Shown: piece after piece, positions 1 through 64,000 of the stretch
Position numbering within the stretch: position 1 is the stretch's first letter
How the letters are laid out: each line of letters begins with the position of its first letter
NCBI RefSeq assembly: GCF_030169785.1
Contig: NZ_CP125854.1
Location: forward strand, 620,001-684,000
Direction: 5' to 3'
DNA: 64,000 nucleotides
Source of the DNA: Bdellovibrio sp. 22V
GTDB lineage: Bacteria; Bdellovibrionota; Bdellovibrionia; Bdellovibrionales; Bdellovibrionaceae
Program-made: the position numbers and the translations under genes
The notes under the pieces: generated by a model
Databases searched by the model: none
Seen by the model: only the letters and a program-made list of their open reading frames with translations
Told to the model about the DNA's origin: nothing

Positions 1-356
1 AAAACAGGCCCGGTGCCGCTTTCAAGATCGGCGCCGATGCTGCTGAGGTTAACGACTTTTTTAATGCTCGCTTCTTCGATCGCCTCGGCAATGACCTCGC
101 CGAATTTGTTTTGATAGAAGCGAACTTCCTCGGCCTGCATGTTCGGCGGAATCATCGTGAAAATCGCTGAACAGCCGCGCATGGCATCCATCAAGAAGGA
201 AACGTTATTGGCATCGCCGATGGCCAGCTCGGCACCCTGGAAGGCTTCTTTATTCGGAAATTTACGAGCGACACAGCGAACCTTTTGACCGTTCGCGAGA
301 AGATGAGTGACGATCTTAGAGCCGATATTCCCAGTGGCTCCCATAACCAGAATCAT
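1..356 (-). CDS. NmrA-like NAD(P)-binding protein (3' part missing)
   Basis: This is the N-terminal part of a Rossmann-fold protein; the rest lies beyond the left edge of the window. The visible 118 residues begin MILVMGATGNIGSKIV, a dinucleotide-binding GxxGxxG motif, and continue with a segment resembling the NmrA/atypical-SDR family (SAIFTMIPP, then VVNLSSIGA near the edge). Such proteins bind NAD(P)H and act as redox sensors or as quinone and other small-molecule reductases; the substrate cannot be told here. The ATG at 356 is preceded by a perfect AAGGAGG at 364-370. That ribosome site lies inside an 11-bp inverted repeat (see 361-407), so initiation may depend on RNA folding. It is transcribed in the same direction as recN, 75 bp downstream of it. 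Confidence 0.8.
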   Translation of the reverse strand, partial: MILVMGATGNIGSKIVTHLLANGQKVRCVARKFPNKEAFQGAELAIGDANNVSFLMDAMRGCSAIFTMIPPNMQAEEVRFYQNKFGEVIAEAIEEASIKKVVNLSSIGADLESGTGPV

Positions 357-360
357 AAAA

Positions 361-407
361 AAACCTCCTTGTGATCCCGATATTCTACGAGACAAGCAAG
401 GAGGTTT
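361..407 (-). promoter_or_regulatory. inverted repeat covering the ribosome site of the NmrA-like gene
   Basis: Arms AAACCTCCTTG (361-371) and CAAGGAGGTTT (397-407) are perfect 11-bp complements around a 25-nt loop. In the minus-strand transcript the arm next to the gene holds the Shine-Dalgarno sequence and is followed by a run of seven T (354-360) before the ATG. The same hairpin could therefore act as a Rho-independent terminator after recN or as a ribosome-site-sequestering leader. The sequence shows the structure; the function is inferred. Confidence 0.6.
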
Positions 408-431
408 ATTACTTACAAATATTTTATCGCT

Positions 432-2129
432 CTAGGCTTTGGCATCTGCCAAAAGTTGTTCAGCATGCGCCAACGAAGTTTTTGTGATTTTTTCGCCGCT
501 GATAAGGCGGGCGATTTCTTGCACGCGATCCTTCGTTTTGAGTTCTGACACAAGCATCGCCACAGAATCTTTTTGCGGAGATTTCTGAATAAAGAAATGG
601 CTGTGACCAAAAGCCGCAACTTGTGGCAAGTGAGTCACGCAGATAACTTGTTGACCTTTGGCAATGGTTTTCAATTTTCGACCGACTTTTTCCGCCGTCT
701 CTCCCGAAACACCCGTATCTACTTCATCAAACAGATACGTGCGTGGCTGATTGCTTGAGCCCACGACACGCTTCAAAGAAAGTAGAATACGGCTCAGTTC
801 ACCGCCGGACGCAAACTTCGCCAGAGGACGTTTGACGTCTTTTGCGGAGGTCTGACTTAGGAATTCCACATCAGACAAACCGGTTGAAGAAAGTTCCGTG
901 AGTTTTTCGACTTGGACGTGGAAAGTCACGCCCTTCATGTTGAGTTCCGACAACTCGGCATTCACGCTGTCAGCCAAAAGATCGGCGCCTTTTTGACGGC
1001 GTTTGTGCAGATCCAAACCCAAGGCTTCGAGTTCTTTCAAAAGAACAGCGGCCTCTTTTTTCAAAGATTCGATTTTAGTTTCTGAGTTTTGCAGATTGGA
1101 GATTTCAATCTCCATTTCCATCAATGCTTTAAGAATATCATCAACAGTGGAGCCATATTTTTTCTGAAGCTTACGCACGTCGCTTAAGCGTCCTTCAAGC
1201 TCTTCCAGGCGCTGAGGATCGGCATCAATCTTTGAAGCATATTGACGAAGTTCGTAAACGCTTTCATCGATCAAAGCTTTTGCCTGTTCGAGGTTCTCTA
1301 GTTTCGCGGCGATTTGCGGGTCGACCGTAGAAAGCTCGAGACCTTTTTTAAGCACGGCATTCAAACGGCTGATGGCAGAGTCATCATCGGTATAAAGCGC
1401 GGATTCCGCGGCATCAACGAAAGAGCCAATGCGGTTAGAGTTTTTAAGCTTCTTTACTTCGACTTCCAACTCATGATCTTCACCCGGAGACAGATCCAAG
1501 TTCGCGATTTCATCGCGTTGATAAATCAGGAAATCCAAACGTTGTGCTTTTTGTTTCGCATCGTTTTCAAGTTTTTTAATTTCCGCGAAAATCGCATGAT
1601 AGCGATTGTACTTTTCCGTGAACAAAAGACGCTTGTCCCAAGTTCCCGCATATTGATCCAAAAGATCCAAGTGATAATTCTTGGACATCAGATTGCGGTT
1701 TTCGTGCTGGCCGGTCATTTCAATCAGAGGTGCAGAGTGACCCGCCAACTCCACAAGGGGAGCCACGATGTCACGCAAGCTGTTCAACGTGCTTAGACCG
1801 CCGTTCAAATACACTTTCGATTTATCGCCGGAACTCAAAACACGGCGAACGATCAAAGTATCCTCGTCCACTTCGATCCCCATGTCTTTGAGAGACTGAA
1901 TAACGTCAGGACGGTTGCTGATATCAAAAGAGCCTTCGATCGTCGCTTGTGAAGCGCCCGTGCGAATGGTGTCGCTGGAAGCTTTTCCACCCATCAATAA
2001 AGAAAGGCTTTTAAGAAGAACGGATTTGCCGGCACCGGTTTCACCGCTCAAGATGTTCAAGCCTTCTTTAAAAGAGATGTGCAGGTTTTCGATGATCGCA
2101 AAATTAGAAACTTTGAGTTCGAGTAACAT
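432..2129 (-). CDS. recN: DNA repair protein RecN
   Basis: RecN is an SMC-like ATPase that acts at double-strand breaks in the cytoplasm, promoting end cohesion and RecA loading. The 565-residue product has the normal length and starts MLLELKVSNFAI, followed by a Walker A GETGAGKS at residues 29-36. A charged coiled-coil centre (about 160-370) precedes the C-terminal ATPase half, which carries the ABC-type signature ASGGELSRI and a Walker B LFDEVDTGVSG. The ATG at 2129 has GGAG five bases upstream. nadK ends 23 bp upstream, so nadK and recN are probably co-transcribed, an arrangement common in bacteria. No LexA-type box is evident to me. Confidence 0.97.
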   Translation of the reverse strand: MLLELKVSNFAIIENLHISFKEGLNILSGETGAGKSVLLKSLSLLMGGKASSDTIRTGASQATIEGSFDISNRPDVIQSLKDMGIEVDEDTLIVRRVLSSGDKSKVYLNGGLSTLNSLRDIVAPLVELAGHSAPLIEMTGQHENRNLMSKNYHLDLLDQYAGTWDKRLLFTEKYNRYHAIFAEIKKLENDAKQKAQRLDFLIYQRDEIANLDLSPGEDHELEVEVKKLKNSNRIGSFVDAAESALYTDDDSAISRLNAVLKKGLELSTVDPQIAAKLENLEQAKALIDESVYELRQYASKIDADPQRLEELEGRLSDVRKLQKKYGSTVDDILKALMEMEIEISNLQNSETKIESLKKEAAVLLKELEALGLDLHKRRQKGADLLADSVNAELSELNMKGVTFHVQVEKLTELSSTGLSDVEFLSQTSAKDVKRPLAKFASGGELSRILLSLKRVVGSSNQPRTYLFDEVDTGVSGETAEKVGRKLKTIAKGQQVICVTHLPQVAAFGHSHFFIQKSPQKDSVAMLVSELKTKDRVQEIARLISGEKITKTSLAHAEQLLADAKA

Positions 2130-2152
2130 AATTTCTCCAGATATCGTAAGAA

Positions 2153-3037
2153 CTAGCTTCGATCGCCAAATTTAAGTTTTTCACGCAAGAGATGGAAGTA
2201 ATTGTGATTCGGTTCGCGCACCATCCAATGATCGTAACAAGAACGAGTCAGGATCACTTCGTCATCCGCCGTAATTTCCATCATTTTCTGACCGTCGACG
2301 ATGAAATGCGCTTTCTGCGTTTTTCCATCGAGTTTAAACGAGAGTTCACGGTCATCCGGGAAGATCAAAGGACGCGACGTCAAACTGTGCGGCGCCACCG
2401 GAGTCACCACAAACACCGGAGATTCCGGATGCAGAATCGGACCACCGGCTGCTAAGTTGTACGCCGTTGAACCCGATGGCGAAGCCACGATAAAACCGTC
2501 GGCTTTCACTTCGCTCACCAGGAATTTTTCTGAATAGATCGCTGTGTTGATCAATTGAGACATCGAACCTCTTTCGATCACGATGTCATTCAAAGCGTGG
2601 TATTCGCCGCGCGTTTTGCCTTTGCGAAGAATTTTTGCAAAGAGCATCGAGCGCGGACGCAAAACCATTTTTGCGGCAAGAGTTTTGTCGATGATTTCAA
2701 AAACAGACTCGGCACTGTGAGCTGTGAGGAAACCCAGCGAACCCATGTTGAAACCCAAGATAGGAACGCTACGTCCTTCGAGCAAACGGACGGCACGCAG
2801 ATAAGTTCCGTCGCCACCCAAAACGATCACAAGCTTAAGATCGTCCATTTGTTTTTTCGTCTTAGCAGGCTTGGTGCCGGGAACGACTTTTTGTTCTGGA
2901 GCCGTCAGCACGTTAAAGCCGCGGTCTTTCAGATATTCGCCCACTTTTTTTGCCAAAGAGACCGCGGTTGCGGTCTCCAGGCGATAAACTAAAGCAATGC
3001 TGCAGTTTTCTTCGAGGATAAGTTTATTTTTGCTCAT
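2153..3037 (-). CDS. nadK: NAD kinase
   Basis: Phosphorylates NAD to NADP in the cytoplasm, using ATP or polyphosphate depending on the enzyme. The 294-residue product has the family hallmarks: VLGGDGTYLRAVRL with the GGDGT diphosphate-binding loop, then NDIVIERG, then SGSTAYNLAAGGP and HSLTSRPL. Length is typical. The start ATG at 3037 is preceded by a modest purine-rich stretch (AAAGAG). The gene lies between the M3 peptidase gene (41 bp upstream) and recN (23 bp downstream), all on the minus strand, consistent with one operon. Confidence 0.96.
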   Translation of the reverse strand: MSKNKLILEENCSIALVYRLETATAVSLAKKVGEYLKDRGFNVLTAPEQKVVPGTKPAKTKKQMDDLKLVIVLGGDGTYLRAVRLLEGRSVPILGFNMGSLGFLTAHSAESVFEIIDKTLAAKMVLRPRSMLFAKILRKGKTRGEYHALNDIVIERGSMSQLINTAIYSEKFLVSEVKADGFIVASPSGSTAYNLAAGGPILHPESPVFVVTPVAPHSLTSRPLIFPDDRELSFKLDGKTQKAHFIVDGQKMMEITADDEVILTRSCYDHWMVREPNHNYFHLLREKLKFGDRS

Positions 3038-3078
3038 CGAACTCTTTCTTACTCCGGCGGGGCCGAAGTGCTAACCAC

Positions 3079-5118
3079 TTAGATCAAACCATCACGGCGC
3101 AAAAGCGCGTTCGGATCTGGCTCACGACCGCGGAACTTCTTGTAAAGATCCATCGGATGTTCCGTACCGCCGCGGCTGAGGATGTTTTCTTTGAACTTCT
3201 GAGCCACTTCTTGATTGAAGAGGCCTTTTTCTTTGAAGTACTCAAACGCATCCGCATCCAAAACTTCCGCCCATTTGTAAGAGTAATAACCTGCAGAGTA
3301 ACCACCTGCAAAGATGTGGCTGAAGCTGCAAGAGTTATTCGAACCTTCCACCTTAGGGAAGAGTCGAGTTTCGGCTGTCGCCTTTTCTTCAAACGCATCG
3401 ACGTCTTTGATCGTCGCGGGGTCTGTCGAGTGCCAAGCCATATCCATCATACCGAATTGAAGTTGGCGGCAAGACATATAACCCGCTTGGAATTTTTGCG
3501 AGGCCTTCAGTTTTTCGATCAAAGAAGCTGGCATCGTTTCATTCGTTTCGTAATGACGAGCGAAAAGGTCCAAGCCTTCTTTTTCTCCGGCCCAGTTTTC
3601 CATGATTTGTGACGGAAGTTCTACGAAGTCCCAGTAAACATTCGTGCCGCTCAAAGACGGGTACGTGCACTCAGACAACATGCCATGCAAAGCATGACCG
3701 AATTCATGGAACAAAGTGCGAACTTCGTCGTAAGTCAAAAGCGATGGTTTTGTCGGAGTCGGTTTCGTGAAGTTGCACACGATGCTGACGTGCGGGCGCT
3801 TCATATCGCCTTCGATCAAACCTTGCCCACGGAATTGTGTCATCCAGGCGCCGCCTTTTTTCGTCTCGCGCGGGAAGAAATCTGTATAGAACAAGCCCAT
3901 GTATTTGCCGGACTTCTCTTCATAGATTTCGTAAGCTTTCACTTCCGGGTGATAAACCGGGATGTCTTTGTTTTCTTTGAACGTCAAACCGTAAAGTTTT
4001 TTAGCGTGCGCGAAAACACCTTCAACCACATTTTCCAATTTGAAGTACGGGCGAAGATCTTCTTCATTGAAAGCGTATTTTTCTTCTTTCAATTTTTCAG
4101 AGTAATAAGCAATATCCCAAGGTTTTAAATCCGCAAGGCCGTCGATCTTCTTGGCGAAGTCGGCAAGTTCTGCCACATCTTTTTGACCCGCTGTTTTGGA
4201 AGCTTGCAAAAGCTTATGCAAAAACTCCGTCACAGTTTGCGGGCTCTTTGCCATGCGCTCGGCCAAAACGAAATCTGCATGTGTCGAGAAGCCCAAAAGC
4301 TTCGCGCGCTTAGCACGAAGCTCAACGATTTTCAAAACGGTGTTTTGATTGTCGAACTCGCCTTTGAAGGCGCGGGAAGAATAAGCCTTCCACATTTTTT
4401 CACGAAGGGCGCGATTTTTCGCGTAAGTCATGAACGGCAAGTAGCTGGGGATTTGCAAATTGAAAAGCCATTTGCCTTTGTGGCCTTTGGCTTCAGCCAT
4501 GGCCGCGGCTCCCTCAAGAATTCCCTCAGGAAGACCGTCGACATCTTCTTTCTTATCCAAAACCATTTCAAAAGCGTTCGTCGCCTTCAAAACGTTTTCA
4601 GAGAACTTCGGTCCTAAAACGGAAAGTTCTTGGTCAATCTGGCGAAGTTTTTCTTTGTCGTCAGCTGACAACAAAGCGCCGTTGCGAGTGAAAGACAAAT
4701 AAGTTTTCTCGAGCAAGCGAGTTTGTTCTTTATTCAAGTTCATTGTCGCGCGGTTGTCGTAAACGGTTTTCACGCGTTTAAAGATTTCGTCATCCAAAGA
4801 AACGTCCGATGCGAACGCTGTGAGTTTTGGATAGATCTCTTTCGCCAGTGCTTGCAACGCTTCGTCAGCATGAGCCACTTCCAAATTTCCATAGATCAAA
4901 GAAATTTTATCTGGAAGCTCAGACGCCGCCTCGAGAGCTACAATCGTGTTCTCGAAGTCCGGTGTCGCCGGGTTGCTTTTGATTTTCGCTACTTTGTCTT
5001 TGGCGATTTTGATCGCTTCATCCAAAGCGGGAAGGTAATGCTCCACTTTGATTTGATCAAAGGGCACAGCCTGGTCTTTGTTTGTGAAGGGTTTTAAGAG
5101 AGGATTTGTCGCATTCAT
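3079..5118 (-). CDS. M3-family oligopeptidase (oligopeptidase A/PrlC type)
   Basis: A cytoplasmic zinc metallopeptidase that degrades short peptides, including cleaved signal peptides. The protein of about 679 residues has the all-helical N-terminal region of the family and the zinc motif HEFGHALHG, with the first His at residue 471 and the third ligand expected in the downstream helix. I place the start at the ATG at 5118 (MNATNPLLKPF), because GGAGG lies five bases upstream and the sequence before it shows no domain homology; an in-frame alternative reaches 5169. In predators such enzymes may help use prey peptides, but nothing here is specific to that. It heads the minus-strand set with nadK and recN. 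Confidence 0.93.
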   Translation of the reverse strand: MNATNPLLKPFTNKDQAVPFDQIKVEHYLPALDEAIKIAKDKVAKIKSNPATPDFENTIVALEAASELPDKISLIYGNLEVAHADEALQALAKEIYPKLTAFASDVSLDDEIFKRVKTVYDNRATMNLNKEQTRLLEKTYLSFTRNGALLSADDKEKLRQIDQELSVLGPKFSENVLKATNAFEMVLDKKEDVDGLPEGILEGAAAMAEAKGHKGKWLFNLQIPSYLPFMTYAKNRALREKMWKAYSSRAFKGEFDNQNTVLKIVELRAKRAKLLGFSTHADFVLAERMAKSPQTVTEFLHKLLQASKTAGQKDVAELADFAKKIDGLADLKPWDIAYYSEKLKEEKYAFNEEDLRPYFKLENVVEGVFAHAKKLYGLTFKENKDIPVYHPEVKAYEIYEEKSGKYMGLFYTDFFPRETKKGGAWMTQFRGQGLIEGDMKRPHVSIVCNFTKPTPTKPSLLTYDEVRTLFHEFGHALHGMLSECTYPSLSGTNVYWDFVELPSQIMENWAGEKEGLDLFARHYETNETMPASLIEKLKASQKFQAGYMSCRQLQFGMMDMAWHSTDPATIKDVDAFEEKATAETRLFPKVEGSNNSCSFSHIFAGGYSAGYYSYKWAEVLDADAFEYFKEKGLFNQEVAQKFKENILSRGGTEHPMDLYKKFRGREPDPNALLRRDGLI

Positions 5119-5189
5119 AGGTGCCTCCATAGAGTGAAAAAACACCCTTCTTTTCTTCCACGATTGCACTGGAAAATAAAGCGAAAAAG

Positions 5190-5313
5190 CGATCGGTGAA
5201 AAAGGCTCATCTGCGTCGTTGTCAGACCTTCACTTGCTCTCCGGCGTACTAGGAGTACGCCTCCGTGGCAGCGAAGGTCCTCCGCCTAGCATCTGAACCT
5301 TTTTGACCGATCG
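5190..5313. repeat. 124-nt imperfect palindrome (intergenic hairpin element)
   Basis: The ends CGATCGGT (5190-5197) and ACCGATCG (5306-5313) are complementary, as are GACCTTC (5225-5231) and GAAGGTC (5273-5279). The centre is GCGTACT-AGG-AGTACGC (5244-5260). The whole element is symmetric about 5252 with scattered mismatches. It lies between the M3 peptidase start and the lipoprotein stop. It has no open reading frame of note. It could be a REP-like mobile element, a structured RNA or a topological barrier. Confidence 0.7.
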
Positions 5314-5320
5314 TTAAGGA

Positions 5321-5363
5321 AAAAAGGAAAGGGCCCTTGGTGGTTTTATCCTTCCAAGGGCCC
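5321..5363 (-). terminator. Rho-independent terminator of the Cys/Tyr-rich lipoprotein gene
   Basis: A perfect 10-bp stem, GGGCCCTTGG (5331-5340) with CCAAGGGCCC (5354-5363), is followed on the minus strand by a T-rich run (5321-5330). It begins 54 bp past the lipoprotein stop codon at 5417. Confidence 0.75.
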
Positions 5364-5416
5364 ATGATAATGCGGCATATTATCCGTAAAAACGGTCGAG
5401 GAGTGCCGCTCTCACT

Positions 5417-5965
5417 CTAGTTCTGAACGCAGACTCCAAGATTTGATCCAGCGATCGCTTGGCGGCACGTCGCCCCTGCGCCGCAAGTAATCGTATTATC
5501 CAGTAAGCAGCTCTGAGTGAGGTTTCTCGAGCATGAACTTACGCTATTGCTGGCACTTGGAATATTAGAGTACTGAGGAATATTGATCGAGGCTTGTGGT
5601 GCGGCCGTCGTATAGCCCCAGCCACCAAATGTCCAATAAAAGAAAATGTCAGCTGTCGGGACAAGAAGGGCCGTTTGCATACAACCAAGACCGTAAACTC
5701 CGTTATACACCGGCTGATAACCAGCCGGGCATCCGCAGAATCCGTACTGATTGAAGTAGCCCATGTAGTTGTAAGCGTAGTTCGCCAGTCCCGGATAAGG
5801 AATGAATCCACGATACGTATAATAAATGTTGTTGTTGCAATAAGCTGAACCGTTAATGCAGCTCATGCTCAAAGGCGTTGTGACGGGTGCATTGCCGCCG
5901 CCATTGTCGTTGCCTTGGCAGGCTACGAGAAACAACGCAAATAAGAAGAACACCAAGCGTTTCAT
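5417..5965 (-). CDS. Cys/Tyr-rich lipoprotein of unknown function
   Basis: The start at 5965 gives MKRLVFFLFALFLVAC, a clear type II signal peptide with lipobox cysteine at residue 16, so the 182-residue product should be a lipoprotein. A longer in-frame start at 6007 would bury the signal, and an AGGGAG lies upstream of 5965. The mature part starts with a Gly/Asn-rich linker, then an unusually Tyr/Asn-rich stretch, a CGCPAGYQPVY segment like small disulfide-knotted modules, and a C-terminal block with about six cysteines. The many cysteines suggest disulfides formed in the periplasm or at the surface. I recognise no family. It has its own terminator, so it is probably monocistronic. Confidence 0.85.
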   Translation of the reverse strand: MKRLVFFLFALFLVACQGNDNGGGNAPVTTPLSMSCINGSAYCNNNIYYTYRGFIPYPGLANYAYNYMGYFNQYGFCGCPAGYQPVYNGVYGLGCMQTALLVPTADIFFYWTFGGWGYTTAAPQASINIPQYSNIPSASNSVSSCSRNLTQSCLLDNTITCGAGATCRQAIAGSNLGVCVQN

Positions 5966-6155
5966 AAAAGGCTCCCTTACAGGAAAATTATCAACATGAG
6001 TCCTCATTCCAAGTTTTGTGCCTTATGAGGATTTCTTCTTCCCTAAATAAAATCGTTTTGAGACGTAAAACTTTTAGGGGCGGTGACTTTTTTGGGCCCC
6101 TTGCGCCGCAAAAGGGTTGGCAGAGACCGGCTTCTTCCGTACCCTAATTAAAGAG

Positions 6156-6180
6156 GAAAACGGTACCCGGTACCTTTTTC
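6156..6180. repeat. GGTACC-type 25-nt hairpin repeat, copy 1
   Basis: A GGTACC-c-GGTACC core is flanked by GAAAA and TTTTTC. A second copy at 48334-48358 matches at 21 of 25 positions. This copy lies 22 bp upstream of the ATG at 6203, in the space between two divergent genes, so it is not simply a terminator for an upstream gene; attenuation or repeat-element origin are both possible. Confidence 0.6.
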
Positions 6181-6202
6181 TTATGAAGCGAAGGAGTCGA
6201 GC

Positions 6203-6715
6203 ATGAAGTACATGGGATGTATGATGGCGCTGCTTTTAGCCCTCCCTGCGGGCGCAGCTATTTCTTCACAAAAAGCGAAACCGTCTGTATCAAAAATTCT
6301 TGTGGGTGAAGGCGTGAGCTTCGGCGGTCTTGCCGGAACCGGTTTTACTTTGATGGATGTGCGCAGAACTGCGGACGCAAAGAAAAAAGTCGAGCGCATC
6401 GTCATTGACGTGGGTGATATGAACGGCGCGCTTTTGCGTGGGTGGCCGGGTTATTATTATGCGGAGCTGAAGAAAAATCCATCTCGCCTCGTGATTGACT
6501 TCGCGCAAATGCCAAATGCCAATTTGGATCAGAACCAGCTGACAAACCGTCTTAAAGGTTCTTTGGCCGTCACAAAAACGTCCATGAGTCTGGATCCTAT
6601 CGACAGTTCTTTGAATCTGACTTTGGATTTGAAAAAGAATACGAAAGTGCGCGTTTACCAAGTAGCCGGAAAAAAGACGACAAGCAAAGTGGTCGTTGAT
6701 TTGATGACGGAGTAA
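6203..6715 (+). CDS. secreted AMIN-like domain protein
   Basis: The 170-residue product begins with a signal peptide (hydrophobic residues 4-18, cleavage near AGAA). The mature part alternates beta-strands such as RIVIDVGDMN, SRLVIDFAQM and, at the end, SKVVVDLM, the pattern of AMIN domains, which bind peptidoglycan or pilus-secretin components in the periplasm. The match is by pattern only. AAGGAG lies seven bases before the ATG. The next gene starts two bases after the stop, so it is coupled to the barrel protein gene and probably to the ABC transporter genes that follow. Confidence 0.8.
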   Translation: MKYMGCMMALLLALPAGAAISSQKAKPSVSKILVGEGVSFGGLAGTGFTLMDVRRTADAKKKVERIVIDVGDMNGALLRGWPGYYYAELKKNPSRLVIDFAQMPNANLDQNQLTNRLKGSLAVTKTSMSLDPIDSSLNLTLDLKKNTKVRVYQVAGKKTTSKVVVDLMTE

Positions 6716-6717
6716 GA

Positions 6718-7467
6718 GTGACACGTTTGTTTTTGCCGCTTCTGCTTTTAGTGACATCAACGGCGCAGGCGCGGGTTTTCAATATCAATAAAGAAACTTT
6801 CGCCGCCTACTTCCTTGCGACAGGTGGAGGTTCCGCCTTAGGTGACTCGGCGGTGAAAGGCGAAAGCGGCGCCACTATCGGGTTTAGCGAAGAAGTGAAA
6901 TACAATTACTCCGGCGAGTTTGGGTTTTTGTATTCGCGTCCTCAGGCGAGCTTGCGATTTGGGTTTGAAATTTTAAAACCTCAAACGATGAACAACTCCA
7001 CGGCAAATAATGGAACGGACGATCTCTACACGGCTTCAAGCGATCTTTTGGGATATGCTCCGAAGCTGACTTTGGAAGTGAACTTGCAAAGAACCAACAC
7101 GTACCGTTCTTTTGTTTCACTAACGGGTGGTTATGCCAACGTCACGATGAAAAATGATTACACTTTGACGGCGGCAGGACAGACCGCGTTTCCCGGGGTT
7201 TCCGATCATGCCGTGGAAGCGAAAGGTTCTGGAACTTTGTTGGGCGCCTCTCTGGGGTATGAAGGTATTATGACCGACACGACAACGGTGCTTGTCGAAT
7301 TTGGCTATCGTCAGTTGAAAGTCGACAATCTTGAATATACCAAAAGTGTCACGACTTTTTCGGGTGCGAAAAACAGCGGAGATCCTGTCCTCACAAGTTC
7401 CGGCTCTAAGAGAGAACTCGACTTTTCCGGCGCCTTTATTTCCATCGGTTTTCGCTTCTATCTCTAA
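6718..7467 (+). CDS. outer-membrane beta-barrel protein
   Basis: A 249-residue protein starting at a GTG that follows the previous stop by two bases. It has a short signal peptide ending at AQA (residues 1-18). The rest is made of amphipathic strands such as KYNYSGEFGFLYSRP and TVLVEFGYRQLKV, and it ends in the aromatic FRFYL typical of proteins inserted by the BAM complex. Eight to ten strands fit the length. It resembles OmpA/OmpW-like small barrels, but no specific family can be named. Its position between the AMIN-like gene and the ABC transporter genes suggests a shared envelope role. Confidence 0.82.
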   Translation: MTRLFLPLLLLVTSTAQARVFNINKETFAAYFLATGGGSALGDSAVKGESGATIGFSEEVKYNYSGEFGFLYSRPQASLRFGFEILKPQTMNNSTANNGTDDLYTASSDLLGYAPKLTLEVNLQRTNTYRSFVSLTGGYANVTMKNDYTLTAAGQTAFPGVSDHAVEAKGSGTLLGASLGYEGIMTDTTTVLVEFGYRQLKVDNLEYTKSVTTFSGAKNSGDPVLTSSGSKRELDFSGAFISIGFRFYL

Positions 7468-7509
7468 CAGAACATACGCTATCCTGTTACAACTTTAAGG
7501 AGTCGCAGC

Positions 7510-8190
7510 ATGAGTGCACTTTATCGTCTCAAGGCGCTTGAATACTCGTATCTTTGGAACAAGCAACAAGTGCCCGTTCTCAAAGGCATTGACCTTGAAC
7601 TCGAAAAGGGCTGCTTTGCTTGTATTGTCGGGCCCAGCGGCACGGGGAAGACGACACTCTTAAATTTACTCGGTCTTATCGACACGCCTTCCAGCGGTCA
7701 CATCGAATTTTCCGGTGAAGATGTCACACATTTGAATGAGAATGAAAAAGAACAAGTGCGTTTGCACAAAGTCGGTTTTATTTTCCAATCTTTTTACCTA
7801 ATTCCGACTTTGACTGTTCTTGAAAACACGTCTTACTTTTTACCTTCGTTAGGATATTCACATGCAGCGTCCATGAAAACGGCGATGGAGACGTTGGATC
7901 TTCTTGGTTTAGCAGACCATGCGAAGAAAAAACCGCTGGAGCTTTCCGGAGGCCAACGTCAGCGAGTGGCGATTGCCCGCGCGATTGCGAAAAAACCGGA
8001 AGTGGTTTTAGCCGATGAGCCCACGGCGAATCTCGATTCCGTGACAGCGGAAAAGACGATCAATGCTTTTAAAGAGCTGCAAAAAACAGAGAATACCAGT
8101 TTTATTTTCTCGACTCACGATTCGCATCTTGTGAGTTTTGCGAAGTCGGTCTTTCGCATGAAAGACGGTCAGATTGAAGGAAGGGTGTAG
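7510..8190 (+). CDS. ABC transporter ATP-binding protein (LolD/MacB type)
   Basis: A 226-residue cytoplasmic ATPase with Walker A GPSGTGKT (41-48), Q-loop FQSFYLIPTL, signature LSGGQ (145-149), Walker B VVLADE (165-170) and the switch histidine in STHDSH. The IDTPSSGHI and IFQSF segments are typical of the LolD/MacB/FtsE group, which drives type VII (mechanotransmission) ABC systems. AAGGAG precedes the ATG. The permease gene begins two bases after the stop, so the two make one transporter. The substrate cannot be told from sequence; lipoproteins, lipids or small hydrophobic molecules are usual for the group. Confidence 0.95.
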   Translation: MSALYRLKALEYSYLWNKQQVPVLKGIDLELEKGCFACIVGPSGTGKTTLLNLLGLIDTPSSGHIEFSGEDVTHLNENEKEQVRLHKVGFIFQSFYLIPTLTVLENTSYFLPSLGYSHAASMKTAMETLDLLGLADHAKKKPLELSGGQRQRVAIARAIAKKPEVVLADEPTANLDSVTAEKTINAFKELQKTENTSFIFSTHDSHLVSFAKSVFRMKDGQIEGRV

Positions 8191-8192
8191 TC

Positions 8193-9401
8193 ATGTTGGA
8201 TCTTCTAAAAATTGCCTGGCGCAATCTCTTTCGCAATCCTCGTCGCACGTGGGCCAGCCTTTGTACGGTGGCATTGGGCTCTGCCGGTCTTTTGATTTAT
8301 CAAGGTTTTAATACCGGGGTTATGAATCAGTATCGTGAAAACGTCATTCACGGTTACTATGGTTACGGCCAAGTTTTCCCGCAAAATTATTTCGGTAAAG
8401 TGCATGAACAGCCGTGGAAGCTGTGGTTTGAAAACGCCGAAGAAGTGGAGCAACAGATTCGCAGTTCTTCTTCCGTCACACAGGTGTTTCCGCGCGTTTC
8501 GTTTTATTCTTTTATCGTCAAAGGCGGGATCACTTTGGGCGGTAAAGGTGAAGGTGTGATACCGGAACGAGAAAACACTTTCTTCACACAGATGAATTTT
8601 ATCGCAGGTCACGATTTACAGCACGACGATGAAATCATTCTGGGAAAAGGTTTGGCGGAAAGTGTGGATGCCAAAGTCGGCGACACGGTCACGCTGCTGA
8701 CGCAAACGGTGAACGGACAGTTGAACGGTGCCGATCTAAAAGTCGCGGGGATCTTTTTTACGGGAAAGAAAATCATTGATGATTCCTTCTATCGTGTGGA
8801 GTTAAAGCAGGCCCAGGCCTTGCTTGATACGAACAGAATCGAAATGTTTTCTCTTGCGACAAAAGGTGTTGAGGCATGGCCCCAAGTCGAAAAAGACATT
8901 CGTAAGGCCAACTCGTCGCTAGAGGCCGTGCCCTTCGAAATTCTCGACAAGAACTACTATCAGAACTCCGTGGATTTTTTAAATGCGCAATTCGCCTTCA
9001 TCCGCTCGATCATTTTGGTGATTGTCGGCATGGGGATTTTCAACGTGATCTCGGTCGGTCTTTTGGAAAGAGCCGGTGAGGTTGGAGCTTTGCGAGCGAA
9101 CGGCGAAAAGCGCAGTCGTTTGCTAAGAATTCTTTTGATTGAAAACAGTTTGTTGGGAGTCTTAGGCGGAATCCTGGGAATTTGTATCGCGATTTTGATC
9201 GATAAAACTTTGTTGGTAAAAGGAGTGCCGATGCCGCCGGCTCCGGGAATCACAAGACAGTTCTTTGTCTTTTTGGATATTATGCCTCGCCACTACATCC
9301 AAGCTGTGCTTTTGCCGATGCTCGCAACAGTGATCGCGAGTTTGTATCCAACCGTAAAACTTTTAAAGAAGACTATTCCAGAGCTTCTGCGCTCAACATG
9401 A
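8193..9401 (+). CDS. FtsX/LolE/MacB-type ABC transporter permease
   Basis: A 402-residue inner-membrane protein with the type VII layout: one N-terminal helix (about 20-38), a periplasmic domain (about 45-265), then three helices (about 268-290, 315-335 and 365-390). The C-terminal region contains GLLERAGEVGALRANGEKR, the FtsX-family coupling loop. The periplasmic domain would deliver mechanical force to a partner in the periplasm. No membrane-fusion protein gene is adjacent, but the upstream AMIN-like and barrel proteins could be partners, and the LolA-like protein encoded at 14950 could be a carrier. The last two ideas are inference from proximity. Confidence 0.93.
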   Translation: MLDLLKIAWRNLFRNPRRTWASLCTVALGSAGLLIYQGFNTGVMNQYRENVIHGYYGYGQVFPQNYFGKVHEQPWKLWFENAEEVEQQIRSSSSVTQVFPRVSFYSFIVKGGITLGGKGEGVIPERENTFFTQMNFIAGHDLQHDDEIILGKGLAESVDAKVGDTVTLLTQTVNGQLNGADLKVAGIFFTGKKIIDDSFYRVELKQAQALLDTNRIEMFSLATKGVEAWPQVEKDIRKANSSLEAVPFEILDKNYYQNSVDFLNAQFAFIRSIILVIVGMGIFNVISVGLLERAGEVGALRANGEKRSRLLRILLIENSLLGVLGGILGICIAILIDKTLLVKGVPMPPAPGITRQFFVFLDIMPRHYIQAVLLPMLATVIASLYPTVKLLKKTIPELLRST

Positions 9402-9413
9402 TAAGGCGCTCAC

Positions 9414-9593
9414 TTATTGCAGGAACTTATCGTCGGGAGTCGCGTTCGTTCCAGTTTCGTGACTTTCGATGGCTTTTTTCGCCACACTTCCTGTGATGCC
9501 AACCCACTCAGGGAAGAAAAACATCAGGAAAAGATAGACGAGGATAGAGGCGATCGACACAACCGCGATTCCGACAAAGATCCAAGTGTTCAT
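9414..9593 (-). CDS. small single-pass membrane protein
   Basis: The ATG at 9593 gives a 59-residue protein, MNTWIFVGIAVVSIASI and onward, with one membrane helix (about residues 4-30) and a short hydrophilic C-terminus. AAGGGG lies six to seven bases upstream. A TTG two codons earlier is a less likely start. I recognise no family. It is transcribed towards the ABC permease gene, whose stop is 12 bp away, and divergently from the AraC-type regulator gene. Confidence 0.65.
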   Translation of the reverse strand: MNTWIFVGIAVVSIASILVYLFLMFFFPEWVGITGSVAKKAIESHETGTNATPDDKFLQ

Positions 9594-9697
9594 AAACAAC
9601 CCCTTTCCTAACGCCCTTATATTAAGGCAAAGTCCCCGTAATATGTAGAGACAGTCTTCCCTAAAAATAGCACAAACTTCCCATTTTCTTCTAAATT

Positions 9698-9712
9698 TAG
9701 CATTCTATGCTA
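9698..9712. promoter_or_regulatory. short inverted repeat before the AraC-type gene
   Basis: TAGCAT and ATGCTA are separated by three bases, 25 bp before the GTG start of the regulator gene and in the divergent promoter space. It could be an operator for autoregulation. A six-base-arm palindrome can arise by chance. Confidence 0.25.
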
Positions 9713-9736
9713 GGATAGGACTAGGAGAAAAATCTC

Positions 9737-10597
9737 GTGCCAGTTAAGAGTCTTCATCAGCTTCACCCAATGCACGCCTTTGGCGTTGTGACCAACCTCG
9801 ATACGCCTTTACGAATCCAGCGTTTTGAAAATCGCGTGGAGCCTTTGATTCCTTTTCCGCATAAACATAACTTTTATCATTTGGTTTTTGTCGTTTCCGG
9901 CAAAGGCTGGCACGAGATCGACTTTCAACGTTATCCTATTGAACCGGGCCGTTTCTTTATTATGAAACCGGCGCAAGTGCATGCGTGGGTGGTTGAAAAA
10001 GCCAAAGGTTATGTCATTGAGTTCGAGGAAGACCTGGTTTTTTCGCACACGCCGCACAGTCATAAAATCAGAAATCTTCTTTCGCGGATGCCCGATAGTT
10101 TTAAAGTCAGTGAGAAATGCCTGCGCGACATTCGCGTGCAGTGTGAAAACATGCTTACGGAATACTCAGAACAGAATAACCAATATGATCTGGTGCTCAC
10201 ACTTTCGTTGTTTTTGATTCTTGCGAAAGCCTTCCGCGAGGTCCCGTCGCAGGATCCGTCTCTTCAGCAAAGCTCGCTGACTGATAAATTTCTGCAATTG
10301 ATTGAAGAAAACTATAATAAGCAGCACGACGTCGAATTCTATGCGCGCAAAATGAATATGAGCGCCAAAGCTCTGACGATGAAAGTTTCGCGACGCCTGG
10401 GAAAATCAGCGCGTACCCTGGTGCAAGAACGCTGTTTGCTTGAAGGCAAAAGGCTTTTGGCCTACTCGGATCTTTCCGTGGGTGAAATTGCAGAGACCCT
10501 AGGTTACGAAGACCCTAATTACTTCTCGCGATTTTTTCGAATGAAAACCAAAAAGACGCCGTTGGCTTTTCGCAAAGCCGCGAAGAAAGTTCTTTGA
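9737..10597 (+). CDS. AraC-family transcriptional regulator
   Basis: A 286-residue DNA-binding protein. The N-terminal half has a cupin-type sensor fold (FPHKHNFYHLVFVVSGKGWHEID, split here as HKHNFYHLVFV and GKGWHEID, then IMKPAQVHAW). The C-terminal 100 residues carry two helix-turn-helix motifs, ending with LSVGEIAETLGYEDPNYFSRFFRM, the family signature (key residues GY, YFSR, F). The start is a GTG with AGGAG about ten bases upstream. It is monocistronic and precedes the lipid operon by 223 bp, so it is a candidate regulator of that operon, though the evidence is position alone. The effector is unknown. Confidence 0.92.
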   Translation: MPVKSLHQLHPMHAFGVVTNLDTPLRIQRFENRVEPLIPFPHKHNFYHLVFVVSGKGWHEIDFQRYPIEPGRFFIMKPAQVHAWVVEKAKGYVIEFEEDLVFSHTPHSHKIRNLLSRMPDSFKVSEKCLRDIRVQCENMLTEYSEQNNQYDLVLTLSLFLILAKAFREVPSQDPSLQQSSLTDKFLQLIEENYNKQHDVEFYARKMNMSAKALTMKVSRRLGKSARTLVQERCLLEGKRLLAYSDLSVGEIAETLGYEDPNYFSRFFRMKTKKTPLAFRKAAKKVL

Positions 10598-10684
10598 ATC
10601 GACTGCGTTACAAAAAAGCAAATTTCTGACACTCACAGCAAAAAATAAATGTGAATCGGCGCGAAAATTTCACGGCCACGAAGC

Positions 10685-10699
10685 GTCTAGAGATTAGAC
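10685..10699. promoter_or_regulatory. inverted repeat GTCTA-N5-TAGAC upstream of the lipid operon
   Basis: Two perfect five-base arms are spaced by five bases, 27 bp upstream of a possible -35 box at 10726. The site could bind a regulator such as the neighbouring AraC-type protein. Evidence is weak. Confidence 0.2.
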
Positions 10700-10725
10700 A
10701 ACGGTGCCAAAGTGACATTTTCCGC

Positions 10726-10753
10726 TTGATCTAGAGTCTCAATTCTATTTAAT
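10726..10753 (+). promoter_or_regulatory. candidate sigma-70 promoter of the lipid operon
   Basis: TTGATC (10726-10731) and TTTAAT (10748-10753) with a 16-bp spacer match the -35 and -10 consensus at four and five of six positions. They lie about 70 bp before the ATG at 10821. Confidence 0.35.
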
Positions 10754-10820
10754 TCCCTCGTGGGAACTTGTGGAACTGGGTACGTTACTTGCTACCTCAG
10801 TTTCTCGGAGACAAAATATT

Positions 10821-11819
10821 ATGAGAGTGTCCGTTCTTATTAACTCTAAAGCCGGCTCTGTGAATGCAGAGTTGATTGAAGCCAAGGTGCGCGAATCTTT
10901 ATTTCGCTGCGACTTGCGTTTCTGTCGGCCTCAGACACTCACTGAAATGTGTGATTTCCTGCATGGCGAGCGCGCCGCGAAAACCGATTACATTATTATT
11001 TGTGGCGGAGATGGAACGATCAACGTAGCTCTGCAATGTCTTATGAAGTGCCAGGACTCTTCCCATATTCCTCCGATTGCGATCATTCGCTCCGGCACCG
11101 CGAATGACCTTGCCCATGAGATCGGCGTTTCGAAACGTATTGATCAGGCGATCCGAAATATTTTTGAAGGGACTGCAAAATATATCGATGTTATTGAAGT
11201 GGAAGCAGAAGGCGCGAAAGCCTATATGCTGACTAACGGCGGCTTGGGTCTGCCGGCGAAAGCGGCGGAGCTTGCCAATAAGTTCCGTTCACATCTTCAG
11301 AATCTTGCAAACTGTCCTAAATCAGCGAAGGCTTATAAATATCTCGCGCAAAAAAGTTATTACGCTGTGAAACGCATGGGACCGAGCGTTTACTCTTTGA
11401 TGACAGCTGAAGCGATTCGCACGTGGAACCCTGAAGGCTGGGGGCTTGAAGTTTCTATTCCTGGAAAAGTAAATATCGAAACGCAATCTCCAATTGTTTT
11501 AGTTAATAATCAACAGACGATCGGTTCGAGCTTCTTGCCGGCGCCTTATACTTCGAACTCTGACGGAACGGTCAATCTGCTTTTGTCAGAGACGAAGAAT
11601 ATTCCGGAGCACGCTTTGGCGGCATTGCATATTCGCCGTGGCAGTGTTGAAAAATTCCCGGCGTTCAAGTCCTTTGAACTGAAAGAATTCAAACTTCGCA
11701 GCGTCAACCCTGAACGTAAACTGACGTTCTTTGGGGACGGCGAAATCCTGCATAAAAACGTTCAAGAGCTTTCTATCCGCTGCATTCACGGCGGTTTACC
11801 TGTCATGGTTCGTTCCTAA
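10821..11819 (+). CDS. diacylglycerol kinase-family lipid kinase
   Basis: The 332-residue product belongs to the DAGK catalytic/YegS superfamily, which phosphorylates diacylglycerol, sphingoid bases or related lipids at the inner membrane face. Visible hallmarks are the nucleotide-binding GGDGT (62-66) and SGTANDLA (91-98), plus a C-terminal strand with FFGDGE. I chose the ATG at 10821 (MRVSVLINSKAGSVN), where the fold begins, with GGAG upstream; a GTG at 10770 would add 17 residues of no homology. It is the first gene of the six-gene operon; its stop overlaps the next start as TAATG. With BtaA-like and AAR-like enzymes in the same operon, the substrate is probably an unusual lipid (inference). 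Confidence 0.9.
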   Translation: MRVSVLINSKAGSVNAELIEAKVRESLFRCDLRFCRPQTLTEMCDFLHGERAAKTDYIIICGGDGTINVALQCLMKCQDSSHIPPIAIIRSGTANDLAHEIGVSKRIDQAIRNIFEGTAKYIDVIEVEAEGAKAYMLTNGGLGLPAKAAELANKFRSHLQNLANCPKSAKAYKYLAQKSYYAVKRMGPSVYSLMTAEAIRTWNPEGWGLEVSIPGKVNIETQSPIVLVNNQQTIGSSFLPAPYTSNSDGTVNLLLSETKNIPEHALAALHIRRGSVEKFPAFKSFELKEFKLRSVNPERKLTFFGDGEILHKNVQELSIRCIHGGLPVMVRS

Positions 11820-12841
11820 TGAAACCGCGAATCCTTGTAACCGGAGGCACCGGTTTTCTTGGCAAGCATGTTGTTCCCTTGCTTCGTGAAAAATTCGAAG
11901 TCGATGTGCTTTCGCGCTCTGGAAAAACAGAAGTGCAAGGGGATTTATCCGCGTGGAACGGTGACTTGGATCTGGCGTCTCTAAAGAATAAAAATTATGC
12001 GCTTCTTCTGCACATGGCGGGACTTTACGATTTAAAAGCCAACAAGGTAGACTGCAACCAACACAATATTGCAGCGATGGGAACGGCATTGAAAATCGCC
12101 GGTCTTTTGAACATTCCGTTCTTTGTGAACACCAGTACTGTCGCGGCGGCGGTGAACTCCAGTCTTCCGACGGTCAAACCTTTCGATTTGAATTTCTCGA
12201 AACCGTTTCCGGATGCTTATTCAGAATCAAAAGCCATGGGTGAGCAGGTTTTGCAAAACTGGCCGCAAGACACCGTTTCGGGTCGGGTGAATCTGCGCTT
12301 AGGAATTTTAGTAGGAGACACGAAAAAGGGAACGATCGAAAGAGTCGACGGCATTTATCATGCGGCAGAGGGGTTTGCGAAAATTCGCACGTTGATTCAG
12401 GCTCTGCCAACCGCGCTGCCTTTGCCGGGTCATGAAAAAGTTCGTATGCCGATCGTCCCCGTTGATAAGGCGGCGGAAGCCATCGTCAAGTTTTGCGAAT
12501 GGACTTTACAGACGAAGCCTCAAGGGTATCACAGCTTTCACGTGTCCCCGACGCGAGGATTGAGTGCCAAAGAACTCTACGAATCCACTTTGAAACGTCT
12601 TGCGATTCCTCATAATGGGATTGCTTTGATCGGTGCTATTTCTGATACGGTCGTTATGAAAGCATCGAAGTATCTTGTTCAGTTTCCTGAAGAAGAGATT
12701 TATTATTTACTGAACCTGCCTCGCTACGAAACAACGGCGACGAAAGAAATTCTTGGCGATAATTGGTGTCCCGAATTTAAAGATTATGAACTGACGTTCT
12801 GGAGCGGCTATGAAGCATTCCTATCGAATCGCAGAAATTAG
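11819..12841 (+). CDS. NAD-dependent epimerase/extended SDR
   Basis: A 340-residue extended short-chain dehydrogenase with N-terminal TGGTGFLG (8-15) and a catalytic YSESK at 134-138, preceded by a plausible catalytic serine in VNTSTVAA. Extended SDRs epimerise nucleotide sugars or reduce carbonyls, including beta-hydroxy or keto-lipid intermediates. The substrate cannot be told. Its ATG overlaps the lipid kinase stop with no ribosome site of its own, so translation is coupled. Its 3' end overlaps the AAR-like gene by 32 bp, giving strong linkage to lipid metabolism. Confidence 0.9.
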   Translation: MKPRILVTGGTGFLGKHVVPLLREKFEVDVLSRSGKTEVQGDLSAWNGDLDLASLKNKNYALLLHMAGLYDLKANKVDCNQHNIAAMGTALKIAGLLNIPFFVNTSTVAAAVNSSLPTVKPFDLNFSKPFPDAYSESKAMGEQVLQNWPQDTVSGRVNLRLGILVGDTKKGTIERVDGIYHAAEGFAKIRTLIQALPTALPLPGHEKVRMPIVPVDKAAEAIVKFCEWTLQTKPQGYHSFHVSPTRGLSAKELYESTLKRLAIPHNGIALIGAISDTVVMKASKYLVQFPEEEIYYLLNLPRYETTATKEILGDNWCPEFKDYELTFWSGYEAFLSNRRN

Positions 12842-14939
12842 TTTTGGTCGCCCTTATTGGGATGCCGCTTACGAATTTGAATTCGCTGGAAATCACTTTG
12901 AGGTTCAGCGTTTTAGTGCGAACTTTTCCGTGGAATCGGTTCAGCGATATATCGAAACGCTTCGCAATCAGGTGGATGCTTTTGCTTTAACGAGTTTGCC
13001 TCCCGTGATTCGCCTTGATCAAAAGTCTTACGTGCATCGTCAGTATCTTGATATTATGGCGACACCTTCGCCGGTGCCTCTTTGCGACGGAACAGGCCTG
13101 CGCGAAATTGCCAACATCAATTCCTTGGTCAAAAATATTGAATCTGGCGTGATTCAGCCGGATCAAGGTGTGTTCTTTCCTTCGGCCGTGTTTTCCACAG
13201 AGCTTGAAGAGTACATTCGTCATCGCTATCGTAAATCGGTTTATTTGGGTGACGCTTACTCTTTATTGGGCGTGCCCTGGTTGATTCAGCCTTTTCCGGG
13301 ATTGATGACGCTTTCGAAGCTGGCGTTGAATGTCGCGAACTTCAAGGATCTGCGCAAGAACACTCCGTTGGCTGAAACGAAATTGCAAAAGATGAGTCGC
13401 TCGTCGCTGGCTGCGCAGGTTGAAAACATCCAGTATGTGTTTTGTGATCTGCCTTTTCTTCTTCTGTTTGATCAGGCGACAGAGTTTGTGCGCGGAAAAG
13501 ATTTGGTGATTTGGTCGTCGCATCCGCAAATGGAAAAAGAGGCGATGAAGTATGCTCCACGCAGTATCATCAATCTCTTTCCGGAAGATTATCGCAAAAT
13601 TTCTCCTTACATGAATTACTCCGTATTGGATGCGACTTTGCGTTTAAGTCATAACCGCACGGCCGCTTTGTCATTGGAAGAATGGGAAAAAATTCTGACG
13701 GAAGATACAGAGATTCGTCAGGTGACGCGGAAGTACGTTAAGACCCGCAAAACATCGACGCAGGCGAAGATTTCGCAGGGGATGAACTCGGTTCGCAATA
13801 AAATATTCAAGCAACCGGAACCTGATTTTGCTTTCGTGATTCACGCCTTGTCGCACCACGATTTCACGCGTATTCCCGGGATGTCGGTGATCAAGCACAT
13901 GCCGAAGCAGTGGAACGATCCCTTTGATCGCATGATTGCGAATGTGCCGCCATTTGTGCATGGTCATGTGAAACACATCATCAGCTCTGAAACAGGCGAA
14001 GAAATCAACGGGATTATTTACGCTTTGCCGGCGACACCAAAAGTTTTGAAGCAAGCAGATCCTGAAGTGATTTACCGTAAGATTGAAGGCATCTGTTACG
14101 ATGCCGCCAATCGCGGGGCGAAGATGATCGGCCTTGGCGCTTACACAAAGATCGTTGGCGACCAAGGAATCACGATCAATCAAAACAGTCCGATTCCGGT
14201 AACGACAGGAAACAGTTTAAGTGCTTCGGCCACTTTGTGGGCCTTAAACGATGTTGTTCGGAAAATGCGCTTGGTGCAGCAGGATGCCGACACGGGCCGG
14301 GTGAATGGCATGGCCATGGTGATTGGCGCGACGGGCTCTATCGGACAGGTGTCAGCGAAACTCTTGGCGATTGTTTTTAAAAAACTTTGCCTGGTGGCTC
14401 CGCGGATGAATCGTTTGCAAGAACTTAAACAGGAAATCGAAAAGATGGCTCCGCATTGTGAAATCACAATTTCGACGGATGCCAACGAACTGGCGTCGGA
14501 TGCCGACGTTTTAGTGACCGCAACCTCGGCTTTCGACCATAAGATCGTTGATGTGATGAAGTTGAAACCGGGCGCGGTGGTGTGTGATTGTTCTCGACCG
14601 TTGGATTTTGACATCGAAGACGCAAAAAGACGTCCCGACGTTTTGATTATTGAGTCCGGGGAAGTGGTTTTACCGGGACCGGTGGAAATGACATGCGATA
14701 TCGGACTTCCGGGTAATACAGTGTATGCTTGTCTCGCCGAGACAGCTCTTTTAACATTAGAAAAACGGTATGAGCCTTTCACTATGGGCCGCGACATTGA
14801 GTGGAACAAGGTGAAGCAGGTTTACAAAATGGCGAAACGCCATGGAGTGCAATTGGCAGAGATCCAAGGCCACGCCGGAATAATCACGGATAAGGAAATC
14901 GAGCTCACAAGACAGCTGGCATTATCACGAAGAAAATAG
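12810..14939 (+). CDS. long-chain acyl-ACP reductase-like (AAR) enzyme with an unknown N-terminal domain
   Basis: A 709-residue protein. Residues from about 340 to the end align by eye with cyanobacterial acyl-ACP reductase, which turns acyl-ACP into fatty aldehyde. Shared features are GLGAYT before a TTGN segment, the dinucleotide site GATGSIG (506-512), and VYACLAETALL, whose cysteine at 641 matches the acyl-thioester-forming cysteine of AAR (MFACFAEAMLL), followed by MGRDIEWNKV as in AAR. The N-terminal 330 residues are not in cyanobacterial AAR (about 340 residues) and I do not recognise them; they may bind substrate or reduce the product further. GGAG lies five bases before the ATG, and the gene overlaps the SDR gene by 32 bp. 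A fatty aldehyde product for ether, wax or other lipids is inferred. Confidence 0.8.
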   Translation: MKHSYRIAEISFGRPYWDAAYEFEFAGNHFEVQRFSANFSVESVQRYIETLRNQVDAFALTSLPPVIRLDQKSYVHRQYLDIMATPSPVPLCDGTGLREIANINSLVKNIESGVIQPDQGVFFPSAVFSTELEEYIRHRYRKSVYLGDAYSLLGVPWLIQPFPGLMTLSKLALNVANFKDLRKNTPLAETKLQKMSRSSLAAQVENIQYVFCDLPFLLLFDQATEFVRGKDLVIWSSHPQMEKEAMKYAPRSIINLFPEDYRKISPYMNYSVLDATLRLSHNRTAALSLEEWEKILTEDTEIRQVTRKYVKTRKTSTQAKISQGMNSVRNKIFKQPEPDFAFVIHALSHHDFTRIPGMSVIKHMPKQWNDPFDRMIANVPPFVHGHVKHIISSETGEEINGIIYALPATPKVLKQADPEVIYRKIEGICYDAANRGAKMIGLGAYTKIVGDQGITINQNSPIPVTTGNSLSASATLWALNDVVRKMRLVQQDADTGRVNGMAMVIGATGSIGQVSAKLLAIVFKKLCLVAPRMNRLQELKQEIEKMAPHCEITISTDANELASDADVLVTATSAFDHKIVDVMKLKPGAVVCDCSRPLDFDIEDAKRRPDVLIIESGEVVLPGPVEMTCDIGLPGNTVYACLAETALLTLEKRYEPFTMGRDIEWNKVKQVYKMAKRHGVQLAEIQGHAGIITDKEIELTRQLALSRRK

Positions 14940-14949
14940 GGGAGACATC

Positions 14950-15648
14950 ATGAAGATTCTTTGGGCCTTGAGTGCGTTATTGTTCACCTTGCAAGCTGGA
15001 GCCGCAGACGATCCTGCGGAGTGGGTCAAGAAAGCCGATAATATCCGCAATCCTGCGGAATCCTACGAAATGAAAATCAAAGTCGAAACCTCAGAGAACA
15101 CGTCGGTCTTTCAAGTGTATTTGAAAGGCCAAGATAAAACTCTGATCGTGACCAAAGAGCCGGCTCGCGACAAGGGCCGCAATATGCTGATGCTTGACCG
15201 TGACTTCCACGCGTACGTACCAAATTTGAAAAGATCCATGCGTTTGTCATTGGCGCAAAAACTTTCCGGGCAGGTCGCCAACGGAGATATTTCGCGCACG
15301 CGTTGGTACGGCGATTACTCTGTTGAGCTGGAAAAAGAAACCGGCGACGAGGTCCAGTTGTTTTTGAAGGGCAAGAAGGACAATCTGACTTACGCGGCGA
15401 TTCGCTTGTGGTTAAAGAAGGGCAGTTATCAACCGTTGCGTGCCGAGTATCTGGGCCTCAATGGAAAAACGGTTTTAAAGCGCGCGAGTTTTGAAGATTA
15501 TAAAAACATTTCGGGCGCGGTCCGTCCTACGACTCTGAAAATCGAAGACACCAATAAACAAGTCAGTCACATTCGCATTCTTTCCATGGGAAAGAAAGAT
15601 TATCCTGACTCGTTCTTCACCGTTCGCAATATGGAAAGCATGAAATAG
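14950..15648 (+). CDS. LolA-like outer-membrane lipoprotein-sorting family protein
   Basis: A 232-residue periplasmic protein with a signal peptide ending at AGA (about residue 18). The central SRTRWYGDYSVE region, LMLDRDFHAYVPNLKR and the C-terminal DSFFTVRNMESM fit the LolA-like family often found beside RND or FtsX-type exporters. LolA-fold proteins carry lipids or lipoproteins across the periplasm in a hydrophobic cavity. GGGGAG lies before the ATG, 10 bp after the AAR-like gene. The next gene overlaps it as TAGTG. Its place in a lipid operon suggests it carries the operon's product (inference). Confidence 0.85.
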   Translation: MKILWALSALLFTLQAGAADDPAEWVKKADNIRNPAESYEMKIKVETSENTSVFQVYLKGQDKTLIVTKEPARDKGRNMLMLDRDFHAYVPNLKRSMRLSLAQKLSGQVANGDISRTRWYGDYSVELEKETGDEVQLFLKGKKDNLTYAAIRLWLKKGSYQPLRAEYLGLNGKTVLKRASFEDYKNISGAVRPTTLKIEDTNKQVSHIRILSMGKKDYPDSFFTVRNMESMK

Positions 15649-16715
15649 TGAAACGCCTTTTTTTCTTGGCTCTACTTGTGTTCTCCTCTTTGGCCAAGGC
15701 GGATCTGGTTTTGGCGCCAAGGTATGAATACATTCAAGGCCAAGAAGAAGAGTTGGCGAATCGTTTTATTCTTAAAGGCAAATTAAACGCGACGGCCGGA
15801 CCCTTTGGAATTTACGCTGAAGGTTTCGGTGAATACGAAATGAACGAAGACCAGGCTTTTATCCGCCGCTCTCCCTCGCGCGGTTATCTGCAAGAAGCCT
15901 ACATGGAGTTCAAGCTAGAATCTTTTTTTGTGCGTGTCGGGCGCCAGGCTTTGCGGTGGAGCGAAAGCTGGACCTTGCCGTCTTTGGATATTTGGACGGG
16001 ACGAAGATGGAATCGTTTATTCTTCGATCCGTTTGAAGACCAGCTGACTCATTCCACTGGAGCTTCTTTCACCTATGCCACGGAAGTATTTTCTTTAGAG
16101 TTAGTCGGCATCGGCGAACTTGCAGAGAATGATTTTCCTCAGCCCATTCCTGAAGTCGAGAATGAAGAAAACACCAGTTTCGGCGGACGTGCAAAATGGA
16201 ATGTCGGTGGGTTTGCGTTTTCTTTTTTATCGGCGCAGGTCTTGAAAAAGTACTATTATGGCGGGACTGCGAACTACGCTTTTGATCATGCTGTCCCCAA
16301 AGTTGAAGTCGGATATAGCAATGACACCGGCAACGAAATTCCCGGTATCAAGAAAGAGCGTCTGTTTGGTTTGATCGGGGTGGATCTTTTTTTAGGAAAC
16401 TGGGTGATCCTCCCGCAGCTGAGTTATTTTGAAACTGGCGACATCACGGGGAATGAAACCCAGACTTCGTTTTATCTGACGGCGCAGTGGAACCCAGACC
16501 GCCATGATCTGCATTTCCAGCTTTATCAAAATCCTAAAGCGGAGGATTCCTTCCTCAGTGTGACCTACGGATACAATCTTACGGACTATTTTACAGCCGC
16601 GATTTTCGCGCAAAACTATGAAGGTAATGACGGCCTTTATAAAATATATGAAGATATCACGGGGGGCTTCGTCGCGGGGCTTCGTTTGCAACTGACAGGA
16701 AATCTTCCCTTTTAA
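15648..16715 (+). CDS. outer-membrane beta-barrel protein paired with the LolA-like protein
   Basis: A 355-residue protein starting at GTG inside the TAGTG overlap with the previous stop. It has a signal peptide (1-18, ending AKA) and many amphipathic strands such as FFVRVGRQALRWSESW, and it ends at a C-terminal phenylalanine (GNLPF). The RVGRQ-x-x-RWGES-like segment recalls DUF1302-type barrels that partner with LolA-like proteins and exporters. It would be the outer-membrane acceptor or pore for the product of the operon. Function is inferred from family and position. Confidence 0.82.
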   Translation: MKRLFFLALLVFSSLAKADLVLAPRYEYIQGQEEELANRFILKGKLNATAGPFGIYAEGFGEYEMNEDQAFIRRSPSRGYLQEAYMEFKLESFFVRVGRQALRWSESWTLPSLDIWTGRRWNRLFFDPFEDQLTHSTGASFTYATEVFSLELVGIGELAENDFPQPIPEVENEENTSFGGRAKWNVGGFAFSFLSAQVLKKYYYGGTANYAFDHAVPKVEVGYSNDTGNEIPGIKKERLFGLIGVDLFLGNWVILPQLSYFETGDITGNETQTSFYLTAQWNPDRHDLHFQLYQNPKAEDSFLSVTYGYNLTDYFTAAIFAQNYEGNDGLYKIYEDITGGFVAGLRLQLTGNLPF

Positions 16716-16724
16716 GGAGCGTTT

Positions 16725-17822
16725 GTGGCGAAAGAATATTTCTCTGATCTGAACTACACTTTGTCCAATGAAGATACACGCATCGAATTTGAATTGCTTG
16801 CGGATGACGTAGAGCGCGTGTTCAGTATTGCAGGTTCGGGCGCCCGTTGTTTGCCTTTGCTGGCGAAAAATCCCAAACATCTCGACGTCATTGATATGTC
16901 TGTGTCGCAACTGTATCTGTGCGAGTTGCGCTTACAGGCGATGAAAACGTTGTCGTATGAAGAGTATCTGTTTTTTATGGGGTATCGCGGTGGTTTGCAA
17001 GTAGGAACGGATTCGGGGGACGACCGAGAAGTTCTTTTCCATCGTTTGATTTTATCCAAAGAAGCGAAAGCGTATTGGGTCGAGCGCGTGCAGGGCTGGA
17101 AACCGCATGGTTTTATTTTATTAGGGAAGTGGGAATCGCATTTTCAAAAGCTCGGCTATGTTTTCCGGGACATCTTGCAGTGTGATTTCAGTAAAATCTT
17201 TTCCGCACAGTCTTTGGACGAACAGATCGAATTGTATGAACAATACTGGCCGAAGATTCGCTGGAACAGTTTTATCAAAATTGCCGCCAGCGAGTACGTC
17301 TTTAACAAGTACCTTTATAAAGGTCACTTCAGCGGACGTTCCGAAGCGAAAACAGAAGAGCGCGGACCTTCGCAATTTATCATGGAAGAGTTCGATCGTA
17401 TTTTTAGAACGCAGCTGGTGCGCAAAAACTATTTCATGCAGATTCTTTTCTTAGGCCGCATCGCCTATGAAGAAGGTTTGCCTTTGGAAGCGCACCAACA
17501 CATTGTCGATGCCGTGAAAAAATCAAAAACCGAAATTCATTACTTGCATGGCAACTTGTTAGAACATTTACCTCGCCACGCTTACAACTTTATTTCTTTG
17601 TCCGACACGATTTCCTATTTGGATGCGAACGACGCCAATCAGATCTTGCAAAAGCTTTCGCCGGAAACAAAAGCGGGCAGCAAAATGGTGATTCGTTCCT
17701 TCATGCGCGCACCGACGGCCATCGATACAACGGGCTGGAAAGCTTTGGTCGACAAAGACAAATGGGCCCACCAAAAAGACGGCACCGGCGTTTACCAGTT
17801 CCACATCTTTGTGAAGAACTAG
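16725..17822 (+). CDS. DUF3419 protein, BtaA-like S-adenosylmethionine:diacylglycerol aminocarboxypropyltransferase
   Basis: A 365-residue protein of the BtaA/DUF3419 family. BtaA transfers the 3-amino-3-carboxypropyl group of S-adenosylmethionine to diacylglycerol, the first step of betaine-lipid synthesis. The start region (SDLNYTLSNEDTRIEFELL) and the nucleotide-binding segment FSIAGSGARCLPLLA followed by VIDMSVSQLYL are characteristic. The start is GTG with AAGGAG upstream, nine bases after the barrel gene. No BtaB-type N-methyltransferase gene is visible nearby, so the product may be an unmethylated homoserine lipid or something else. It ends the operon. Confidence 0.85.
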   Translation: MAKEYFSDLNYTLSNEDTRIEFELLADDVERVFSIAGSGARCLPLLAKNPKHLDVIDMSVSQLYLCELRLQAMKTLSYEEYLFFMGYRGGLQVGTDSGDDREVLFHRLILSKEAKAYWVERVQGWKPHGFILLGKWESHFQKLGYVFRDILQCDFSKIFSAQSLDEQIELYEQYWPKIRWNSFIKIAASEYVFNKYLYKGHFSGRSEAKTEERGPSQFIMEEFDRIFRTQLVRKNYFMQILFLGRIAYEEGLPLEAHQHIVDAVKKSKTEIHYLHGNLLEHLPRHAYNFISLSDTISYLDANDANQILQKLSPETKAGSKMVIRSFMRAPTAIDTTGWKALVDKDKWAHQKDGTGVYQFHIFVKN

Positions 17823-18140
17823 TCAATTTTGGTCCAGCCACTGAGTTAGGGTTAAACAAATAAGTGATTATAGCGAACAATGATGTGCGGACAGGAGACA
17901 ACCATAAAGCTCATCCGGGTCTTTTGAATATTAGTTCCTATGACTCCTTTAAATGCGGTCTTGTGGGGCGAGTGACATTATAGTTTTTTATCGTTTTAGT
18001 AACTCTAAAGCCTGTGCATACTCATAGAAGACTTCAAAGTGAGACATGTGCGGGCTTTTTTTATTTATATTCCTTAGTTTCCCGGGATTGTCTCATTTTG
18101 ATTCTCAAGGGCGCCCAAAAATTCACCGATATTTATAAAG
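17823..18140. other. 318-bp intergenic region after the lipid operon
   Basis: No convincing gene is present. The region holds the probable terminator at 18007-18065 and should contain the promoter of the lipoprotein/fibre genes, but I see no promoter that stands out. Confidence 0.5.
18007..18065 (+). terminator. probable Rho-independent terminator or attenuator
   Basis: AAAGCCTGTGCAT (18007-18019) pairs with ATGTGCGGGCTTT (18046-18058) over 13 positions, three of them G-U, around a 26-nt loop, followed by a T-rich run. It lies about 185 bp past the lipid operon and 76 bp before the lipoprotein start, so it could end the first or attenuate the second. Confidence 0.5.
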
Positions 18141-18704
18141 ATGAAATTGTGGGAATTGAGGAAATTCAACATTTTAGCTTTGTTGTTTATGGTGGCAGGA
18201 TGCTCCGACGCGAATCCTACCGTCAGTATTCTTCGTTCCATTGAAGGCTTTGACTTTAATCCCACAAATGTCGTGACTGCGAGCATGAACAATGTGCCCT
18301 TGCAGGCAACGTGTTCTTCGTTCGTGGGCGCTGTTGAAATGAGTTTCGACGGCGGCACAACATGGGTGACTCCGACGTCGTATGACCCTGCCGTGGCTTC
18401 CCAATGTGCGAATGGCAGTTTTCAAATTTCTCTTTCAGACAGCAAGGCCCCTTGGAGTTCGATGACGTTTACGAACGGCCAGATGGTGACCGTGAAGTTC
18501 CGCGCACAACCTCGTATCGGCAACTGGATTTATCGTAATGTCACAATCAAATACTCTCCTTCTACAACGATTTCACAAGAGATCTTAGCAGGGGCGAAGA
18601 CACAAACCGGCACCAACATGGTTTTGAAGGGCCGCGTTCGTGCGCAAGAGCAGCATGTCGCTTCCGGCGGTGGCTTTGTGATTAAGGGAAGGATTGCGCA
18701 ATGA
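18141..18704 (+). CDS. lipoprotein encoded with the S74 fibre
   Basis: A 187-residue protein with a type II signal peptide: residues 1-20, lipobox MVAG and then the lipidated cysteine at 21. The mature part is beta-rich with two further cysteines and a segment SFDGGTTWVTP like immunoglobulin-type sugar-binding or fibre-associated domains. It ends in a Gly-rich tail. The ribosome site is weak (AAAG). Its stop overlaps the fibre gene start (ATGA at 18701), so the two are translated together. A role in anchoring or exporting the fibre is inferred. The family is unknown to me. Confidence 0.82.
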   Translation: MKLWELRKFNILALLFMVAGCSDANPTVSILRSIEGFDFNPTNVVTASMNNVPLQATCSSFVGAVEMSFDGGTTWVTPTSYDPAVASQCANGSFQISLSDSKAPWSSMTFTNGQMVTVKFRAQPRIGNWIYRNVTIKYSPSTTISQEILAGAKTQTGTNMVLKGRVRAQEQHVASGGGFVIKGRIAQ

Positions 18705-21691
18705 AGTTCTTCCTGATGGTCTTACTTTTTTTAATCAGCATTTCTGCCATGGCGGTATCGCCCGGGTCTCTGTTTACTTATGAAGGTATTTTGACGGATG
18801 CGACGGGTACACCGATCACGACCACGCAAACAGTCACCTTTCAAGTGATCTATCCTCCCTCTTGTGTGGTGTATGAAGAGACGCAGAATATTGCGCCGGG
18901 AACACAAGGTGAATTCAGTGCCACGATTGGTGCGGGTTCACGCACAGACTCGACGGGAAATACGGCGGATCGTATCTTTGCGGCCAGTGGAAGTGTGAAC
19001 TGTCAGGGCGGCACGACAGCGGCCGTCTCTGGATTTACTTCCCGTTCATTGCACATTCGCGTGGGTGCTACGGATCTTGCTCCCGATGTCACGATCAATA
19101 ACATTCCTTTTGCGATCAATGCGCAAAGACTCGCGGATAAGACTTCAAGTGATTTCGTGCAAAACACGGGATCGGTGACTCAGGCGTTAATGAATTCTAT
19201 CGCGGGAATTTTTGCGACAGCTCCTGCCGACAATCAAGTGTTGATGGGCAATAGCGGAACCTATGTTCCCGGAAATATCACCGCGGGTTCGGGCATTAAT
19301 ATCACTTCAGGAGCAGGTAATATCACGATCTCCGCGACGGGAAGTGGCGGCAGCGTCACCAATGTAACGTCAACAGCGCCGTTGAGTGTTGCGACCGGAA
19401 CAACGACTCCGCATATTACTCTTGCGAAGGCGACGTCGACAACAGACGGATACTTGGCGGCAACAGACTTTGCTGTTTTTTCGGATAAACTTTCTTCGTC
19501 GCTGGCACCGGGAAATATCTTCGTAGGAAACGGCAGCAGTGTGGCGAATTCTGTTCCGGTGTCTGGTGATGCGACGTTGGCTCCGAGTGGAGCGTTGACG
19601 CTTTCTGCGATCGGAACGGCAGGCACTTATTATAAAGTCACGACCGATACGAAAGGCCGCGTGACTGCGGGAAGTACAAGTTTGGTTGCTGGAGATATTC
19701 CTTCTCTTGATTTTGCGACGAAGATCACTGGCCTGCCAACGACGTTAAGTGGTTACGGAATCACAGACGGTGTGAAAAATCTGGGATCAACTCTGGGGAT
19801 CAAGTCGGATGTGGATTCAGCGAAAGGCGCGGCGGGAACTGCGGGTCGTCTTTTCATTGCGACCGACACTCTGAAAATTTATCGAGATAACGGCTCTGCC
19901 TGGGATACATTGGGCGGTGGCGGAGGCGGAACGGGCACTGTCACAAACATCGCAACAGGTACGGGCTTAGTCGGCGGACCTATTACGAGCACAGGCACAA
20001 TTTCATTGGCGAACACCTCAGTGACAGCGGGTACATACGGTTCCGCAACGCAAGTTCCTACCTTTACCGTTGATTCACAAGGCCGTTTGACAGCGGCATC
20101 CACGGTAACCATTGGCGGAGTCACTCCCGGAGGAACAGCCGGTGGAGATTTGTCAGGAGTCTATCCGAATCCAAGTGTCGTGAAAATTCAAGGACGGCCT
20201 GTCAGTGCAACGCCCCCTTCAGGTGGACATGTTTTGAAATATAACGGAACAGATTGGACACCTTCATTTGTGAATGTCGGTTCGGAGACCACAGGTGTTT
20301 TGAATGTCGCTAACGGTGGTACGGGAACGGGAACTTTCGTTGCAAACCGTTTGGTTGCTTCCGACGGAACAGGCTCGACGTTGACGACCTTTACTTGCGG
20401 CATTGGCAATATGATCACCTTCGACGGTGCGGGTATGATGGGTTGTACACCTTACGATACGGCAGGTCTTGTTCTGAACGGGGGTAATAGTCCCGCATCG
20501 CCACTGACTATTGGAACCAACAACGCGCAAGCTGTTCATGTTGAAGTGAACGGAACTAACAAAATGTCGATTCTTCCGAACGGAAACGTCGGTATTGGCA
20601 TCACCTCTCCATCGGCTCGCCTGGAAGTGGCCACTGACGGAGCGACAAGTTCGATCGTCAATCGAAGTTATATGTCGGATGTAAATGCCGCAGGACTTTT
20701 CTTCGGATACAAAGCTCGTGGAACCGCGGGCTCGCCGCAACATCCCTTGGCCAATGACCGTTTGGCGGTATTTGGCGGCGCCAACGGAGTGAGCACGAAC
20801 ACCTATGCGGGTGTGAGTATTTTAGCGTCAGAAAATCACACGGCTTCAGCGCAGGGAATGAAGATGGATTTCAATGTCGTTGCAAATGGAACCGTCGGAC
20901 AGACGACGGCGATGACTTTGGATTCCTCCGGTAAGGTGGGTATTGGAACGACGTCTCCGCTTTTCCGTTTATCCGTCGAAGATCCTGTTGCAATTGCTCC
21001 CGTGCAGGTAGCCTCTGCAAACGCGTCCGCTTCCGGTTTGAGAATCCTCAATACCGTGGGCGGTAATATGACGGCGTGGACGCTGGCTCAGTCGAGCAAT
21101 ACTACGAGCACTTCATGGGGTTCGTCGAATGCCTTCACGATCACGAATCAAAACAGTTTGCCGGATGCTCAGCCTAAACTGACAATCGAGTCAGACGGTA
21201 ACGTCGGTATCGGCGTGAGTGATCCAACGTCTCGCTTGCACGTCAACGGAAGCGGCTATTTTACGGGGTCGGTGACACAATCTTCTGACCGAAGATTCAA
21301 GGATCATATTCAAACCTTGCCGTTGGCATTGCAGAAAGTTTTGCAAATGCGTGGTGTTTCGTACACTTGGCGCCATGACGAGTATCCAGAAAGACAGTTC
21401 CAGCAAGGATCTGACATTGGTTTAATCGCGCAAGAAGTAGAAGAAGTATATCCTGAAGCGGTCACGACGGATGCAAAAGGTTATAAAGGAATCGCCTACA
21501 ATAAATTGATTGCTCCGCTGATTGAGTCGACGAAATCACTCTATGGTATGTGCCATTCGCTTGAGCGTAAGATCGCTTCCGTGGAAGCGGACAACGCTGC
21601 AAAAGAAGCTCGCATCCTGCGTCTCGAAAAAGAGAATGAAGAGCTGAAAAAAGATCTCGAATTGATTAAAAAGAAACTCGGTCTTCAATAA
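18701..21691 (+). CDS. surface fibre with C-terminal S74 intramolecular chaperone (mosaic adhesive trimer-like)
   Basis: A 996-residue secreted protein with a signal peptide (1-18, ending AMA). An N-terminal beta domain (about 20-150) is followed by long Gly/Ser/Thr-rich beta stretches with TAGTYGSATQVPTFTVDSQG-type phage tail-fibre repeats and three copies of xGxVGIGxxxPxxRLxV. The end is an S74 chaperone from residue 861 (SSDRRFKDHI, with the autocleavage Ser-Asp at 862-863) and a heptad coiled coil (about 945-990). S74 domains fold and trimerise tail fibres, then cut themselves off. In Bdellovibrio, proteins of this design (the MAT family) lie at the invasive pole and recognise prey. That role here is inferred. 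Confidence 0.9.
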   Translation: MKFFLMVLLFLISISAMAVSPGSLFTYEGILTDATGTPITTTQTVTFQVIYPPSCVVYEETQNIAPGTQGEFSATIGAGSRTDSTGNTADRIFAASGSVNCQGGTTAAVSGFTSRSLHIRVGATDLAPDVTINNIPFAINAQRLADKTSSDFVQNTGSVTQALMNSIAGIFATAPADNQVLMGNSGTYVPGNITAGSGINITSGAGNITISATGSGGSVTNVTSTAPLSVATGTTTPHITLAKATSTTDGYLAATDFAVFSDKLSSSLAPGNIFVGNGSSVANSVPVSGDATLAPSGALTLSAIGTAGTYYKVTTDTKGRVTAGSTSLVAGDIPSLDFATKITGLPTTLSGYGITDGVKNLGSTLGIKSDVDSAKGAAGTAGRLFIATDTLKIYRDNGSAWDTLGGGGGGTGTVTNIATGTGLVGGPITSTGTISLANTSVTAGTYGSATQVPTFTVDSQGRLTAASTVTIGGVTPGGTAGGDLSGVYPNPSVVKIQGRPVSATPPSGGHVLKYNGTDWTPSFVNVGSETTGVLNVANGGTGTGTFVANRLVASDGTGSTLTTFTCGIGNMITFDGAGMMGCTPYDTAGLVLNGGNSPASPLTIGTNNAQAVHVEVNGTNKMSILPNGNVGIGITSPSARLEVATDGATSSIVNRSYMSDVNAAGLFFGYKARGTAGSPQHPLANDRLAVFGGANGVSTNTYAGVSILASENHTASAQGMKMDFNVVANGTVGQTTAMTLDSSGKVGIGTTSPLFRLSVEDPVAIAPVQVASANASASGLRILNTVGGNMTAWTLAQSSNTTSTSWGSSNAFTITNQNSLPDAQPKLTIESDGNVGIGVSDPTSRLHVNGSGYFTGSVTQSSDRRFKDHIQTLPLALQKVLQMRGVSYTWRHDEYPERQFQQGSDIGLIAQEVEEVYPEAVTTDAKGYKGIAYNKLIAPLIESTKSLYGMCHSLERKIASVEADNAAKEARILRLEKENEELKKDLELIKKKLGLQ

Positions 21692-21798
21692 TCCCATTTT
21701 TAAACATCTCATTGTCACACGTTTCTTAACCATAACTTTATGGGTTCTTACATATTTGTTAAACTTTTAGATGGAACGTTGGGAATCATGAGGTACGT

Positions 21799-22995
21799 AT
21801 GTTAAAAACACTCTTCGCTATCGCCATTGCATTTTCGTTTGCGTCGGCATCCGATGCCAAATCGTCGAATACAAAAAGTTCGAGCAGCGTGAACCGCTAC
21901 CAAAGAGGGCTTCTTAAGAAAATCTCTTGTCATTTTTCCGGTACACGCACTTCCACTGGAGACAGCATCGGTTCCGTGGATTTCGTAGATCCTGAAAAAA
22001 CCGTCTGTGATCCCCTCTCGAACACCTCAAGCCCGTCGCCTGAAAACGGTCTTTTAGGAAAATTAATTCTTAAAACTCCGGAAATGGGCAACAAAGTTTC
22101 TAGCGTGATGGACTACTATAATAAGGGACAAAAAATCGACAAAGACTTGTTCTTTGCCGACGTGAATGTTCCTACACGCTCTTTCACTCAAGGGTTCTCT
22201 ACTTTATCGGGTGAGGTGTTGGTTGGTGCCGATGGGAATAAATTGATCGAGAATTTCGCGATTGAGTACACATCGACATTGAAGCTCTCTGAGAATGATA
22301 AGGAAGGGGAGTACGAGATTGCGGTCCTTTCCGACGACGGGGCTCGTATGTTTATCAAAGAAGGTGATAAGTGGAATGAGCTCATTAACAATGACGGGAA
22401 TCATCCGACACGCATGGGCTGTCCTTATCGCACAATCACAATGACAAAAAACTCTGAAGTTCCTGTGAAACTTCTTTATTACCAAGGACCGCGCTATCAT
22501 ATCGCGAACGTCTTGATATGGAAGCATCATAAAAAAGCACACACTTGGAAAGAGCCTTCACGTCATTCGCTGTGCGGGATTGCAAGCAATCAATACTTCT
22601 ATGATTCAAAGAACGGAAAGAAAAAACCGGCAATTCATTTCCTTGAAGCGACAGGGTGGCGAACCATCGCCGCTGCTAACTTCAAAATGCCAGAACAAAA
22701 GCCAAACCCTTGTTCACAAGAACCTTTGGTGATTAATGACTTCCGCGTTGTTTCAGCTCAAGCGCCAAACGCCACGGTAGCATGGACAACGAATTTACCG
22801 TCTTCAACTCAGCTGCGCATTCTCAACGTCTACACAGGCGAAGAAATGCTCACAGAGGTTGACGCGAACCTCGTAAACGAACACACCGTCGAACTCAGCG
22901 GCCTCGTCCACGGCATCTACTACCAAGTCCAAGCCATCTCCAAAGACGCCGAAGGCCGAGAAACTCGCAGCGCCCTCATAAACGTATTGCCATAA
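21799..22995 (+). CDS. secreted PA14/fibronectin-like domain protein
   Basis: A 398-residue protein with a signal peptide (about 1-20, ending SDA). Residues 115-235 resemble a PA14 domain, with FAIEYTSTLKL and YEIAVLSDDGARMFI (DDG at 179-181), a fold that binds carbohydrate. The last 90 residues resemble a fibronectin type III module (VAWTTNLPSSTQLRI, HTVELSGLVHGIYYQVQAI). It contains several cysteines that could form disulfides in the periplasm or outside. The pair of domains suggests a surface adhesin or glycan-binding protein. It has its own promoter region of about 107 bp after the fibre gene and a terminator at 23025. Confidence 0.78.
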   Translation: MLKTLFAIAIAFSFASASDAKSSNTKSSSSVNRYQRGLLKKISCHFSGTRTSTGDSIGSVDFVDPEKTVCDPLSNTSSPSPENGLLGKLILKTPEMGNKVSSVMDYYNKGQKIDKDLFFADVNVPTRSFTQGFSTLSGEVLVGADGNKLIENFAIEYTSTLKLSENDKEGEYEIAVLSDDGARMFIKEGDKWNELINNDGNHPTRMGCPYRTITMTKNSEVPVKLLYYQGPRYHIANVLIWKHHKKAHTWKEPSRHSLCGIASNQYFYDSKNGKKKPAIHFLEATGWRTIAAANFKMPEQKPNPCSQEPLVINDFRVVSAQAPNATVAWTTNLPSSTQLRILNVYTGEEMLTEVDANLVNEHTVELSGLVHGIYYQVQAISKDAEGRETRSALINVLP

Positions 22996-23024
22996 AAAAG
23001 AATTTCAATCATCTCCAAAACAAA

Positions 23025-23054
23025 AAAACGGAACCCCAAAAAAGGTTCCGTTTT
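23025..23054. terminator. bidirectional Rho-independent terminator
   Basis: AAAACGGAACC (23025-23035) pairs with GGTTCCGTTTT (23044-23054), with a T run continuing to 23058 and an A run before it. It ends the PA14-protein gene on the plus strand and could also work on the minus strand. Confidence 0.85.
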
Positions 23055-23172
23055 TTTTATTCATAATCCACAACCAAAAACTCTTCAAAGCAAAACCCTG
23101 AAACAGTTTGATCTAAGCATAATTAAATCTTCATGATCCTATTTCTGATTCAAGCAAAGATTTGGCTGGCCC

Positions 23173-23288
23173 AGTTTGGTAGCTGGTCCGAAGTGAGGCC
23201 TCTGCCAAGCGTGACGCGTTCGCCCGCAGGGCGATGGCAGCAGAGCTCAAGGACGAGCGTGCCTCACGAAGCGACGAGCTACCAAACT
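23173..23288. repeat. 116-nt imperfect palindrome between convergent genes
   Basis: The outer arms AGTTTGGTAGCT (23173-23184) and AGCTACCAAACT (23277-23288) are perfect complements; GTGAGGC and GCCTCAC continue the pairing inside. The centre is a CGCCC-GCA-GGGCG hairpin (23221-23233). The right end overlaps the stop codon of the minus-strand PEP-synthase-like gene. Its layout resembles the 5190-5313 element, but the sequence differs. Confidence 0.7.
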
Positions 23289-25974
23289 AACCCTCATCAA
23301 GAATCTTAATAGTCCCCGCCTTAGCATCAATCCGAACCTTCATGCCGGATTTAATCCGCTTCGTAAGCCCCGGAATACTAACAATAGCAGGAATTCCCAT
23401 CTCTCGAGCGACAATCGCAGAGTGAGACAGCAGACTTCCGCGCTCAACAAGAAGGCCCGAGATAGACGGATATAAAGGCACCCAGCCTGGATCTGTGCGG
23501 GCGGTCACTAAGATCTCACCGTTGAGTTCCAAGTTGTCTGACGGGTTTAGGATCACTTTTACGGTGCCTTCTAAAACGCCGGGACAGCACGGCAGACCTT
23601 TGAGGTGCCAGTCACCGGTTTCCGTCTGAATCTGAGACAGATCTTCTTCTTTGATAAACTGATTGTTCCAATAGACCGCACCGCGAGTCAGCACACGCGG
23701 ATCGGTGTCCTCAGTGAAGCGCTCGTAATCTTTTTTGCGAAGATTGATAAAGCCTTTCAAGTCCATCGACGGCAAAGTGCCGTTGTAGATTCCAAAGATT
23801 TCTTCAATCGTAAGCCAGAAAATATCGCGAGGATGTTCGATCGCTCCCAATGAAGCTAAATCTTCACCTACGGTTTGGAAGATCGTGCGGGCAATCCCGT
23901 AAATACGTGTGCGGGCAAAGCGCGTGTTCTCTCGATTCTTAACGGCTTTACGAGCGTGCTTAAGAACCCAGAAATAAAATTTCTTCTTAAAGCCCGTTAA
24001 GTGCGCTGCCACTTTTTCTTCGGCCTGGGCACGCAGGGACTTTTCGTGAGAATCGTCATGAATTTCCGTCTGTCCCGATTTCAAGTAATTCTTCAGACAG
24101 ACAAAGAGATAACTTGGATCGGTGAGAAGATCGATTTCTTCAAGTTTCATTTCGCTCATACAGCGGAATCCGAAGCGATCTAAATAATCCAGCACGGACT
24201 TGTAGAACTCTTGATAAGGAGATTGGTTGAGCGCCTCAAGACCCTCTTTCGGATCAGTGGTTTCAAGCAACTGACGAAGACCTTCATTCTGTGCGGCTTT
24301 ATTCGCTAAACGCAGCAGGGCCTTTGTCGGCTCCGCACTTTCTAGTCCGCCCTCACCAGCGAGTAAATCATTTTGAATCGTCGAATCAAGTTCCTTCAGC
24401 CACGTTGTTGTGAGCTTGCGCAAAAGACCAAAGTGCACCATGCAGAGGAAGTCATTAATGATGGGAGCTTTCCACCGGCCCAACATGTTTCTTTCCAGTT
24501 CCATATAGACGCGAATGAGCTGGTCTCCGCGCATGCGTTTCAGTGGCATCGCACGGTACTTGTCATAGTCGCGATGGAAGGTCTGCAAGAAATCATCAAC
24601 CACGCTTTGAATTGTGAAATGATACTTAATGAAATTAAAGCCCGTGATCATTTTGCGGATACGGCCCGAGAACGTATCCCATGAAGGATGCGGTTTAATG
24701 CGGTTGGCGATCTCGTCACTTAAGGCTTCCGAAACGCCCATCATGGTTTCCATGAATTCGCGATTTTGTTTGAAGCCGGGAAGTACGCCGACAAGTTTGT
24801 ACCAGTTGAAAAGATTGTAGTACACGCGACCGTTCAACGAGCCCAGCATGTAACCCAAATATGAATCCATGTCTTTGATGATTTCATTCGGAACGCCCAA
24901 GACCTCACAAAACTGCACATAGACGGCTTTGTAATTGCGAAGGGCGAAACTAAAACTCAGAGGCGAAGTCAGACCGCCGTAAGACTCAATAATATTCGAG
25001 TTGTCCCAAAGATTGGGGTAACCGATCAAGTCCTGATCCAAGCTTGTGACCGGGCGGGTCTGCAGAATATAAAAACGGCCGTTTTCGACGGCCCACTCAA
25101 TATCTTGCGGGCGATGATACTGCTCTTGAATCTGCGCACCCAGTTTGTAGAGCTTTGTGATCTCGTCTTGATTCAAAGAGGGTCCGTTGATCAGCGGCAC
25201 CGGGACGGGAAGAGTTTCACAATGCCCTGATGAAGACTTTTTCATCATTTCTTTTTTCTCGACCAGCTCTTCACGCAAAAGTTTACCCGTCTTGGCGTCG
25301 ACCCAAAACGAATCTGCATCGAGTGCTCCTGAAACCAAGCCTTCACCGACTCCGTAAACTGAAGACACGACAAAGGCATCCACTTTCTTCGCGACAGGAT
25401 CGCAGGTAAAAAGAACTCCTGATTTTTCTGGATCAATCATTCGTTGCAATACAACGGAGACAGAAATTTTCTTAAGATCTATTTTGTTTTCAATACGGTA
25501 AGCAAGCCCGCGCTCGGAAAATGCGGAGGCCCAGCAAAGACGTATGAACTTTAAGATGTCTTCTTTGCCCGAAACATAAAGGAAACTTGAGAGCTGCCCT
25601 GCAAACGAATGCGCCAGACTGTCTTCATCCGCGGCAGAGGAACGCACAGAAAATACTTTGTCATGACCGAGAGTTTTTAAAGCCTCGTCCAAAGACTTTG
25701 CCACATTCGCCGGCAGAGCGGTCTTTTCAAACAGACTTAAAACTTCTTTTTCCGCCTGAGCGCCGGTGATCTGCGAGCTTTGCAATCTCTCTAGAATATT
25801 TTCCAGATTGATTTTTACTCCGGGCGTATCCAAGAATTCTTGAAAATATCGTTTGCCAAAGACCACCCACTCAGGGACGGGCAGGCCGGCTTGCGACATT
25901 AAATAAAGATTGAAGCCTTTGCCTCCGGCTTCATTCTTCGCGAAAAAAAGAGTCGATTTGGGTGTGACAAGCAT
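23287..25974 (-). CDS. PEP-synthase-like phosphotransferase
   Basis: An 895-residue protein with the three parts of PEP synthase-like enzymes. The N-terminal ATP-grasp domain (1 to about 320) opens with NEAGGKGFNLYLM and includes VRSSAADEDSLAHSFAGQ and DIEWAVENGRFYILQTRPV. A long central region (about 330-790) does not look like the PEP/pyruvate barrel of true PEP synthase. The C-terminal mobile domain has the phospho-accepting His in GSLLSHSAIVAREMGIPAIV (His851). The same plan occurs in rifampicin phosphotransferase and in enzymes that phosphorylate other small molecules. Last gene of a five-gene operon, two bases after the UbiA gene. Its substrate is probably an operon intermediate (inference). 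Confidence 0.82.
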   Translation of the reverse strand: MLVTPKSTLFFAKNEAGGKGFNLYLMSQAGLPVPEWVVFGKRYFQEFLDTPGVKINLENILERLQSSQITGAQAEKEVLSLFEKTALPANVAKSLDEALKTLGHDKVFSVRSSAADEDSLAHSFAGQLSSFLYVSGKEDILKFIRLCWASAFSERGLAYRIENKIDLKKISVSVVLQRMIDPEKSGVLFTCDPVAKKVDAFVVSSVYGVGEGLVSGALDADSFWVDAKTGKLLREELVEKKEMMKKSSSGHCETLPVPVPLINGPSLNQDEITKLYKLGAQIQEQYHRPQDIEWAVENGRFYILQTRPVTSLDQDLIGYPNLWDNSNIIESYGGLTSPLSFSFALRNYKAVYVQFCEVLGVPNEIIKDMDSYLGYMLGSLNGRVYYNLFNWYKLVGVLPGFKQNREFMETMMGVSEALSDEIANRIKPHPSWDTFSGRIRKMITGFNFIKYHFTIQSVVDDFLQTFHRDYDKYRAMPLKRMRGDQLIRVYMELERNMLGRWKAPIINDFLCMVHFGLLRKLTTTWLKELDSTIQNDLLAGEGGLESAEPTKALLRLANKAAQNEGLRQLLETTDPKEGLEALNQSPYQEFYKSVLDYLDRFGFRCMSEMKLEEIDLLTDPSYLFVCLKNYLKSGQTEIHDDSHEKSLRAQAEEKVAAHLTGFKKKFYFWVLKHARKAVKNRENTRFARTRIYGIARTIFQTVGEDLASLGAIEHPRDIFWLTIEEIFGIYNGTLPSMDLKGFINLRKKDYERFTEDTDPRVLTRGAVYWNNQFIKEEDLSQIQTETGDWHLKGLPCCPGVLEGTVKVILNPSDNLELNGEILVTARTDPGWVPLYPSISGLLVERGSLLSHSAIVAREMGIPAIVSIPGLTKRIKSGMKVRIDAKAGTIKILDEG

Positions 25975-25976
25975 GT

Positions 25977-26840
25977 TTAGGTCCCCAGTACGTAAATAAG
26001 AAGGATGTAGTGAAGAAGGAGATAAACTCCCGAGATGTTTCTAAAGAAACGCGCTGATTGTTCTGTTCGCTTAAGAAGATAAAAATGGCTGGCAATAATA
26101 TAAAGAACCAACGCTGCAACAAGTACAACGTGCGGTTTGAAGTAACAGACAAGTCCGACACCTAAAATAGCTTGGCTGAGGGAAAGATACAAAGCGCCGT
26201 TGCAGCCGAAAATGTTTGAATAACTCGGGACATGCGGCCGTTCTTCCGGAGGCGCATAAGTTTTGCGGGCAAACTCGAAAAGGTTGAAGAAAGCCCAGTT
26301 CATCAAAAAGAACAAGACGTGTTGCAAAGAGAGGTTTGCGACGGATTCTCCGGTCATAGCAATGGCGGCACTCAATCCTAAAAGGCAGCTGACAAAAGTG
26401 TGAGTCACAGCATACGTCGTTAGATGAGGACGAAGGAGATCGCCGATAAAAAACTCTTCATACATCAAAAGGCTGTATGCGATCGCTACCGCGTGAACGA
26501 AGAAGGCGTTCAAGCCCAAAATTGAAATCGCCACAAGTTCAAAAATGATAAGCAGAAGCAAAGCTTTCTTAACCTGAGGAACAGTAAGAACTCCGCGAGC
26601 CAAAGGGCGGGTTGGATTCACTTTAAGATCGACCTCATAATCTTTGATCTCATCGAAAAGACGCATGCGCAAGAAGAAGGAGAGCAGAACACCGAACGCG
26701 ATTGCAAAACGAGTCCAACTCCAAGAATAACCTTGAGTTGTGGTCAGAAAATACCCGTTGGCCCATGTGAATAATAAAATCATGGGCACGTAAGAAGCGG
26801 GACTAAATCTTTCGCGAATCAGAGTCCACCATTTAACCAA
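25977..26840 (-). CDS. UbiA-family prenyltransferase
   Basis: A 287-residue integral membrane protein with about eight to nine helices. The first Asp-rich motif of UbiA enzymes is FDEIKDYEVD (62-71), followed by NPTRPLARG. The second canonical Asp motif is replaced by EFARKTYAPPEERP then SYSNIFG, a variant found in a subgroup of UbiA-like proteins. UbiA enzymes join a polyprenyl diphosphate to an aromatic or other acceptor at the membrane. The gene overlaps the hydrolase-ligase fusion gene by 8 bp and precedes the PEP-synthase-like gene by 2 bp. No quinone genes are nearby, so ubiquinone or menaquinone synthesis is unlikely. Confidence 0.87.
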   Translation of the reverse strand: MVKWWTLIRERFSPASYVPMILLFTWANGYFLTTTQGYSWSWTRFAIAFGVLLSFFLRMRLFDEIKDYEVDLKVNPTRPLARGVLTVPQVKKALLLLIIFELVAISILGLNAFFVHAVAIAYSLLMYEEFFIGDLLRPHLTTYAVTHTFVSCLLGLSAAIAMTGESVANLSLQHVLFFLMNWAFFNLFEFARKTYAPPEERPHVPSYSNIFGCNGALYLSLSQAILGVGLVCYFKPHVVLVAALVLYIIASHFYLLKRTEQSARFFRNISGVYLLLHYILLIYVLGT

Positions 26841-29244
26841 TCACAACTCCTGGTTCTTTAAGCTGCTCGCGCAAGACTTTGTACTCTACTTTTGAGTGAT
26901 GGCGCGGATCCATCGGGATCTTGCTGACGAATTTGATTTCATCCACAGGGATTTTGTTCTTGTCGAAGACGCGGCGGATCTCGTCTTTAGCTTTGACGAA
27001 GTCAAAAGAAGCCACGTTGATGTCGGCCTTAAGTTCAACGACGGCGTAAGTAGCCTGACCTAAACTCTTGTCGTCCATACCCAAGAAAGCGCAGCGGTAT
27101 GTGAAGTCCATACGTTTTAAAAGAACCTCAGCGCGAACAGGGAAGTAGTACTTGCCAGCGCGTTCGATGGCATTATTCACGCGCCCTACGATCCAAAGAT
27201 TTTTATCGGCGTCGATGTACGCTAAATCGCCGGTTCTGTGCCAAACACGGCTTTTTTCGTCGAGAATTTTTGTCGTTTTAAAGGCGTCCGGATTATTGTA
27301 GTAATCGCGGCAAACGTGGTCGCCCGTGCAGATAAATTCGCCGACTTCACCACGCGGAACTTCAATTTGACTCCACGTTGTTTCAGCCAAATCAATCGGT
27401 CCGTCTTTGATGCGAATAAATTTGAAATCAATGTCGTCACTGATATGGCCGACGTTCACACCTTCTTCAATAATTTCAGGGTCGGTGATCTTGCTTTCTT
27501 TAAGCATGTCACGGCCTTCGATATGCGCCATGGGCTCTGCTTCCGTCGAGCCGTACAGGATCCAGAGATCCGTTTGCGGAGCGATGTCATAGAAGGCTTT
27601 CACATCGTCTTTTGAAATCGGCGCTCCACCTGTCACCACACGGCGAAGTCCTGACAACGTAATGCCTTTTTCTTTACAGAAACGCGCCAGTCCCACAAGC
27701 ATACTCGGGGATAAGGTCGTGCAGTTGATATTCTCGTTGATAATCTGGCACGCCAAAATCGCTGGATCGCGTTCGCTCGGTTGTGCTAAATCAAGGGCAG
27801 GTAAAATCGTCGTCACGCCTGAAGCCAGATTGTTCAAGCTGAAAATCGGGAAGGCCGGCATGTCCTTGTCTTTTTCGGTGTAAGGAATCACGTGTGAAAG
27901 AGCATGGTGTTGTGCCGACAAAAAACGATGTGTGCGGTTCGCACCTTTTGGTTTGCCTGTCGATCCCGTCGTGAAGGTGATGAGCGCTGTGAATTCGCTT
28001 TCAACCGGTTCAATTGGAGAAGCCTCTTTTTTCAGAAGCTCTTCAAATTTATGCGTGAATTTATCACCAGGTCCGTAAAGCACACGGATCGGCATTGATT
28101 TGAACTCAGGAACTTGATCGACCAGGTCGAATGCCATTTTAAAACTGATCATCGCTTTCGGACCGACGCATTCTGCGGAAGCTCCCAAGTGATGGCTGCG
28201 CGCCCAGGAGTCCAAGAAGACCGCGATCGCGCCGATTCTTTGCACGGCAAACATCGCCGTATACATATCAAGACTCATCGGCAAAAAGATAATGACCCGG
28301 TCGCCTTTTTTAATGCCGATGTCCAAAAGACCGCGGGCAAAAGAATTAATTCTTAAAGCGAATTGGCTGTAGGTGATTTGATCGTGAGGAATCGGCTTCT
28401 TGGGATCGCCATCCCATTGAGCCATTCCTTGTCGATTGGCCCAGCGGAGCGCCACACGATCCGGAAATTCACGCAGATGTTTTTCCATATAAGTAATGAC
28501 GTTGTTACGTTCATCCGAACCAGGATAGTAGCCGATTTTATTCGAAGAAGAAGATGAAGACACGGGCGCTCCTTCCAATGCTTTAAGAATTTCGCCAGGA
28601 TGAGACCACAAAAGACCGTGACCGGCTTTTTCCAGATGGATCACTTTGCGTGAAGGATATTGTTCAATAATTTTATTCTGAAGAGGGAAGTTGCTCAGTG
28701 GATCTTCCTTTCCGAAGATCGCAGTGACCGGAACGCCGCAAATATCCCGGGTTGTCCAAGGCGTGTTTTGCATGTGGATTTTGTTGAACGCGGTTCTTTT
28801 CCAAAGTTTCCAGTCCTGCATGCGCTCTTGCACTTTAGCGAAGTAAGGCTGGCTCTCTGAATTTTGCGGATGAAACAGCTCCTTAAGAAAACCTTCCTTG
28901 CTTTTTTTGTGACTGGACTGAATCAAAGAGTCGCCCAGTACAGGGATTTTTAGAAGAGTTTGCGCCAAGCCTGAAAGAGGTCGTTCCGCTTGCAAGTAAG
29001 GCGTAATAAGCACGACGTGTTCGACGTAGTCGTGCAATTCCGGAAGTTTTTTTAGAATGCGGTAAGAGCCCCAAGAGTGACCCATCAGAATCTTTTTGTC
29101 TTTACTCTTGGTTAGCAAAGAAATCCACTCATCCGTATTCGCATCGACGGCAACAAGCTGATAGCCGGCGGGCAGAGATTTGCTTAAAGAAGACCAATCG
29201 TCAGGATGTCCAGGGTTGCCATGCAAGGCAATGATGGTTTTCAT
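26833..29244 (-). CDS. fusion of alpha/beta-hydrolase and OleC-like AMP-dependent ligase
   Basis: An 803-residue two-enzyme protein. Residues 1-225 form an alpha/beta-hydrolase with nucleophile elbow GHSWG (Ser57), acid near Asp181 and His209. A run of six serines (229-234) links it to an adenylating enzyme (about 236-803) with TTGSTGKPKG (425-434), YGSTE (564-568) and the late HRTGDLAYID motif. The ligase half has IRIKDGPI and GHISDDIDFKF segments like OleC, the beta-lactone synthetase of olefin biosynthesis; OleB-OleC fusions are known. However, OleB uses an Asp nucleophile and this hydrolase uses Ser, so it is not a plain OleBC. It overlaps both neighbours by 4 to 8 bp. Confidence 0.85.
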   Translation of the reverse strand: MKTIIALHGNPGHPDDWSSLSKSLPAGYQLVAVDANTDEWISLLTKSKDKKILMGHSWGSYRILKKLPELHDYVEHVVLITPYLQAERPLSGLAQTLLKIPVLGDSLIQSSHKKSKEGFLKELFHPQNSESQPYFAKVQERMQDWKLWKRTAFNKIHMQNTPWTTRDICGVPVTAIFGKEDPLSNFPLQNKIIEQYPSRKVIHLEKAGHGLLWSHPGEILKALEGAPVSSSSSSNKIGYYPGSDERNNVITYMEKHLREFPDRVALRWANRQGMAQWDGDPKKPIPHDQITYSQFALRINSFARGLLDIGIKKGDRVIIFLPMSLDMYTAMFAVQRIGAIAVFLDSWARSHHLGASAECVGPKAMISFKMAFDLVDQVPEFKSMPIRVLYGPGDKFTHKFEELLKKEASPIEPVESEFTALITFTTGSTGKPKGANRTHRFLSAQHHALSHVIPYTEKDKDMPAFPIFSLNNLASGVTTILPALDLAQPSERDPAILACQIINENINCTTLSPSMLVGLARFCKEKGITLSGLRRVVTGGAPISKDDVKAFYDIAPQTDLWILYGSTEAEPMAHIEGRDMLKESKITDPEIIEEGVNVGHISDDIDFKFIRIKDGPIDLAETTWSQIEVPRGEVGEFICTGDHVCRDYYNNPDAFKTTKILDEKSRVWHRTGDLAYIDADKNLWIVGRVNNAIERAGKYYFPVRAEVLLKRMDFTYRCAFLGMDDKSLGQATYAVVELKADINVASFDFVKAKDEIRRVFDKNKIPVDEIKFVSKIPMDPRHHSKVEYKVLREQLKEPGVVIG

Positions 29245-29981
29245 ATCCGTGTTCCTTTGCTGCGTAACTTGTAAAAATCTCTGAGCTGAGGGTTCGTGCG
29301 ATAAACTGTTTGCGGTGTTCTCGTGTTTTCCACTCCGCGCACTGTTTTCTCCGCAGCGATCTGCCGCAGAACTTCTGCGGTCGCGTTGGCTTCCAAGGAC
29401 GCTCCCGTTGCTAAAGACTCCAAATAATTGGATTTATCGGAGTGAACTTCCACGACCTTTAGCAGGGCCCCGTCATCCAATTTGGAAGTCATTTCATGAA
29501 TGGAAAATCCAAACGAAGTGTCAAAAAGATGAGCCCAAAAGTCACACATTAGACCCCGCTGGTCCGGAAGAAGACCATGGTGGATGTTGATGCATCCCAT
29601 TTTGGGAATAGCGAGAAGTTTCTTTTTAAAGAAAGACCGTGTTCTCGCATTCACGATCAAATCCGGTTGCAAAGAATGGAGGATATTTAATGATTCTTCC
29701 GAGTTGATGTCTTTCAAGACCCAGACTTTTTTTCCGGCGGCAGAGAAAGCCTTCTTTTTTCTTTCTAAGGAATTGTCGAAAAAATTTTTCAGAAGTTGCC
29801 AGCCCATGAGAGGAGCTGCACCGGAAAGTAAAAGAAGCAGAGCTTTGACGATAATATCCCAGCTCCTGTTGTCGATGACGACAAGAGCGGTGATGTGCGG
29901 GTCTTGCGCTAAGGGCAAAACCAAGCCGTCATAGTTTTGAGGAACAAAGGTCACCGCAGAGGTGACCAATAAAGTTCTCAT
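29241..29981 (-). CDS. formyltransferase-fold protein
   Basis: A 246-residue protein of the methionyl-tRNA/GAR formyltransferase fold. The catalytic segment NIHHGLLPDQRG (132-143) gives Asn132 and His134, and LDDG (168-171) supplies the usual aspartate, so all three catalytic residues seem present. Similar stand-alone proteins use 10-formyltetrahydrofolate to formylate amino sugars or other amines. The C-terminal tRNA-binding domain of Fmt is absent, so initiator tRNA is not the substrate. It has four-base overlaps with both neighbours, so it is embedded in the operon and likely modifies an amine on the operon's product (inference). Confidence 0.82.
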   Translation of the reverse strand: MRTLLVTSAVTFVPQNYDGLVLPLAQDPHITALVVIDNRSWDIIVKALLLLLSGAAPLMGWQLLKNFFDNSLERKKKAFSAAGKKVWVLKDINSEESLNILHSLQPDLIVNARTRSFFKKKLLAIPKMGCINIHHGLLPDQRGLMCDFWAHLFDTSFGFSIHEMTSKLDDGALLKVVEVHSDKSNYLESLATGASLEANATAEVLRQIAAEKTVRGVENTRTPQTVYRTNPQLRDFYKLRSKGTRI

Positions 29982-31759
29982 AAATAGAGCTCGTCAATTT
30001 TATCCTTGTAACGTTGATCCAGTACTTTTCTTTTTACTTTCAATGACGGAGTCAGTTCGCCGCCTTCAACCGTGAACTCAATTGGCAGCACCAAATATTT
30101 TTTGATGCTTTCAAAGCTTGCAAGCTGGGCATTGGCATCAGACACGGCCTTACGGGCCAGTTCCTGAACGAACGGGCTTGAAACCAAGGTTTCCCATTTT
30201 TCAAAAGGCACGCCTTTTTCTTTCGCGAGTTTTTCAACAGACGGACGATCCAGGGTCAGCAAAGCCACGATGTATTTCTTTTGATCCCCGTGCACGTGGA
30301 CGTGCGCGACGTAAGGTGAAAGTTTCAAAAGACCTTCGACTCTTTGCGGAGCCACGTATTTTCCGCCCGCTGTTTTGATCAAATCTTTCTTACGGTCAGT
30401 GATGCGCAGGTCGCCGCCGGGAAGTATTTCGCCGATGTCTCCTGTGTGAAACCAGCCATCCGTGAAAGCGGCAGCGGTCGCCTCGGGATTTTTATAGTAC
30501 TCTTTCATGACCTTGTCGCTTTTAACAAGGATCTCGCCATCTTCAGCGATTTTCAGTTTCACTTCGCCGATAGGGCGGCCGACACTGCCGAAGCGATAGT
30601 TGAAAGGCGTATTGACCGTGATCGCGGCCGTTGTTTCCGTCAGGCCGTAGCCTTCAAGAATCAGAATACCTGCAGAGTGGAAAAACATAGCGATCTCGCG
30701 GGAGATAGGGGCGCCGCCACTGATGGCAAAACGCAGACGGCCGCCAAAAGCATCCGTGATTTTGCTAAGTACCAGCTTTCTTGCTAATTCGTATTTTACA
30801 AGCAAATCCAGCGGCAGAATTTGTCCACTCATTTTGTATTCGCCGACCTTTTTTCCGACCTCTAAGGCCCACGTGAACAGTTTCATTTTCAAAGGCTGCG
30901 TTTGGACTTGCGCCCAAATAGCTCCATATATTTTCTCAAAAATACGCGGCACTGAAACCATAATGGTCGGGCGGATGTCGATCAGATTGTTGCGGATTTT
31001 TTCCAGGCTCTCTGCATACGCCATGGTAAAGCCGATAAAGAGGTGTCCCCAATGTTCAATGCGCCCCAAGATGTGCGCGTAGGGAAGAAACGTTAAAGAA
31101 GTGTCTTTGGGTGAAGCTCCGCAAAAAGGGAAAGCTTCAGAGACTTCACTGAAAGCTTGAAGATGTGTTAGAACAACGCCTTTCGGTTTTCCCGTCGTTC
31201 CGGAAGTATAAAGAATCGTCGCGGTGTCCTCAGGCGTGATTGTCGCACAAAGCTCCGAATACTTATTCGGGTGAGATTGCAAATAAGTTTTACCGATCTC
31301 ACGCAGTCGGTTCCATGTGATCGCGTCTGGATTCGGGCACGTGTCTTCAAAGACAATTACTTTTTCCACTTTCGGTGTTTTATCTTTTATCGAATCGAAC
31401 GTTTTCAAAGGACCGCGTGTTTCGCAAACCAAAATGCGGGATTCACTGTTGTTTAGAATATACTCAACGTCTTCCGGAGTGTTGTTTTGGTAGATAGGAA
31501 CGGTGATAGCTTTAATGCCAAAAATCGCCAAATCCATGACGGACCATTCATAGCGAGTGTTGGCCATAATTGCCACGCGATCGCCGGGCTTAATACCCAA
31601 GGAAAGCAGGGCGGAGCCCACTGTTTCAACGTCTTGATAATAATCAGACCAGTTTTTTGAAATCCAAGTTCCGTTGGTTTTGAATTTGACGGCAACATCG
31701 TGAGGGTCGCGCGAACGCATGTTCAGAATACAATCAGCCAAGGTGGTGGGCTTCGTCAT
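29978..31759 (-). CDS. long-chain acyl-CoA synthetase (AMP-forming)
   Basis: A 593-residue FadD15-like enzyme that activates long-chain fatty acids as acyl-AMP and then acyl-CoA. Motifs are YTSGTTGKPKG (184-194), GYGLTETTAAI, and the C-terminal TDRKKDLIKTAGGKYVAPQ signature. GAGGAG lies before the ATG at 31759. It is the first gene of the five-gene operon and overlaps the formyltransferase-fold gene by ATGA. A second AMP-forming ligase two genes away suggests that two different acyl chains or carboxylates are activated. The Ser/Thr kinase gene ends 44 bp upstream. Confidence 0.93.
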   Translation of the reverse strand: MTKPTTLADCILNMRSRDPHDVAVKFKTNGTWISKNWSDYYQDVETVGSALLSLGIKPGDRVAIMANTRYEWSVMDLAIFGIKAITVPIYQNNTPEDVEYILNNSESRILVCETRGPLKTFDSIKDKTPKVEKVIVFEDTCPNPDAITWNRLREIGKTYLQSHPNKYSELCATITPEDTATILYTSGTTGKPKGVVLTHLQAFSEVSEAFPFCGASPKDTSLTFLPYAHILGRIEHWGHLFIGFTMAYAESLEKIRNNLIDIRPTIMVSVPRIFEKIYGAIWAQVQTQPLKMKLFTWALEVGKKVGEYKMSGQILPLDLLVKYELARKLVLSKITDAFGGRLRFAISGGAPISREIAMFFHSAGILILEGYGLTETTAAITVNTPFNYRFGSVGRPIGEVKLKIAEDGEILVKSDKVMKEYYKNPEATAAAFTDGWFHTGDIGEILPGGDLRITDRKKDLIKTAGGKYVAPQRVEGLLKLSPYVAHVHVHGDQKKYIVALLTLDRPSVEKLAKEKGVPFEKWETLVSSPFVQELARKAVSDANAQLASFESIKKYLVLPIEFTVEGGELTPSLKVKRKVLDQRYKDKIDELYL

Positions 31760-31803
31760 GATGAAAAACTCCTCAAGCTCGCTGCATCTAACGAAGTGTG
31801 GTT

Positions 31804-33765
31804 CTATCGCAAATACAGATCGACAATTTTTCTTTGATCGGCTGGAACTGTCACAGTCGCTTCCGCAGAAAGACCTGTGGTTTTATTGCGGGCCTGAATC
31901 TTCACGCCCACTTCCGCTTGAATGAGATAAGCATCTCCGGAAGGTTTGATATTCACTGGTACGCCCGCGATGCGAAGTTCTGGATTGGCTCCGCCGTTCA
32001 CAATATTAATAATAATGGAAGCCACGCGTGGAAGACGTTGCATAGTTCCCGTGAACGAATAAGCCTCATAAGTCGGCGTGATCGTTGTCACTAGATCCGT
32101 GTATCCTTCTTTAACGAGACGTAAACTGAAAGGCGTATTCGCTTTAACAGTTTTACGTGTCGGCGTGAACTCACCTGTATCGACTCCGTCAATAACAACA
32201 CGCGCGCGATCGGGAGAGCTGTAGATCGTGACTGTGTATTCTGGAGACGTCGATCCCATTTCCACAGTTTGATTGCTGCCACCGTTGTTTGCAGTCGTCG
32301 TCGTTGTTGTCACAGGCGCCATCGTGCTCGCTGGAGCTTTACCTGCGCCTTTTTTAGCAAAGAAATTATTGTAAACCCACCATACGCCCACAACCGCCAC
32401 CAGACCGATGACGGCCTTCATCACTTTGCCCGTAAGATCTTCAATCGAAGATGTTGGAGCAGAGCGATTGATCGAAGTCCGTGTTCCCAAACCTACGCCT
32501 GTCGGCGTGCGAGTCATTGTGCCCGAGCCTGCGGATGTCGCTGACGTACGTGTTTGTGTGATGTTGGTATTCGTTTGTGTCGATGCTGAAGGCGCCGGCG
32601 TTCCGCCGCCGAAGGACGGTTTAGGCGGAGTCTTGAGATTGTCCAAATTCACACGGATGTCCGTGGAAGTATCAATGTTCAGCTTTTCTTCGTCTTCTCC
32701 CGCATCCATTGCTGGAGCCGAAGCAGGAGTGCGCACCGGCGCGCGGTGATCTGTTTGCGTGACAACAGTTTTGTCTTCGCTGTTGTTGCCTTGAACTTTC
32801 GCGAACTCAACAAGTTTGCGGCGTTGCTCAAGGAAAACGGCAGAGAAAGCGTTTTTCATGAAGACGCTGAAATCGTGTGGAGAAAACTCCGGATACTGCG
32901 TATTCAAGAAACGGTTCAAGTCCCGATGCAAAGCCGCCGCCGTTTGATAACGAAGGCTTTTATCTTTTGCGAGAGCTTTATTAACAATTCTTTCCAATTC
33001 CGGAGGAACGGAAGGATTGATTTTGCGAATAGACGGAACCTGGCACTCGCGGATTTTTCTTAAGATCGCCGCTTCGCTGTTAGAAGTGAAAAGACGATCA
33101 TTGGCCAAAAGTTCCCACAGGACAATACCCATAGAGAAAATATCCGTGCGCGGATCGATGGATTGTCCATCGGCCTGCTCGGGACTCATATAGCCGTATT
33201 TCCCTTTGAGCGTTCCTGCTTTTGTCGCTTCTAATTGTGTTTCCGCTTTAGCGATACCGAAGTCGATGATTTTCACTTCGCCTTCGAAACTCACCATGAT
33301 GTTTTGCGGACTCATGTCACGATGGACGATATTCAACGGTTTGCCAGTGGTGCCGTCGATGCAACGGTGAGCGTGATCAAGACCGGCAGCGACCTCTTTC
33401 ATCATGTAAATGATTTGCTCAATCGTGAACTGCGTATTTGATTTTTTAAGTTCGTTGAGGATTTGGCGCAAATTGCGGCCCTCAACGTATTCCATCACCA
33501 GGAAGAACTGTCCTTTTTCGACACCGAAGTCGTAAATAGAGACAACGTTTCCGTGATTGAGATTCACGGCGATTTTCGCCTCTTCCTTAAACATCTCAAT
33601 AAATTCTTGATGATCAGAGTATTGGGGGAGGATGCGTTTGATAGCGACGAATTTATTGACGCCGACCGCTCCAGTTGACTTAGATAGATACACCTCAGCC
33701 ATGCCGCCCGCTGCGAGTCTCTCTAGAAGGATGTATTTACCAAACTGCTCTACGGCTTGAGACAT
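31804..33765 (-). CDS. membrane Ser/Thr protein kinase with PEGA domain
   Basis: A 653-residue protein. The kinase domain (about 10-290) has the Gly-rich loop LAAGGMAEVYL, Lys43 in AIKRI, HRDMSPQN (148-155) and DFG (168-170), so it should be active. A Thr/Pro/Ala-rich low-complexity linker (about 330-445) leads to one membrane helix (451-469). Outside is a PEGA domain (about 510-580) with YSSPDRARVVIDGVDTGEFTP and a final beta region ending at residue 653. The kinase is cytoplasmic and the PEGA part periplasmic, a design for sensing envelope signals. It is transcribed in the same direction as the acyl-CoA synthetase operon, and divergently from coaE. Confidence 0.93.
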   Translation of the reverse strand: MSQAVEQFGKYILLERLAAGGMAEVYLSKSTGAVGVNKFVAIKRILPQYSDHQEFIEMFKEEAKIAVNLNHGNVVSIYDFGVEKGQFFLVMEYVEGRNLRQILNELKKSNTQFTIEQIIYMMKEVAAGLDHAHRCIDGTTGKPLNIVHRDMSPQNIMVSFEGEVKIIDFGIAKAETQLEATKAGTLKGKYGYMSPEQADGQSIDPRTDIFSMGIVLWELLANDRLFTSNSEAAILRKIRECQVPSIRKINPSVPPELERIVNKALAKDKSLRYQTAAALHRDLNRFLNTQYPEFSPHDFSVFMKNAFSAVFLEQRRKLVEFAKVQGNNSEDKTVVTQTDHRAPVRTPASAPAMDAGEDEEKLNIDTSTDIRVNLDNLKTPPKPSFGGGTPAPSASTQTNTNITQTRTSATSAGSGTMTRTPTGVGLGTRTSINRSAPTSSIEDLTGKVMKAVIGLVAVVGVWWVYNNFFAKKGAGKAPASTMAPVTTTTTTANNGGSNQTVEMGSTSPEYTVTIYSSPDRARVVIDGVDTGEFTPTRKTVKANTPFSLRLVKEGYTDLVTTITPTYEAYSFTGTMQRLPRVASIIINIVNGGANPELRIAGVPVNIKPSGDAYLIQAEVGVKIQARNKTTGLSAEATVTVPADQRKIVDLYLR

Positions 33766-33830
33766 GAAAACCTGTTCCCCTTTGAGAAGTCTATCGGTAA
33801 AATAAAACTAATCCTTGAGGAGAATTGTCT

Positions 33831-34436
33831 ATGAAATGGATAGGACTGACCGGAGGTATAGCTTGTGGCAAGAGCACGGTGAGTCGCTCGCTCAAAGAAC
33901 ACTCCATTCCTGTCATCGATGCTGATGAAATTGCTAAGGAAGTTGTGAAAGCGGGGTCTCCTGGACTTAAGTCTATCGGACAAACGTTTGGCTCTGAATT
34001 TCTGCTCGAAGACGGTTCCCTGGATCGTCGAAAACTCGGTCAACACGTCTTCGGTCATCCCGATCTCCTGCACCGTTTGGAAGCTATTTTGCATCCGCTG
34101 ATTCGTGAGGAAACGCGAAGACGTCGTCGTATTTTGGAAGATATGAATGAGCCTCTGGCTGTGTACGATATTCCTCTGCTTTTCGAGACGAAGGCGCAAG
34201 ATCAATTCGATGCTATCGTCGTTGTCTCGTGCACGAAAGGGCAACAGAAAGAGCGTTTACGACGTCGTCACAATTGGACAGATGACGAAATCGAGATGCG
34301 TATTGCCTCCCAGATTCCCATTCAGTTCAAAGAACAAGAGGCCGACTTTGTTTTGCATAACAACCGCGACGAACAACATCTTCTCAAAGAAGTAGATCGT
34401 CTTTTGCGTTGGTTGAATGAAATAAAGAACTCTTAG
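33831..34436 (+). CDS. coaE: dephospho-CoA kinase
   Basis: Catalyses the last step of coenzyme A synthesis, phosphorylating the ribose 3'-OH of dephospho-CoA. The 201-residue product has the P-loop GGIACGKS (8-15), then the CoA-binding DADEIAKEV, and the late RRHNWTDDEIEMRI segment. I chose the ATG at 33831 because GAGGAG is eight bases upstream; a TTG two codons earlier is possible. It is divergent from the kinase gene and its stop overlaps that of the barrel-protein gene by four bases, tail to tail. Confidence 0.95.
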   Translation: MKWIGLTGGIACGKSTVSRSLKEHSIPVIDADEIAKEVVKAGSPGLKSIGQTFGSEFLLEDGSLDRRKLGQHVFGHPDLLHRLEAILHPLIREETRRRRRILEDMNEPLAVYDIPLLFETKAQDQFDAIVVVSCTKGQQKERLRRRHNWTDDEIEMRIASQIPIQFKEQEADFVLHNNRDEQHLLKEVDRLLRWLNEIKNS

Positions 34437-34996
34437 AAAGAAAAGTTATAGCCGAGCAGGGCAAACAAGTCGGGACCGTTCATCGCATAACCCACGCCGA
34501 ATTCCGCTGTGAAGGTGTCGCCGAGTCCTGCGGAAGCATGCACTCTCCATCGCGCTAGATTCACAAGGCCCGCCAATTCACCAGCCCCATCCAGATAGGT
34601 CGCTCCTGCTAATCGCAGATAAGGAATGTAATAGTCTTCATCGAAAGAATACCAGCGATATCCCAGAGAAAGACCCACGGCTTTTGATTCGCTGACATCC
34701 ACTTGATAGTCCCAAGTGGGACGACGTCTTGTCAGAGGCAAATAGCGAATCGCTAAAAGAACTCCCTGATGGTATTCGTCGTCTTCCAAGTAATTGCCGC
34801 CAGAGTAACCCGCCGAAACATTCAGAAGAAAAGTAGGTCGAGGAGGAAGCTGAGACACGTCCACGGTCGATAGTTCTGGATCGTCTTCTCCCAGGAAAGG
34901 TGTCGTTTCTAAAGTCGTTGTTGTTTGAGGCGCGGCGTGAACCGCATTCAAACCTACGACCAAGGTCAAAAAAAGAAGGGGGAGAAAAACTCGCAT
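34433..34996 (-). CDS. small outer-membrane beta-barrel protein
   Basis: A 187-residue protein with a signal peptide (1-22, ending VHAA) and a Thr/Pro-rich stretch, then alternating strands such as FLLNVSAGYSGGNYL, GLSLGYRWYSFDED and FGVGYAMNGPDLFALLGY. It ends NFSF, with the terminal phenylalanine expected for BAM-inserted barrels. Eight strands fit the length. I recognise no family. It is divergent from the FadL-like protein gene at 35056, separated by 59 bp. Confidence 0.75.
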   Translation of the reverse strand: MRVFLPLLFLTLVVGLNAVHAAPQTTTTLETTPFLGEDDPELSTVDVSQLPPRPTFLLNVSAGYSGGNYLEDDEYHQGVLLAIRYLPLTRRRPTWDYQVDVSESKAVGLSLGYRWYSFDEDYYIPYLRLAGATYLDGAGELAGLVNLARWRVHASAGLGDTFTAEFGVGYAMNGPDLFALLGYNFSF

Positions 34997-35055
34997 ACGA
35001 CAAAGTATAAATTACGTCTACAATCTTTGTTAAGTCATTTTGGAGGCAAAAATAT

Positions 35056-36234
35056 ATGTCTAGAGGATCTGTTTTCCTCGCAGGCCTTACCACTTTGTTC
35101 GTGGCGCAGGCGGCATTCGCAGAAAGCATTAGCACAACCATTCACCATCATTATCAATCACCTCGTGCTTTGGGGATGGGGGACGCCTTCGTTGCGGTTG
35201 CAAACGATTACACAGCTTTGTTTTACAACCCGGCAGGGTTGGCTCGTCGCGATGACGGGCAGATTAATCTTTCTCTGAGTGCTGCGGGAACACCGGGTGC
35301 AATGGACTTCTATAAAGAGTACCAAGACATCGAGCAATCCAATCAATCGGAAACGGACAAACAAACAGCCTATCTGCAGTTGATCGAAAAACATTATGGC
35401 GATGTGTATTCGATGCGCTTGTCTCCTCTTGAAGGTGTATGGGTTCGTCCTAATTGGGGTCTTGCTTTCATTCCAATGGATGTCTCTGTTGAGATGGCGA
35501 TGCACCAACAGGTTGGACCAACGATCAACGCGACTGTTTATGCCGACACGACTTTGGCTTTAGGTTACGGAGATGACTTTCATGGTTTCAGTCATGGTCG
35601 CTTCTCTTGGGGTGTGACGGGCAAGTTCGTCAATCGCGGCTTCTTCAGTAAACCTATCAGCGCGACGGATTTGGCGGCGAGTGACGAGATCGTGAAAAAG
35701 GAAGATTTGCTGGAAGGTTATACCGTAGATGCCGATGTAGGCCTTTTGTGGACTCCGGAACTTCCTGATTCGGGCTTCTGGTCTGTGTTGCGTTTAGCGC
35801 ATCCAACATTTGGTATGGTCGTGCGTAACGTTGCCGAAACCGGTTTCGGTCAAACGATGCAATTAGTGAACAAAGAAAAACAAAACGGCACGCCGGAAAA
35901 GTTGTATCGTGTTGTCGACATCGGAACACGCTGGGAATATCCAACGGCGTGGATTTTTGGTGGTCGTGGCGTTTTGGATTTCCGCGATATCGGTCATCCT
36001 GACTTCAACTGGAGAAAAGGCACGCACCTTGGTTTTGAGTTCGACTGGACCGTGTCCACTTGGTGGAAGGGTCACTATCGCGTGGGTTTAAGCCAAGGAT
36101 TCTGGACAGCGGGGCTTTCCGCGGAGCTTGGTATTTTCAACTTGGATCTAGTCAGTTATGCCGATGACGTCGGGACGAAAAACACGCCAGTAGAATCTCG
36201 CGTCTACGGCACTCGCTTAAACTTAGACTTCTAA
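35056..36234 (+). CDS. FadL/PorV-like outer-membrane barrel, paralogue 1
   Basis: A 392-residue protein with a signal peptide (about 1-23). The N-terminal motif RALGMGDAFVAVANDYTALFYNPAGLARR is shared with two neighbours (conserved GMG, ND, AL-x-x-NPAGL) and is typical of FadL/PorV-like barrels, whose N-terminus plugs the lumen. The C-terminus has VSYADDVGTKNTPVESRVYG then LNLDF, also shared. GGAGG lies nine bases before the ATG. Such proteins move hydrophobic compounds or act as secretion partners; the substrate is unknown. A 22-bp inverted repeat follows the stop. Confidence 0.82.
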   Translation: MSRGSVFLAGLTTLFVAQAAFAESISTTIHHHYQSPRALGMGDAFVAVANDYTALFYNPAGLARRDDGQINLSLSAAGTPGAMDFYKEYQDIEQSNQSETDKQTAYLQLIEKHYGDVYSMRLSPLEGVWVRPNWGLAFIPMDVSVEMAMHQQVGPTINATVYADTTLALGYGDDFHGFSHGRFSWGVTGKFVNRGFFSKPISATDLAASDEIVKKEDLLEGYTVDADVGLLWTPELPDSGFWSVLRLAHPTFGMVVRNVAETGFGQTMQLVNKEKQNGTPEKLYRVVDIGTRWEYPTAWIFGGRGVLDFRDIGHPDFNWRKGTHLGFEFDWTVSTWWKGHYRVGLSQGFWTAGLSAELGIFNLDLVSYADDVGTKNTPVESRVYGTRLNLDF

Positions 36235-36238
36235 GAAA

Positions 36239-36294
36239 AGGTACGGCCTTACTTTTGGTTGCGCGGCTGCACAACCAAAAGTAAGGCCGTACCT
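36239..36294. repeat. perfect 23-bp inverted repeat with 10-nt loop
   Basis: Left arm 36239-36261 and right arm 36272-36294 are complementary at every position (left arm begins AGGTACGGCCTTAC). It sits between convergent genes, so it could terminate both, but there is no T run on either side. Its length and perfection are more than usual for a terminator. The GGTAC at its ends recalls the repeat at 6156 and 48334. Confidence 0.8.
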
Positions 36295-36316
36295 ATAGCA
36301 GTTGCGTTCGAAGTAA

Positions 36317-37060
36317 TTAAGGATTTTTCCACTCTTCTAAAAGGTCCTTGCCTAAGGCAAGTAATTGAGTGGGATCTGCATTGACGATATCGACACCTGA
36401 TTGAGCGATCGCCGTGTCGATCTGACCACAAATATCCGTGTTCACCGACGATGTTCCGCCGCAAGTAGTGGTATAAACTGTTTGAATCGATTCCGCGATA
36501 GCAACCACCGTTGCTTCCGCTTCGTCTTGAGCGGCGCCACCAGCCGTTAAGTTGGCGATTAGATCCGTGATAGTTTCCGTGATCTGTGCGGTATCGCAAG
36601 ATTCAGGAGAAGAACAAGAAGCCAAGCTTCCTGCCGCATTGGCAAGAACTGTTGCACTCTTCATCATCGCGCCGATCAAAGCCAAACCGGCTTGACCCGA
36701 CTGATTGCATGATTCGAATGTCGCGTTGGCTTCAGAAACACTTGGAAAGCTTAAAGAAGACAAAAGAGCTGCAGCGCCTTGGCCGTCTTGAATGGCATTC
36801 AAAGCCGTCGACAAGTTTGCAGGATCTGTCACTTCAGCACCGATAAAGCCAGCGGCACAACGCAGAGTCGAAGCATGCGGTCCAGACAGACCCGCAATCT
36901 TTGACATACAAGCATCCGCAGAAGCTTTGTCACGCGCTTTATCCAGACAGAATTGCGCTTCTGCCAACATATCCTTTTCCGTTTGCTCCGCCTCACACCC
37001 AGTCAGTAATGCTGCAAGTGTCAGACTTAAAATCAGGGCTGCCGTTCTATTGGACTTCAT
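36317..37060 (-). CDS. Cys-containing lipoprotein in the barrel island
   Basis: A 247-residue protein with a type II signal peptide, lipobox LLTGC with the cysteine at 22. The mature part is helical and Ala/Ser-rich, with about nine further cysteines in motifs such as SCSSPESCDTAQITETITDLI and TTCGGTSSVNTDICG that should form disulfides. GGAGGAG lies before the ATG. It runs opposite to the flanking barrel gene. It resembles in style the lipoprotein encoded at 39525 (Cys-punctuated helical lipoprotein). I recognise no family. Confidence 0.82.
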   Translation of the reverse strand: MKSNRTAALILSLTLAALLTGCEAEQTEKDMLAEAQFCLDKARDKASADACMSKIAGLSGPHASTLRCAAGFIGAEVTDPANLSTALNAIQDGQGAAALLSSLSFPSVSEANATFESCNQSGQAGLALIGAMMKSATVLANAAGSLASCSSPESCDTAQITETITDLIANLTAGGAAQDEAEATVVAIAESIQTVYTTTCGGTSSVNTDICGQIDTAIAQSGVDIVNADPTQLLALGKDLLEEWKNP

Positions 37061-37167
37061 CAGTCTCCTCCAAGAGAATGTTCATTTCTTTACATAGAAC
37101 TTATCGGAGTTATTACGTAGGTCTTAACTCACAAAAGCTGTCTTAATTTGAGAAAAGGCGGCCTTTG

Positions 37168-38292
37168 TTACGGCTTTAAAATTTTATAGGTATGAATGTA
37201 TCTATCTTTGAGAATCGCCGTGTTCTGCAAAAGCCAGGATTCCAGACCGTGCGTACTTTTTTTAAAGAAAGGACGATGATGAGTCGCCAGAATTCCGACC
37301 TGCACGCGGAAGTACTCGCGCATCTCCGCGGGGTTCATTTTGTTCACATTCAGAGAATCATCAATTCGACTGCGTAATAAGAATGGAATTTTCTCCAACT
37401 CGACAACGGTGTAAAAATGCGGACTGCCGTGCCAGAGCTGTTGTTTGATTTTTTCAAGACGAGCGGAAAGTGGATCTGCGGATTCTGTCCAGCTTCCATA
37501 AGTCGTGCCGGGTTTATTAAGTTCTTTGAGCTCCAACACATCTTTCTTTTGCGCTTTCTCAATCAAGAGCAGATAGCGACGAAGGCCTGCGCTTCCGCCA
37601 GAGTCTTTTCCGGTTTCCGCGACATCAAGAAGCTGAACGTCTTTAAGCGTCTCATGTTTTTGCAATGCTGCCAGCATCTCGGATCTTTGGGGTGCTGGCA
37701 GAGGCTTCATCTCGGCAGAAGATTTGAAAGTGCCACCATGTGTATGCTTTTTCAAAAAGCTGGAGCGTTTCTTTTCAAGAGAAGGATAAAGCGCGGCAGG
37801 CAACGGTTGCGCTTTCTTTGCGCCGATGATGATTGCGGTATACTCGGCAGCCATTTCTTTCAAGAGAGTTTCATTGCCCGTAAAAATAACTAAGGAAGAA
37901 AAGTAGCGCAGGAGATCCAGAGGCACCGGGCAGAGTCCGCTATCGTCGAGATCGTTGAAGACAAATCGTGTCTTGTCAGGAAATTCCATGAAACCAAAGT
38001 TCTCGATGTGCGGGTCGCCAAAACAAGGAATTAAATCCGATGGGGTCGTCACGGCGGAAAGATCCGCATAATACGTATTCACAAAGGAGCGAAAGAACAG
38101 CAGAGGACTTTCCAGCGAGGCTTGAAGTTTTTTGTCATAAGCTTCTTGCGACAGATGAATGTAAGTCTTGCGAAGTTCTTGCTTGTCGATATGAGAGGAG
38201 GAAAAAGACAGAGCGGGCCAGGGTGTCGTCTCCTGGGCTAAAGCCAGATTCGCTGAAAACAAAGTAAGAAATGCCAGACGCTTTATCATCAT
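37168..38292 (-). CDS. secreted DUF2252-family protein
   Basis: A 374-residue protein of the DUF2252 family, which has a protein-kinase/aminoglycoside-phosphotransferase-like fold. Visible motifs are CFGDPHIENFG (90-100), FVFNDLDDSG and a late GSAGLRRYLLL. The N-terminus (MMIKRLAFLTLFSANLALAQ) is a signal peptide, so the product should be periplasmic or exported, where ATP is normally absent. DUF2252 proteins are usually cytoplasmic. There is no good ribosome site before the ATG. It lies between two genes of the barrel island, on the opposite strand to the barrel genes. Confidence 0.82.
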   Translation of the reverse strand: MMIKRLAFLTLFSANLALAQETTPWPALSFSSSHIDKQELRKTYIHLSQEAYDKKLQASLESPLLFFRSFVNTYYADLSAVTTPSDLIPCFGDPHIENFGFMEFPDKTRFVFNDLDDSGLCPVPLDLLRYFSSLVIFTGNETLLKEMAAEYTAIIIGAKKAQPLPAALYPSLEKKRSSFLKKHTHGGTFKSSAEMKPLPAPQRSEMLAALQKHETLKDVQLLDVAETGKDSGGSAGLRRYLLLIEKAQKKDVLELKELNKPGTTYGSWTESADPLSARLEKIKQQLWHGSPHFYTVVELEKIPFLLRSRIDDSLNVNKMNPAEMREYFRVQVGILATHHRPFFKKSTHGLESWLLQNTAILKDRYIHTYKILKP

Positions 38293-38429
38293 ATAAAGGA
38301 GTATCGGCTCTGCCGCAAAGAGCTTAATCCTCGACTTTCGACCTTATTTTCCTCCGTTGTCTCAATGTGAGGCTCCAAGTTGCCGATATGTCCATTGATA
38401 TATCTGATTTTTTGTTAGCCGAGGTATCT

Positions 38430-39515
38430 ATGAAAAGGATTTTGTGGATCGCGCTCATTCAAGCTTTTGTTCTTTTTGCGTTCACAGCAAAGGTGAATGC
38501 ACGTGAGCGTCATAACTTTTATAGTGGAGTCCGCTGTTTAGGAATGGGCGGAGCATGTATTGCCGTCACGAATGATGAGACAGCGCTGTTAGTGAATCCC
38601 GCAGGGCTGGGAAAATTGCGCGATTTTTACGGCACCATTATCGATCCCGAGCTGGAGTTCGGCTCTGAAACCTACAGTTTTTATTCGGAGTCTTCGTTTT
38701 CAAATCCATTTGCTCTTGAAGATATTAAAGCGGCTTTGGATGCAAAACGCGGTGACTACTACCACGCTAAAATGCAGGTGTTTCCTTCTTTTGTCGGCAG
38801 AAATTTCGGCGTCGGACTCTACGGGAATTATCTTTTGGATGCGCAAATGTCAGATGATGGTTCTACGATCGATACTTTTTATCGCAACGACATTGCGTTC
38901 GTTTTAGGTTTCAACTTTCGTTTCTTTGACGGCCGTATCAAGCTTGGTTTCAATACAAAATTGATCAGTCGCGTGGAAGTAGACAATCCAACTCTCAGTT
39001 CCGCAGGTTCCTTGAGCTACGATAATATCGCGAGCGAGGGTGTGGGTTTGTCTACGGATGTAGGACTGATTCTCGCGGCACCGTGGAAATACATTCCAAC
39101 AATCACAGCTGTTGTTCGCGACGTTGGCGGCACGAGTTTCGATAAAGCGAGTGGTGTCCGATTAGACACAGCCGCTCGTCCCAATATGGTAAAGCAAGAT
39201 CTAGATGTCGCAGCGGCAATCTTTCCGATTCATTCTAATTACGTTCGCTCTGCATGGACTGTAGAGTACCGTGGCTTATTAACATCAAGTGACGAAGAAG
39301 ACAAAGCGAAGTTGATACACGGCGGTCTCGAATTGAACTTCGGAGATGTGTTCTTTGCTCGTGCCGGTTATAATCAAAGGTATTGGACAGCAGGATTGGA
39401 ACTCGCCTCTGAGCACTTTCAATGGCAATTCGCCACATATGGCGAAGAAGTCGGCACCGCGGATTCACCTAAAGAAGACAGACGTTATAATTTAAAGTTC
39501 GCTTACCGGTTTTAA
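38430..39515 (+). CDS. FadL/PorV-like outer-membrane barrel, paralogue 2
   Basis: A 361-residue barrel protein related to the one at 35056. The start at 38430 (MKRILWIALIQAFVLFAF) puts a signal peptide first, and GAGG lies upstream; a longer frame starts at 38367. The shared N-terminal motif is RCLGMGGACIAVTNDETALLVNPAGLGKL in pattern (GMGG, ND, NPAGL), and the C-terminus has YGEEVGTADSPKEDRRYN ending AYRF. Function unknown; substrate transport or secretion of a neighbouring lipoprotein are possible. The lipoprotein gene follows 9 bp downstream. Confidence 0.82.
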   Translation: MKRILWIALIQAFVLFAFTAKVNARERHNFYSGVRCLGMGGACIAVTNDETALLVNPAGLGKLRDFYGTIIDPELEFGSETYSFYSESSFSNPFALEDIKAALDAKRGDYYHAKMQVFPSFVGRNFGVGLYGNYLLDAQMSDDGSTIDTFYRNDIAFVLGFNFRFFDGRIKLGFNTKLISRVEVDNPTLSSAGSLSYDNIASEGVGLSTDVGLILAAPWKYIPTITAVVRDVGGTSFDKASGVRLDTAARPNMVKQDLDVAAAIFPIHSNYVRSAWTVEYRGLLTSSDEEDKAKLIHGGLELNFGDVFFARAGYNQRYWTAGLELASEHFQWQFATYGEEVGTADSPKEDRRYNLKFAYRF

Positions 39516-39524
39516 GGATGAAGC

Positions 39525-40586
39525 ATGACGATTAGAAATGTGTTTATCATTTTCATGAGTTTACTTCTGACCACTTCCTGTGGGCAGCCGAACGTATTAA
39601 CGGAATACTCCAACACCGATTCGGATGAAGCTCTTTATCTGGATGCCAAAAACAAATTGGATGATTCCGATTGGGACGGAGCGATCAATATTATCACCAC
39701 TGAGTTGTCCTCTTCATATCAGGCGCGCGTGGATGTGAAAGAAACGTTGATGTATGCCTATGGCGGGAAATGCGGGATTGATTTCTTTGAACTCGTGAAT
39801 CAGCTGAAAAATGTCTCTTCGTCTAAAATGTTTGAGTTTGCTCTGCAGATTTTTAACGGCAAAGTCGTTGACGTTGCTGCCTGTGATAATGCCGTGGCCG
39901 TCTTAAGAAGTATCGGAACAACCGCAGCAGCAAGAACAAACAGTCAAAACCTTTTTGCCGCGATCTTGGGACTGACTCGCATGGCGACCACGCTGCACGC
40001 AAAGTTGGATACGGAGTCCAGTGGTCTTGGTAACGGGATTGTAGATGCCGGCTGGGACTCTTGCACGAACTCTTCCGCAGCAGGACGCCTGTCTGATGCG
40101 GAAGTCGATAAGATCGTCACGGGTGTAGGATTGATTTTTGAAAATCTCGCTGTGCTTGGCGGAGAGTTGACAAGCGGTTCTGCCGGCGGAGCCTTTGATG
40201 CCGCGAAAACTCTTTGTGAAACTACGATCCCTCTTCCGGCAATCGGTGAACCTCATGATTGGGAAGCGACCATTCCTCCAGGAACAGGATGGGATGATCC
40301 AATGTTGGATCTAAAACTGCCGGCAAGTCCAACATGGGCTGACTTAGGCCTTCCTGCGGATGTTGCCGATCCGATTGACTGTTTGAATACGGATGACACT
40401 GCGGTCCCTGCAAAGATGCGAAGAATCTTTAGGAGATTGATTTCAAGTTCAACTCAAGGATTTGGTACTTGCGACGTCGCGAATGTAACTTTCAACTTTG
40501 ACGAAAACGCGAACCGCGATGTTCTTCCGTATGATCCACTTATCACAGCCGCTTCAAATTGTTGTCCGGCATTGGCGACACCATGA
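39525..40586 (+). CDS. lipoprotein co-encoded with barrel paralogues 2 and 3
   Basis: A 353-residue protein with lipobox TTSC (cysteine at 19). The mature part begins with a TPR-like segment (EALYLDAKNKLDDSDWDGAI), continues with helices interrupted by paired cysteines, and ends with a CC pair (NCCPALATP). AAGGATG is the likely ribosome site. Its stop overlaps the next barrel gene as ATGA. Being placed between two barrel genes suggests a lipoprotein that works with the barrel, for example as a periplasmic or surface partner. No known family is recognised. Confidence 0.82.
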   Translation: MTIRNVFIIFMSLLLTTSCGQPNVLTEYSNTDSDEALYLDAKNKLDDSDWDGAINIITTELSSSYQARVDVKETLMYAYGGKCGIDFFELVNQLKNVSSSKMFEFALQIFNGKVVDVAACDNAVAVLRSIGTTAAARTNSQNLFAAILGLTRMATTLHAKLDTESSGLGNGIVDAGWDSCTNSSAAGRLSDAEVDKIVTGVGLIFENLAVLGGELTSGSAGGAFDAAKTLCETTIPLPAIGEPHDWEATIPPGTGWDDPMLDLKLPASPTWADLGLPADVADPIDCLNTDDTAVPAKMRRIFRRLISSSTQGFGTCDVANVTFNFDENANRDVLPYDPLITAASNCCPALATP

Positions 40587-41701
40587 GATTTTGGCTGCTG
40601 ATCTGTTTTCTCATTACTGGTATGAACTCTCACGCGCAGTCGCTCGGGGACAGTTCACGCTCCATTCGCTCTCGTGCAATGGGGGGCGTGCTTGTGCCTT
40701 TTGCGAATGACTCTGATGCTTTGTTTGTGAATCCGGCGGCTCTGAAGCGGGCCTCATTGATCGACATCAAACTGGTCGACGTTTCAGTCGGTGCGGGAAA
40801 ATACATCGTAGAAAATCTTGAAGCGTTTCAAAACATTGATCCCAACGATCCCACGACGCTGGACCCATTTTATGGAAAAAAATTATGGGCACAGGCGACA
40901 GGAAAAGTTGCTGTGTCGCTCCCGTTAGTGGCCATCGGTTACTTGAATGACTCGGAAGTTTCGGCGGAACTACACAATCCGGCGTTTCCGCAGTTTGAGA
41001 CTTATTTCCGTAATGATGAAGCCATTTATTTAGGGGGCGCGGTTTCAATCGGTCCATCCAGTTATCTTGGTATGAACTTAAAACGTATAAATCGCTGGGG
41101 TGGCACGGTTCAGGAGCTGGGAGTTTCCGATATCGCCAACGCGAGCAGTCTGTCTGACGTGGGCGATCGCTTTAGCGATAAAGGACAAGGGTACGGCGTG
41201 GACCTGGCTGTCATGACGGAAATTCCTTTGCCTGTTTTGAAACCGACTTTGACTTTAGTGTGGCAAGATGTCGGCAGCACGGCTTTCAAAGTCACCTCAG
41301 GTACGGAGGCTCCACCGCACATTGAGCAAAACTTAACTTTCGGCGCGGGTGTTGGCGTGGATCTTCCCGGCTTGGACTGGGTTATCGGTATGGAGGCTCG
41401 TCATCTTTTGGAGCCGGATATCGAGTTGGGAAAGAAGCTGCACTTGGGGACAGAAATTTCTTTGCCGCTGATTGATCTTCGTGCGGGTTATAATCAAGGG
41501 TATCTCAGTTATGGTGTGGGTGTGAATTTCTTCATATTCCACATTGATGCCGTTAGTTATACGGAAGAGACAGGATTTTATCCTGGTCAAGCGGGAGATG
41601 CCCGTTACATGGCGAGTCTGAGTATTGATTTAAGCTTTGATGCTAACTTCAAATTCACCGATAATAATGGAAAGAAGAGAAGACTCAAACAACGTCGGTA
41701 A
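40583..41701 (+). CDS. FadL/PorV-like outer-membrane barrel, paralogue 3
   Basis: A 372-residue barrel protein; I chose the ATG at 40583 because it overlaps the lipoprotein stop (ATGA) and opens a signal peptide (MRFWLLICFLITGMNSHAQS). It shares SRAMGGVLVPFANDSDALFVNPAALK in pattern with the other two (MGG, ND-x-x-ALF, NPA) and the YTEETGFYPGQAGDARY late motif. The barrel ends at a Lys/Arg-rich tail (KKRRLKQRR) that is unusual for a BAM substrate, so the last residues may hang in the periplasm. The addB-like gene begins 7 bp later. Confidence 0.82.
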   Translation: MRFWLLICFLITGMNSHAQSLGDSSRSIRSRAMGGVLVPFANDSDALFVNPAALKRASLIDIKLVDVSVGAGKYIVENLEAFQNIDPNDPTTLDPFYGKKLWAQATGKVAVSLPLVAIGYLNDSEVSAELHNPAFPQFETYFRNDEAIYLGGAVSIGPSSYLGMNLKRINRWGGTVQELGVSDIANASSLSDVGDRFSDKGQGYGVDLAVMTEIPLPVLKPTLTLVWQDVGSTAFKVTSGTEAPPHIEQNLTFGAGVGVDLPGLDWVIGMEARHLLEPDIELGKKLHLGTEISLPLIDLRAGYNQGYLSYGVGVNFFIFHIDAVSYTEETGFYPGQAGDARYMASLSIDLSFDANFKFTDNNGKKRRLKQRR

Positions 41702-41707
41702 TTTGAA

Positions 41708-44431
41708 ATGTTGCAAGTGATTCCATTTGAAAACAGATCTCAAATCTCAGAGATCTTTGCGAAGTACAACCCCCGCGAGCAATCGTGGCTGGTATCGGAT
41801 CTTCGTACCAAGTTTGAGCTGCAACAAAAAATTCTTGCGCGTGAAGGTCAATACATTGACGAGTCTGTTCTGCGTGCCAGTGATCTCTGGAAAATTCTTT
41901 TAAAGCGTCTAGATCCGGGTTTGCGTTTGGTGAGCGATCCTTTTGCGCGTTCTCTTTTGCGCACAATCATGGATGAGAACGCCGAAATCTTGGGTGTAAA
42001 CTCCTCGGCCGAAGACACGGTCTTTTCTTATATCGATCAAATGGCCGCGATTCTTTTCCATCCTGAAGGAACAACGCGTTTGCAGGAATGGTTTGAAACT
42101 CACCCTGAGGCCGAAAATCGTTGGCGCGAATGGTATCTGCGCGCGCGTTTCTGCGCGTTGAAACTTTTGAATGAACATCGCGTGATAACATCGGATTGGA
42201 TTACATCCTATCTGCAAAACTTCAATGAGCTTGAACGCGTGTGGAATATTCCGTTGATTGTGGATCTCAGTGGCGAGATCTCGCGAGTCGAGGCCGAGAT
42301 TCTGCGCGTGCTTTCTCGAACCATCGACGTCGTGATCCTAGAGCCAAGTCCGGCTTGGCGCGAAGATTTCCACTTCTTGCTCAAACCTTACGAGGATTTG
42401 CGCTCACAAAGCCAGAAGGCCACTCCGTTGCCGAAAGACACACCCAAGCCGAAAGAAACGAAAGTTCTGCGTTTCTCGGGAATGCTGGCGGAGATTAAAA
42501 ACAGCGTCGGTCAAGTTCGTCAGTGGTTAGAGGAAGGGAAGTCGCCAGACTCGATCGCTCTGATTGCGCCGGATATTGAAATCTACTGGCCTGTTTTGCA
42601 AGCTTTCTTGGCGGAAGAAGGCATTCCCGTTCAAAAGGATATTACGCACAAAGCGCAAAGTCTTCCGTCGGTCACGCGCTGGCTTGCTTTGTTGCGCTCC
42701 AAGAGCGGACGTCTTTCCAGTTCCGACTTGGAAATTTCCTTTTTTGAAAAGGAAGAGTCGCAGAATCTTCGGTACGAAGAATTCAAATCTTTGTTCAAAA
42801 GTCTTTACGTTAACGAAGATTTAGCCCGCAACGAAATCGTTCATAAAATTTTCCACGAGCAACTGGATCTTACGGGATTGATCACTCGTGACGAATTTGT
42901 GGCGAAAGCTCTGCTTTATTGGAATGCGAGCGAGACAGACATCGTCCAAGTCGTGCTGCGCGAACTTTTGCAAAACGCCATCAGTTCGACAAGATTGATT
43001 TGGAAAGAGTGGCTTAGTTATCTTGAAAGCATTGTTGCCGCGAAAGAATACACGCTGGCCAAAGGACAACCTGAAGGGGTTATGGTCACGAAGCTGATGT
43101 CGGGTTATAGCGAAAAAGCCCAATATCGCATTTTCCTGGGTTTGACGGACGAGTCTTTGCGCTCTCGCAATAAGACACAGTTGTCGGGACAGGATTATTT
43201 TGAACTTGCAAAAGATATTGGATTTTATCTCGATAATCCGGATCAAAGCGATTTGGATTTTGAACTGCGTCTTTTGGCAGAGGCGGAAAGCGCTCTCGAC
43301 ATTTATTGTTTTGGCGCCACGGACTTAAACGGCACATTGTGTTCGCCGTCGACATTCTGGATGAGTCTCAGCGGAGACCACGAAAGTTTGACGTTGCCAC
43401 TAGAGACTCGCTGGGATGAATTGCAGCACTCGGATCAGCGCGGACAACGGCCCTGGATCGCCGCACGTAAAGAGAGCGTTGAAAGACGCATCGAACAGGA
43501 TCTTGGCAAAAAAGAAATGGAGCCGATCGCTCCGAAAGAGCTTCCTGGAATTTCCGCATCCAGTATCGAGAGTTTCCTTGAATGTCCGTTTATCTTCGCG
43601 GCGCAAAGATACTTTAAACTGAAAGACTTGCCTGATATCGACTTGGACGTTGACCATCGCACACGCGGGCAACTGGCCCATGCTTTGTTCGACAAACTGA
43701 CTATCGAGCCGATGCGCTTTGACTGGACGACTCAAGAACTTGAAAAAATTCTTGAGGATATAAAAGTCGAAAAGAAAATGATCTTCGCCGACGAACGCCT
43801 GTGGATTCCTTTAAAGAAAAAACATGTGAGTCTCGGTCTTCGTTTTCTTGATTTCGAAAAACGCTGGCGCAACGAGTTTCAGAAAACGAAAACTCTGGCG
43901 CGGGAAAAACGCTTTGAGTTTTATCTCGATCCAAAAACGGAAGAAATTCACCGCGAACCGAAAGAAAACTGTTTCCGTATCTCCGGGCAAATCGACCGTG
44001 TTGACGGCGATGGCGGCCAGCACCTTCTTGTTCTTGATTATAAGAGCTCTGCGGGAGGAATTTCAGCACACGGTTCGTGGCTGAAGAACCGCGAATTGCA
44101 GCTGCTGTTTTACATGTGGGTGATCGAAAAAGAACTTCTCCATGAAATTCGCGGTGAGGTGATCGGTCTTTTCTATTACGTCTTCAGAACTTTTGAAAGA
44201 AAAGGCTTTAAAGTTGAAGATCTGGCGGGCAGTCTTTATCCGGCGTCAAAACGCAAAGACAAAAACGCAAGCTTCGAGGCCAAAGAAAAATATTTAACGG
44301 AATTCAGTTCCATTTTGATGGGAACTTTGGATCGAATCCAAAAAGGGGAAGCCAACGCGCAACCTGCGGATTCTAAAACCTGCGCAACGTGCGAGTGGAG
44401 ACGACAATGTCGAGCACCTCATCTCAATTAA
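41708..44431 (+). CDS. AddB-like helicase/nuclease subunit with PD-(D/E)XK and Fe-S cysteines
   Basis: A 907-residue protein resembling AddB, the partner of AddA in double-strand break end-resection. The middle part keeps the UvrD-like fold without a clear Walker A. The C-terminal RecB-type nuclease has GQIDRVD (760-766) and LDYKS (776-780). Cys626 in SFLECPF, together with Cys892, Cys895 and Cys901 near the end, match the Fe-S cluster that ties the AddB nuclease domain. No ribosome site is obvious before the ATG. It overlaps the AddA-like gene by 25 bp, so both subunits are made together. Confidence 0.87.
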   Translation: MLQVIPFENRSQISEIFAKYNPREQSWLVSDLRTKFELQQKILAREGQYIDESVLRASDLWKILLKRLDPGLRLVSDPFARSLLRTIMDENAEILGVNSSAEDTVFSYIDQMAAILFHPEGTTRLQEWFETHPEAENRWREWYLRARFCALKLLNEHRVITSDWITSYLQNFNELERVWNIPLIVDLSGEISRVEAEILRVLSRTIDVVILEPSPAWREDFHFLLKPYEDLRSQSQKATPLPKDTPKPKETKVLRFSGMLAEIKNSVGQVRQWLEEGKSPDSIALIAPDIEIYWPVLQAFLAEEGIPVQKDITHKAQSLPSVTRWLALLRSKSGRLSSSDLEISFFEKEESQNLRYEEFKSLFKSLYVNEDLARNEIVHKIFHEQLDLTGLITRDEFVAKALLYWNASETDIVQVVLRELLQNAISSTRLIWKEWLSYLESIVAAKEYTLAKGQPEGVMVTKLMSGYSEKAQYRIFLGLTDESLRSRNKTQLSGQDYFELAKDIGFYLDNPDQSDLDFELRLLAEAESALDIYCFGATDLNGTLCSPSTFWMSLSGDHESLTLPLETRWDELQHSDQRGQRPWIAARKESVERRIEQDLGKKEMEPIAPKELPGISASSIESFLECPFIFAAQRYFKLKDLPDIDLDVDHRTRGQLAHALFDKLTIEPMRFDWTTQELEKILEDIKVEKKMIFADERLWIPLKKKHVSLGLRFLDFEKRWRNEFQKTKTLAREKRFEFYLDPKTEEIHREPKENCFRISGQIDRVDGDGGQHLLVLDYKSSAGGISAHGSWLKNRELQLLFYMWVIEKELLHEIRGEVIGLFYYVFRTFERKGFKVEDLAGSLYPASKRKDKNASFEAKEKYLTEFSSILMGTLDRIQKGEANAQPADSKTCATCEWRRQCRAPHLN

Positions 44432-47400
44432 AAAACACGGTTCTGCGCGCAGGGGCTGGTGCCGGTAAGACGACGACGTTGACCCAGACGTTTCTTAAGT
44501 TCGCCAGTGACTTTAAAGACAAAAACGGCAAGTTTCCTCGAATCGTCGTCACGACGTTCACGCGAAAGGCCACACAAGAACTTAAAGAGCGTCTTTTAGC
44601 CAAAGCCTTGGATGAGAAGCGCGAAGATCTATTCCATTATGTCAGCTCCAAATCGCAGGTGCAGATTTCAACGATTCATGGCGTGTTGAGTCTTTTCTTG
44701 TCGCGCTATGGTTCTTCTATCGGGTTGACTCCAGATTATAAAATCATGGCGGACTCGGAAATTCGCAAGGGCGCGCGCAAAATTATGCGCAAGTATCTTT
44801 TGGAAAATCCGCAATTGCAGGAGCTTTTAGAAGAGTACGACTTTCACACTTTGGAAAGCGCTCTGTTCAAATACTTCTCTGAAAGCGTGATTTTCCCGGA
44901 AATGACTTTTGTTTCGCAAGACGAACAGAAGAAAGAAGTTTTAAAGCTTCTGACAGACCTTTCCGGAAAAATCCGCCGCGTTTGTCTTGAGATCGCGCAA
45001 GAGACAACAAACGACAAGTGGGAAGAGTACGCGCGCAGTCTTATGGGTTTTACTTGGGTGCCAGCCGATGACAACTGGACGGCTTACTTTGAAAGACTGC
45101 TGAGTTTTTGGGAATTCACTTCGAAGCCTGTCTTCCGCAAGGCCACGCCGCCATTTTCTTTGAGTCTGCATGAAGAACTTGAAGAGCTGCGGGATCGGGT
45201 TGATAAATTGATCGACGAACCTCGCTATCGCCCGCAGTACTGGGAAAAACACCAGAAGAACTGCGAGCTTTTTGCAGAGCTGGCGAAAAACTTCTGCCAC
45301 GACTTTATGAAAACGAAGCTGGAGCAGGGACTTCTTTCCATGAGCGATCTGGAAACTTTGTCTTATAAAATCATTGAAGAAGCTCCGGAAGCGGCAAAGA
45401 AATTCTCTTTGGAATGGGATTTCTGGATGGTCGACGAGTATCAGGACACGAGCCCGGTGCAAGTGACATTGCTCCGCCATTTGATCGGTGAAAAACCACA
45501 GTTCGTCGTCGGCGACCCTCAACAAAGTATTTATCTTTTCCGTGGCGCACGCTCCGAGGTTTTCCAAGAAAAAGTCCACGAAGTCCAAGCACAAGACGGC
45601 GACGTTCAGGTGAAGCTTGTTAACTATCGTTCTTCTCCTGAAGTTCTTGAATTTTTCAATCACTACTTCACGCGTCTGGGGTCGCAGTTCGCGGCGATGA
45701 CGCCGGCACCAGATAAAGTTCGTAAAGGGCTTGCAGACCCGGTCGTCCAAGTTCTTCTCACAGAAACCGGCGAAGAAGAAACCTCCGCAGAAATTTTGGG
45801 TGCTGTCGCCCGGATCCAGGAACTTCTTCAGCAGGGAGTTAGTCCCGAACAAATCTGTGTGCTGGGCCGAACTCACAGAACCCTTGAAGATATCGCCAAG
45901 GTGGCACAAGAATTCGGAGTGCCGTTGCAGCTTCATAGCGGCAGTGGATTTTATGAGCGTCGCGAAGTTTTAGACGCTTTGGCGTTATTGAAGTTTTTAG
46001 TGAATCCCCATGACAATGCGAACTTTGTGGCGCTTCTAAGATCTCCGTGGCTGGCGCTCTCAGACAGTGAGATCGCGACCTATTGTCACTCGTATCGTCA
46101 TTCATTCTGGCGGGAGGCTTCAAAAGTCCTCGACAGCAAAGAAGAGAATCATCCTTTGCGTCTGTTGAAAAATCTTTCCGTCATGAGCGAAAAAGAAGGC
46201 CTGTCTTGGACGCTTAAAAAAGCTCTTATAGAATTGGGACTTTTCGATTACTCCGCAAAGATTGATCCAACGGGACGTCGCGAAGCGAACTTGTGGAAAG
46301 TGGTTTCACTTCTGAGTCAGGAAGAACGTCGTCCTGGATTTAATTTCCTCGATTTCTTGGATTCAAGCCTTGAAACTTTATCGGCGGATGAAGGCGGTGA
46401 GGATGCGGATGCGACACCGGTTATTGAGCCGAAGCGAGTGAACTTTATGACGGTGCATGCCTCGAAAGGTTTGCAGTTTGAACATGTGATTTTGCCTGGT
46501 ATGGGGCAAGACCCGCGCGCGAGCCACGCCCCTGTTTTAAGTATTCGTGAAACAGACGGCCTGTGGTCTTTAAAAGTGCGCGATGAAGAATCGCAGGCTA
46601 TGGCGGGGAGTATTCTTGCCGAACAAGTGACCGACGAACTTCGCAAAAGGGAAAGCGAAGAGTTCAATCGTGTTCTTTACGTGGCTCTTACGCGCGCAAA
46701 GTCGGGTGTGACGTTGCTATGGGACCGTAAGATGGGGAAAAAATCCTGGGCCGCGCAATGTCCGCTAAACCTGGAAGAAGGCTTGCACGAGGAAAAAGAT
46801 TTCTCTTACGTCGTGCGGGTTGAAAATGCGCAACCGCATAAAATGTCCGAGCAGGATTTGGCTAAGAAAGACTTACGATCTTTATGGCAGACTCAAGCCA
46901 GCGAAACTCGCCGTAAGTATATTTCCGTGACAGAGCTTGTGGCACCGGAAGCATTAACGGCTGAAACTTATGAACCGAAGGCGTCGCAGTTAGGAAAGGG
47001 TTTAGCCCGGGCTCAACAAGGAACGAATGCCCATCGTCTTTTTGAAGCTTTGAAATACACGCCTTACGAAGAACTTTTGGCGATCTCGGAAGAAGACTTG
47101 AAGAAGCCCCTGGAGTTCTTGGCGAAGACGCAAGATATTCCTCTTTTAGAGATTATCGAAAAAGGTCATGTCGAGTGGGGTTTTGCCTTAAGCTATAAAA
47201 ACTCTTTGATGCAAGGGCAGATCGACTTGTGGGGTATTGTCGATGGGACTTTGTGGATGGTCGACTATAAAACGGGATCCCAGCGCTATTCCGAGACCGC
47301 GTTTAGGCAGTTGGAAGCCTATGCTTGGGCTCTTTACCGTATGAAGTATCTGGCAAACGTACAGAATATTAAACTTGCTGTCGTTTATCCGATGGACGAA

Positions 47401-47487
47401 AAGGTAAAGATCGAAAATGTACGCAGCCTGGAAGAGATGGATGCGCGAATGGAAAAACGGATTCAAGAGTACATCGCTTCAGAATAG
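44407..47487 (+). CDS. AddA-like UvrD-family helicase-nuclease
   Basis: A 1026-residue protein. The helicase has Walker A AGAGAGKT (15-22), VVTTFTRKA, DEYQD in MVDEYQDTSPVQ, GDPQQSIYLFRGA and late VALTRAK, in the order of superfamily 1 helicases such as RecB/AddA. The C-terminal RecB nuclease has the GQIDLWG and VDYKTG motifs (Asp940, Asp953-Lys955). The ATG at 44407 follows GGAG by six bases and is preferred over a GTG at 44389. With the AddB-like product it should form the end-processing machine for RecA loading. No RecD-like gene is nearby. Confidence 0.92.
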   Translation: MSSTSSQLKNTVLRAGAGAGKTTTLTQTFLKFASDFKDKNGKFPRIVVTTFTRKATQELKERLLAKALDEKREDLFHYVSSKSQVQISTIHGVLSLFLSRYGSSIGLTPDYKIMADSEIRKGARKIMRKYLLENPQLQELLEEYDFHTLESALFKYFSESVIFPEMTFVSQDEQKKEVLKLLTDLSGKIRRVCLEIAQETTNDKWEEYARSLMGFTWVPADDNWTAYFERLLSFWEFTSKPVFRKATPPFSLSLHEELEELRDRVDKLIDEPRYRPQYWEKHQKNCELFAELAKNFCHDFMKTKLEQGLLSMSDLETLSYKIIEEAPEAAKKFSLEWDFWMVDEYQDTSPVQVTLLRHLIGEKPQFVVGDPQQSIYLFRGARSEVFQEKVHEVQAQDGDVQVKLVNYRSSPEVLEFFNHYFTRLGSQFAAMTPAPDKVRKGLADPVVQVLLTETGEEETSAEILGAVARIQELLQQGVSPEQICVLGRTHRTLEDIAKVAQEFGVPLQLHSGSGFYERREVLDALALLKFLVNPHDNANFVALLRSPWLALSDSEIATYCHSYRHSFWREASKVLDSKEENHPLRLLKNLSVMSEKEGLSWTLKKALIELGLFDYSAKIDPTGRREANLWKVVSLLSQEERRPGFNFLDFLDSSLETLSADEGGEDADATPVIEPKRVNFMTVHASKGLQFEHVILPGMGQDPRASHAPVLSIRETDGLWSLKVRDEESQAMAGSILAEQVTDELRKRESEEFNRVLYVALTRAKSGVTLLWDRKMGKKSWAAQCPLNLEEGLHEEKDFSYVVRVENAQPHKMSEQDLAKKDLRSLWQTQASETRRKYISVTELVAPEALTAETYEPKASQLGKGLARAQQGTNAHRLFEALKYTPYEELLAISEEDLKKPLEFLAKTQDIPLLEIIEKGHVEWGFALSYKNSLMQGQIDLWGIVDGTLWMVDYKTGSQRYSETAFRQLEAYAWALYRMKYLANVQNIKLAVVYPMDEKVKIENVRSLEEMDARMEKRIQEYIASE

Positions 47488-47541
47488 TCCTGAACTTTGT
47501 TTTCCCTTGTCTAGGTCCAGAGGCTTCCATATCATTTTCTT

Positions 47542-48330
47542 ATGAAAAGAAAACCTTGGTCTCTCGTCATACTTGCTCTTCTTCATATCATCGCCCCTTT
47601 TGGAAACATGCTACTCAATGCCTTACGTGCCGGAAGAACTCTTCCCCAGCAATGGCATTACTGGTTTGATGTTTTGCCAAAATATCTTTTATTCATTTAC
47701 ATCGCGGTTCCGATCATGGCGGGGATTTTCATCTTCGTATGTCGCCGCTGGAGTTACTGGGCCTATCTCGGTTGCTTGGCTGTGATTTTCCTTTCGAATC
47801 TCTACAGCTTCTGGACGAGCATGAACGTGAATACGCTTTTGCTTCTTGTCCTTGTTGTCGTCGTCGATCTTTTGGTGGTGGCTTACTTTGTTGTGCCTTC
47901 CGTACAAAAGGTTTACTTTGATCCGCGCATGCGTTGGTGGGAAGCGGCTCCTCGTTACAACTTCAATCATGAAGGTCTGATCAACGGCACGAAAGCCTTT
48001 ATTAAAAACTTGTCTCCCGGTGGAATGCTTTACACAACAGGTCCTTCTTTAAAAGAAGGTGACAAGGTGGAAGCGACTTTCCAATTCGAGGGTAAGGATT
48101 ATAAAGTTTCAGGACAGGTGGTTTATAAAAACCCGAATGCTCCAGGATACGGCGTGAAATTTGAGCACACGTCTGAAACGCAAAAACAAATGAAACAAGT
48201 GACGGACCGCTTGCACGAACAAAAATTGATTGTGGTCGAGCGTTTGCCGGGCCCTGAAGACAGCTTCGGTGTTTGGTTAAAAAAACTCGTTACCCGCGGT
48301 GAAGGACTTTTCCCTAAAGCTCGCTCGTAA
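47542..48330 (+). CDS. membrane-anchored PilZ-domain protein
   Basis: A 262-residue protein with four membrane helices (about 7-25, 44-66, 71-92 and 97-120) and a cytoplasmic PilZ domain (about 130-225). The second PilZ motif NLSPGG (156-161) is intact, but the RxxxR half that contacts c-di-GMP is not seen in its usual place (PRMRWWEAAPRYN), so binding is uncertain. PilZ proteins adjust motility or envelope function to c-di-GMP, a key signal in Bdellovibrio. There is no good ribosome site. Its gene follows addA by 54 bp and has its own terminators. Confidence 0.82.
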   Translation: MKRKPWSLVILALLHIIAPFGNMLLNALRAGRTLPQQWHYWFDVLPKYLLFIYIAVPIMAGIFIFVCRRWSYWAYLGCLAVIFLSNLYSFWTSMNVNTLLLLVLVVVVDLLVVAYFVVPSVQKVYFDPRMRWWEAAPRYNFNHEGLINGTKAFIKNLSPGGMLYTTGPSLKEGDKVEATFQFEGKDYKVSGQVVYKNPNAPGYGVKFEHTSETQKQMKQVTDRLHEQKLIVVERLPGPEDSFGVWLKKLVTRGEGLFPKARS

Positions 48331-48333
48331 TCA

Positions 48334-48358
48334 GAAAAAGGTATCAGGTGCCTTTTTC
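48334..48358. repeat. GGTACC-type 25-nt hairpin repeat, copy 2
   Basis: GAAAAAGGTATC and GGTGCCTTTTTC pair around a single base, matching the 6156 copy at 21 of 25 positions. It lies immediately after the PilZ gene stop, where the T run could help terminate transcription. Confidence 0.6.
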
Positions 48359-48365
48359 CCAAAAT

Positions 48366-48398
48366 AAAAAAGGAATCCAGAGATGGATTCCTTTTTTT
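48366..48398. terminator. bidirectional Rho-independent terminator
   Basis: GGAATCCA (48372-48379) and TGGATTCC (48384-48391) pair around GAGA, flanked by A and T runs on both sides. It separates the convergent PilZ and small secreted-protein genes. Confidence 0.85.
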
Positions 48399-48422
48399 AT
48401 TGGGAGAGAGTGAAGCAAGAAA

Positions 48423-48920
48423 CTAATTGATTTTGCGATACTCGCAAAGAGCTTTGCCTTTTTTGCCCAAGCCAGCCACAGGACCTTCAAAAGTTTTTCT
48501 GACCGCGTAAGCTGTTTTACCGTCAGCGGAAAGTTTTAAAGCGAGGCTGTCGGATTCACGCATTGCCGGGATGCCCAGGATGTTGGAACGACCCGTGAAA
48601 TCGAAAGTCAAAGTGCCGGATTTATCGAGAGTGACGGTGTCTTTACCTTTCGTCGACGTCATCGCTTCGCCGTGGGATGCAGAAACCTCGCGAGCTTCAC
48701 CGTTTACTTCCGCACTGATAAGGGCTGAATAACTGATATCGCTGCGATAGAGACTCAAAAGGCCGTCATCTTCACGAATCATAATGCCTTGATAGCAAAA
48801 GGTTTCGCCGTCTACTTGGCTTTTTTGTAACTGATAGTCGCCAATAAACTTTTGCACCGTGGATGCGGATGATACAGACGTTCCGAGCATCAGCATTCCG
48901 AACAAAATCGTCTTTTTCAT
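48423..48920 (-). CDS. small secreted protein of unknown function
   Basis: A 165-residue protein with a signal peptide (1-19, ending SSA). The mature part has two cysteines about 110 residues apart and a repeated strand pattern (LTFDFTGR, LALKLSADGKTAYAVRK) that suggests a small beta-sandwich or barrel. GGAG precedes the ATG by about seven bases. No family is recognised. Its promoter region lies between it and the terminator of the metalloprotease gene. Confidence 0.75.
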   Translation of the reverse strand: MKKTILFGMLMLGTSVSSASTVQKFIGDYQLQKSQVDGETFCYQGIMIREDDGLLSLYRSDISYSALISAEVNGEAREVSASHGEAMTSTKGKDTVTLDKSGTLTFDFTGRSNILGIPAMRESDSLALKLSADGKTAYAVRKTFEGPVAGLGKKGKALCEYRKIN

Positions 48921-48958
48921 TGAAGGACTCCATTTTAAGGATGGTTGTTTTTAAACGT

Positions 48959-48997
48959 AAAAAAGCGCAGGTTCGTAGAGAGAGAACGAACCTGCGC
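48959..48997 (-). terminator. Rho-independent terminator of the metalloprotease gene
   Basis: GCGCAGGTTCGT (48965-48976) and ACGAACCTGCGC (48986-48997) form a perfect 12-bp stem with a 9-nt loop. On the minus strand it is followed by six T (48964-48959). It lies 16 bp past the stop at 49014. Confidence 0.88.
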
Positions 48998-49013
48998 CGG
49001 AGAGACCTATTTA

Positions 49014-52000
49014 TTATCTGTTGTACTCAGGATTTGTCATAAGAGTCAGCATGTTCAAGAACTCAAGGTTCTTCATGATGATTCCGTATGAAATCTCTGT
49101 TTGTGTACCGTCAACAAGTTGACCAACAACGTCGCCCATTTGCGCAAGGGCTTCCATACCTTTTTGTTGGCCCAATGCCTGACCGATCTTTGTTAAGCCC
49201 GCTTTCAGTGCCAAGTGGTCAATCGCTACAAGTGGAAGAGCTTCCGCCAACATATTTGCTTGTTCAGCAAGTTGTTGCGCCACTTCTTGAGCGCCTTGTT
49301 GCTCAGTTAACAAAGCAATAGTCACCTGAATCACCGAGTCGTTGAACATAATCATGTTTTCAACTTGGCCTTCAATACCGAACTGAGGATTCGCCTTCAC
49401 GAAGTCAGGAGAAACAACTTGGCCATTTTTATTCAACTCGTTCAACTTAGCGATAAGCTCGGTTTTAGCTTTTGTAACTTCCTCCGCATTCTTACCTTGT
49501 GACATCAAGTTTTGGAACTGAGCCATGATCATTTTTTCCATCAATGGCTGGATCACTTCCGTATTCTGCAAGAAGAAGTTCTTTTCAGAAGCCACTTGCA
49601 TGATTGTGTTCGTTGCAATCGCATTATCCAATGCCCAGAAGCTCAAGCGCGTCTTAGACTTTTCGGATACACCCAATTGGCTTAACACGATACGGTCTGT
49701 TGGAGCTTTACCTACGCTGCTTCCTACTTTGAAGAAGTTCGCGAAGTTGTCCTTGTCTCTTAAAGTGGAAGCTTCAAGATTCAAGATACCGTAAATACCT
49801 GCGTAAGCTCTCATTGCAGACGTTACAGTCGCTTTCTCGCCACGAACCGGAGACAATGTCGCGTGAGCGTTCGTGAATGTCGGTTGCAACTGATCCAACA
49901 TCATTCCAGTCAATGTGTTCACGAAGAAGCTTTCCTCACCAGACATACCCAAGATGTACTTTTCGAAGTCTAGGAAAGAGAACTCGATGTTCGCAGACCA
50001 GTACTTGTACTCTGGGAAACCTTTCATAGTCAGGAAGTTCATCGCCATGATCTTATCGTACTCGATACCGATAGTGTCGAGACGGTCTTCACGGATCGCG
50101 AGGTCAGAAACCGCGCGTTTTTCTACGATTTCAACATCCGTGATAACTTTACCTGTCTCTTCGCCTTTCTCGTTTCTTTCTTTGTATTGGTATGGAACCG
50201 CTACGAAACGATCTGCGCTTTGGAAGTAAGAGTTCGCATCTGGTGTTTTGATCACTTGGTTATAGAAAATGTACGCTTTCAAAGCCGCTTGTACATAGTC
50301 TTGAACCTGATCTTGATTTGTTCTCAACACCAACATGTAGAACAACTCATCCATGAACTGGCGCATTTGGAACATAGTTCCGATGGAGCTGCCAATCACG
50401 TAACCAGCTGTACCAATACCGAAGTTGTTACGGCCCCAAGAGTGGTAGTTCGTAACGTAAGCGTCTTCGTAATCCGCGATGATGTTTTCAACGATCTCTT
50501 GCGCCGAAGTACCGAAGTCGAAGCGTTGGCACGTAGGTTCGTAACCAACGTGGATGTCCGTGCAGTACTTGTATGGCTTCAAGATGCCTTGGATCTTCGC
50601 TTTGCTGAAGTCATTCCAGCCGTTTTTCGCGAAGTTCGCTTGGATCGTCGCTACCGAGATAAACTTATCGTTAGTAAGAACTTTTGCCGCGATACCTTTG
50701 TCTTCAAGAGTTTTCTTGAACTCCGGAGTTACTTCCAAAAGACCAAGGTGAGAAGCTCTCAATGCATGCACATCGTAAGAACCGATACCGTCCCAACGGA
50801 ACTTGCCTGGCTCGATGTAATCCATGATGGAAGAGTAATTACGCTTAGAAGCCGAACCGTCTTCATTCACGAAGTTTGCTTTATCGAATGAACCGATGAA
50901 GTTATGAGTCAAACCTTGAGAGTGACCCATTTCATGGCCTAGGTCGAAGAACAACTCTTCACGAAGAGCTTCTTTGAATGTCTTTTGTGCGAAATCGCGT
51001 CCGACAGACTCACGCTCAGAGAGCAAGCAGCCCGGCGCATTCTTGAATTGCGCGTTCATTTTGTTACGGATTTCACCGCGACGAACGGATCTTTCAAGCT
51101 GAGCTCTTTGCATTGAAGAAACCTTCATGCCTTTGGAAGCCAAGAATTCTTTCGCTACAAGACCTTCCAACTCAATTGGATCCATAGAGCGGTTTTCAGA
51201 AAGCTTGCGCATAACGCGATCCAACCAAGCGCTTTCCATTTGTGGAGCGGAGTACTTAAACTTACCTGAGCCACCCAACGCTTTTTGTTGTTTCGCTGCG
51301 TTTTGTACGTCGCGAGCAGACAATCCTAGGCTCTTCGCTTTAAGGAATGCTGAAGCGTCCGCTTTTTTACCTTGAGCCATTTTCACAAGTTGTTTTGTGA
51401 ACTGAGTCGCCGCTTCCGCTTTTTCAGCAGCAGTGCCGCCGGCTTTAGGAGCGTCTTTTTGCGCTTGGGCTTCTTTCGCCGCTTTTTCTTGCTTAGAAAG
51501 TTCTTCCAAAGCTTGTTCTTTGAACTTCTTCTTCATATCCGCCCAGTTGTGAGCGATCTTAAGATTTCTTTGTGAAGAAGCTACGAACTTTTGCAAGTTA
51601 CCTGCGTAAACAATCAAAGAGTCCGCGACAACGATACCAGAGCGTGGGTTGAAACCAACTTGTGATACACCCAAGATACCATGGTTGTCGTTGAACTTGT
51701 TTTCGAAGTGAACGATGTTTTTATCCAGATCACCGACGTGCGCTTCGATACCGTTTTCACCAGCGAACTGGATCTCGACGTAACGGCCTGCGCGCTCAAG
51801 TTTCGAACCTTTGAAGGCTTGTCTGTATGCCAAGTCCCATGAGTTAACTACGTCGCGAGCTGTGTCTTTGTAAAGTTGACGGATTTCTTCGTCAAGTTGT
51901 ACGGAAGGCTCAAGACCTGTCACTGTGTAAACAAGAGTTTTACCGTTGCGGAAGTCATGGACAACTGGGTAGTTGATCTCTTGACCTTCACGACCGTAAA

Positions 52001-53921
52001 GACCTTCTTTGGTCGGATTCAATTGACCGATAGTCCATACACCGTAGCCCATTTCGTTTTGTGCACGGAACGGAACTTTTGCTACGAAAGACTTGTCAGT
52101 CGCGCCGTCATTCAATTTGAAAGAAACGCGTTCTTTAATACGAGCTGTCGTTTGGTAGTTTGCAGTACCGTTGTAATCGTTTACGACTGAATAGTCAGTG
52201 ATACACCATACTGAAAGACCTGCAGAGTAGTTGAACGTGAAGTTCAATACACCTTGATCCAATTTCATATCAACATCAGAAACTTCTGTGTTAGCGATAG
52301 ACTTAAAGCATTGATCCTGAAGAGACTCATAAGGAGAGTAATCAGAAGACAATGTGTTTCTTGTCCAATCAAGCTCGATGTACTCAGCGTCCTGGCGAGA
52401 TGCAGAGACAAGGCGAGACATCGCATAGTCAGCACCTGCAGCGTCTTTTGTTTCGTGCTTCAAGTACTTCACTGGAATAGACATCAATTCTTCAAAGTCT
52501 GTGTCGTTAGAACCGGATTTGAAGTCGATCAATTTGTCAGCTTTACGAACAACCAGGCGGTTTTCCTGCATTTCGAATTTAACGATCGTCAAGTTGCCGG
52601 CCATACCTGGAGGGAAGATCGTCGTTACAGGAGCGTCTTCAAGAGTACGTTTAAAGAAGAACTCTTTACCTTTGATGTCAGAAACACGGATCGTCGTGCG
52701 AGGATCCATTTCGTTGTTGTTTTCAACTTTTCTTGGTTGAACGTTTTGAGCGATTTGTACAAGACCTACAGCTTCGCCCGCGCGAACCGACTTGAATTGG
52801 ATTGTCGCGTCTTGGTTTCCGTCGTGGTCAACAACTGGAAGTTCAGGACGAACGTAGTCTACCGGAACATCGTAACGAAGGATCATCACGCAATCTTTTT
52901 GCGCGTCAGCAGGCAATGCTTTAACGATATCCGCAGAACATTGACGAACGTTGGATTTATTAGAACCCAATTTCAACTGTTGCAATTGAGAGTCAGAAAG
53001 ATCCAGTTTACCCAATTGACCGATTTCAAAGACATGAAGAGCGTCGACATCAAGAAGAGTCAATACGCGAGTGCCGTCTTTGACGTTCACTGGAATTTGG
53101 TATTCATTTTTCAAAGTCTCTGCCGTCATGATCTTATTGTTGATACGATCCATAACGAATGTGCGGTCCAAATCACCGCGAGACGAAGGATCAATACCTA
53201 CCGGCATACGATCGGAAGGGTTGATAGACATTTGGATGTGAGTCGCCTCAGACCAGTCTGTCGTCTTCATTCGCAAAGTCGAAGTCTCTTCGTTCAAAGC
53301 ATTTTTCATTCTTTGTAGGACGCCGTATCCAGCTACTTTGAATTTGAAAAGAGGAACAAGAACTGTGGCATTTCTTTTGGTTAAAGCCGCTGCTTTTTGT
53401 GAACGAGCTTCTTTAAGCTTTGCCAACAAAGATTTTACTTTTGTATTGTCCTTAGTTCTTTGAATTTGTTTTTGCAAAAGAACTTCGTCTTTCACTTGAG
53501 CCAATTGTTTCTCAAGGATCGACATTTCAGAAGTGTCAGAGACAATTTTATAAGCCGTTACGAATTGCTTATCAACAGAGAGAGTGATCGGGTAGGAGCG
53601 ACCCGCCTGTCCTGTCATTTCAAGACCTTTAAACATGAACTTCAAACGCTCAGGAACCTGAACGTCCGTCACGGCAACGATGCCTTTTTCCGCTGTCGCT
53701 TTTGAAGAGTCACCGAGGCTGAGGCTTGTAAGGCGCTCGTCCGTATTAACCTTCATTTGCGAGTTTTCAGTCTCAAGATTACCGAAGTCGGAAATCGCAA
53801 AAACAGTTTCCTGCGCTTCTTCCGGCAAAGAGGCATCTCTCTTTTTCGCACAACCCGTTACAAACAGGGCTAAGGCAACCAATGCTGTCAGGGCCTTTGC
53901 GTATTGAGACTTCTGAGTCAT
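49014..53921 (-). CDS. giant met-zincin metalloprotease lipoprotein
   Basis: A 1635-residue protein. The ATG at 53921 is preceded by GGAG and opens a type II signal peptide with lipobox VTGC, so it is a lipoprotein. The zinc motif HEMGHSQGLTHN (996-1007) has the HExGHxxGxxHN form of met-zincins of the DUF4953/DUF5117 type. An N-terminal beta-rich region of about 950 residues and a C-terminal region of about 600 flank it. Usual family members are shorter, so the flanks are extra. In a predator it may process prey or own envelope proteins (inference). The gene is monocistronic with a strong terminator. Confidence 0.88.
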   Translation of the reverse strand: MTQKSQYAKALTALVALALFVTGCAKKRDASLPEEAQETVFAISDFGNLETENSQMKVNTDERLTSLSLGDSSKATAEKGIVAVTDVQVPERLKFMFKGLEMTGQAGRSYPITLSVDKQFVTAYKIVSDTSEMSILEKQLAQVKDEVLLQKQIQRTKDNTKVKSLLAKLKEARSQKAAALTKRNATVLVPLFKFKVAGYGVLQRMKNALNEETSTLRMKTTDWSEATHIQMSINPSDRMPVGIDPSSRGDLDRTFVMDRINNKIMTAETLKNEYQIPVNVKDGTRVLTLLDVDALHVFEIGQLGKLDLSDSQLQQLKLGSNKSNVRQCSADIVKALPADAQKDCVMILRYDVPVDYVRPELPVVDHDGNQDATIQFKSVRAGEAVGLVQIAQNVQPRKVENNNEMDPRTTIRVSDIKGKEFFFKRTLEDAPVTTIFPPGMAGNLTIVKFEMQENRLVVRKADKLIDFKSGSNDTDFEELMSIPVKYLKHETKDAAGADYAMSRLVSASRQDAEYIELDWTRNTLSSDYSPYESLQDQCFKSIANTEVSDVDMKLDQGVLNFTFNYSAGLSVWCITDYSVVNDYNGTANYQTTARIKERVSFKLNDGATDKSFVAKVPFRAQNEMGYGVWTIGQLNPTKEGLYGREGQEINYPVVHDFRNGKTLVYTVTGLEPSVQLDEEIRQLYKDTARDVVNSWDLAYRQAFKGSKLERAGRYVEIQFAGENGIEAHVGDLDKNIVHFENKFNDNHGILGVSQVGFNPRSGIVVADSLIVYAGNLQKFVASSQRNLKIAHNWADMKKKFKEQALEELSKQEKAAKEAQAQKDAPKAGGTAAEKAEAATQFTKQLVKMAQGKKADASAFLKAKSLGLSARDVQNAAKQQKALGGSGKFKYSAPQMESAWLDRVMRKLSENRSMDPIELEGLVAKEFLASKGMKVSSMQRAQLERSVRRGEIRNKMNAQFKNAPGCLLSERESVGRDFAQKTFKEALREELFFDLGHEMGHSQGLTHNFIGSFDKANFVNEDGSASKRNYSSIMDYIEPGKFRWDGIGSYDVHALRASHLGLLEVTPEFKKTLEDKGIAAKVLTNDKFISVATIQANFAKNGWNDFSKAKIQGILKPYKYCTDIHVGYEPTCQRFDFGTSAQEIVENIIADYEDAYVTNYHSWGRNNFGIGTAGYVIGSSIGTMFQMRQFMDELFYMLVLRTNQDQVQDYVQAALKAYIFYNQVIKTPDANSYFQSADRFVAVPYQYKERNEKGEETGKVITDVEIVEKRAVSDLAIREDRLDTIGIEYDKIMAMNFLTMKGFPEYKYWSANIEFSFLDFEKYILGMSGEESFFVNTLTGMMLDQLQPTFTNAHATLSPVRGEKATVTSAMRAYAGIYGILNLEASTLRDKDNFANFFKVGSSVGKAPTDRIVLSQLGVSEKSKTRLSFWALDNAIATNTIMQVASEKNFFLQNTEVIQPLMEKMIMAQFQNLMSQGKNAEEVTKAKTELIAKLNELNKNGQVVSPDFVKANPQFGIEGQVENMIMFNDSVIQVTIALLTEQQGAQEVAQQLAEQANMLAEALPLVAIDHLALKAGLTKIGQALGQQKGMEALAQMGDVVGQLVDGTQTEISYGIIMKNLEFLNMLTLMTNPEYNR

Positions 53922-53987
53922 AGTTCTCTCCATTCCTAAATTGTCACCACCTCTAATCCCCATATCGAATATACGGGGGCTAGAAAT

Positions 53988-54000
53988 AGGACACTCTCCT
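53988..54000 (-). promoter_or_regulatory. ribosome-site-like block repeated from the upstream barrel gene
   Basis: AGGACACTCTCCT (AGGAGAGTGTCCT on the minus strand) is identical to 55812-55824, where it is the ribosome site of the barrel gene at 55811. Here it is 66 bp upstream of the chosen metalloprotease start and in frame with an ATT at 53987. Confidence 0.35.
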
Positions 54001-54162
54001 TAAGGGATATAAATGCACTGAAGGTGCCAGAGGCGATTTGACCGTATCTTGAATACATTTCATTTCAGCGAAGAAAGGCGTCTAGAGTTTGATCAGAGGA
54101 CAAATCAGGGAAATTCCCGGAACGAGACAGGAATACCGAAGGGGGCGAGGGTGGTTAAGTAG

Positions 54163-54954
54163 TTAGAATGCGAAAACTTTTTCGCAGGAGCGCATCTCAA
54201 GATGAGAGCGGCCTTTGCGCAGGAAAACGGTGTCTTCCGCATGCATTTTCCAGGTGTTTTCTGTCGCTGTGGCGAAGTCTGTTCCGCTCTGACGGGATTC
54301 TTGAATCGAAGACTCAAGCATCGCCAGCCACAGAAGCGCTTTGTTTCTTTCCATCTCCCAGCTGTGGACGTCAGAAGGATAATAAAGCTCTGTCGCAGCT
54401 CGCGCATTGAAACGTTTTTGAAAGTTAAAATGGCCCAATGAGGAAACGGCCTTAAGAGGTTTCACCGCGAAGTTTTTCTGATCATCAATCAAGATCGTTC
54501 GCGCCGGATTCCAGTCAGGAATATGCTTTTCAACGACTTTCTTGTAGCGCTCAGAAAAGCCAAGATTCTCATTTTGAGAAACCACTGTCAGATGTTCCTT
54601 CGACAGCACCTTGTAAGCGATATCGAACAGCGTTCTGCCGTCGGAAAGACGCACGGTTTTAAGCAGCTGCTCATTGCGAGTTCTTTCGCCGCCGCTAAAA
54701 AAACTGATGCGAACTTCCGGATGATCTTTAAGAAGGATCTCGATGACTTTTCCCAAGTGATCGGTCGCGCGATAGGTTTTCCCCTCGACAGAAACGTTTT
54801 CGGAAGTCTGTTGAGCGGGATCTTTGGGGTCGATGGTGTAGAAGGTCGTCCAATCGATGTCGAAGATAATATCGATGGGGGGCAGCGGGCCTTGCGCGAA
54901 GGCCCAGGGTTGGAAGCTCAAAATGAGAATGAAAGCGACCAACCATCGGTTCAT
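54163..54954 (-). CDS. secreted HAD-family phosphatase
   Basis: A 263-residue protein with a signal peptide (1-20). The HAD motif I is FDIDWTTF (Asp32, Asp34), and motif III/IV is TILIDDQKNF, both intact. HAD phosphatases remove phosphate from small molecules or proteins; class and substrate cannot be told. Export to the periplasm is likely. The gene follows the barrel gene at 54963 by eight bases, so the two probably work as one operon. Nothing in the flanking sequence suggests the substrate. Confidence 0.85.
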   Translation of the reverse strand: MNRWLVAFILILSFQPWAFAQGPLPPIDIIFDIDWTTFYTIDPKDPAQQTSENVSVEGKTYRATDHLGKVIEILLKDHPEVRISFFSGGERTRNEQLLKTVRLSDGRTLFDIAYKVLSKEHLTVVSQNENLGFSERYKKVVEKHIPDWNPARTILIDDQKNFAVKPLKAVSSLGHFNFQKRFNARAATELYYPSDVHSWEMERNKALLWLAMLESSIQESRQSGTDFATATENTWKMHAEDTVFLRKGRSHLEMRSCEKVFAF

Positions 54955-54962
54955 GTGCGGTC

Positions 54963-55811
54963 CTAGAAGACAACGGTCAAAGAGCCGTAGACGACAGAGT
55001 TGTTCTCGTCGACGATGTCCACGGCAGAGTCTTGACCGTTCGGGCGCAAAGTCGATCCGCTGTTAGAGTGGCCGGCGGCAACCGTAAATGTAGGATTGAT
55101 TTCATAGCCAATTTCTTGACTGATATCGAAAGAGTCTCTCATCACGTCTTGATAAGACCACGTGTTTCTGTGCAAGAAATCCGCTGATACGTAAACACCA
55201 GAGTTAAAGCTATAACTGACGGAAAAACTTTGATTGGAAGAGTACTGCGTATTCACAGGTCCGTTCAAAGCCGTTTCATAGCGGTGAAAGCTGCGGGCCA
55301 CGCTCAAGCCGCCCGTGATATCCAGTCCCGAAATGAGACGGTCGGGATTAATAATGAAAGTCACACCCGTTGAAAGCGACGTGATCAGGTTTGTGCGGAT
55401 TCTAGAATCTTTGGAAACAGGCACCGTCGCTGCCACACGATAGTTCATCATCAAGCTTTTTGTTAGATCAAAAGGCGAACGCTGCAAGGTTGTTGAGATG
55501 TCAGAGAAGTCGTCGTACTCCGGGTCCTTAAGATCTTGGGAATAGCCGCCCTGAAAGCGCAGAGAATAGTTTTTACCAAGTTTCACATTGAGACGAGTTG
55601 AATAGTCCATGCCGTCGCGGCGAGTGCCGTCGTTGAAGTCATAAAGATTGGTCGAGCGGCTTGCGCTAAAGAATCCGCTCCAAATACGTCCTTCTTTTTT
55701 GGGTTGTTGAACGACGGCCGTAGAAGAGTTGACGGCGGCATTCGCAAACACCTGGCTTGCCAATAATACCGTCGTTAGAAAACCGAGAATAGGACGCATA
55801 GCTAAAGACAT
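54963..55811 (-). CDS. outer-membrane beta-barrel protein
   Basis: A 282-residue protein with a signal peptide (about 1-24, ending VFA). Strands such as NYSLRFQGGYSQDLKDP, NYRVAATVPVSKDS and SFSVSYSFNSGVYVSADF, and a C-terminal GSLTVVF, fit a barrel of about 12 strands. The ribosome site is GGAGG with a 10-base spacer. No family is recognised. It is transcribed together with the HAD phosphatase gene 8 bp downstream and is divergent from the DUF5602-like gene. Confidence 0.78.
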   Translation of the reverse strand: MSLAMRPILGFLTTVLLASQVFANAAVNSSTAVVQQPKKEGRIWSGFFSASRSTNLYDFNDGTRRDGMDYSTRLNVKLGKNYSLRFQGGYSQDLKDPEYDDFSDISTTLQRSPFDLTKSLMMNYRVAATVPVSKDSRIRTNLITSLSTGVTFIINPDRLISGLDITGGLSVARSFHRYETALNGPVNTQYSSNQSFSVSYSFNSGVYVSADFLHRNTWSYQDVMRDSFDISQEIGYEINPTFTVAAGHSNSGSTLRPNGQDSAVDIVDENNSVVYGSLTVVF

Positions 55812-56034
55812 AGGACACTCTCCTCCAGGGTAAAGATTGCAGGGAGAGTGCCATTCCTGAAGCGGTTAGATTGCAGGCGAGAGGGGTTTGCCTGTCAAAG
55901 GATTAGTCAGGGGACAGTCTTAGGCGAGCGGCCTGTGGGAATTCAGCCAGCCTTATGATTTCATACAACGAGTTTTCGCCGATGTTGATTTTTCTGTGAA
56001 GCCTCGTGAGCATTCTGGAACACGGAGGAATCTC

Positions 56035-56763
56035 ATGAAGATTTTAATTTTTCTAAGTGCTCTTTTTCTCTGCCTGCAAGCGCAGGCGTATTACATTTTT
56101 GGTGAGGCTGTTCACATAGGAAACGGCAAAGCAAAAGCATTTGCCGACATCGACAAATATGGTCGGGTGCAGAAGGTGGGAATGGCGATGACGGAGGGAA
56201 CGATGCAAGGTCTTCCCGAACATGATCACGCTGAATACGTTCTTAGGCTTCCCAGTGTTTTAAATATCCCGCCCTATAATCACTTTGTGATCAACTGGGA
56301 GCCGCATGGTCACGAACCTGACCGCGTGTACACGTTGCCTCACTTTGACTTTCATTTTTATTTTATAACGAATGAACTTCGCCAAACAATCACGTGTATG
56401 AATGAAGACCGTGCAAACTGTCTGACTCCTATTGCTGCGAACAAAACTCCTCCGTTCTATGTGCCCACGCCAGAGGGAGTTCCTTTGATGGGCTGGCACT
56501 GGGTGGATCCGCGTTCGCCTGAATTTAACGGACAGATTTTTACGGCAACCTACATTTACGGTTTCTATAAAGGTGAGATGACTTTCGTGGAGCCGATGGT
56601 GACGCGCGAGTTCTTGTTGGCGAAAACTCACCACGAAAAAGAAGTACCACTACCCGTAGAGTTCCCGCATCCCGGTTACTATCCGCAGGCCTACGAAGTT
56701 TCGTTCGATTCCGTTCGTAATCTGCACATGATCACTTTGAAAAACTTCCTGCGTGCAGAATGA
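56035..56763 (+). CDS. secreted DUF5602/TTHB210-like domain protein
   Basis: A 242-residue protein; the start at 56035 (MKILIFLSALFLCLQAQA) is a signal peptide preceded by GGAGG. The mature part has the segments PPYNHFVINWEPHGHEP and HFDFHFYFI, rich in His and Phe, which resemble the TTHB210-like (DUF5602) family. His clusters (HFDFHFY) suggest metal binding. The function of that family is not established. It lies upstream of the RNase H gene by 60 bp and may be co-transcribed. Confidence 0.7.
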   Translation: MKILIFLSALFLCLQAQAYYIFGEAVHIGNGKAKAFADIDKYGRVQKVGMAMTEGTMQGLPEHDHAEYVLRLPSVLNIPPYNHFVINWEPHGHEPDRVYTLPHFDFHFYFITNELRQTITCMNEDRANCLTPIAANKTPPFYVPTPEGVPLMGWHWVDPRSPEFNGQIFTATYIYGFYKGEMTFVEPMVTREFLLAKTHHEKEVPLPVEFPHPGYYPQAYEVSFDSVRNLHMITLKNFLRAE

Positions 56764-56823
56764 GGCCTAGGTCTAGGAAGCGACGAGCATTGACAGCTCA
56801 TCTTCGTCTCGCGAGGATGGGCT

Positions 56824-57576
56824 GTGCAAAAACAACGAGATCACATCCTTATTTTTTCTGATGGTGCCTGCTCTGGAAATCCCGGCCCGGGCGGCTGGGG
56901 CAGCATCGTTCTTTTTCCCGAAGATCAGGTTCAAGAGCTTGGCGGCGGTGAAAGACAAACTACAAACAATCGCATGGAAATGATGGCGGTGTTGCAAGCA
57001 TTGAACTTCATTGCCGGCGACAAGAGACCCGTGAAGTTCTATTCCGATTCGACTTATGTCATTCGCGGTATCACCCAGTGGATTTGGGGCTGGCGCAAAA
57101 GAAACTGGAAGACGGCGGAAGGGGACGATGTTTCCAATCGCGATATTTGGGAAGAACTTTCTGACGTTGTTCAAGCGCGAGGCGCCCAAGGCAAGATTGA
57201 GTGGCATTATGCGCGCGGGCACGTCGGAACACCAGGCAATGAAAGATGCGACCGCATCGCTGTGGCCTTTTCAAGAAACGATCACGTCGAACTTTATCGC
57301 GGCCCTTACTCTTCTTATTCCGTAAACTTGATGGAAGTCCCTGCTGACACTTCATTACCGGAAATGAAACAACCGGGAGAAAAAAAGGCCGCTGCTTTCA
57401 GTTATCTGAGCAACCTTGGCGGGCTTGTCTATCGTCACAAAGATTGGCCGTCCTGCCAGCGCCGTGTCAGCGGAAAATCCGGAGCCAAATTTAAAAAGGC
57501 GACTTCGGCCTCTGATGAAATTGAAATTTTGAAATCGTGGGGACTCAGTCCACAAACAGAAATCAAAGAAGGTTAA
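56824..57576 (+). CDS. rnhA: ribonuclease HI with C-terminal hybrid-binding domain
   Basis: Cleaves RNA in RNA-DNA hybrids. The 250-residue protein starts at a GTG and has the RNase HI domain at residues 7-150 with Asp13, Glu52, Asp75, His133 and Asp143 as expected catalytic residues. Residues 193-239 (GGLVYRHKDWPSCQRRVSG and AKFKKATS) look like a hybrid-binding (viroplasmin) domain. In eukaryotic and Bacillus RNase H1 this domain is N-terminal; here it is at the C-terminus. The SDR gene starts four bases after the stop, so the two are co-transcribed. Confidence 0.92.
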   Translation: MQKQRDHILIFSDGACSGNPGPGGWGSIVLFPEDQVQELGGGERQTTNNRMEMMAVLQALNFIAGDKRPVKFYSDSTYVIRGITQWIWGWRKRNWKTAEGDDVSNRDIWEELSDVVQARGAQGKIEWHYARGHVGTPGNERCDRIAVAFSRNDHVELYRGPYSSYSVNLMEVPADTSLPEMKQPGEKKAAAFSYLSNLGGLVYRHKDWPSCQRRVSGKSGAKFKKATSASDEIEILKSWGLSPQTEIKEG

Positions 57577-57580
57577 GAAA

Positions 57581-58357
57581 ATGGAAATCGCAAACCGTCA
57601 TGTCTTAGTAACAGGCGCAAGCCGGGGAATTGGAAAAGCCTTCGCGAAAATGTGTGCAGAGGATAAAGCTCATCTTCATGTCGTGATTCGTAAAGGTGAC
57701 GGGGAGTTGCGCCAAGAGCTCGAAGCAGCCGGTGCAAAATCAGTCACGGTATGGGAAGCCGATCTGAGCGTTCGCAGTGACATTGAAAAACTTGTGAAAG
57801 ACCTGCAAGAGACGCCGATTGATATTTTGTTTAACAATGCAGGCATGCTGACGGGCGGACTCATCGAAGAGCAGCCCATTGACGACATCTATAAAATGTT
57901 TCAAGTGAATCTCAATGCGCTCGTTCATCTGACGCACGCGTTTTTGCCTGGAATGATTCAAAGAAAACGCGGCAAGATTATTAATAACTCTAGCGTTTCG
58001 GCGTACATGCATTTTCCTTGTGCTTCGACTTATGCCGCTTCAAAAGCAGCCGTTGCAGCCTTTACGGATTGTATCAGATTGGAACTTAAAGACACCGGAG
58101 TATCGACTCTTCTTTTGGTGACTCCGGCGATTAAAACGCGCATGTTCGACGAAATCGAAACGCTTTATTCTAAAAACTTTCAAATTCCTACGGAATCTAT
58201 TTCGCCGACTAAGTACGTGCAGATGATCCGTGAAGCGATCTTGCATGACCTCGAGACAGTGGAGCCAGCAGGCCTGACAGGCGTCGGTCTTAAAGTCGCG
58301 AAGTATGTAAAACCCTTGTTCGACATGGAAGTAGCTAGACGCTTTAAGCGTTCCTAG
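57581..58357 (+). CDS. classical short-chain dehydrogenase/reductase
   Basis: A 258-residue NAD(P)-dependent oxidoreductase. TGASRGIG (11-18) binds the cofactor, NNAG (85-88) stabilises the sheet, and the catalytic Ser near 138, Tyr151 and Lys155 (YAASK) are present. Length fits the classical group. The substrate is unknown; the LLLVTPAIKTRMF segment is typical of SDRs acting on hydrophobic carbonyls. It is in an operon with RNase HI with no clear functional link. Confidence 0.9.
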   Translation: MEIANRHVLVTGASRGIGKAFAKMCAEDKAHLHVVIRKGDGELRQELEAAGAKSVTVWEADLSVRSDIEKLVKDLQETPIDILFNNAGMLTGGLIEEQPIDDIYKMFQVNLNALVHLTHAFLPGMIQRKRGKIINNSSVSAYMHFPCASTYAASKAAVAAFTDCIRLELKDTGVSTLLLVTPAIKTRMFDEIETLYSKNFQIPTESISPTKYVQMIREAILHDLETVEPAGLTGVGLKVAKYVKPLFDMEVARRFKRS

Positions 58358-58424
58358 AAAATGTGAATCTTACTTTCTCGTAAGGTCGCTTATTATCTCA
58401 CCTGATTTTTCCGTTAGAGTGTGC

Positions 58425-59237
58425 ATGAAGATTTATGCTCGTGCCGCTCTAGGTTTGTTGTTTTTTGTGGGGTTAGGAATTCAAGTTCCCGCTTCTCACG
58501 GAACTAAAAACAGATCGCAGTGCGAACGACGCTTCAGTGTGGGTTTGAACAACTACAAACCTTTGGCCTACCGGGAAAACGGTCGTCTTTACGGCTTGGC
58601 GCACGATCTTATCAAAGAACTTGAAGAAAAAACGGGATGCGAATTCACCGAGATTGAAATGGGACGTCCTACGGCGGCAGAGAGAATCAACAACGATCGC
58701 GTTGATATGCTGGCGTTGTTAGTGAAGTCGACGGAGTACGAAAAAGGCGGCGTCTTCGTTCCGTTCTACAACAGCCATCGCGAACTGACTGTCGCGGCAA
58801 AAATTTTCGCCAAGAATAAAAAAATTGAAGATTATCTTGCCGACGAAAACATCAAATTCGCTTACATGATTGGCAATCGCACGGTTATCTCGGAAGAAGA
58901 AGAAAAAACTTTGTTAAAGGGGGCCCGTCTTATCGGAACTCCCGATCCTGAAGGTGCTTTCCGATTACTCAAAGAAGGGCGAGTTCAGGCGCTTTTGTTT
59001 TCTTCGCTTGTGACAGATTATTATATTCGGCAAATGAGCATTGATAAGATTCATCGTGTGGCGGACACTGGAAGAAAAGCCGAAGTGGGTTTCTATTTAT
59101 CCGCTCGACGAGTCAGCTCCGCGGAGCGTGAAATGTTTGCGCATGCTTTGGCTGAAATTAAAAAAGATGGGAGTTTCCTCCGCATCTTTTCTAAATACAT
59201 GAGCGAAGAGCAAGCTCTTCGTCGTCTTAATAATTAA
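58425..59237 (+). CDS. periplasmic family-3 solute-binding protein
   Basis: A 270-residue protein with a signal peptide (about 1-23). The mature start RFSVGLNNYKPLAY, then LAHDLIKELEEKTGCEF and the late VGFYLSARRVSSAER, is the layout of SBP_bac_3 amino-acid-binding proteins, but no transporter genes are nearby, so it may be an orphan or serve a sensory role. A GTG two codons earlier is an alternative start. Its stop overlaps that of the lipoprotein gene by four bases, tail to tail. Confidence 0.85.
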   Translation: MKIYARAALGLLFFVGLGIQVPASHGTKNRSQCERRFSVGLNNYKPLAYRENGRLYGLAHDLIKELEEKTGCEFTEIEMGRPTAAERINNDRVDMLALLVKSTEYEKGGVFVPFYNSHRELTVAAKIFAKNKKIEDYLADENIKFAYMIGNRTVISEEEEKTLLKGARLIGTPDPEGAFRLLKEGRVQALLFSSLVTDYYIRQMSIDKIHRVADTGRKAEVGFYLSARRVSSAEREMFAHALAEIKKDGSFLRIFSKYMSEEQALRRLNN

Positions 59238-59818
59238 GGATTAAATTCAAGAGTGCCCGAGCCAATGACGCCTGTGACTGTCACCTTAATCGGTTTGTTT
59301 TCAATTGTGCGCATGGGAACAGGGAAGATCACAGAATAAGGTGTGTAGAAGCGGTTATGATAAGGGTACATGCCTTCAATTTCCGCTAACTGCAATTTGA
59401 TCTTCTTTGCTTTGCCTTCATAGCGACGTCCGTCGACATCAAGGAAGATCTTCCACATCGTGTTCGTCTTGGAAAGATCGTCGTTCTTTCTGTCGGGAGT
59501 ATAAAAGCTCAGGAACAATTCGGTCTCACGACTGAGGCGGGTTTCATATTCCGCTTTCTTTTCATTGAAGCGAGCGTCGTCCCATTGGTAGAGCATCTGA
59601 TTTTGCTCAAGCTGCGCTTGTGCGATTTTTGAGTTCAAGAGCGTCGCTTCGATATCAAGGGTATTATAGAAACCCGAATAGCGGCGTTCGCTGTCAGAGT
59701 AACGCTCGATCACTTTCATATAGTCATCGGCCGTTTTGATGGTGCGACCGGAAGGAGTCACTTCGTAACTAGCGCAAGCGGAAAGAACCAACAAAAATAG
59801 ACTTAACAGGTATCTCAT
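59234..59818 (-). CDS. lipoprotein of unknown function
   Basis: A 194-residue protein with lipobox VLSAC (cysteine at 15). The mature part is helical with a charged coiled-coil-like centre (QAQLEQNQMLYQWDDARF and nearby) and then a beta-rich C-terminal half (KIFLDVDGRRYEGKAKKI). No family is recognised. Its start overlaps the stop of the lipase-like gene by one base, and nadB lies just upstream of the lipase gene, so the three may be co-transcribed. Confidence 0.82.
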   Translation of the reverse strand: MRYLLSLFLLVLSACASYEVTPSGRTIKTADDYMKVIERYSDSERRYSGFYNTLDIEATLLNSKIAQAQLEQNQMLYQWDDARFNEKKAEYETRLSRETELFLSFYTPDRKNDDLSKTNTMWKIFLDVDGRRYEGKAKKIKLQLAEIEGMYPYHNRFYTPYSVIFPVPMRTIENKPIKVTVTGVIGSGTLEFNP

Positions 59819-60669
59819 TATTTAGACTCCAAAAAACCATCCAGGAACTTTTTAATATCGGCGTATACAGTTTGACGATTGATATCGTTCACCAACTCGT
59901 GTTTTGAATCGGGATAAACGTAAAGCTCTTTGTGCGAGCTGCCCAATCTTTCATAGAAAGCTTTGCCTTCCGGCGTGCTTACGACCGGATCATTTTCAGG
60001 AAGAATGAAAAGAGCGGGCTTTGTGATCTCATTCGCCCGTGGTCTAACGTATTCAAAAGATTCCAGGAACCCTAAGAAGGCGCCCGGAGAAACACGATTG
60101 TGGCGAAGAGCATCTTGTTCGTACTCACGAATCACATCGGGATCGCGAGTCAGCATGTCGTTGGAAAGTTCATTGCTCATCGTGATCTTGGGCAGGATCA
60201 CGTTCATCAAGGCAGCACCCTTTGCTTTGTAAACCGGAACTGGAACAGAAACTCCCAAGAGAGGCGCACTGACGATGATGCCGTCACAAGGAATATCAGG
60301 ATTGCGCAGCATTGTTTTAAGCTGAATAAGACCGCCCATAGAGTGACAGAATAAAATCACCGGGCCTTTGCGCACTTTTTCTTCTTTCAAAACCATGTCG
60401 AGAAAGATTTTATAATCTTTGCAGTAGTCATCGAAATTTTCAACGTAACCACGACGACCGTCAGAACGACCATGTCCGCGTAAATCCCAACCATAAAAAG
60501 ACCATTTGTCGTTTTCAAAAGCTTTGATCAAGCGGTGATAAGATTCGGAATGCTCGCCATGACCATGATTGATAATGATCGTGCCGCGCGCTTCGGGGTT
60601 TTCCCAAATTTGGAAAAACAGATTGATATCTTGGTATCCTTTGAAGAAGCCTTCTGATCTTTTATACAT
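59818..60669 (-). CDS. monoacylglycerol-lipase-like alpha/beta-hydrolase
   Basis: A 283-residue S33-type hydrolase. The HGHGEHSESYHRL start, WDLRGHGRSDG and the nucleophile elbow CHSMGG (serine) are typical of monoacylglycerol lipase; the acid is in LPENDPVVST and the His in DSKHELVND. There is no signal peptide, so it should be cytoplasmic. It could cleave prey or own monoacyl lipids; the substrate is unproven. The ATG has no ribosome site, suggesting coupling or a leaderless message. Confidence 0.88.
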   Translation of the reverse strand: MYKRSEGFFKGYQDINLFFQIWENPEARGTIIINHGHGEHSESYHRLIKAFENDKWSFYGWDLRGHGRSDGRRGYVENFDDYCKDYKIFLDMVLKEEKVRKGPVILFCHSMGGLIQLKTMLRNPDIPCDGIIVSAPLLGVSVPVPVYKAKGAALMNVILPKITMSNELSNDMLTRDPDVIREYEQDALRHNRVSPGAFLGFLESFEYVRPRANEITKPALFILPENDPVVSTPEGKAFYERLGSSHKELYVYPDSKHELVNDINRQTVYADIKKFLDGFLESK

Positions 60670-60708
60670 ACATTCTAGATTGCCGTGAGACCCCGGGGGC
60701 GGGCAAGT

Positions 60709-62322
60709 TCAAATGAGGCCCCGGACCACGATTGTATCGTGAGCCGTCTCGCTCGTTTCAGGGTAGTCAATGTTGTAATGAATACCGCGCGATTCGTGAC
60801 GGCGAAGGGCGCATTCCACGGAAAGATCCGCCACCACCGCGATATTGCGCAACTCTAAGATGTCCGAATGAATTTTCATGTGCGAGTAATATTCTTTCGT
60901 CTCCGCGAGAATATTTTTAAGACGGTGTTGGGCTCTTTCCAGACGTTTGTTAGAGCGGACAATCCCCATGTAGTTCCACATCAAGCGGCGGATTTCATCC
61001 CACATATGAGTGATCACGATCATTTCATCGTCGTTGGATTCTTGCGGATGAGTCCAGGGCTTCGGTTCTTTTGCCAGCTTCAGTGGCTCCGGACCTTGCT
61101 GCTGGATCATCTCAGCGCAATCATGCGCGGTCGTTAAACATTCAAGTAAAGAGTTCGATGCCAGACGGTTGGCCCCGTGTAGGCCCGTGCAGGCCGTTTC
61201 GCCAATTGCCCATAAACCCGGGATGTCGGTTTTTCCGTTTTTATCCGTAAGCACGCCGCCGCAAAGATAGTGAGCTGCAGGCACCACAGGAATCGGTTGC
61301 ACGCTCATATCAATGCCGTACTCCAGGCATTTGTTGAAAATAGTCGGAAATCTTTGTTTTAAAAATTCACGGTCCAATTTGCGCATATCAAGATACACAC
61401 ACTCCGCACCTGTTTTTTTCATCTCACTGTCGATGGAACGTGCGACGACATCACGGGGAGCCAGTGAACCGAGCTTGTGATATTTGTGCATGAAAGCGTG
61501 ACCGTTGCTGTCGACGAGCTCTCCGCCTTCGCCGCGCAAAGCTTCGCTGATCAGGAAGTTGCGCGATTCGCGGTGATATAAACAAGTTGGATGAAATTGC
61601 ATGAACTCGAGATTCGCAATGCGTGCGCCTACTCGGTACGCCATCGCGATACCGTCACCTGTGGCGCCACTCCAGTTTGAGGTGTACAGATAAACCTTGC
61701 CCGCACCGCCTGTCGCAAGAACCGTGTTCTTTGCTAAAAATGTATGCACCTCGCCATCATTTTTATTAAGGGCGTAGCAGCCCACGCAAGTCACCGGATT
61801 CATGTCATCAGGATCGACCTCTTTGTTTACGATGAGGTCGATCGCATAAAATCTTTCCAGCAAAGTGATGTTAGGATTGTTGCGGACGTGCTGCAAAAGT
61901 GTGCGATGTATTTCGAGACCGGTTTGATCTTCAAAGTGCAAAATGCGACGGAAACTATGTCCGCCTTCGCGCGTCAAATCGATTTCATTGGTCTCTTCCG
62001 AGCCTTTTCTGCGCACATCGAAATGTACGCCCCAGTTTATCAAATCTTGAATGCGATCAGGGGCTTGCTCGACATAATCGCGTACGACAGTTTCTTTGCA
62101 AAGGCCGGCGCCGGCGACCAAAGTGTCCTGCACGTGCGCCTCGAAGCTGTCCTGTTCAGACATCACAGCAGAGATGCCTCCTTGAGCCATCGCGGAATTG
62201 CTGCCACCCGCAGTTTCTTTCGCAAGAATAGTGACTTTTCCGAATGAGGAGAGCTTAAGGGCCAAGGCAAGGCCCGCAGTTCCCGAGCCAATTATTAAAA
62301 CATCGCTGCGATGAGTACTCAT
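60709..62322 (-). CDS. nadB: L-aspartate oxidase
   Basis: Makes iminoaspartate from aspartate, the first step of de novo NAD synthesis, with FAD. The 537-residue product has the FAD-binding GSGTAGLALAL at the N-terminus, followed by GGSNSAMAQGGI, and the late GLHGANRLASNSLLECL region common to NadB and succinate dehydrogenase flavoproteins. Length is typical. No nadA or nadC is in the window. It is divergent from the histidine kinase gene with about 137 bp between starts. Confidence 0.95.
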   Translation of the reverse strand: MSTHRSDVLIIGSGTAGLALALKLSSFGKVTILAKETAGGSNSAMAQGGISAVMSEQDSFEAHVQDTLVAGAGLCKETVVRDYVEQAPDRIQDLINWGVHFDVRRKGSEETNEIDLTREGGHSFRRILHFEDQTGLEIHRTLLQHVRNNPNITLLERFYAIDLIVNKEVDPDDMNPVTCVGCYALNKNDGEVHTFLAKNTVLATGGAGKVYLYTSNWSGATGDGIAMAYRVGARIANLEFMQFHPTCLYHRESRNFLISEALRGEGGELVDSNGHAFMHKYHKLGSLAPRDVVARSIDSEMKKTGAECVYLDMRKLDREFLKQRFPTIFNKCLEYGIDMSVQPIPVVPAAHYLCGGVLTDKNGKTDIPGLWAIGETACTGLHGANRLASNSLLECLTTAHDCAEMIQQQGPEPLKLAKEPKPWTHPQESNDDEMIVITHMWDEIRRLMWNYMGIVRSNKRLERAQHRLKNILAETKEYYSHMKIHSDILELRNIAVVADLSVECALRRHESRGIHYNIDYPETSETAHDTIVVRGLI

Positions 62323-62459
62323 AGTGGCTCCTTCTTACTCCTTTTAATCGGATTTGCAAAGGACTCTTGCTTGATTCTTACCAGTTTCTAAAACTACAAT
62401 AAAATCAAAGACTCACGTCGGTGCAAGAAGCCCGACACGGGGAGGAAGGAATCGTCTCC

Positions 62460-64000
62460 ATGAAAACAAAACTCATCATTGTGCTGGTTGGAATTTCGGC
62501 GCTCTTTATCGGTGCGGTATTGTGGCGTACGGATAGTTTCGTTTATGGCGATCGCATGAGTTGGGTGGAGGCACAAACGCGCACACAGCTGGGCGCGATG
62601 AATCACTCCTTGGCGACAGAGCTGAAGTCTTTGCAAAGAGTTGTTGCAACCTTCAACGCGGAAAACTTTCAAAAAGGAAAATTGAATTGGAGTTCTTTGG
62701 CTCCTTACTACGCGGCGGCCTCTTTCAGCGTGAGCGGTTCAAACTTAGAGCCACAAACTATTCTTGCTAAAGAAAATTCAAAAGCGGCGAGCTGGAACAA
62801 AGACTTCGTGAAGTCGGCGTTGGGTTCTTTGGCGCGCACACCAGACATGCGTTTTTTTGTGAAGCCTTTTCAGGATTCTCAGCGCGGCCGTTATGTCGCT
62901 TTGGTTTTTCTTGAAGGACAAAGAGCCTATGCGCTTTTTGGTTCCGGAGAAATTTTTCAATCGTTGATCGATGCGCAAAGAGGATCGCTTTCGGCTTTTT
63001 CTATTGTGACGACAACGGGATTGACCGTAGGGCACTCGGTACCAGAGTACCTGGGTACGATCATGCGCGACGATCCGGTTTTTAAAGAAGCGCAACAAAG
63101 CGGTTCTTCTCATGGCAGCAATATTTTCCGTCTTAAATCCGGGGAACTTTACGGCATGTACGAAGCCGTGCCGCAAAGTAATCTTTTAGTTTTGAGTTCG
63201 GCGCCTTTGAAGGAAACGATGAAGGGTCGCACGGGATTGTGGTGGCAATTTCTGTTGATGGGCTGTGGTGTCGCTCTTGTGGGGATCGCCGCGGCACTGT
63301 ACATCATCGCACCGGCGGAAAAAGAAATAGAAACCTTGGAACATCAACTGCAAGAGGCAAAATCAAAACCGGCTCCGGCGGCGGCTCCTGAAAAGGTGGT
63401 CGCTCTTGATCCTGAGGTGGCGCAAAAAGAAAAAGTGCAGGCTTCGATGCGTGTGGCTTCGGCATTGGCGCACGAGATGCGCGGACCTTTGGCTTCGATC
63501 TTGGGTTACTCGCAAATGATTCTCGCAAAAAATCCTGAAAGCGATATCGTGCAAAGCACGGATTCTATTTTGCGTGAAACACGCGCCGCACGCGGTGTGC
63601 TTGATAAACTCTTGGGTTATGCCGGCGAGCAAGTGAACGAGAAAATCACTATGAAGGTCGAAGGCCCCGTGGTGAAAGCGTTGAAAAATCTTGAAGCCCA
63701 GTTTTCTGCCAAAGGTGTAAAGCTAATTAAAAATCTTCAAGAGACGTCAGCGATGGATTTGCAAGTCGAAGCTCTTGTAAAAGCCATCAGCAATATTTTG
63801 CAAAACTCCGTAGAAGCTATGGAGCGAATGGCAAAAAAAGAAATCAAGATAGATCTTTTTGAAGACAGCGAAGGAATTCATCTCAATATCGAAGACACCG
63901 GCGAGGGTATTGAAGCTGCGAATCTGGGGCAGATCTTCGATCCGTTCTTTACGACACGCTCGTTCCACAATCATATGGGCTTGGGCTTGGCCGTCGCTTT
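62460..64000 (+). CDS. sensor histidine kinase (C-terminus cut off by window end)
   Basis: The open frame starts at ATG 62460 with GGAGG upstream and runs off the right edge. A membrane helix (about 4-22), a periplasmic sensor region (about 25-250), and a second helix (about 260-285) precede a coiled linker and the kinase core. The H-box is ALAHEMRGPLASILGY with His338. The N-box (NILQNSVEAM), G1 (EDTGEGI), F (DPFFTTR) and G2 (MGLGLAVA) follow, so the ATPase domain is nearly complete. It autophosphorylates and signals to a response regulator outside the window. The periplasmic domain is not of a known type by eye. Confidence 0.9.
   Translation, partial: MKTKLIIVLVGISALFIGAVLWRTDSFVYGDRMSWVEAQTRTQLGAMNHSLATELKSLQRVVATFNAENFQKGKLNWSSLAPYYAAASFSVSGSNLEPQTILAKENSKAASWNKDFVKSALGSLARTPDMRFFVKPFQDSQRGRYVALVFLEGQRAYALFGSGEIFQSLIDAQRGSLSAFSIVTTTGLTVGHSVPEYLGTIMRDDPVFKEAQQSGSSHGSNIFRLKSGELYGMYEAVPQSNLLVLSSAPLKETMKGRTGLWWQFLLMGCGVALVGIAAALYIIAPAEKEIETLEHQLQEAKSKPAPAAAPEKVVALDPEVAQKEKVQASMRVASALAHEMRGPLASILGYSQMILAKNPESDIVQSTDSILRETRAARGVLDKLLGYAGEQVNEKITMKVEGPVVKALKNLEAQFSAKGVKLIKNLQETSAMDLQVEALVKAISNILQNSVEAMERMAKKEIKIDLFEDSEGIHLNIEDTGEGIEAANLGQIFDPFFTTRSFHNHMGLGLAVA

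Follow-up and report, generated by a model that had tools for sequence, protein, structure and literature searches.

We analysed a window of 64,000 nt of the genome of Bdellovibrio sp. 22V (GCF_030169785.1, contig NZ_CP125854.1, positions 620,001-684,000, forward strand). Positions 10821-17822 of this window contain six intact open reading frames on the plus strand, designated A to F. They are as tightly packed as a sequence-only reading of this DNA had described them: A and B overlap by 1 bp, B and C by 32 bp and D and E by 1 bp, while the gaps between C and D (10 bp) and between E and F (9 bp) do not exceed 10 bp. The full unit is larger than these six genes, whose boundaries had been drawn too narrowly in that reading. 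It also takes in an operon on the minus strand (23287-29981) and, at 7510-9401, an ABC exporter, both of which had been overlooked, and it comprises some 12 genes arranged as three transcription units. The features are as follows.

7510-8190, plus strand: T, ABC exporter ATPase, LolD-like, under the LolD cut-off (ABC_tran, 6.3e-34); adjoins or lies inside the six-gene block in relatives
8193-9401, plus strand: M, ABC exporter permease, LolC/E-like, FtsX/MacB fold (FtsX, 5.7e-17)
10821-11819, plus strand: A, lipid kinase of the DAGK/YegS type (DAGK_cat, 1.3e-20, and YegS_C)
11819-12841, plus strand: B, extended SDR, NAD_binding_4/Epimerase/3beta-HSD/OleD-like (NAD_binding_4, 1.1e-14)
12810-14939, plus strand: C, two-domain protein, predicted acyl-thioester reductase at about residues 339-698 and conserved extra domain at residues 1-330
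14730-14732, plus strand: codon of Cys641 of C, aligned with the catalytic Cys294 of AAR and the conserved Cys296 of PigE
14950-15648, plus strand: D, LolA-like periplasmic carrier (LolA_like PF17131, 2e-33)
15648-16715, plus strand: E, outer-membrane beta-barrel of about 16 strands (AlphaFold2 and Foldseek)
16725-17822, plus strand: F, DUF3419 protein (BtaA-like), presumed SAM-dependent 3-amino-3-carboxypropyl transferase (DUF3419, 1e-59)
23287-25974, minus strand: P, PEP-synthase-superfamily phosphotransferase with the domain order of PigC, RedH and rifampin phosphotransferase (PPDK_N at 14-314, PEP-utilizers at 818-887)
25977-26840, minus strand: U, UbiA-family membrane transferase (UbiA, 1.6e-11)
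26833-29244, minus strand: X, serine-hydrolase domain and acyl-AMP ligase, PRK09274/OleC-like (Abhydrolase_6; AMP-binding, 1.7e-47)
29241-29981, minus strand: Y, formyltransferase (Formyl_trans_N, 1.6e-12; NIHHGLLPDQRG motif)
29978-31759, minus strand: Z, FadD-like acyl-CoA ligase adjoining Y, doubtful member (AMP-binding, 4.3e-74)

The labels that the sequence-only reading had given to A, B, D and F agreed with these profile matches. Two neighbours were tried and rejected as members: the AraC regulator at 9737-10597, which has the same placement in one relative only (G024), and Z as a core gene, the linkage of which is limited to the genus and which stands beside both types of minus-strand cassette only in Bdellovibrio.

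The six-gene order was found again in other genera and in another family, at protein identities of 30-60%, so that the co-conservation on which the idea of an operon had been staked was observed. Because the order recurs at these identities while flanking genes (6203, 6718, 18141, 18701 and 21799) are not co-conserved outside the genus, the arrangement is above chance. We then tallied phyletic profiles by ortholog over 141 genomes of the order and applied Fisher tests, whose values are inflated by the kinship of the genomes. Orthologs of A, C and P occurred in an identical set of 29 of the 141 genomes, and those of F, M and D in 27, 28 and 26, respectively, of the 29 genomes that carry C. The block was present in 16 of the 24 sampled Bdellovibrio genomes and in distant families, and was missing as a block in other families. 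Other families of the phylum hold the genes in a single compact locus with the order A B C F Y X U P ABC D; examples are L224, L225 and L236, where all lie on the same strand (A B C F Y X U P T M D). P-U-X was contiguous with Y, or with a GNAT-like protein (N) in its place, in every stretch long enough to tell. One co-inherited system is thus well supported.

Comparison of the plus-strand enzymes with known families showed that catalytic motifs are conserved. The DGE catalytic motif was present in 37 of 37 orthologs of A and the GGDGTxN nucleotide loop in 32 of 37. B scored 1.3e-28 against PRK07201 and 4e-6 to 1e-4 against OleD-type models. Residues 340-698 of C matched the N-domain of PigE (2.4e-53) and acyl-ACP reductase (AAR; 1.6e-16), and C could be superimposed on the AAR crystal structure 6jzu with a Z of 34 and 2.8 A across 323 residues. 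The structural matches listed for C occupied this reductase half. The earlier description of C as acyl-ACP-reductase-like holds for its C-terminal half only. The NADPH motif GATGSIG and the catalytic-Cys motif were each found in 39 of 39 orthologs, and Cys641 itself was invariant, both in alignment A1 and across the 39 orthologs. Its correspondence with C294 of AAR comes from a HMMER alignment that includes the C294S entry 6jzz. The catalytic role of this cysteine in AAR and its conserved counterpart C296 in PigE, which converts a thioester to an aldehyde, have been described (PMC8341465). C is therefore predicted to be an acyl-thioester reductase that forms an aldehyde from a fatty acyl thioester. 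C homologs outside Bdellovibrionota, 44-47% identical in the reductase half, repeatedly adjoin an Fe-ADH-like dehydrogenase and a WS/DGAT-like acyltransferase (both named by eye), neighbours consistent with fatty-aldehyde chemistry. The fold, NADPH motif and catalytic Cys of residues 339-698 are shared with cyanobacterial AAR, but C differs from AAR and from fatty-aldehyde and wax-ester enzymes in having a second conserved domain, some 330 residues long, at its N terminus, and its cluster has no aldehyde-deformylating oxygenase or wax synthase.

P is made up of an ATP domain, a long middle and a C-terminal phospho-His swivel whose SH(S/A/T)A(I/V)(V/L)AR motif was present in 44 of 46 orthologs. 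Unlike PEP synthase, it showed no PEP/pyruvate-binding C-terminal domain after the swivel in our domain search. Its scores were higher against RedH (388 bits) and PigC (374 bits) than against PEP synthase (295-299 bits). These results, together with the finding that the nearest relative of the reductase half of C is PigE, would fit a prodiginine- or tambjamine-like secondary metabolite. In such a pathway C would supply a long-chain aldehyde, which P would condense with an amine or a carbon nucleophile in an ATP-dependent manner, as PigC and TamQ do. F, U, A and Y or N would tailor the product, and export through the Lol-type genes would deliver an antibiotic, pigment or signal that is either secreted or bound to the membrane. 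The prodigiosin and tambjamine clusters (PigE/PigC; TamH/TamQ/TamA) likewise contain a PigE-type reductase domain, a PigC-type ATP-dependent enzyme and an AMP ligase, and the tam cluster combines an AMP ligase, a thioester reductase-aminotransferase and TamQ with an ABC transporter with two permeases (PMC6667630). P450 and MBL-fold genes are added in some relatives of the present locus. However, P also scores similarly against rifampin phosphotransferase (351 bits), and it has its own family model, NF004881 (annotated PEP synthase, 1345 bits). An aminotransferase domain, which is fused to the reductase in PigE and TamH, gave no match in profile searches of C, and the locus has no pyrrole enzymes. 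It adds instead a lipid kinase, UbiA, DUF3419, a formyltransferase or GNAT-like protein, a LolA-like carrier and a barrel; the kinase, carrier and barrel indicate a lipid. We consider such a secondary metabolite unlikely, yet the most serious of the alternatives.

The match of F to DUF3419 was almost full-length (profile positions 3-384 of 385), and the GSGAR glycine motif was conserved in 33 of 36 orthologs. With the DAGK-like A, this nearly whole-profile match (1e-59) would suit a variant betaine-lipid (DGTS-type) pathway, in which F would make diacylglyceryl-homoserine from diacylglycerol, A would set the balance of diacylglycerol and phosphatidate, and the other genes would modify or export the lipid. 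Membership of DUF3419 is all that the locus has in common with BtaA/BtaB. No BtaB-type N-methyltransferase was found in the cluster of the window or in any relative's layout seen, and about ten further genes, among them the AMP ligase, UbiA, thioester reductase, PEP-synthase-like enzyme and formyltransferase, would be superfluous for the DGTS route. On plasmids of Rhizobium and Deefgea, relatives in DUF3419 belong to other small-molecule-type gene sets, with no BtaB-like methyltransferase named beside them. The label BtaA-like for F is thus right as to family, but a betaine lipid is not supported by it. We regard the variant pathway as improbable, and a plain DGTS operon was rejected because a BtaB-like gene is missing from the cluster and there are too many additional enzymes.

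T scored 211 bits with the LolD model, for which the curated cut-off is 308, and M scored 90 bits with the LolCE model (cut-off 362). D has an N-terminal hydrophobic segment, as judged by its sequence, and belongs to LolA_like rather than to classical LolA. E had no match in Pfam. Its AlphaFold2 model (pLDDT 82), with a signal-like helix and about 16 beta strands, resembled outer-membrane porins and AlgE in Foldseek (E about 1e-9 to 6e-11, TM about 0.6), which bears out its designation as a barrel. The carrier and the barrel are both present as proposed for an export route; the Lol-type ABC exporter, the inner-membrane pump that had been left out of that proposal, belongs to the set. A LolD-like ATPase, a LolC/E-like permease and a LolA-fold carrier are shared with lipoprotein export by LolCDE-LolA-LolB, whereas at this locus T and M fall under the cut-offs, there is one permease, a beta-barrel replaces the LolB lipoprotein, and small-molecule enzymes are linked. 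Paralogs of D and M lie near each other elsewhere, for example in G048, G127 and G135.

That proximity, and the genome G035, which retains A, B, C, F and P while orthologs of D and the ABC genes are absent, would be in line with T/M, D and E forming a Lol-type module of their own, with lipoproteins or something else as cargo, that merely adjoins the biosynthetic genes. The distribution over the 141 genomes argues against such a module, since D and the permease follow the biosynthetic genes (26 and 28 of 29), with one incomplete genome (G027) carrying both orthologs and no C, and since the permease is retained even when unlinked, as in G081 and G083, where it is on another contig from the block. 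A separate module seems to us improbable, and the cargo of T/M, D and E would be the product of this locus.

In the minus-strand operon, the Asp-rich motif of U (DEIKDYEVD type) was present in 35 of 37 orthologs. The usual substrates of UbiA enzymes are allylic diphosphates, and no source of prenyl diphosphate was found in the cluster. X scored 2e-110 against PRK09274 and about 1e-65 to 1e-62 against OleC models, and an OleC-like AMP ligase (X) and an OleD/3beta-HSD-like SDR (B) are shared with the olefin pathway. The nucleophile of OleB is an aspartate. The hydrolase domain of X differs from the lipstatin and Ole enzymes in its serine elbow GHSWG, and no OleA-type thiolase was found among the identified cluster genes, in the window or at the loci of relatives; an OleBC fusion was rejected for these two reasons. 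X, B and the formyltransferase Y also resemble the lipstatin pathway. Y and N occur in about 24 genomes each and were never seen together; this mutual replacement suggests that the product carries a capped amine.

From these gene families, conserved motifs, co-inheritance and linkage, we infer, with about an even chance of being right, that the product of the system is a lipophilic amino-metabolite, with an amino-lipid of the membrane as the likeliest form, and that it is exported to the outer membrane. X would adenylate a carboxylic acid, fatty or otherwise, C would reduce an acyl thioester to an aldehyde by means of Cys641 and NAD(P)H, and B would reduce the aldehyde or a related carbonyl. 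F would transfer 3-amino-3-carboxypropyl from S-adenosylmethionine to the lipid, which would gain an amine and a carboxylate, and this amine would be formylated by Y or, in many relatives, acylated by the GNAT-like enzyme. A and P may act on hydroxyl or carbonyl groups, by phosphorylation or another activation, and U, as an intramembrane UbiA-type transferase, may join lipid chain and headgroup. The T/M transporter would extract the product from the inner membrane, D would ferry it through the periplasm and E would receive or surface-expose it. Several points sit less easily with this amino-lipid: P might activate an aldehyde for PigC-style condensation instead of phosphorylating a lipid, U lacks a linked prenyl-diphosphate source, F has only a distant relationship to lipid enzymes that have been named, and export genes are unlinked or absent in places (G035, and several Bacteriovoracaceae-type loci with none inside the stretches read).

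No description of this gene set was found in the open-access literature searched, in keeping with the earlier statement that no such pathway was known, nor any paper there combining Bdellovibrio with a betaine lipid or a LolA-like protein with an ABC transporter. The main text of an antiSMASH survey of Bdellovibrionota deals with NRP, polyketide, RiPP and saccharide clusters, and unusual membrane lipids of predators were the subject of a 2011 paper in Lipids, as cited in PMC7529429. More tentatively, the product may be a new class of outer-membrane amino-lipid typical of many predatory Bdellovibrionota, with a fatty-aldehyde-derived chain, a SAM-donated homoserine-type group, an N-formyl or N-acyl cap depending on the lineage, and a dedicated Lol-type ABC-LolA-barrel route for lipid rather than lipoproteins.

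The lifestyle of Bdellovibrio and its relatives depends on attachment to other bacteria and entry into them, and the chemistry of their envelope is, to our knowledge, sparsely described. Some 12 co-inherited genes that would make a metabolite of the surface or membrane provide a testable genetic handle. The formyltransferase-GNAT swap, which is seen even among close Bdellovibrio species, suggests that the product is diversifying, and if the cargo of the exporter is a lipid, the locus would represent a Lol-type route for non-lipoprotein cargo.

The six intact open reading frames at 10821-17822 (A to F), which the sequence-only reading had taken as an undescribed operon for lipid synthesis and export, all lie on the + strand of a closed 3.6 Mb genome and overlap or are at most 10 bp apart. 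Family searches bore out its labels for A (lipid kinase), B (extended SDR), C (acyl-ACP-reductase/PigE-like), D (LolA-like carrier) and F (DUF3419/BtaA-like transferase); for E, which had no family match in these searches, AlphaFold2 gave a porin-like barrel, in line with its label. C consists of two halves, a reductase at residues about 340-698 and a conserved region at residues 1-330 (alignment A1). The search for the same gene order in other genomes, a check named in that reading, showed that A-B-C-D-E-F recur in order, with 30-60% identity outside close relatives, and that the window genes flanking the set are not kept alongside A-F beyond the genus. The six genes are co-conserved, but the boundaries were too narrow, and an ABC exporter and a minus-strand block also belong:

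7510-8190, ABC exporter ATPase (T)
8193-9401, ABC exporter permease (M)
10821-17822, + strand, genes A to F
23287-29981, - strand, P-U-X-Y block, with P at 23287-25974

The exporter belongs to the gene set: relatives have it either next to A or between C and D, and G081 and G083 retain it on a separate contig. The AraC gene at 9737-10597 was rejected as an intruder, common at this place only to G024. Linkage to export is not universal, the exceptions being several Bacteriovoracaceae-type loci and G035, in which D, E and the ABC genes are missing near the cluster and a PPDK-type protein, a UbiA and an AMP ligase lie between C and F.

With ortholog thresholds that we chose from gaps in the score lists, full-length C was found in 29 genomes from two families, out of the 141 covered in the order, and A and P in the identical 29, P being the window copy retrieved with the PPDK-type protein of G035 as query. 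Among these genomes F was present in 27, D in 26 and the ABC permease in 28, the latter two also in one further, 54%-complete genome (Fisher values near 1e-24 to 1e-31, inflated by kinship). C and F are present in 16 of the genus's 24 genomes; the others lack both and have at best weak matches to other genes of the set. Four genomes (L074-L077; G059, G060, G061 and G063) have a remote cluster that is possibly a sister pathway in the same family: its PigE-like reductase is divergent (24-27%), it holds a gene resembling PEP synthase (25-27%), and all but one of the four also have a DUF3419-like gene.

F also has homologs in several other families of the phylum. Reading of 20 such regions showed one compact cluster, A B C F Y X U P T M D, in L224, L225 and L236, and large subsets of the same genes in most others; named loci (Bacteriovoracaceae, Halobacteriovoraceae, Oligoflexus) agree, and strain kdesi, named B. 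bacteriovorus, carries the set (L092). Because distant relatives hold the genes as a single cluster, the window layout is best understood as a single unit divided into three. Between the two operons, 18701-21691 encodes a fibre-like protein of 996 aa whose C-terminus is a Peptidase_S74 self-chaperone (5.8e-16), in the same place in close relatives and fast-diverging (mostly 37-48% identity, against >75% for its neighbours), which suggests a surface fibre or adhesin; the adjoining 21799-22995 encodes an exported-looking protein of 398 aa that contains a PA14 domain (5.9e-7). Elsewhere in the window, three outer-membrane-like proteins that look alike (35056-36234, 38367-39515, 40559-41701) lie within 7 kb, none with a Pfam match above cut-off.

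All 39 of 39 orthologs of C retain the NADPH motif as well as a cysteine that corresponds to Cys294 of the cyanobacterial acyl-ACP reductase, and the model of C matches the structure of that enzyme with Z 34. PigE, the nearest characterised relative of C, makes an aldehyde by reducing a thioester (PMC8341465). Conserved motifs were likewise found in A (DGE, 37/37), P (phospho-His, 44/46) and F (glycine-rich, 33/36). P is PigC/RedH/rifampin-phosphotransferase-like; a PEP-binding domain was looked for in it and is absent, so that a PEP synthase was ruled out. U is a UbiA, Y is a formyltransferase, and X combines a serine hydrolase and an OleC/PRK09274-like ligase in one fusion protein. In Proteobacteria outside Bdellovibrionota (L107, L110, L124-L155), C homologs, two-domain where checked, adjoin an iron-containing-alcohol-dehydrogenase-like gene and, in Betaproteobacteria, also a wax-ester-synthase-like acyltransferase (both named by eye), possibly a bacterial fatty-alcohol or wax-ester route. 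Plasmid DUF3419 genes of Rhizobium (L239, 3004-4077; with MBL-fold, 'CoF synthetase' and oxidoreductase genes) and Deefgea (L240, 5992-7074; beside SpeD-like and iron-enzyme genes) have the look of further small-molecule gene sets that draw on the same transferase family.

Wherever the cassette can be seen, P-U-X is accompanied by either Y or a GNAT-like protein, N, in about 24 genomes each and never by both, some stretches ending at contig or region borders. N is a GNAT by Pfam (8.4e-12 in L114, weakly, 0.0016, in L097). The swap occurs even inside Bdellovibrio: G024 pairs A-F close to those of the window (85% for F) with the alternative cassette (43% for P). Acylation of amines is common in both families, and the sole amine made by the cluster would be that of F's aminocarboxypropyl group; we therefore propose that the product amine would be N-capped.

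The main rival is a condensation pathway like those of prodiginines and tambjamines, because C is similar to PigE and P to PigC, and because an AMP ligase is likewise part of the tambjamine cluster, together with a two-permease ABC transporter (PMC6667630). The gene set is a poor match for a plain betaine-lipid route. Each gene family is already known; as that first reading had held, we found no description of the combination in the open-access papers searched. We infer substrates, order of steps, product and export cargo as follows: a lipid with an aminocarboxypropyl group, N-formylated or N-acylated, would be made via a fatty aldehyde and exported through T/M-D-E. Families, motifs, linkage and co-inheritance were observed here, and we regard the genes as a set dedicated to synthesis and export.

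Follow-up and report, generated by a model that had tools for sequence, protein, structure and literature searches.

Five adjacent genes on the minus strand of Bdellovibrio sp. 22V, at 23287–31759 of the 64,000-nucleotide stretch analysed here (the window), raise the question of which pathway would combine acyl activation, N-formylation, transfer at the membrane and a PEP-synthase-like step. A first-pass annotation had read them as one operon and one pathway, and the ORF coordinates bear out the arrangement. In the order of transcription, the genes encode a FadD-type acyl-CoA ligase (fadD, 29978–31759), a formyltransferase (29241–29981; Pfam Formyl_trans_N), an alpha/beta hydrolase fused to an OleC-like AMP ligase (26833–29244; Pfam Abhydrolase_6, 5–220, and AMP-binding, 254–649), a UbiA-superfamily membrane transferase (25977–26840; Pfam UbiA) and a PEPS-like enzyme resembling PigC, RedH and Rph (23287–25974; Pfam PPDK_N and PEP-utilizers), our candidate for a joining enzyme. 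The formyltransferase gene overlaps both fadD and the ligase gene by 4 bp, the ligase gene overlaps ubiA, which starts with TTG, by 8 bp, and 2 bp separate ubiA from the PEPS-like gene. Pfam and NCBIfam confirmed the families of all five genes; the protein initially called a plain ligase is indeed an AMP ligase, but its N-terminal alpha/beta hydrolase domain had been missed.

When the same gene order was sought in other genomes, it proved to be conserved, and the genes occur together well outside this strain. Together with the invariant active sites described below, this conservation argues that the operon is not a chance arrangement. The operon observation is right, and it is understated. Its weak point is fadD, which is present in 24 of 24 genus genomes, including those without the other four genes, and is therefore a genus-core, co-transcribed neighbour rather than a cassette-specific gene. 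In relatives, the order of fmt, hydrolase-ligase, ubiA and PEPS is kept, and fadD keeps STK and coaE as neighbours in genomes where the cassette is missing or sits elsewhere. The idea of a single pathway thus holds for these four genes, a conserved unit, but not for fadD. The five genes as the unit are rejected, given that the other four move without fadD, and the true cassette is formed by the formyltransferase, the hydrolase-OleC-like ligase fusion, the UbiA protein and the PEPS-like enzyme. In two genomes, a different cassette occupies the same site after STK-fadD (4266–12768 of locus L053 in G020; 6997–13013 of L054 in G012), comprising another ligase, a GNAT, a divergent UbiA (about 30%) and a PEPS (about 42%); G020 adds a P450 and an MFS transporter.

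The operon also fails as the full unit, as the system reaches to about position 7468. The resulting block of 22.5 kb (about 7468–29977) holds the cassette and a set of plus-strand genes. In seven genus genomes, the distance between fadD and the gene pair on the far side of the block (6203–7467 in the window) is just about 19 bp to 2.5 kb, a near-empty junction replacing the entire 22.5 kb; six of these genomes are without the system, and the seventh (G011) carries it elsewhere. The plus-strand genes begin with an ABC transporter ATPase (7510–8190; Walker and signature motifs), whose homologues recur beside the system, a LolC/LolE-type ABC permease (8193–9401; NCBIfam lolCE, E 1e-25) and an AraC-type regulator named from its sequence (9737–10597), which is also found in the G020 block (L159). 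They continue with a YegS/DAGK-type lipid kinase (10821–11819; NCBIfam TIGR00147), a reductase-like SDR (11819–12841; NCBIfam PRK07201 and Thioester-redct) and a PigE/AAR-like thioester reductase (12810–14939; NCBIfam PigE 2e-53, AAR 2e-16); in locus L072, the kinase homologue matches Pfam DAGK_cat and the SDR homologue matches NAD_binding_4 and Epimerase. A LolA-like secreted carrier, named from its sequence character (14950–15648), has homologues, grouped in one cluster, close to the system at 20 loci, and a probable outer-membrane beta-barrel (15648–16715) is suggested by a signal-peptide-like start and a conserved neighbour cluster (c17); neither protein matches an NCBIfam family. The last gene encodes a DUF3419 (BtaA-like) enzyme (16725–17822; Pfam DUF3419, E 1e-59). 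The DUF3419 enzyme, reductase, SDR, lipid kinase and exporter had all escaped the first reading. Its suggestion of a lipid product gains from the neighbours of lipid-exporter type, although exporter genes are missing from some loci.

Between the block halves, at 18141–22995, three genes for surface proteins were left out of the system: one is lipoprotein-like, one encodes a long fibre-like protein and one a protein with a PA14 domain. They also occur near the block in several relatives. Elsewhere in the window, three proteins of one PorV/TraF_2-like cluster are encoded close together (35056–36234, 38367–39515 and 40559–41701).

Across the genus, the genes for UbiA, PEPS, reductase and DUF3419 are found together in the same 16 of 24 genomes and are absent together from the same 8. 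The chance per match pattern would be 1 in 735,471 if the genomes were independent, but they are related and the block can go in one step. What carries weight is therefore a set of three genomes (G001, G008 and G018), in which the block halves lie on different contigs and both are still present, together with the wider comparison between phyla.

For this comparison, we scanned one genome per species with a PEPS alignment, which yielded at least 561 relatives, kept 80 loci, and clustered, profiled and mapped the neighbouring genes. Loci with ligase, UbiA and PEPS were found in Bdellovibrionota, Planctomycetota, Pseudomonadota, Verrucomicrobiota, Cyanobacteriota, Omnitrophota, Kiritimatiellota, Lentisphaerota, Thermodesulfobacteriota, Bacillota, Bacteroidota, Fibrobacterota and Methylomirabilota, and homologous clusters, organized as two exchangeable modules, are present in at least 12 phyla. 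Since many loci are metagenome-assembled, single cases could be binning errors; the carriers include named strains such as Brevibacillus laterosporus, Methylomonas sp. and Oscillatoria sp. Plasmids gave a single distant PEPS match, and viral contigs contained no relatives of the ligase fusion. Three actinobacterial loci (L137, L145 and L146, from Streptomyces and Gandjariella) encode PEPS and UbiA without DUF3419 in the flank, L146 also having a PigE/AAR-like gene; being only partly like the other loci, they possibly represent a related secondary-metabolite pathway.

Module A consists of either the formyltransferase or a GNAT, together with the ligase and UbiA. Module B combines DUF3419 with either the reductase, SDR and lipid kinase or an HMG-CoA-reductase-like enzyme and a membrane kinase (K14). 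Within each module the alternatives are mutually exclusive: no locus has both formyltransferase and GNAT (34 and 52 loci with one), and none has both HMGR/K14 and AAR/DAGK (22 and 35 with one). All four combinations exist among the 39 complete loci, namely 16 FMT/AAR, 11 GNAT/HMGR, 8 GNAT/AAR and 4 FMT/HMGR. Methylomonas sp. SURF-1 and Brevibacillus laterosporus belong to the GNAT/HMGR type. We then counted label changes on gene trees of these loci, using fast tree searches and labels called within limited flanks. On the UbiA and ligase trees the FMT/GNAT label changes a single time each, on the PEPS tree three times and on the DUF3419 tree seven times; for the HMGR/AAR label the corresponding counts are four, four, three and one. 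Shuffled labels gave 12 to 13 changes on average, and larger locus sets gave the same picture. These counts indicate joint inheritance of acyltransferase, ligase and UbiA as module A, and of DUF3419 and the reductase/kinase set as module B. PEPS, with just 3 to 4 partner changes on both sides of its trees, exchanges partners with either module, as one would expect if two branches of a pathway converge on PEPS. The case for the system and its modular build is strong at the level of sequence comparison, where it draws on the modules themselves, their joint occurrence and active sites that are intact.

Among the module A enzymes, the formyltransferase has the Asn/His/Asp catalytic triad of Fmt/ArnA-type enzymes in 36 of 36 sequences. 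The hydrolase-ligase fusion scores 369 bits against NCBIfam PRK09274, and its hydrolase domain carries a Ser nucleophile (GHSWG), with a Ser/Asp/His triad in all 31 sequences. For UbiA, the predicted model (pLDDT 94.7) has the expected prenyltransferase fold, with Foldseek matches to 6m31 and 4od4 at a TM of about 0.65–0.70, and the first Asp-rich motif is intact (D63, D67 and D71 in 92 of 92). By sequence, the second Asp-rich motif is replaced by ExxRK, with E189 in 91 and R192 and K193 in all 92 homologues. As this replacement is found throughout these homologues, the enzyme may use a donor other than a standard allylic diphosphate; it may carry out the prenyl transfer initially assigned to UbiA, though its second motif is non-canonical.

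In module B, the C-terminal half of the reductase resembles the PigE thioester-reductase domain (E 2e-53), and its fold matches that of AAR (6jzu/6jzy, TMt 0.81–0.83); the N-terminal half gave no clear fold in the structure comparison. The catalytic residues AAR Cys294 and PigE Cys296 have been named and evidence for thioester reduction by PigE has been given (PMC8341465). Cys641 of the reductase aligns with both and is invariant in 30 of 30 sequences, such that the catalytic Cys and the Rossmann fold of acyl-ACP reductase/PigE reductases are in place. BtaA of the betaine-lipid pathway matches the Pfam family DUF3419 (PMC6642084). The DUF3419 protein of the block is divergent from canonical BtaA, scoring 203 bits vs about 380 for the best relatives in the order, and the recurrent neighbourhood clusters include no N-methyltransferase (BtaB) partner. 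In the variant clusters, 21 of 21 HMGR-like sequences have all four catalytic residues. Among the 19 host genomes of these clusters, many of them incomplete MAGs, 18 have no match to HMG-CoA synthase and 17 no mevalonate kinase above cut-off, making it unlikely that the enzyme supplies mevalonate for isoprenoids there. The window's own genome encodes an HMG-CoA reductase at a site distant from the block (G000:C1:3221555-3222646, L150) and has no match to PF08540, the C-terminal family of HMG-CoA synthase. An assignment of K14 as phytol kinase/phytyl-phosphate kinase (VTE5-VTE6) was rejected; CTP_transf_1 (E 0.009) and DUF92 (E 0.01) matched one member each, and in view of this weak Pfam match we call K14 kinase-like from its motifs.

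The best explanation for these data, to which we give about an even chance, is that an exported outer-membrane lipid is made in two branches, with the PEPS-like enzyme joining the halves. From the enzyme families, we infer the individual reactions, their order and the product as follows. In module A, the OleC-like ligase would activate an acid, the UbiA-type membrane enzyme would transfer a lipid chain, and an amine would be N-formylated or, in other genomes, acylated by the GNAT. In module B, the PigE/AAR-like enzyme and the SDR would reduce an acyl thioester to an aldehyde or alcohol, whereas elsewhere the HMG-CoA-reductase-like enzyme alone could take the thioester to the alcohol. Phosphorylation of the reduced product by the lipid kinase or its membrane counterpart may follow, and the DUF3419 enzyme, by analogy to BtaA, may add an aminocarboxypropyl group from SAM. 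The PEPS-like enzyme could use ATP to activate one partner via its phospho-His and condense it with the other, in the way PigC links the halves of prodigiosin. Finally, the LolC-type ABC transporter, the LolA-like carrier and the beta-barrel would move the product to the outer membrane.

Some of the other readings differ in the role they give to the PEPS-like enzyme. According to Pfam, its 895 residues contain only PPDK_N and PEP-utilizers, the ATP-binding and phospho-His domains of the PEPS-type phosphotransferase/ligase superfamily (Rph, PigC, RedH), and the catalytic His851 is present in 107 of 107 homologues. Ordinary central metabolism, with a PEP synthase placed beside fatty-acid activation genes, would fit the NCBIfam name phosphoenolpyruvate synthase (NF004881, 1345 bits). 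We find this barely credible, however, because the PEP/pyruvate-binding domain is absent, the gene is missing from 8 of 24 genus genomes and its order with the same partners is conserved in many phyla. PEP synthesis, and with it the PEP-synthase-type chemistry proposed at first, is rejected on domain content; the NF004881 name, applied to a PEPS subfamily that lacks the PEP/pyruvate domain, is likely a widespread misannotation. Comparison with NCBIfam profiles ranks RedH (388 bits) above PigC (374), Rph (351) and PEP synthase (295; 294.7 for the TIGR01418 equivalog, under its cut-off of 739.75). The first three scores fall short of the respective cut-offs of 1350, 1300 and 999, those for RedH and PigC by far, and we therefore do not claim orthology to PigC or RedH. 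Another reading retains the lipid pathway and makes the enzyme a plain, Rph-like phosphotransferase that acts on a lipid intermediate without joining anything. Its invariant phospho-His, its domain set and its closest solved structures, the rifampin phosphotransferases 5hv1–5hv3 and 5fbs, all agree with such a role; yet Rph scores lower than RedH and PigC, a lipid kinase (DAGK or K14) is already part of the system, and the swapping of partners with both modules suits a joining enzyme better, which leaves the plain phosphotransferase as a serious but rather unlikely possibility.

The product itself could be a diffusible secondary metabolite, such as a prodiginine-like pigment or antibiotic, instead of a membrane lipid. 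This would account for the PigC- and PigE-like enzymes and for the P450 and MFS genes of some variant cassettes, but we saw no pyrrole-forming, PKS or NRPS genes in the block, which instead holds a LolC-type permease and a lipid kinase, and the system is present in most of the genus and in many phyla; we thus consider it improbable. Even less probable, in our view, are two unrelated lipid pathways lying side by side, one of a betaine type with DUF3419 and one making a formylated lipid. The modules are inherited separately and can sit on different contigs, as in G001, G008 and G018, yet both occur in one set of 16 of the 24 genus genomes, unlinked cases included, their linkage is repeated in distant phyla, and PEPS is common to all four module combinations.

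Returning to the two-branch pathway, its broadest form is a class of outer-membrane lipids that spans phyla and has so far escaped recognition. Here, two exchangeable halves, one N-formylated or N-acylated, the other reduced, phosphorylated and aminocarboxypropylated, would be ligated by a PEPS/PigC-type enzyme, and HMG-CoA-reductase-like enzymes would be recruited outside the mevalonate pathway. We advance this tentatively, putting its chance at somewhat below even. If this holds, predatory bacteria and at least 12 phyla, including Planctomycetota, Verrucomicrobiota, Pseudomonadota, Bacillota and Cyanobacteriota, make a class of lipids that has gone unnoticed, and the annotation of its key enzyme as PEP synthase is part of the reason. 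Where a genome has an HMG-CoA-reductase homologue but no HMG-CoA synthase or mevalonate kinase, that enzyme would then act on a new substrate. The four module combinations, as natural swaps of half-molecules, would predict which structural part differs between species. In the literature searched, outside which lie most subscription journals and all preprints, no paper matched the gene set and possible products, in line with the initial impression that no known pathway accounts for these genes.

Several characterized systems share parts of the block. An OleC-like ligase with a fused hydrolase and a weak OleD-like SDR score recall the OleABCD olefin/beta-lactone pathway. The nucleophile of OleB is Asp, however, whereas the hydrolase has Ser in 31 of 31 sequences, and the OleC score is 220 bits against a cut-off of 900; membership in OleABCD/OleBC was rejected. 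By both profile and fold, the closest solved structure to UbiA is the archaeal digeranylgeranylglyceryl phosphate (DGGGP) synthase 6m31, from which it differs in having about 15% identity and ExxRK in place of the second Asp motif. Rph shares the architecture of ATP-binding, central and phospho-His parts with the PEPS-like enzyme and is its best match among solved structures, but the PEPS-like gene sits in a biosynthetic cluster. A DUF3419 enzyme is common to the block and to betaine lipid (DGTS) synthesis by BtaA/BtaB (PMC6642084); the subfamily found here is divergent and has no recurrent N-methyltransferase neighbour, and the amine is more likely formylated or acylated. With respect to prodigiosin and undecylprodigiosin, the block differs in that no pyrrole-forming genes are seen, the PigC/RedH cut-offs are not reached, and UbiA, DUF3419, a lipid kinase, a formyltransferase or GNAT and Lol-type export are found instead. 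What the two would share is a single pathway of two branches that meet, containing both a PEPS-family ligase (PigC/RedH) and a PigE-type thioester reductase (PMC8341465).
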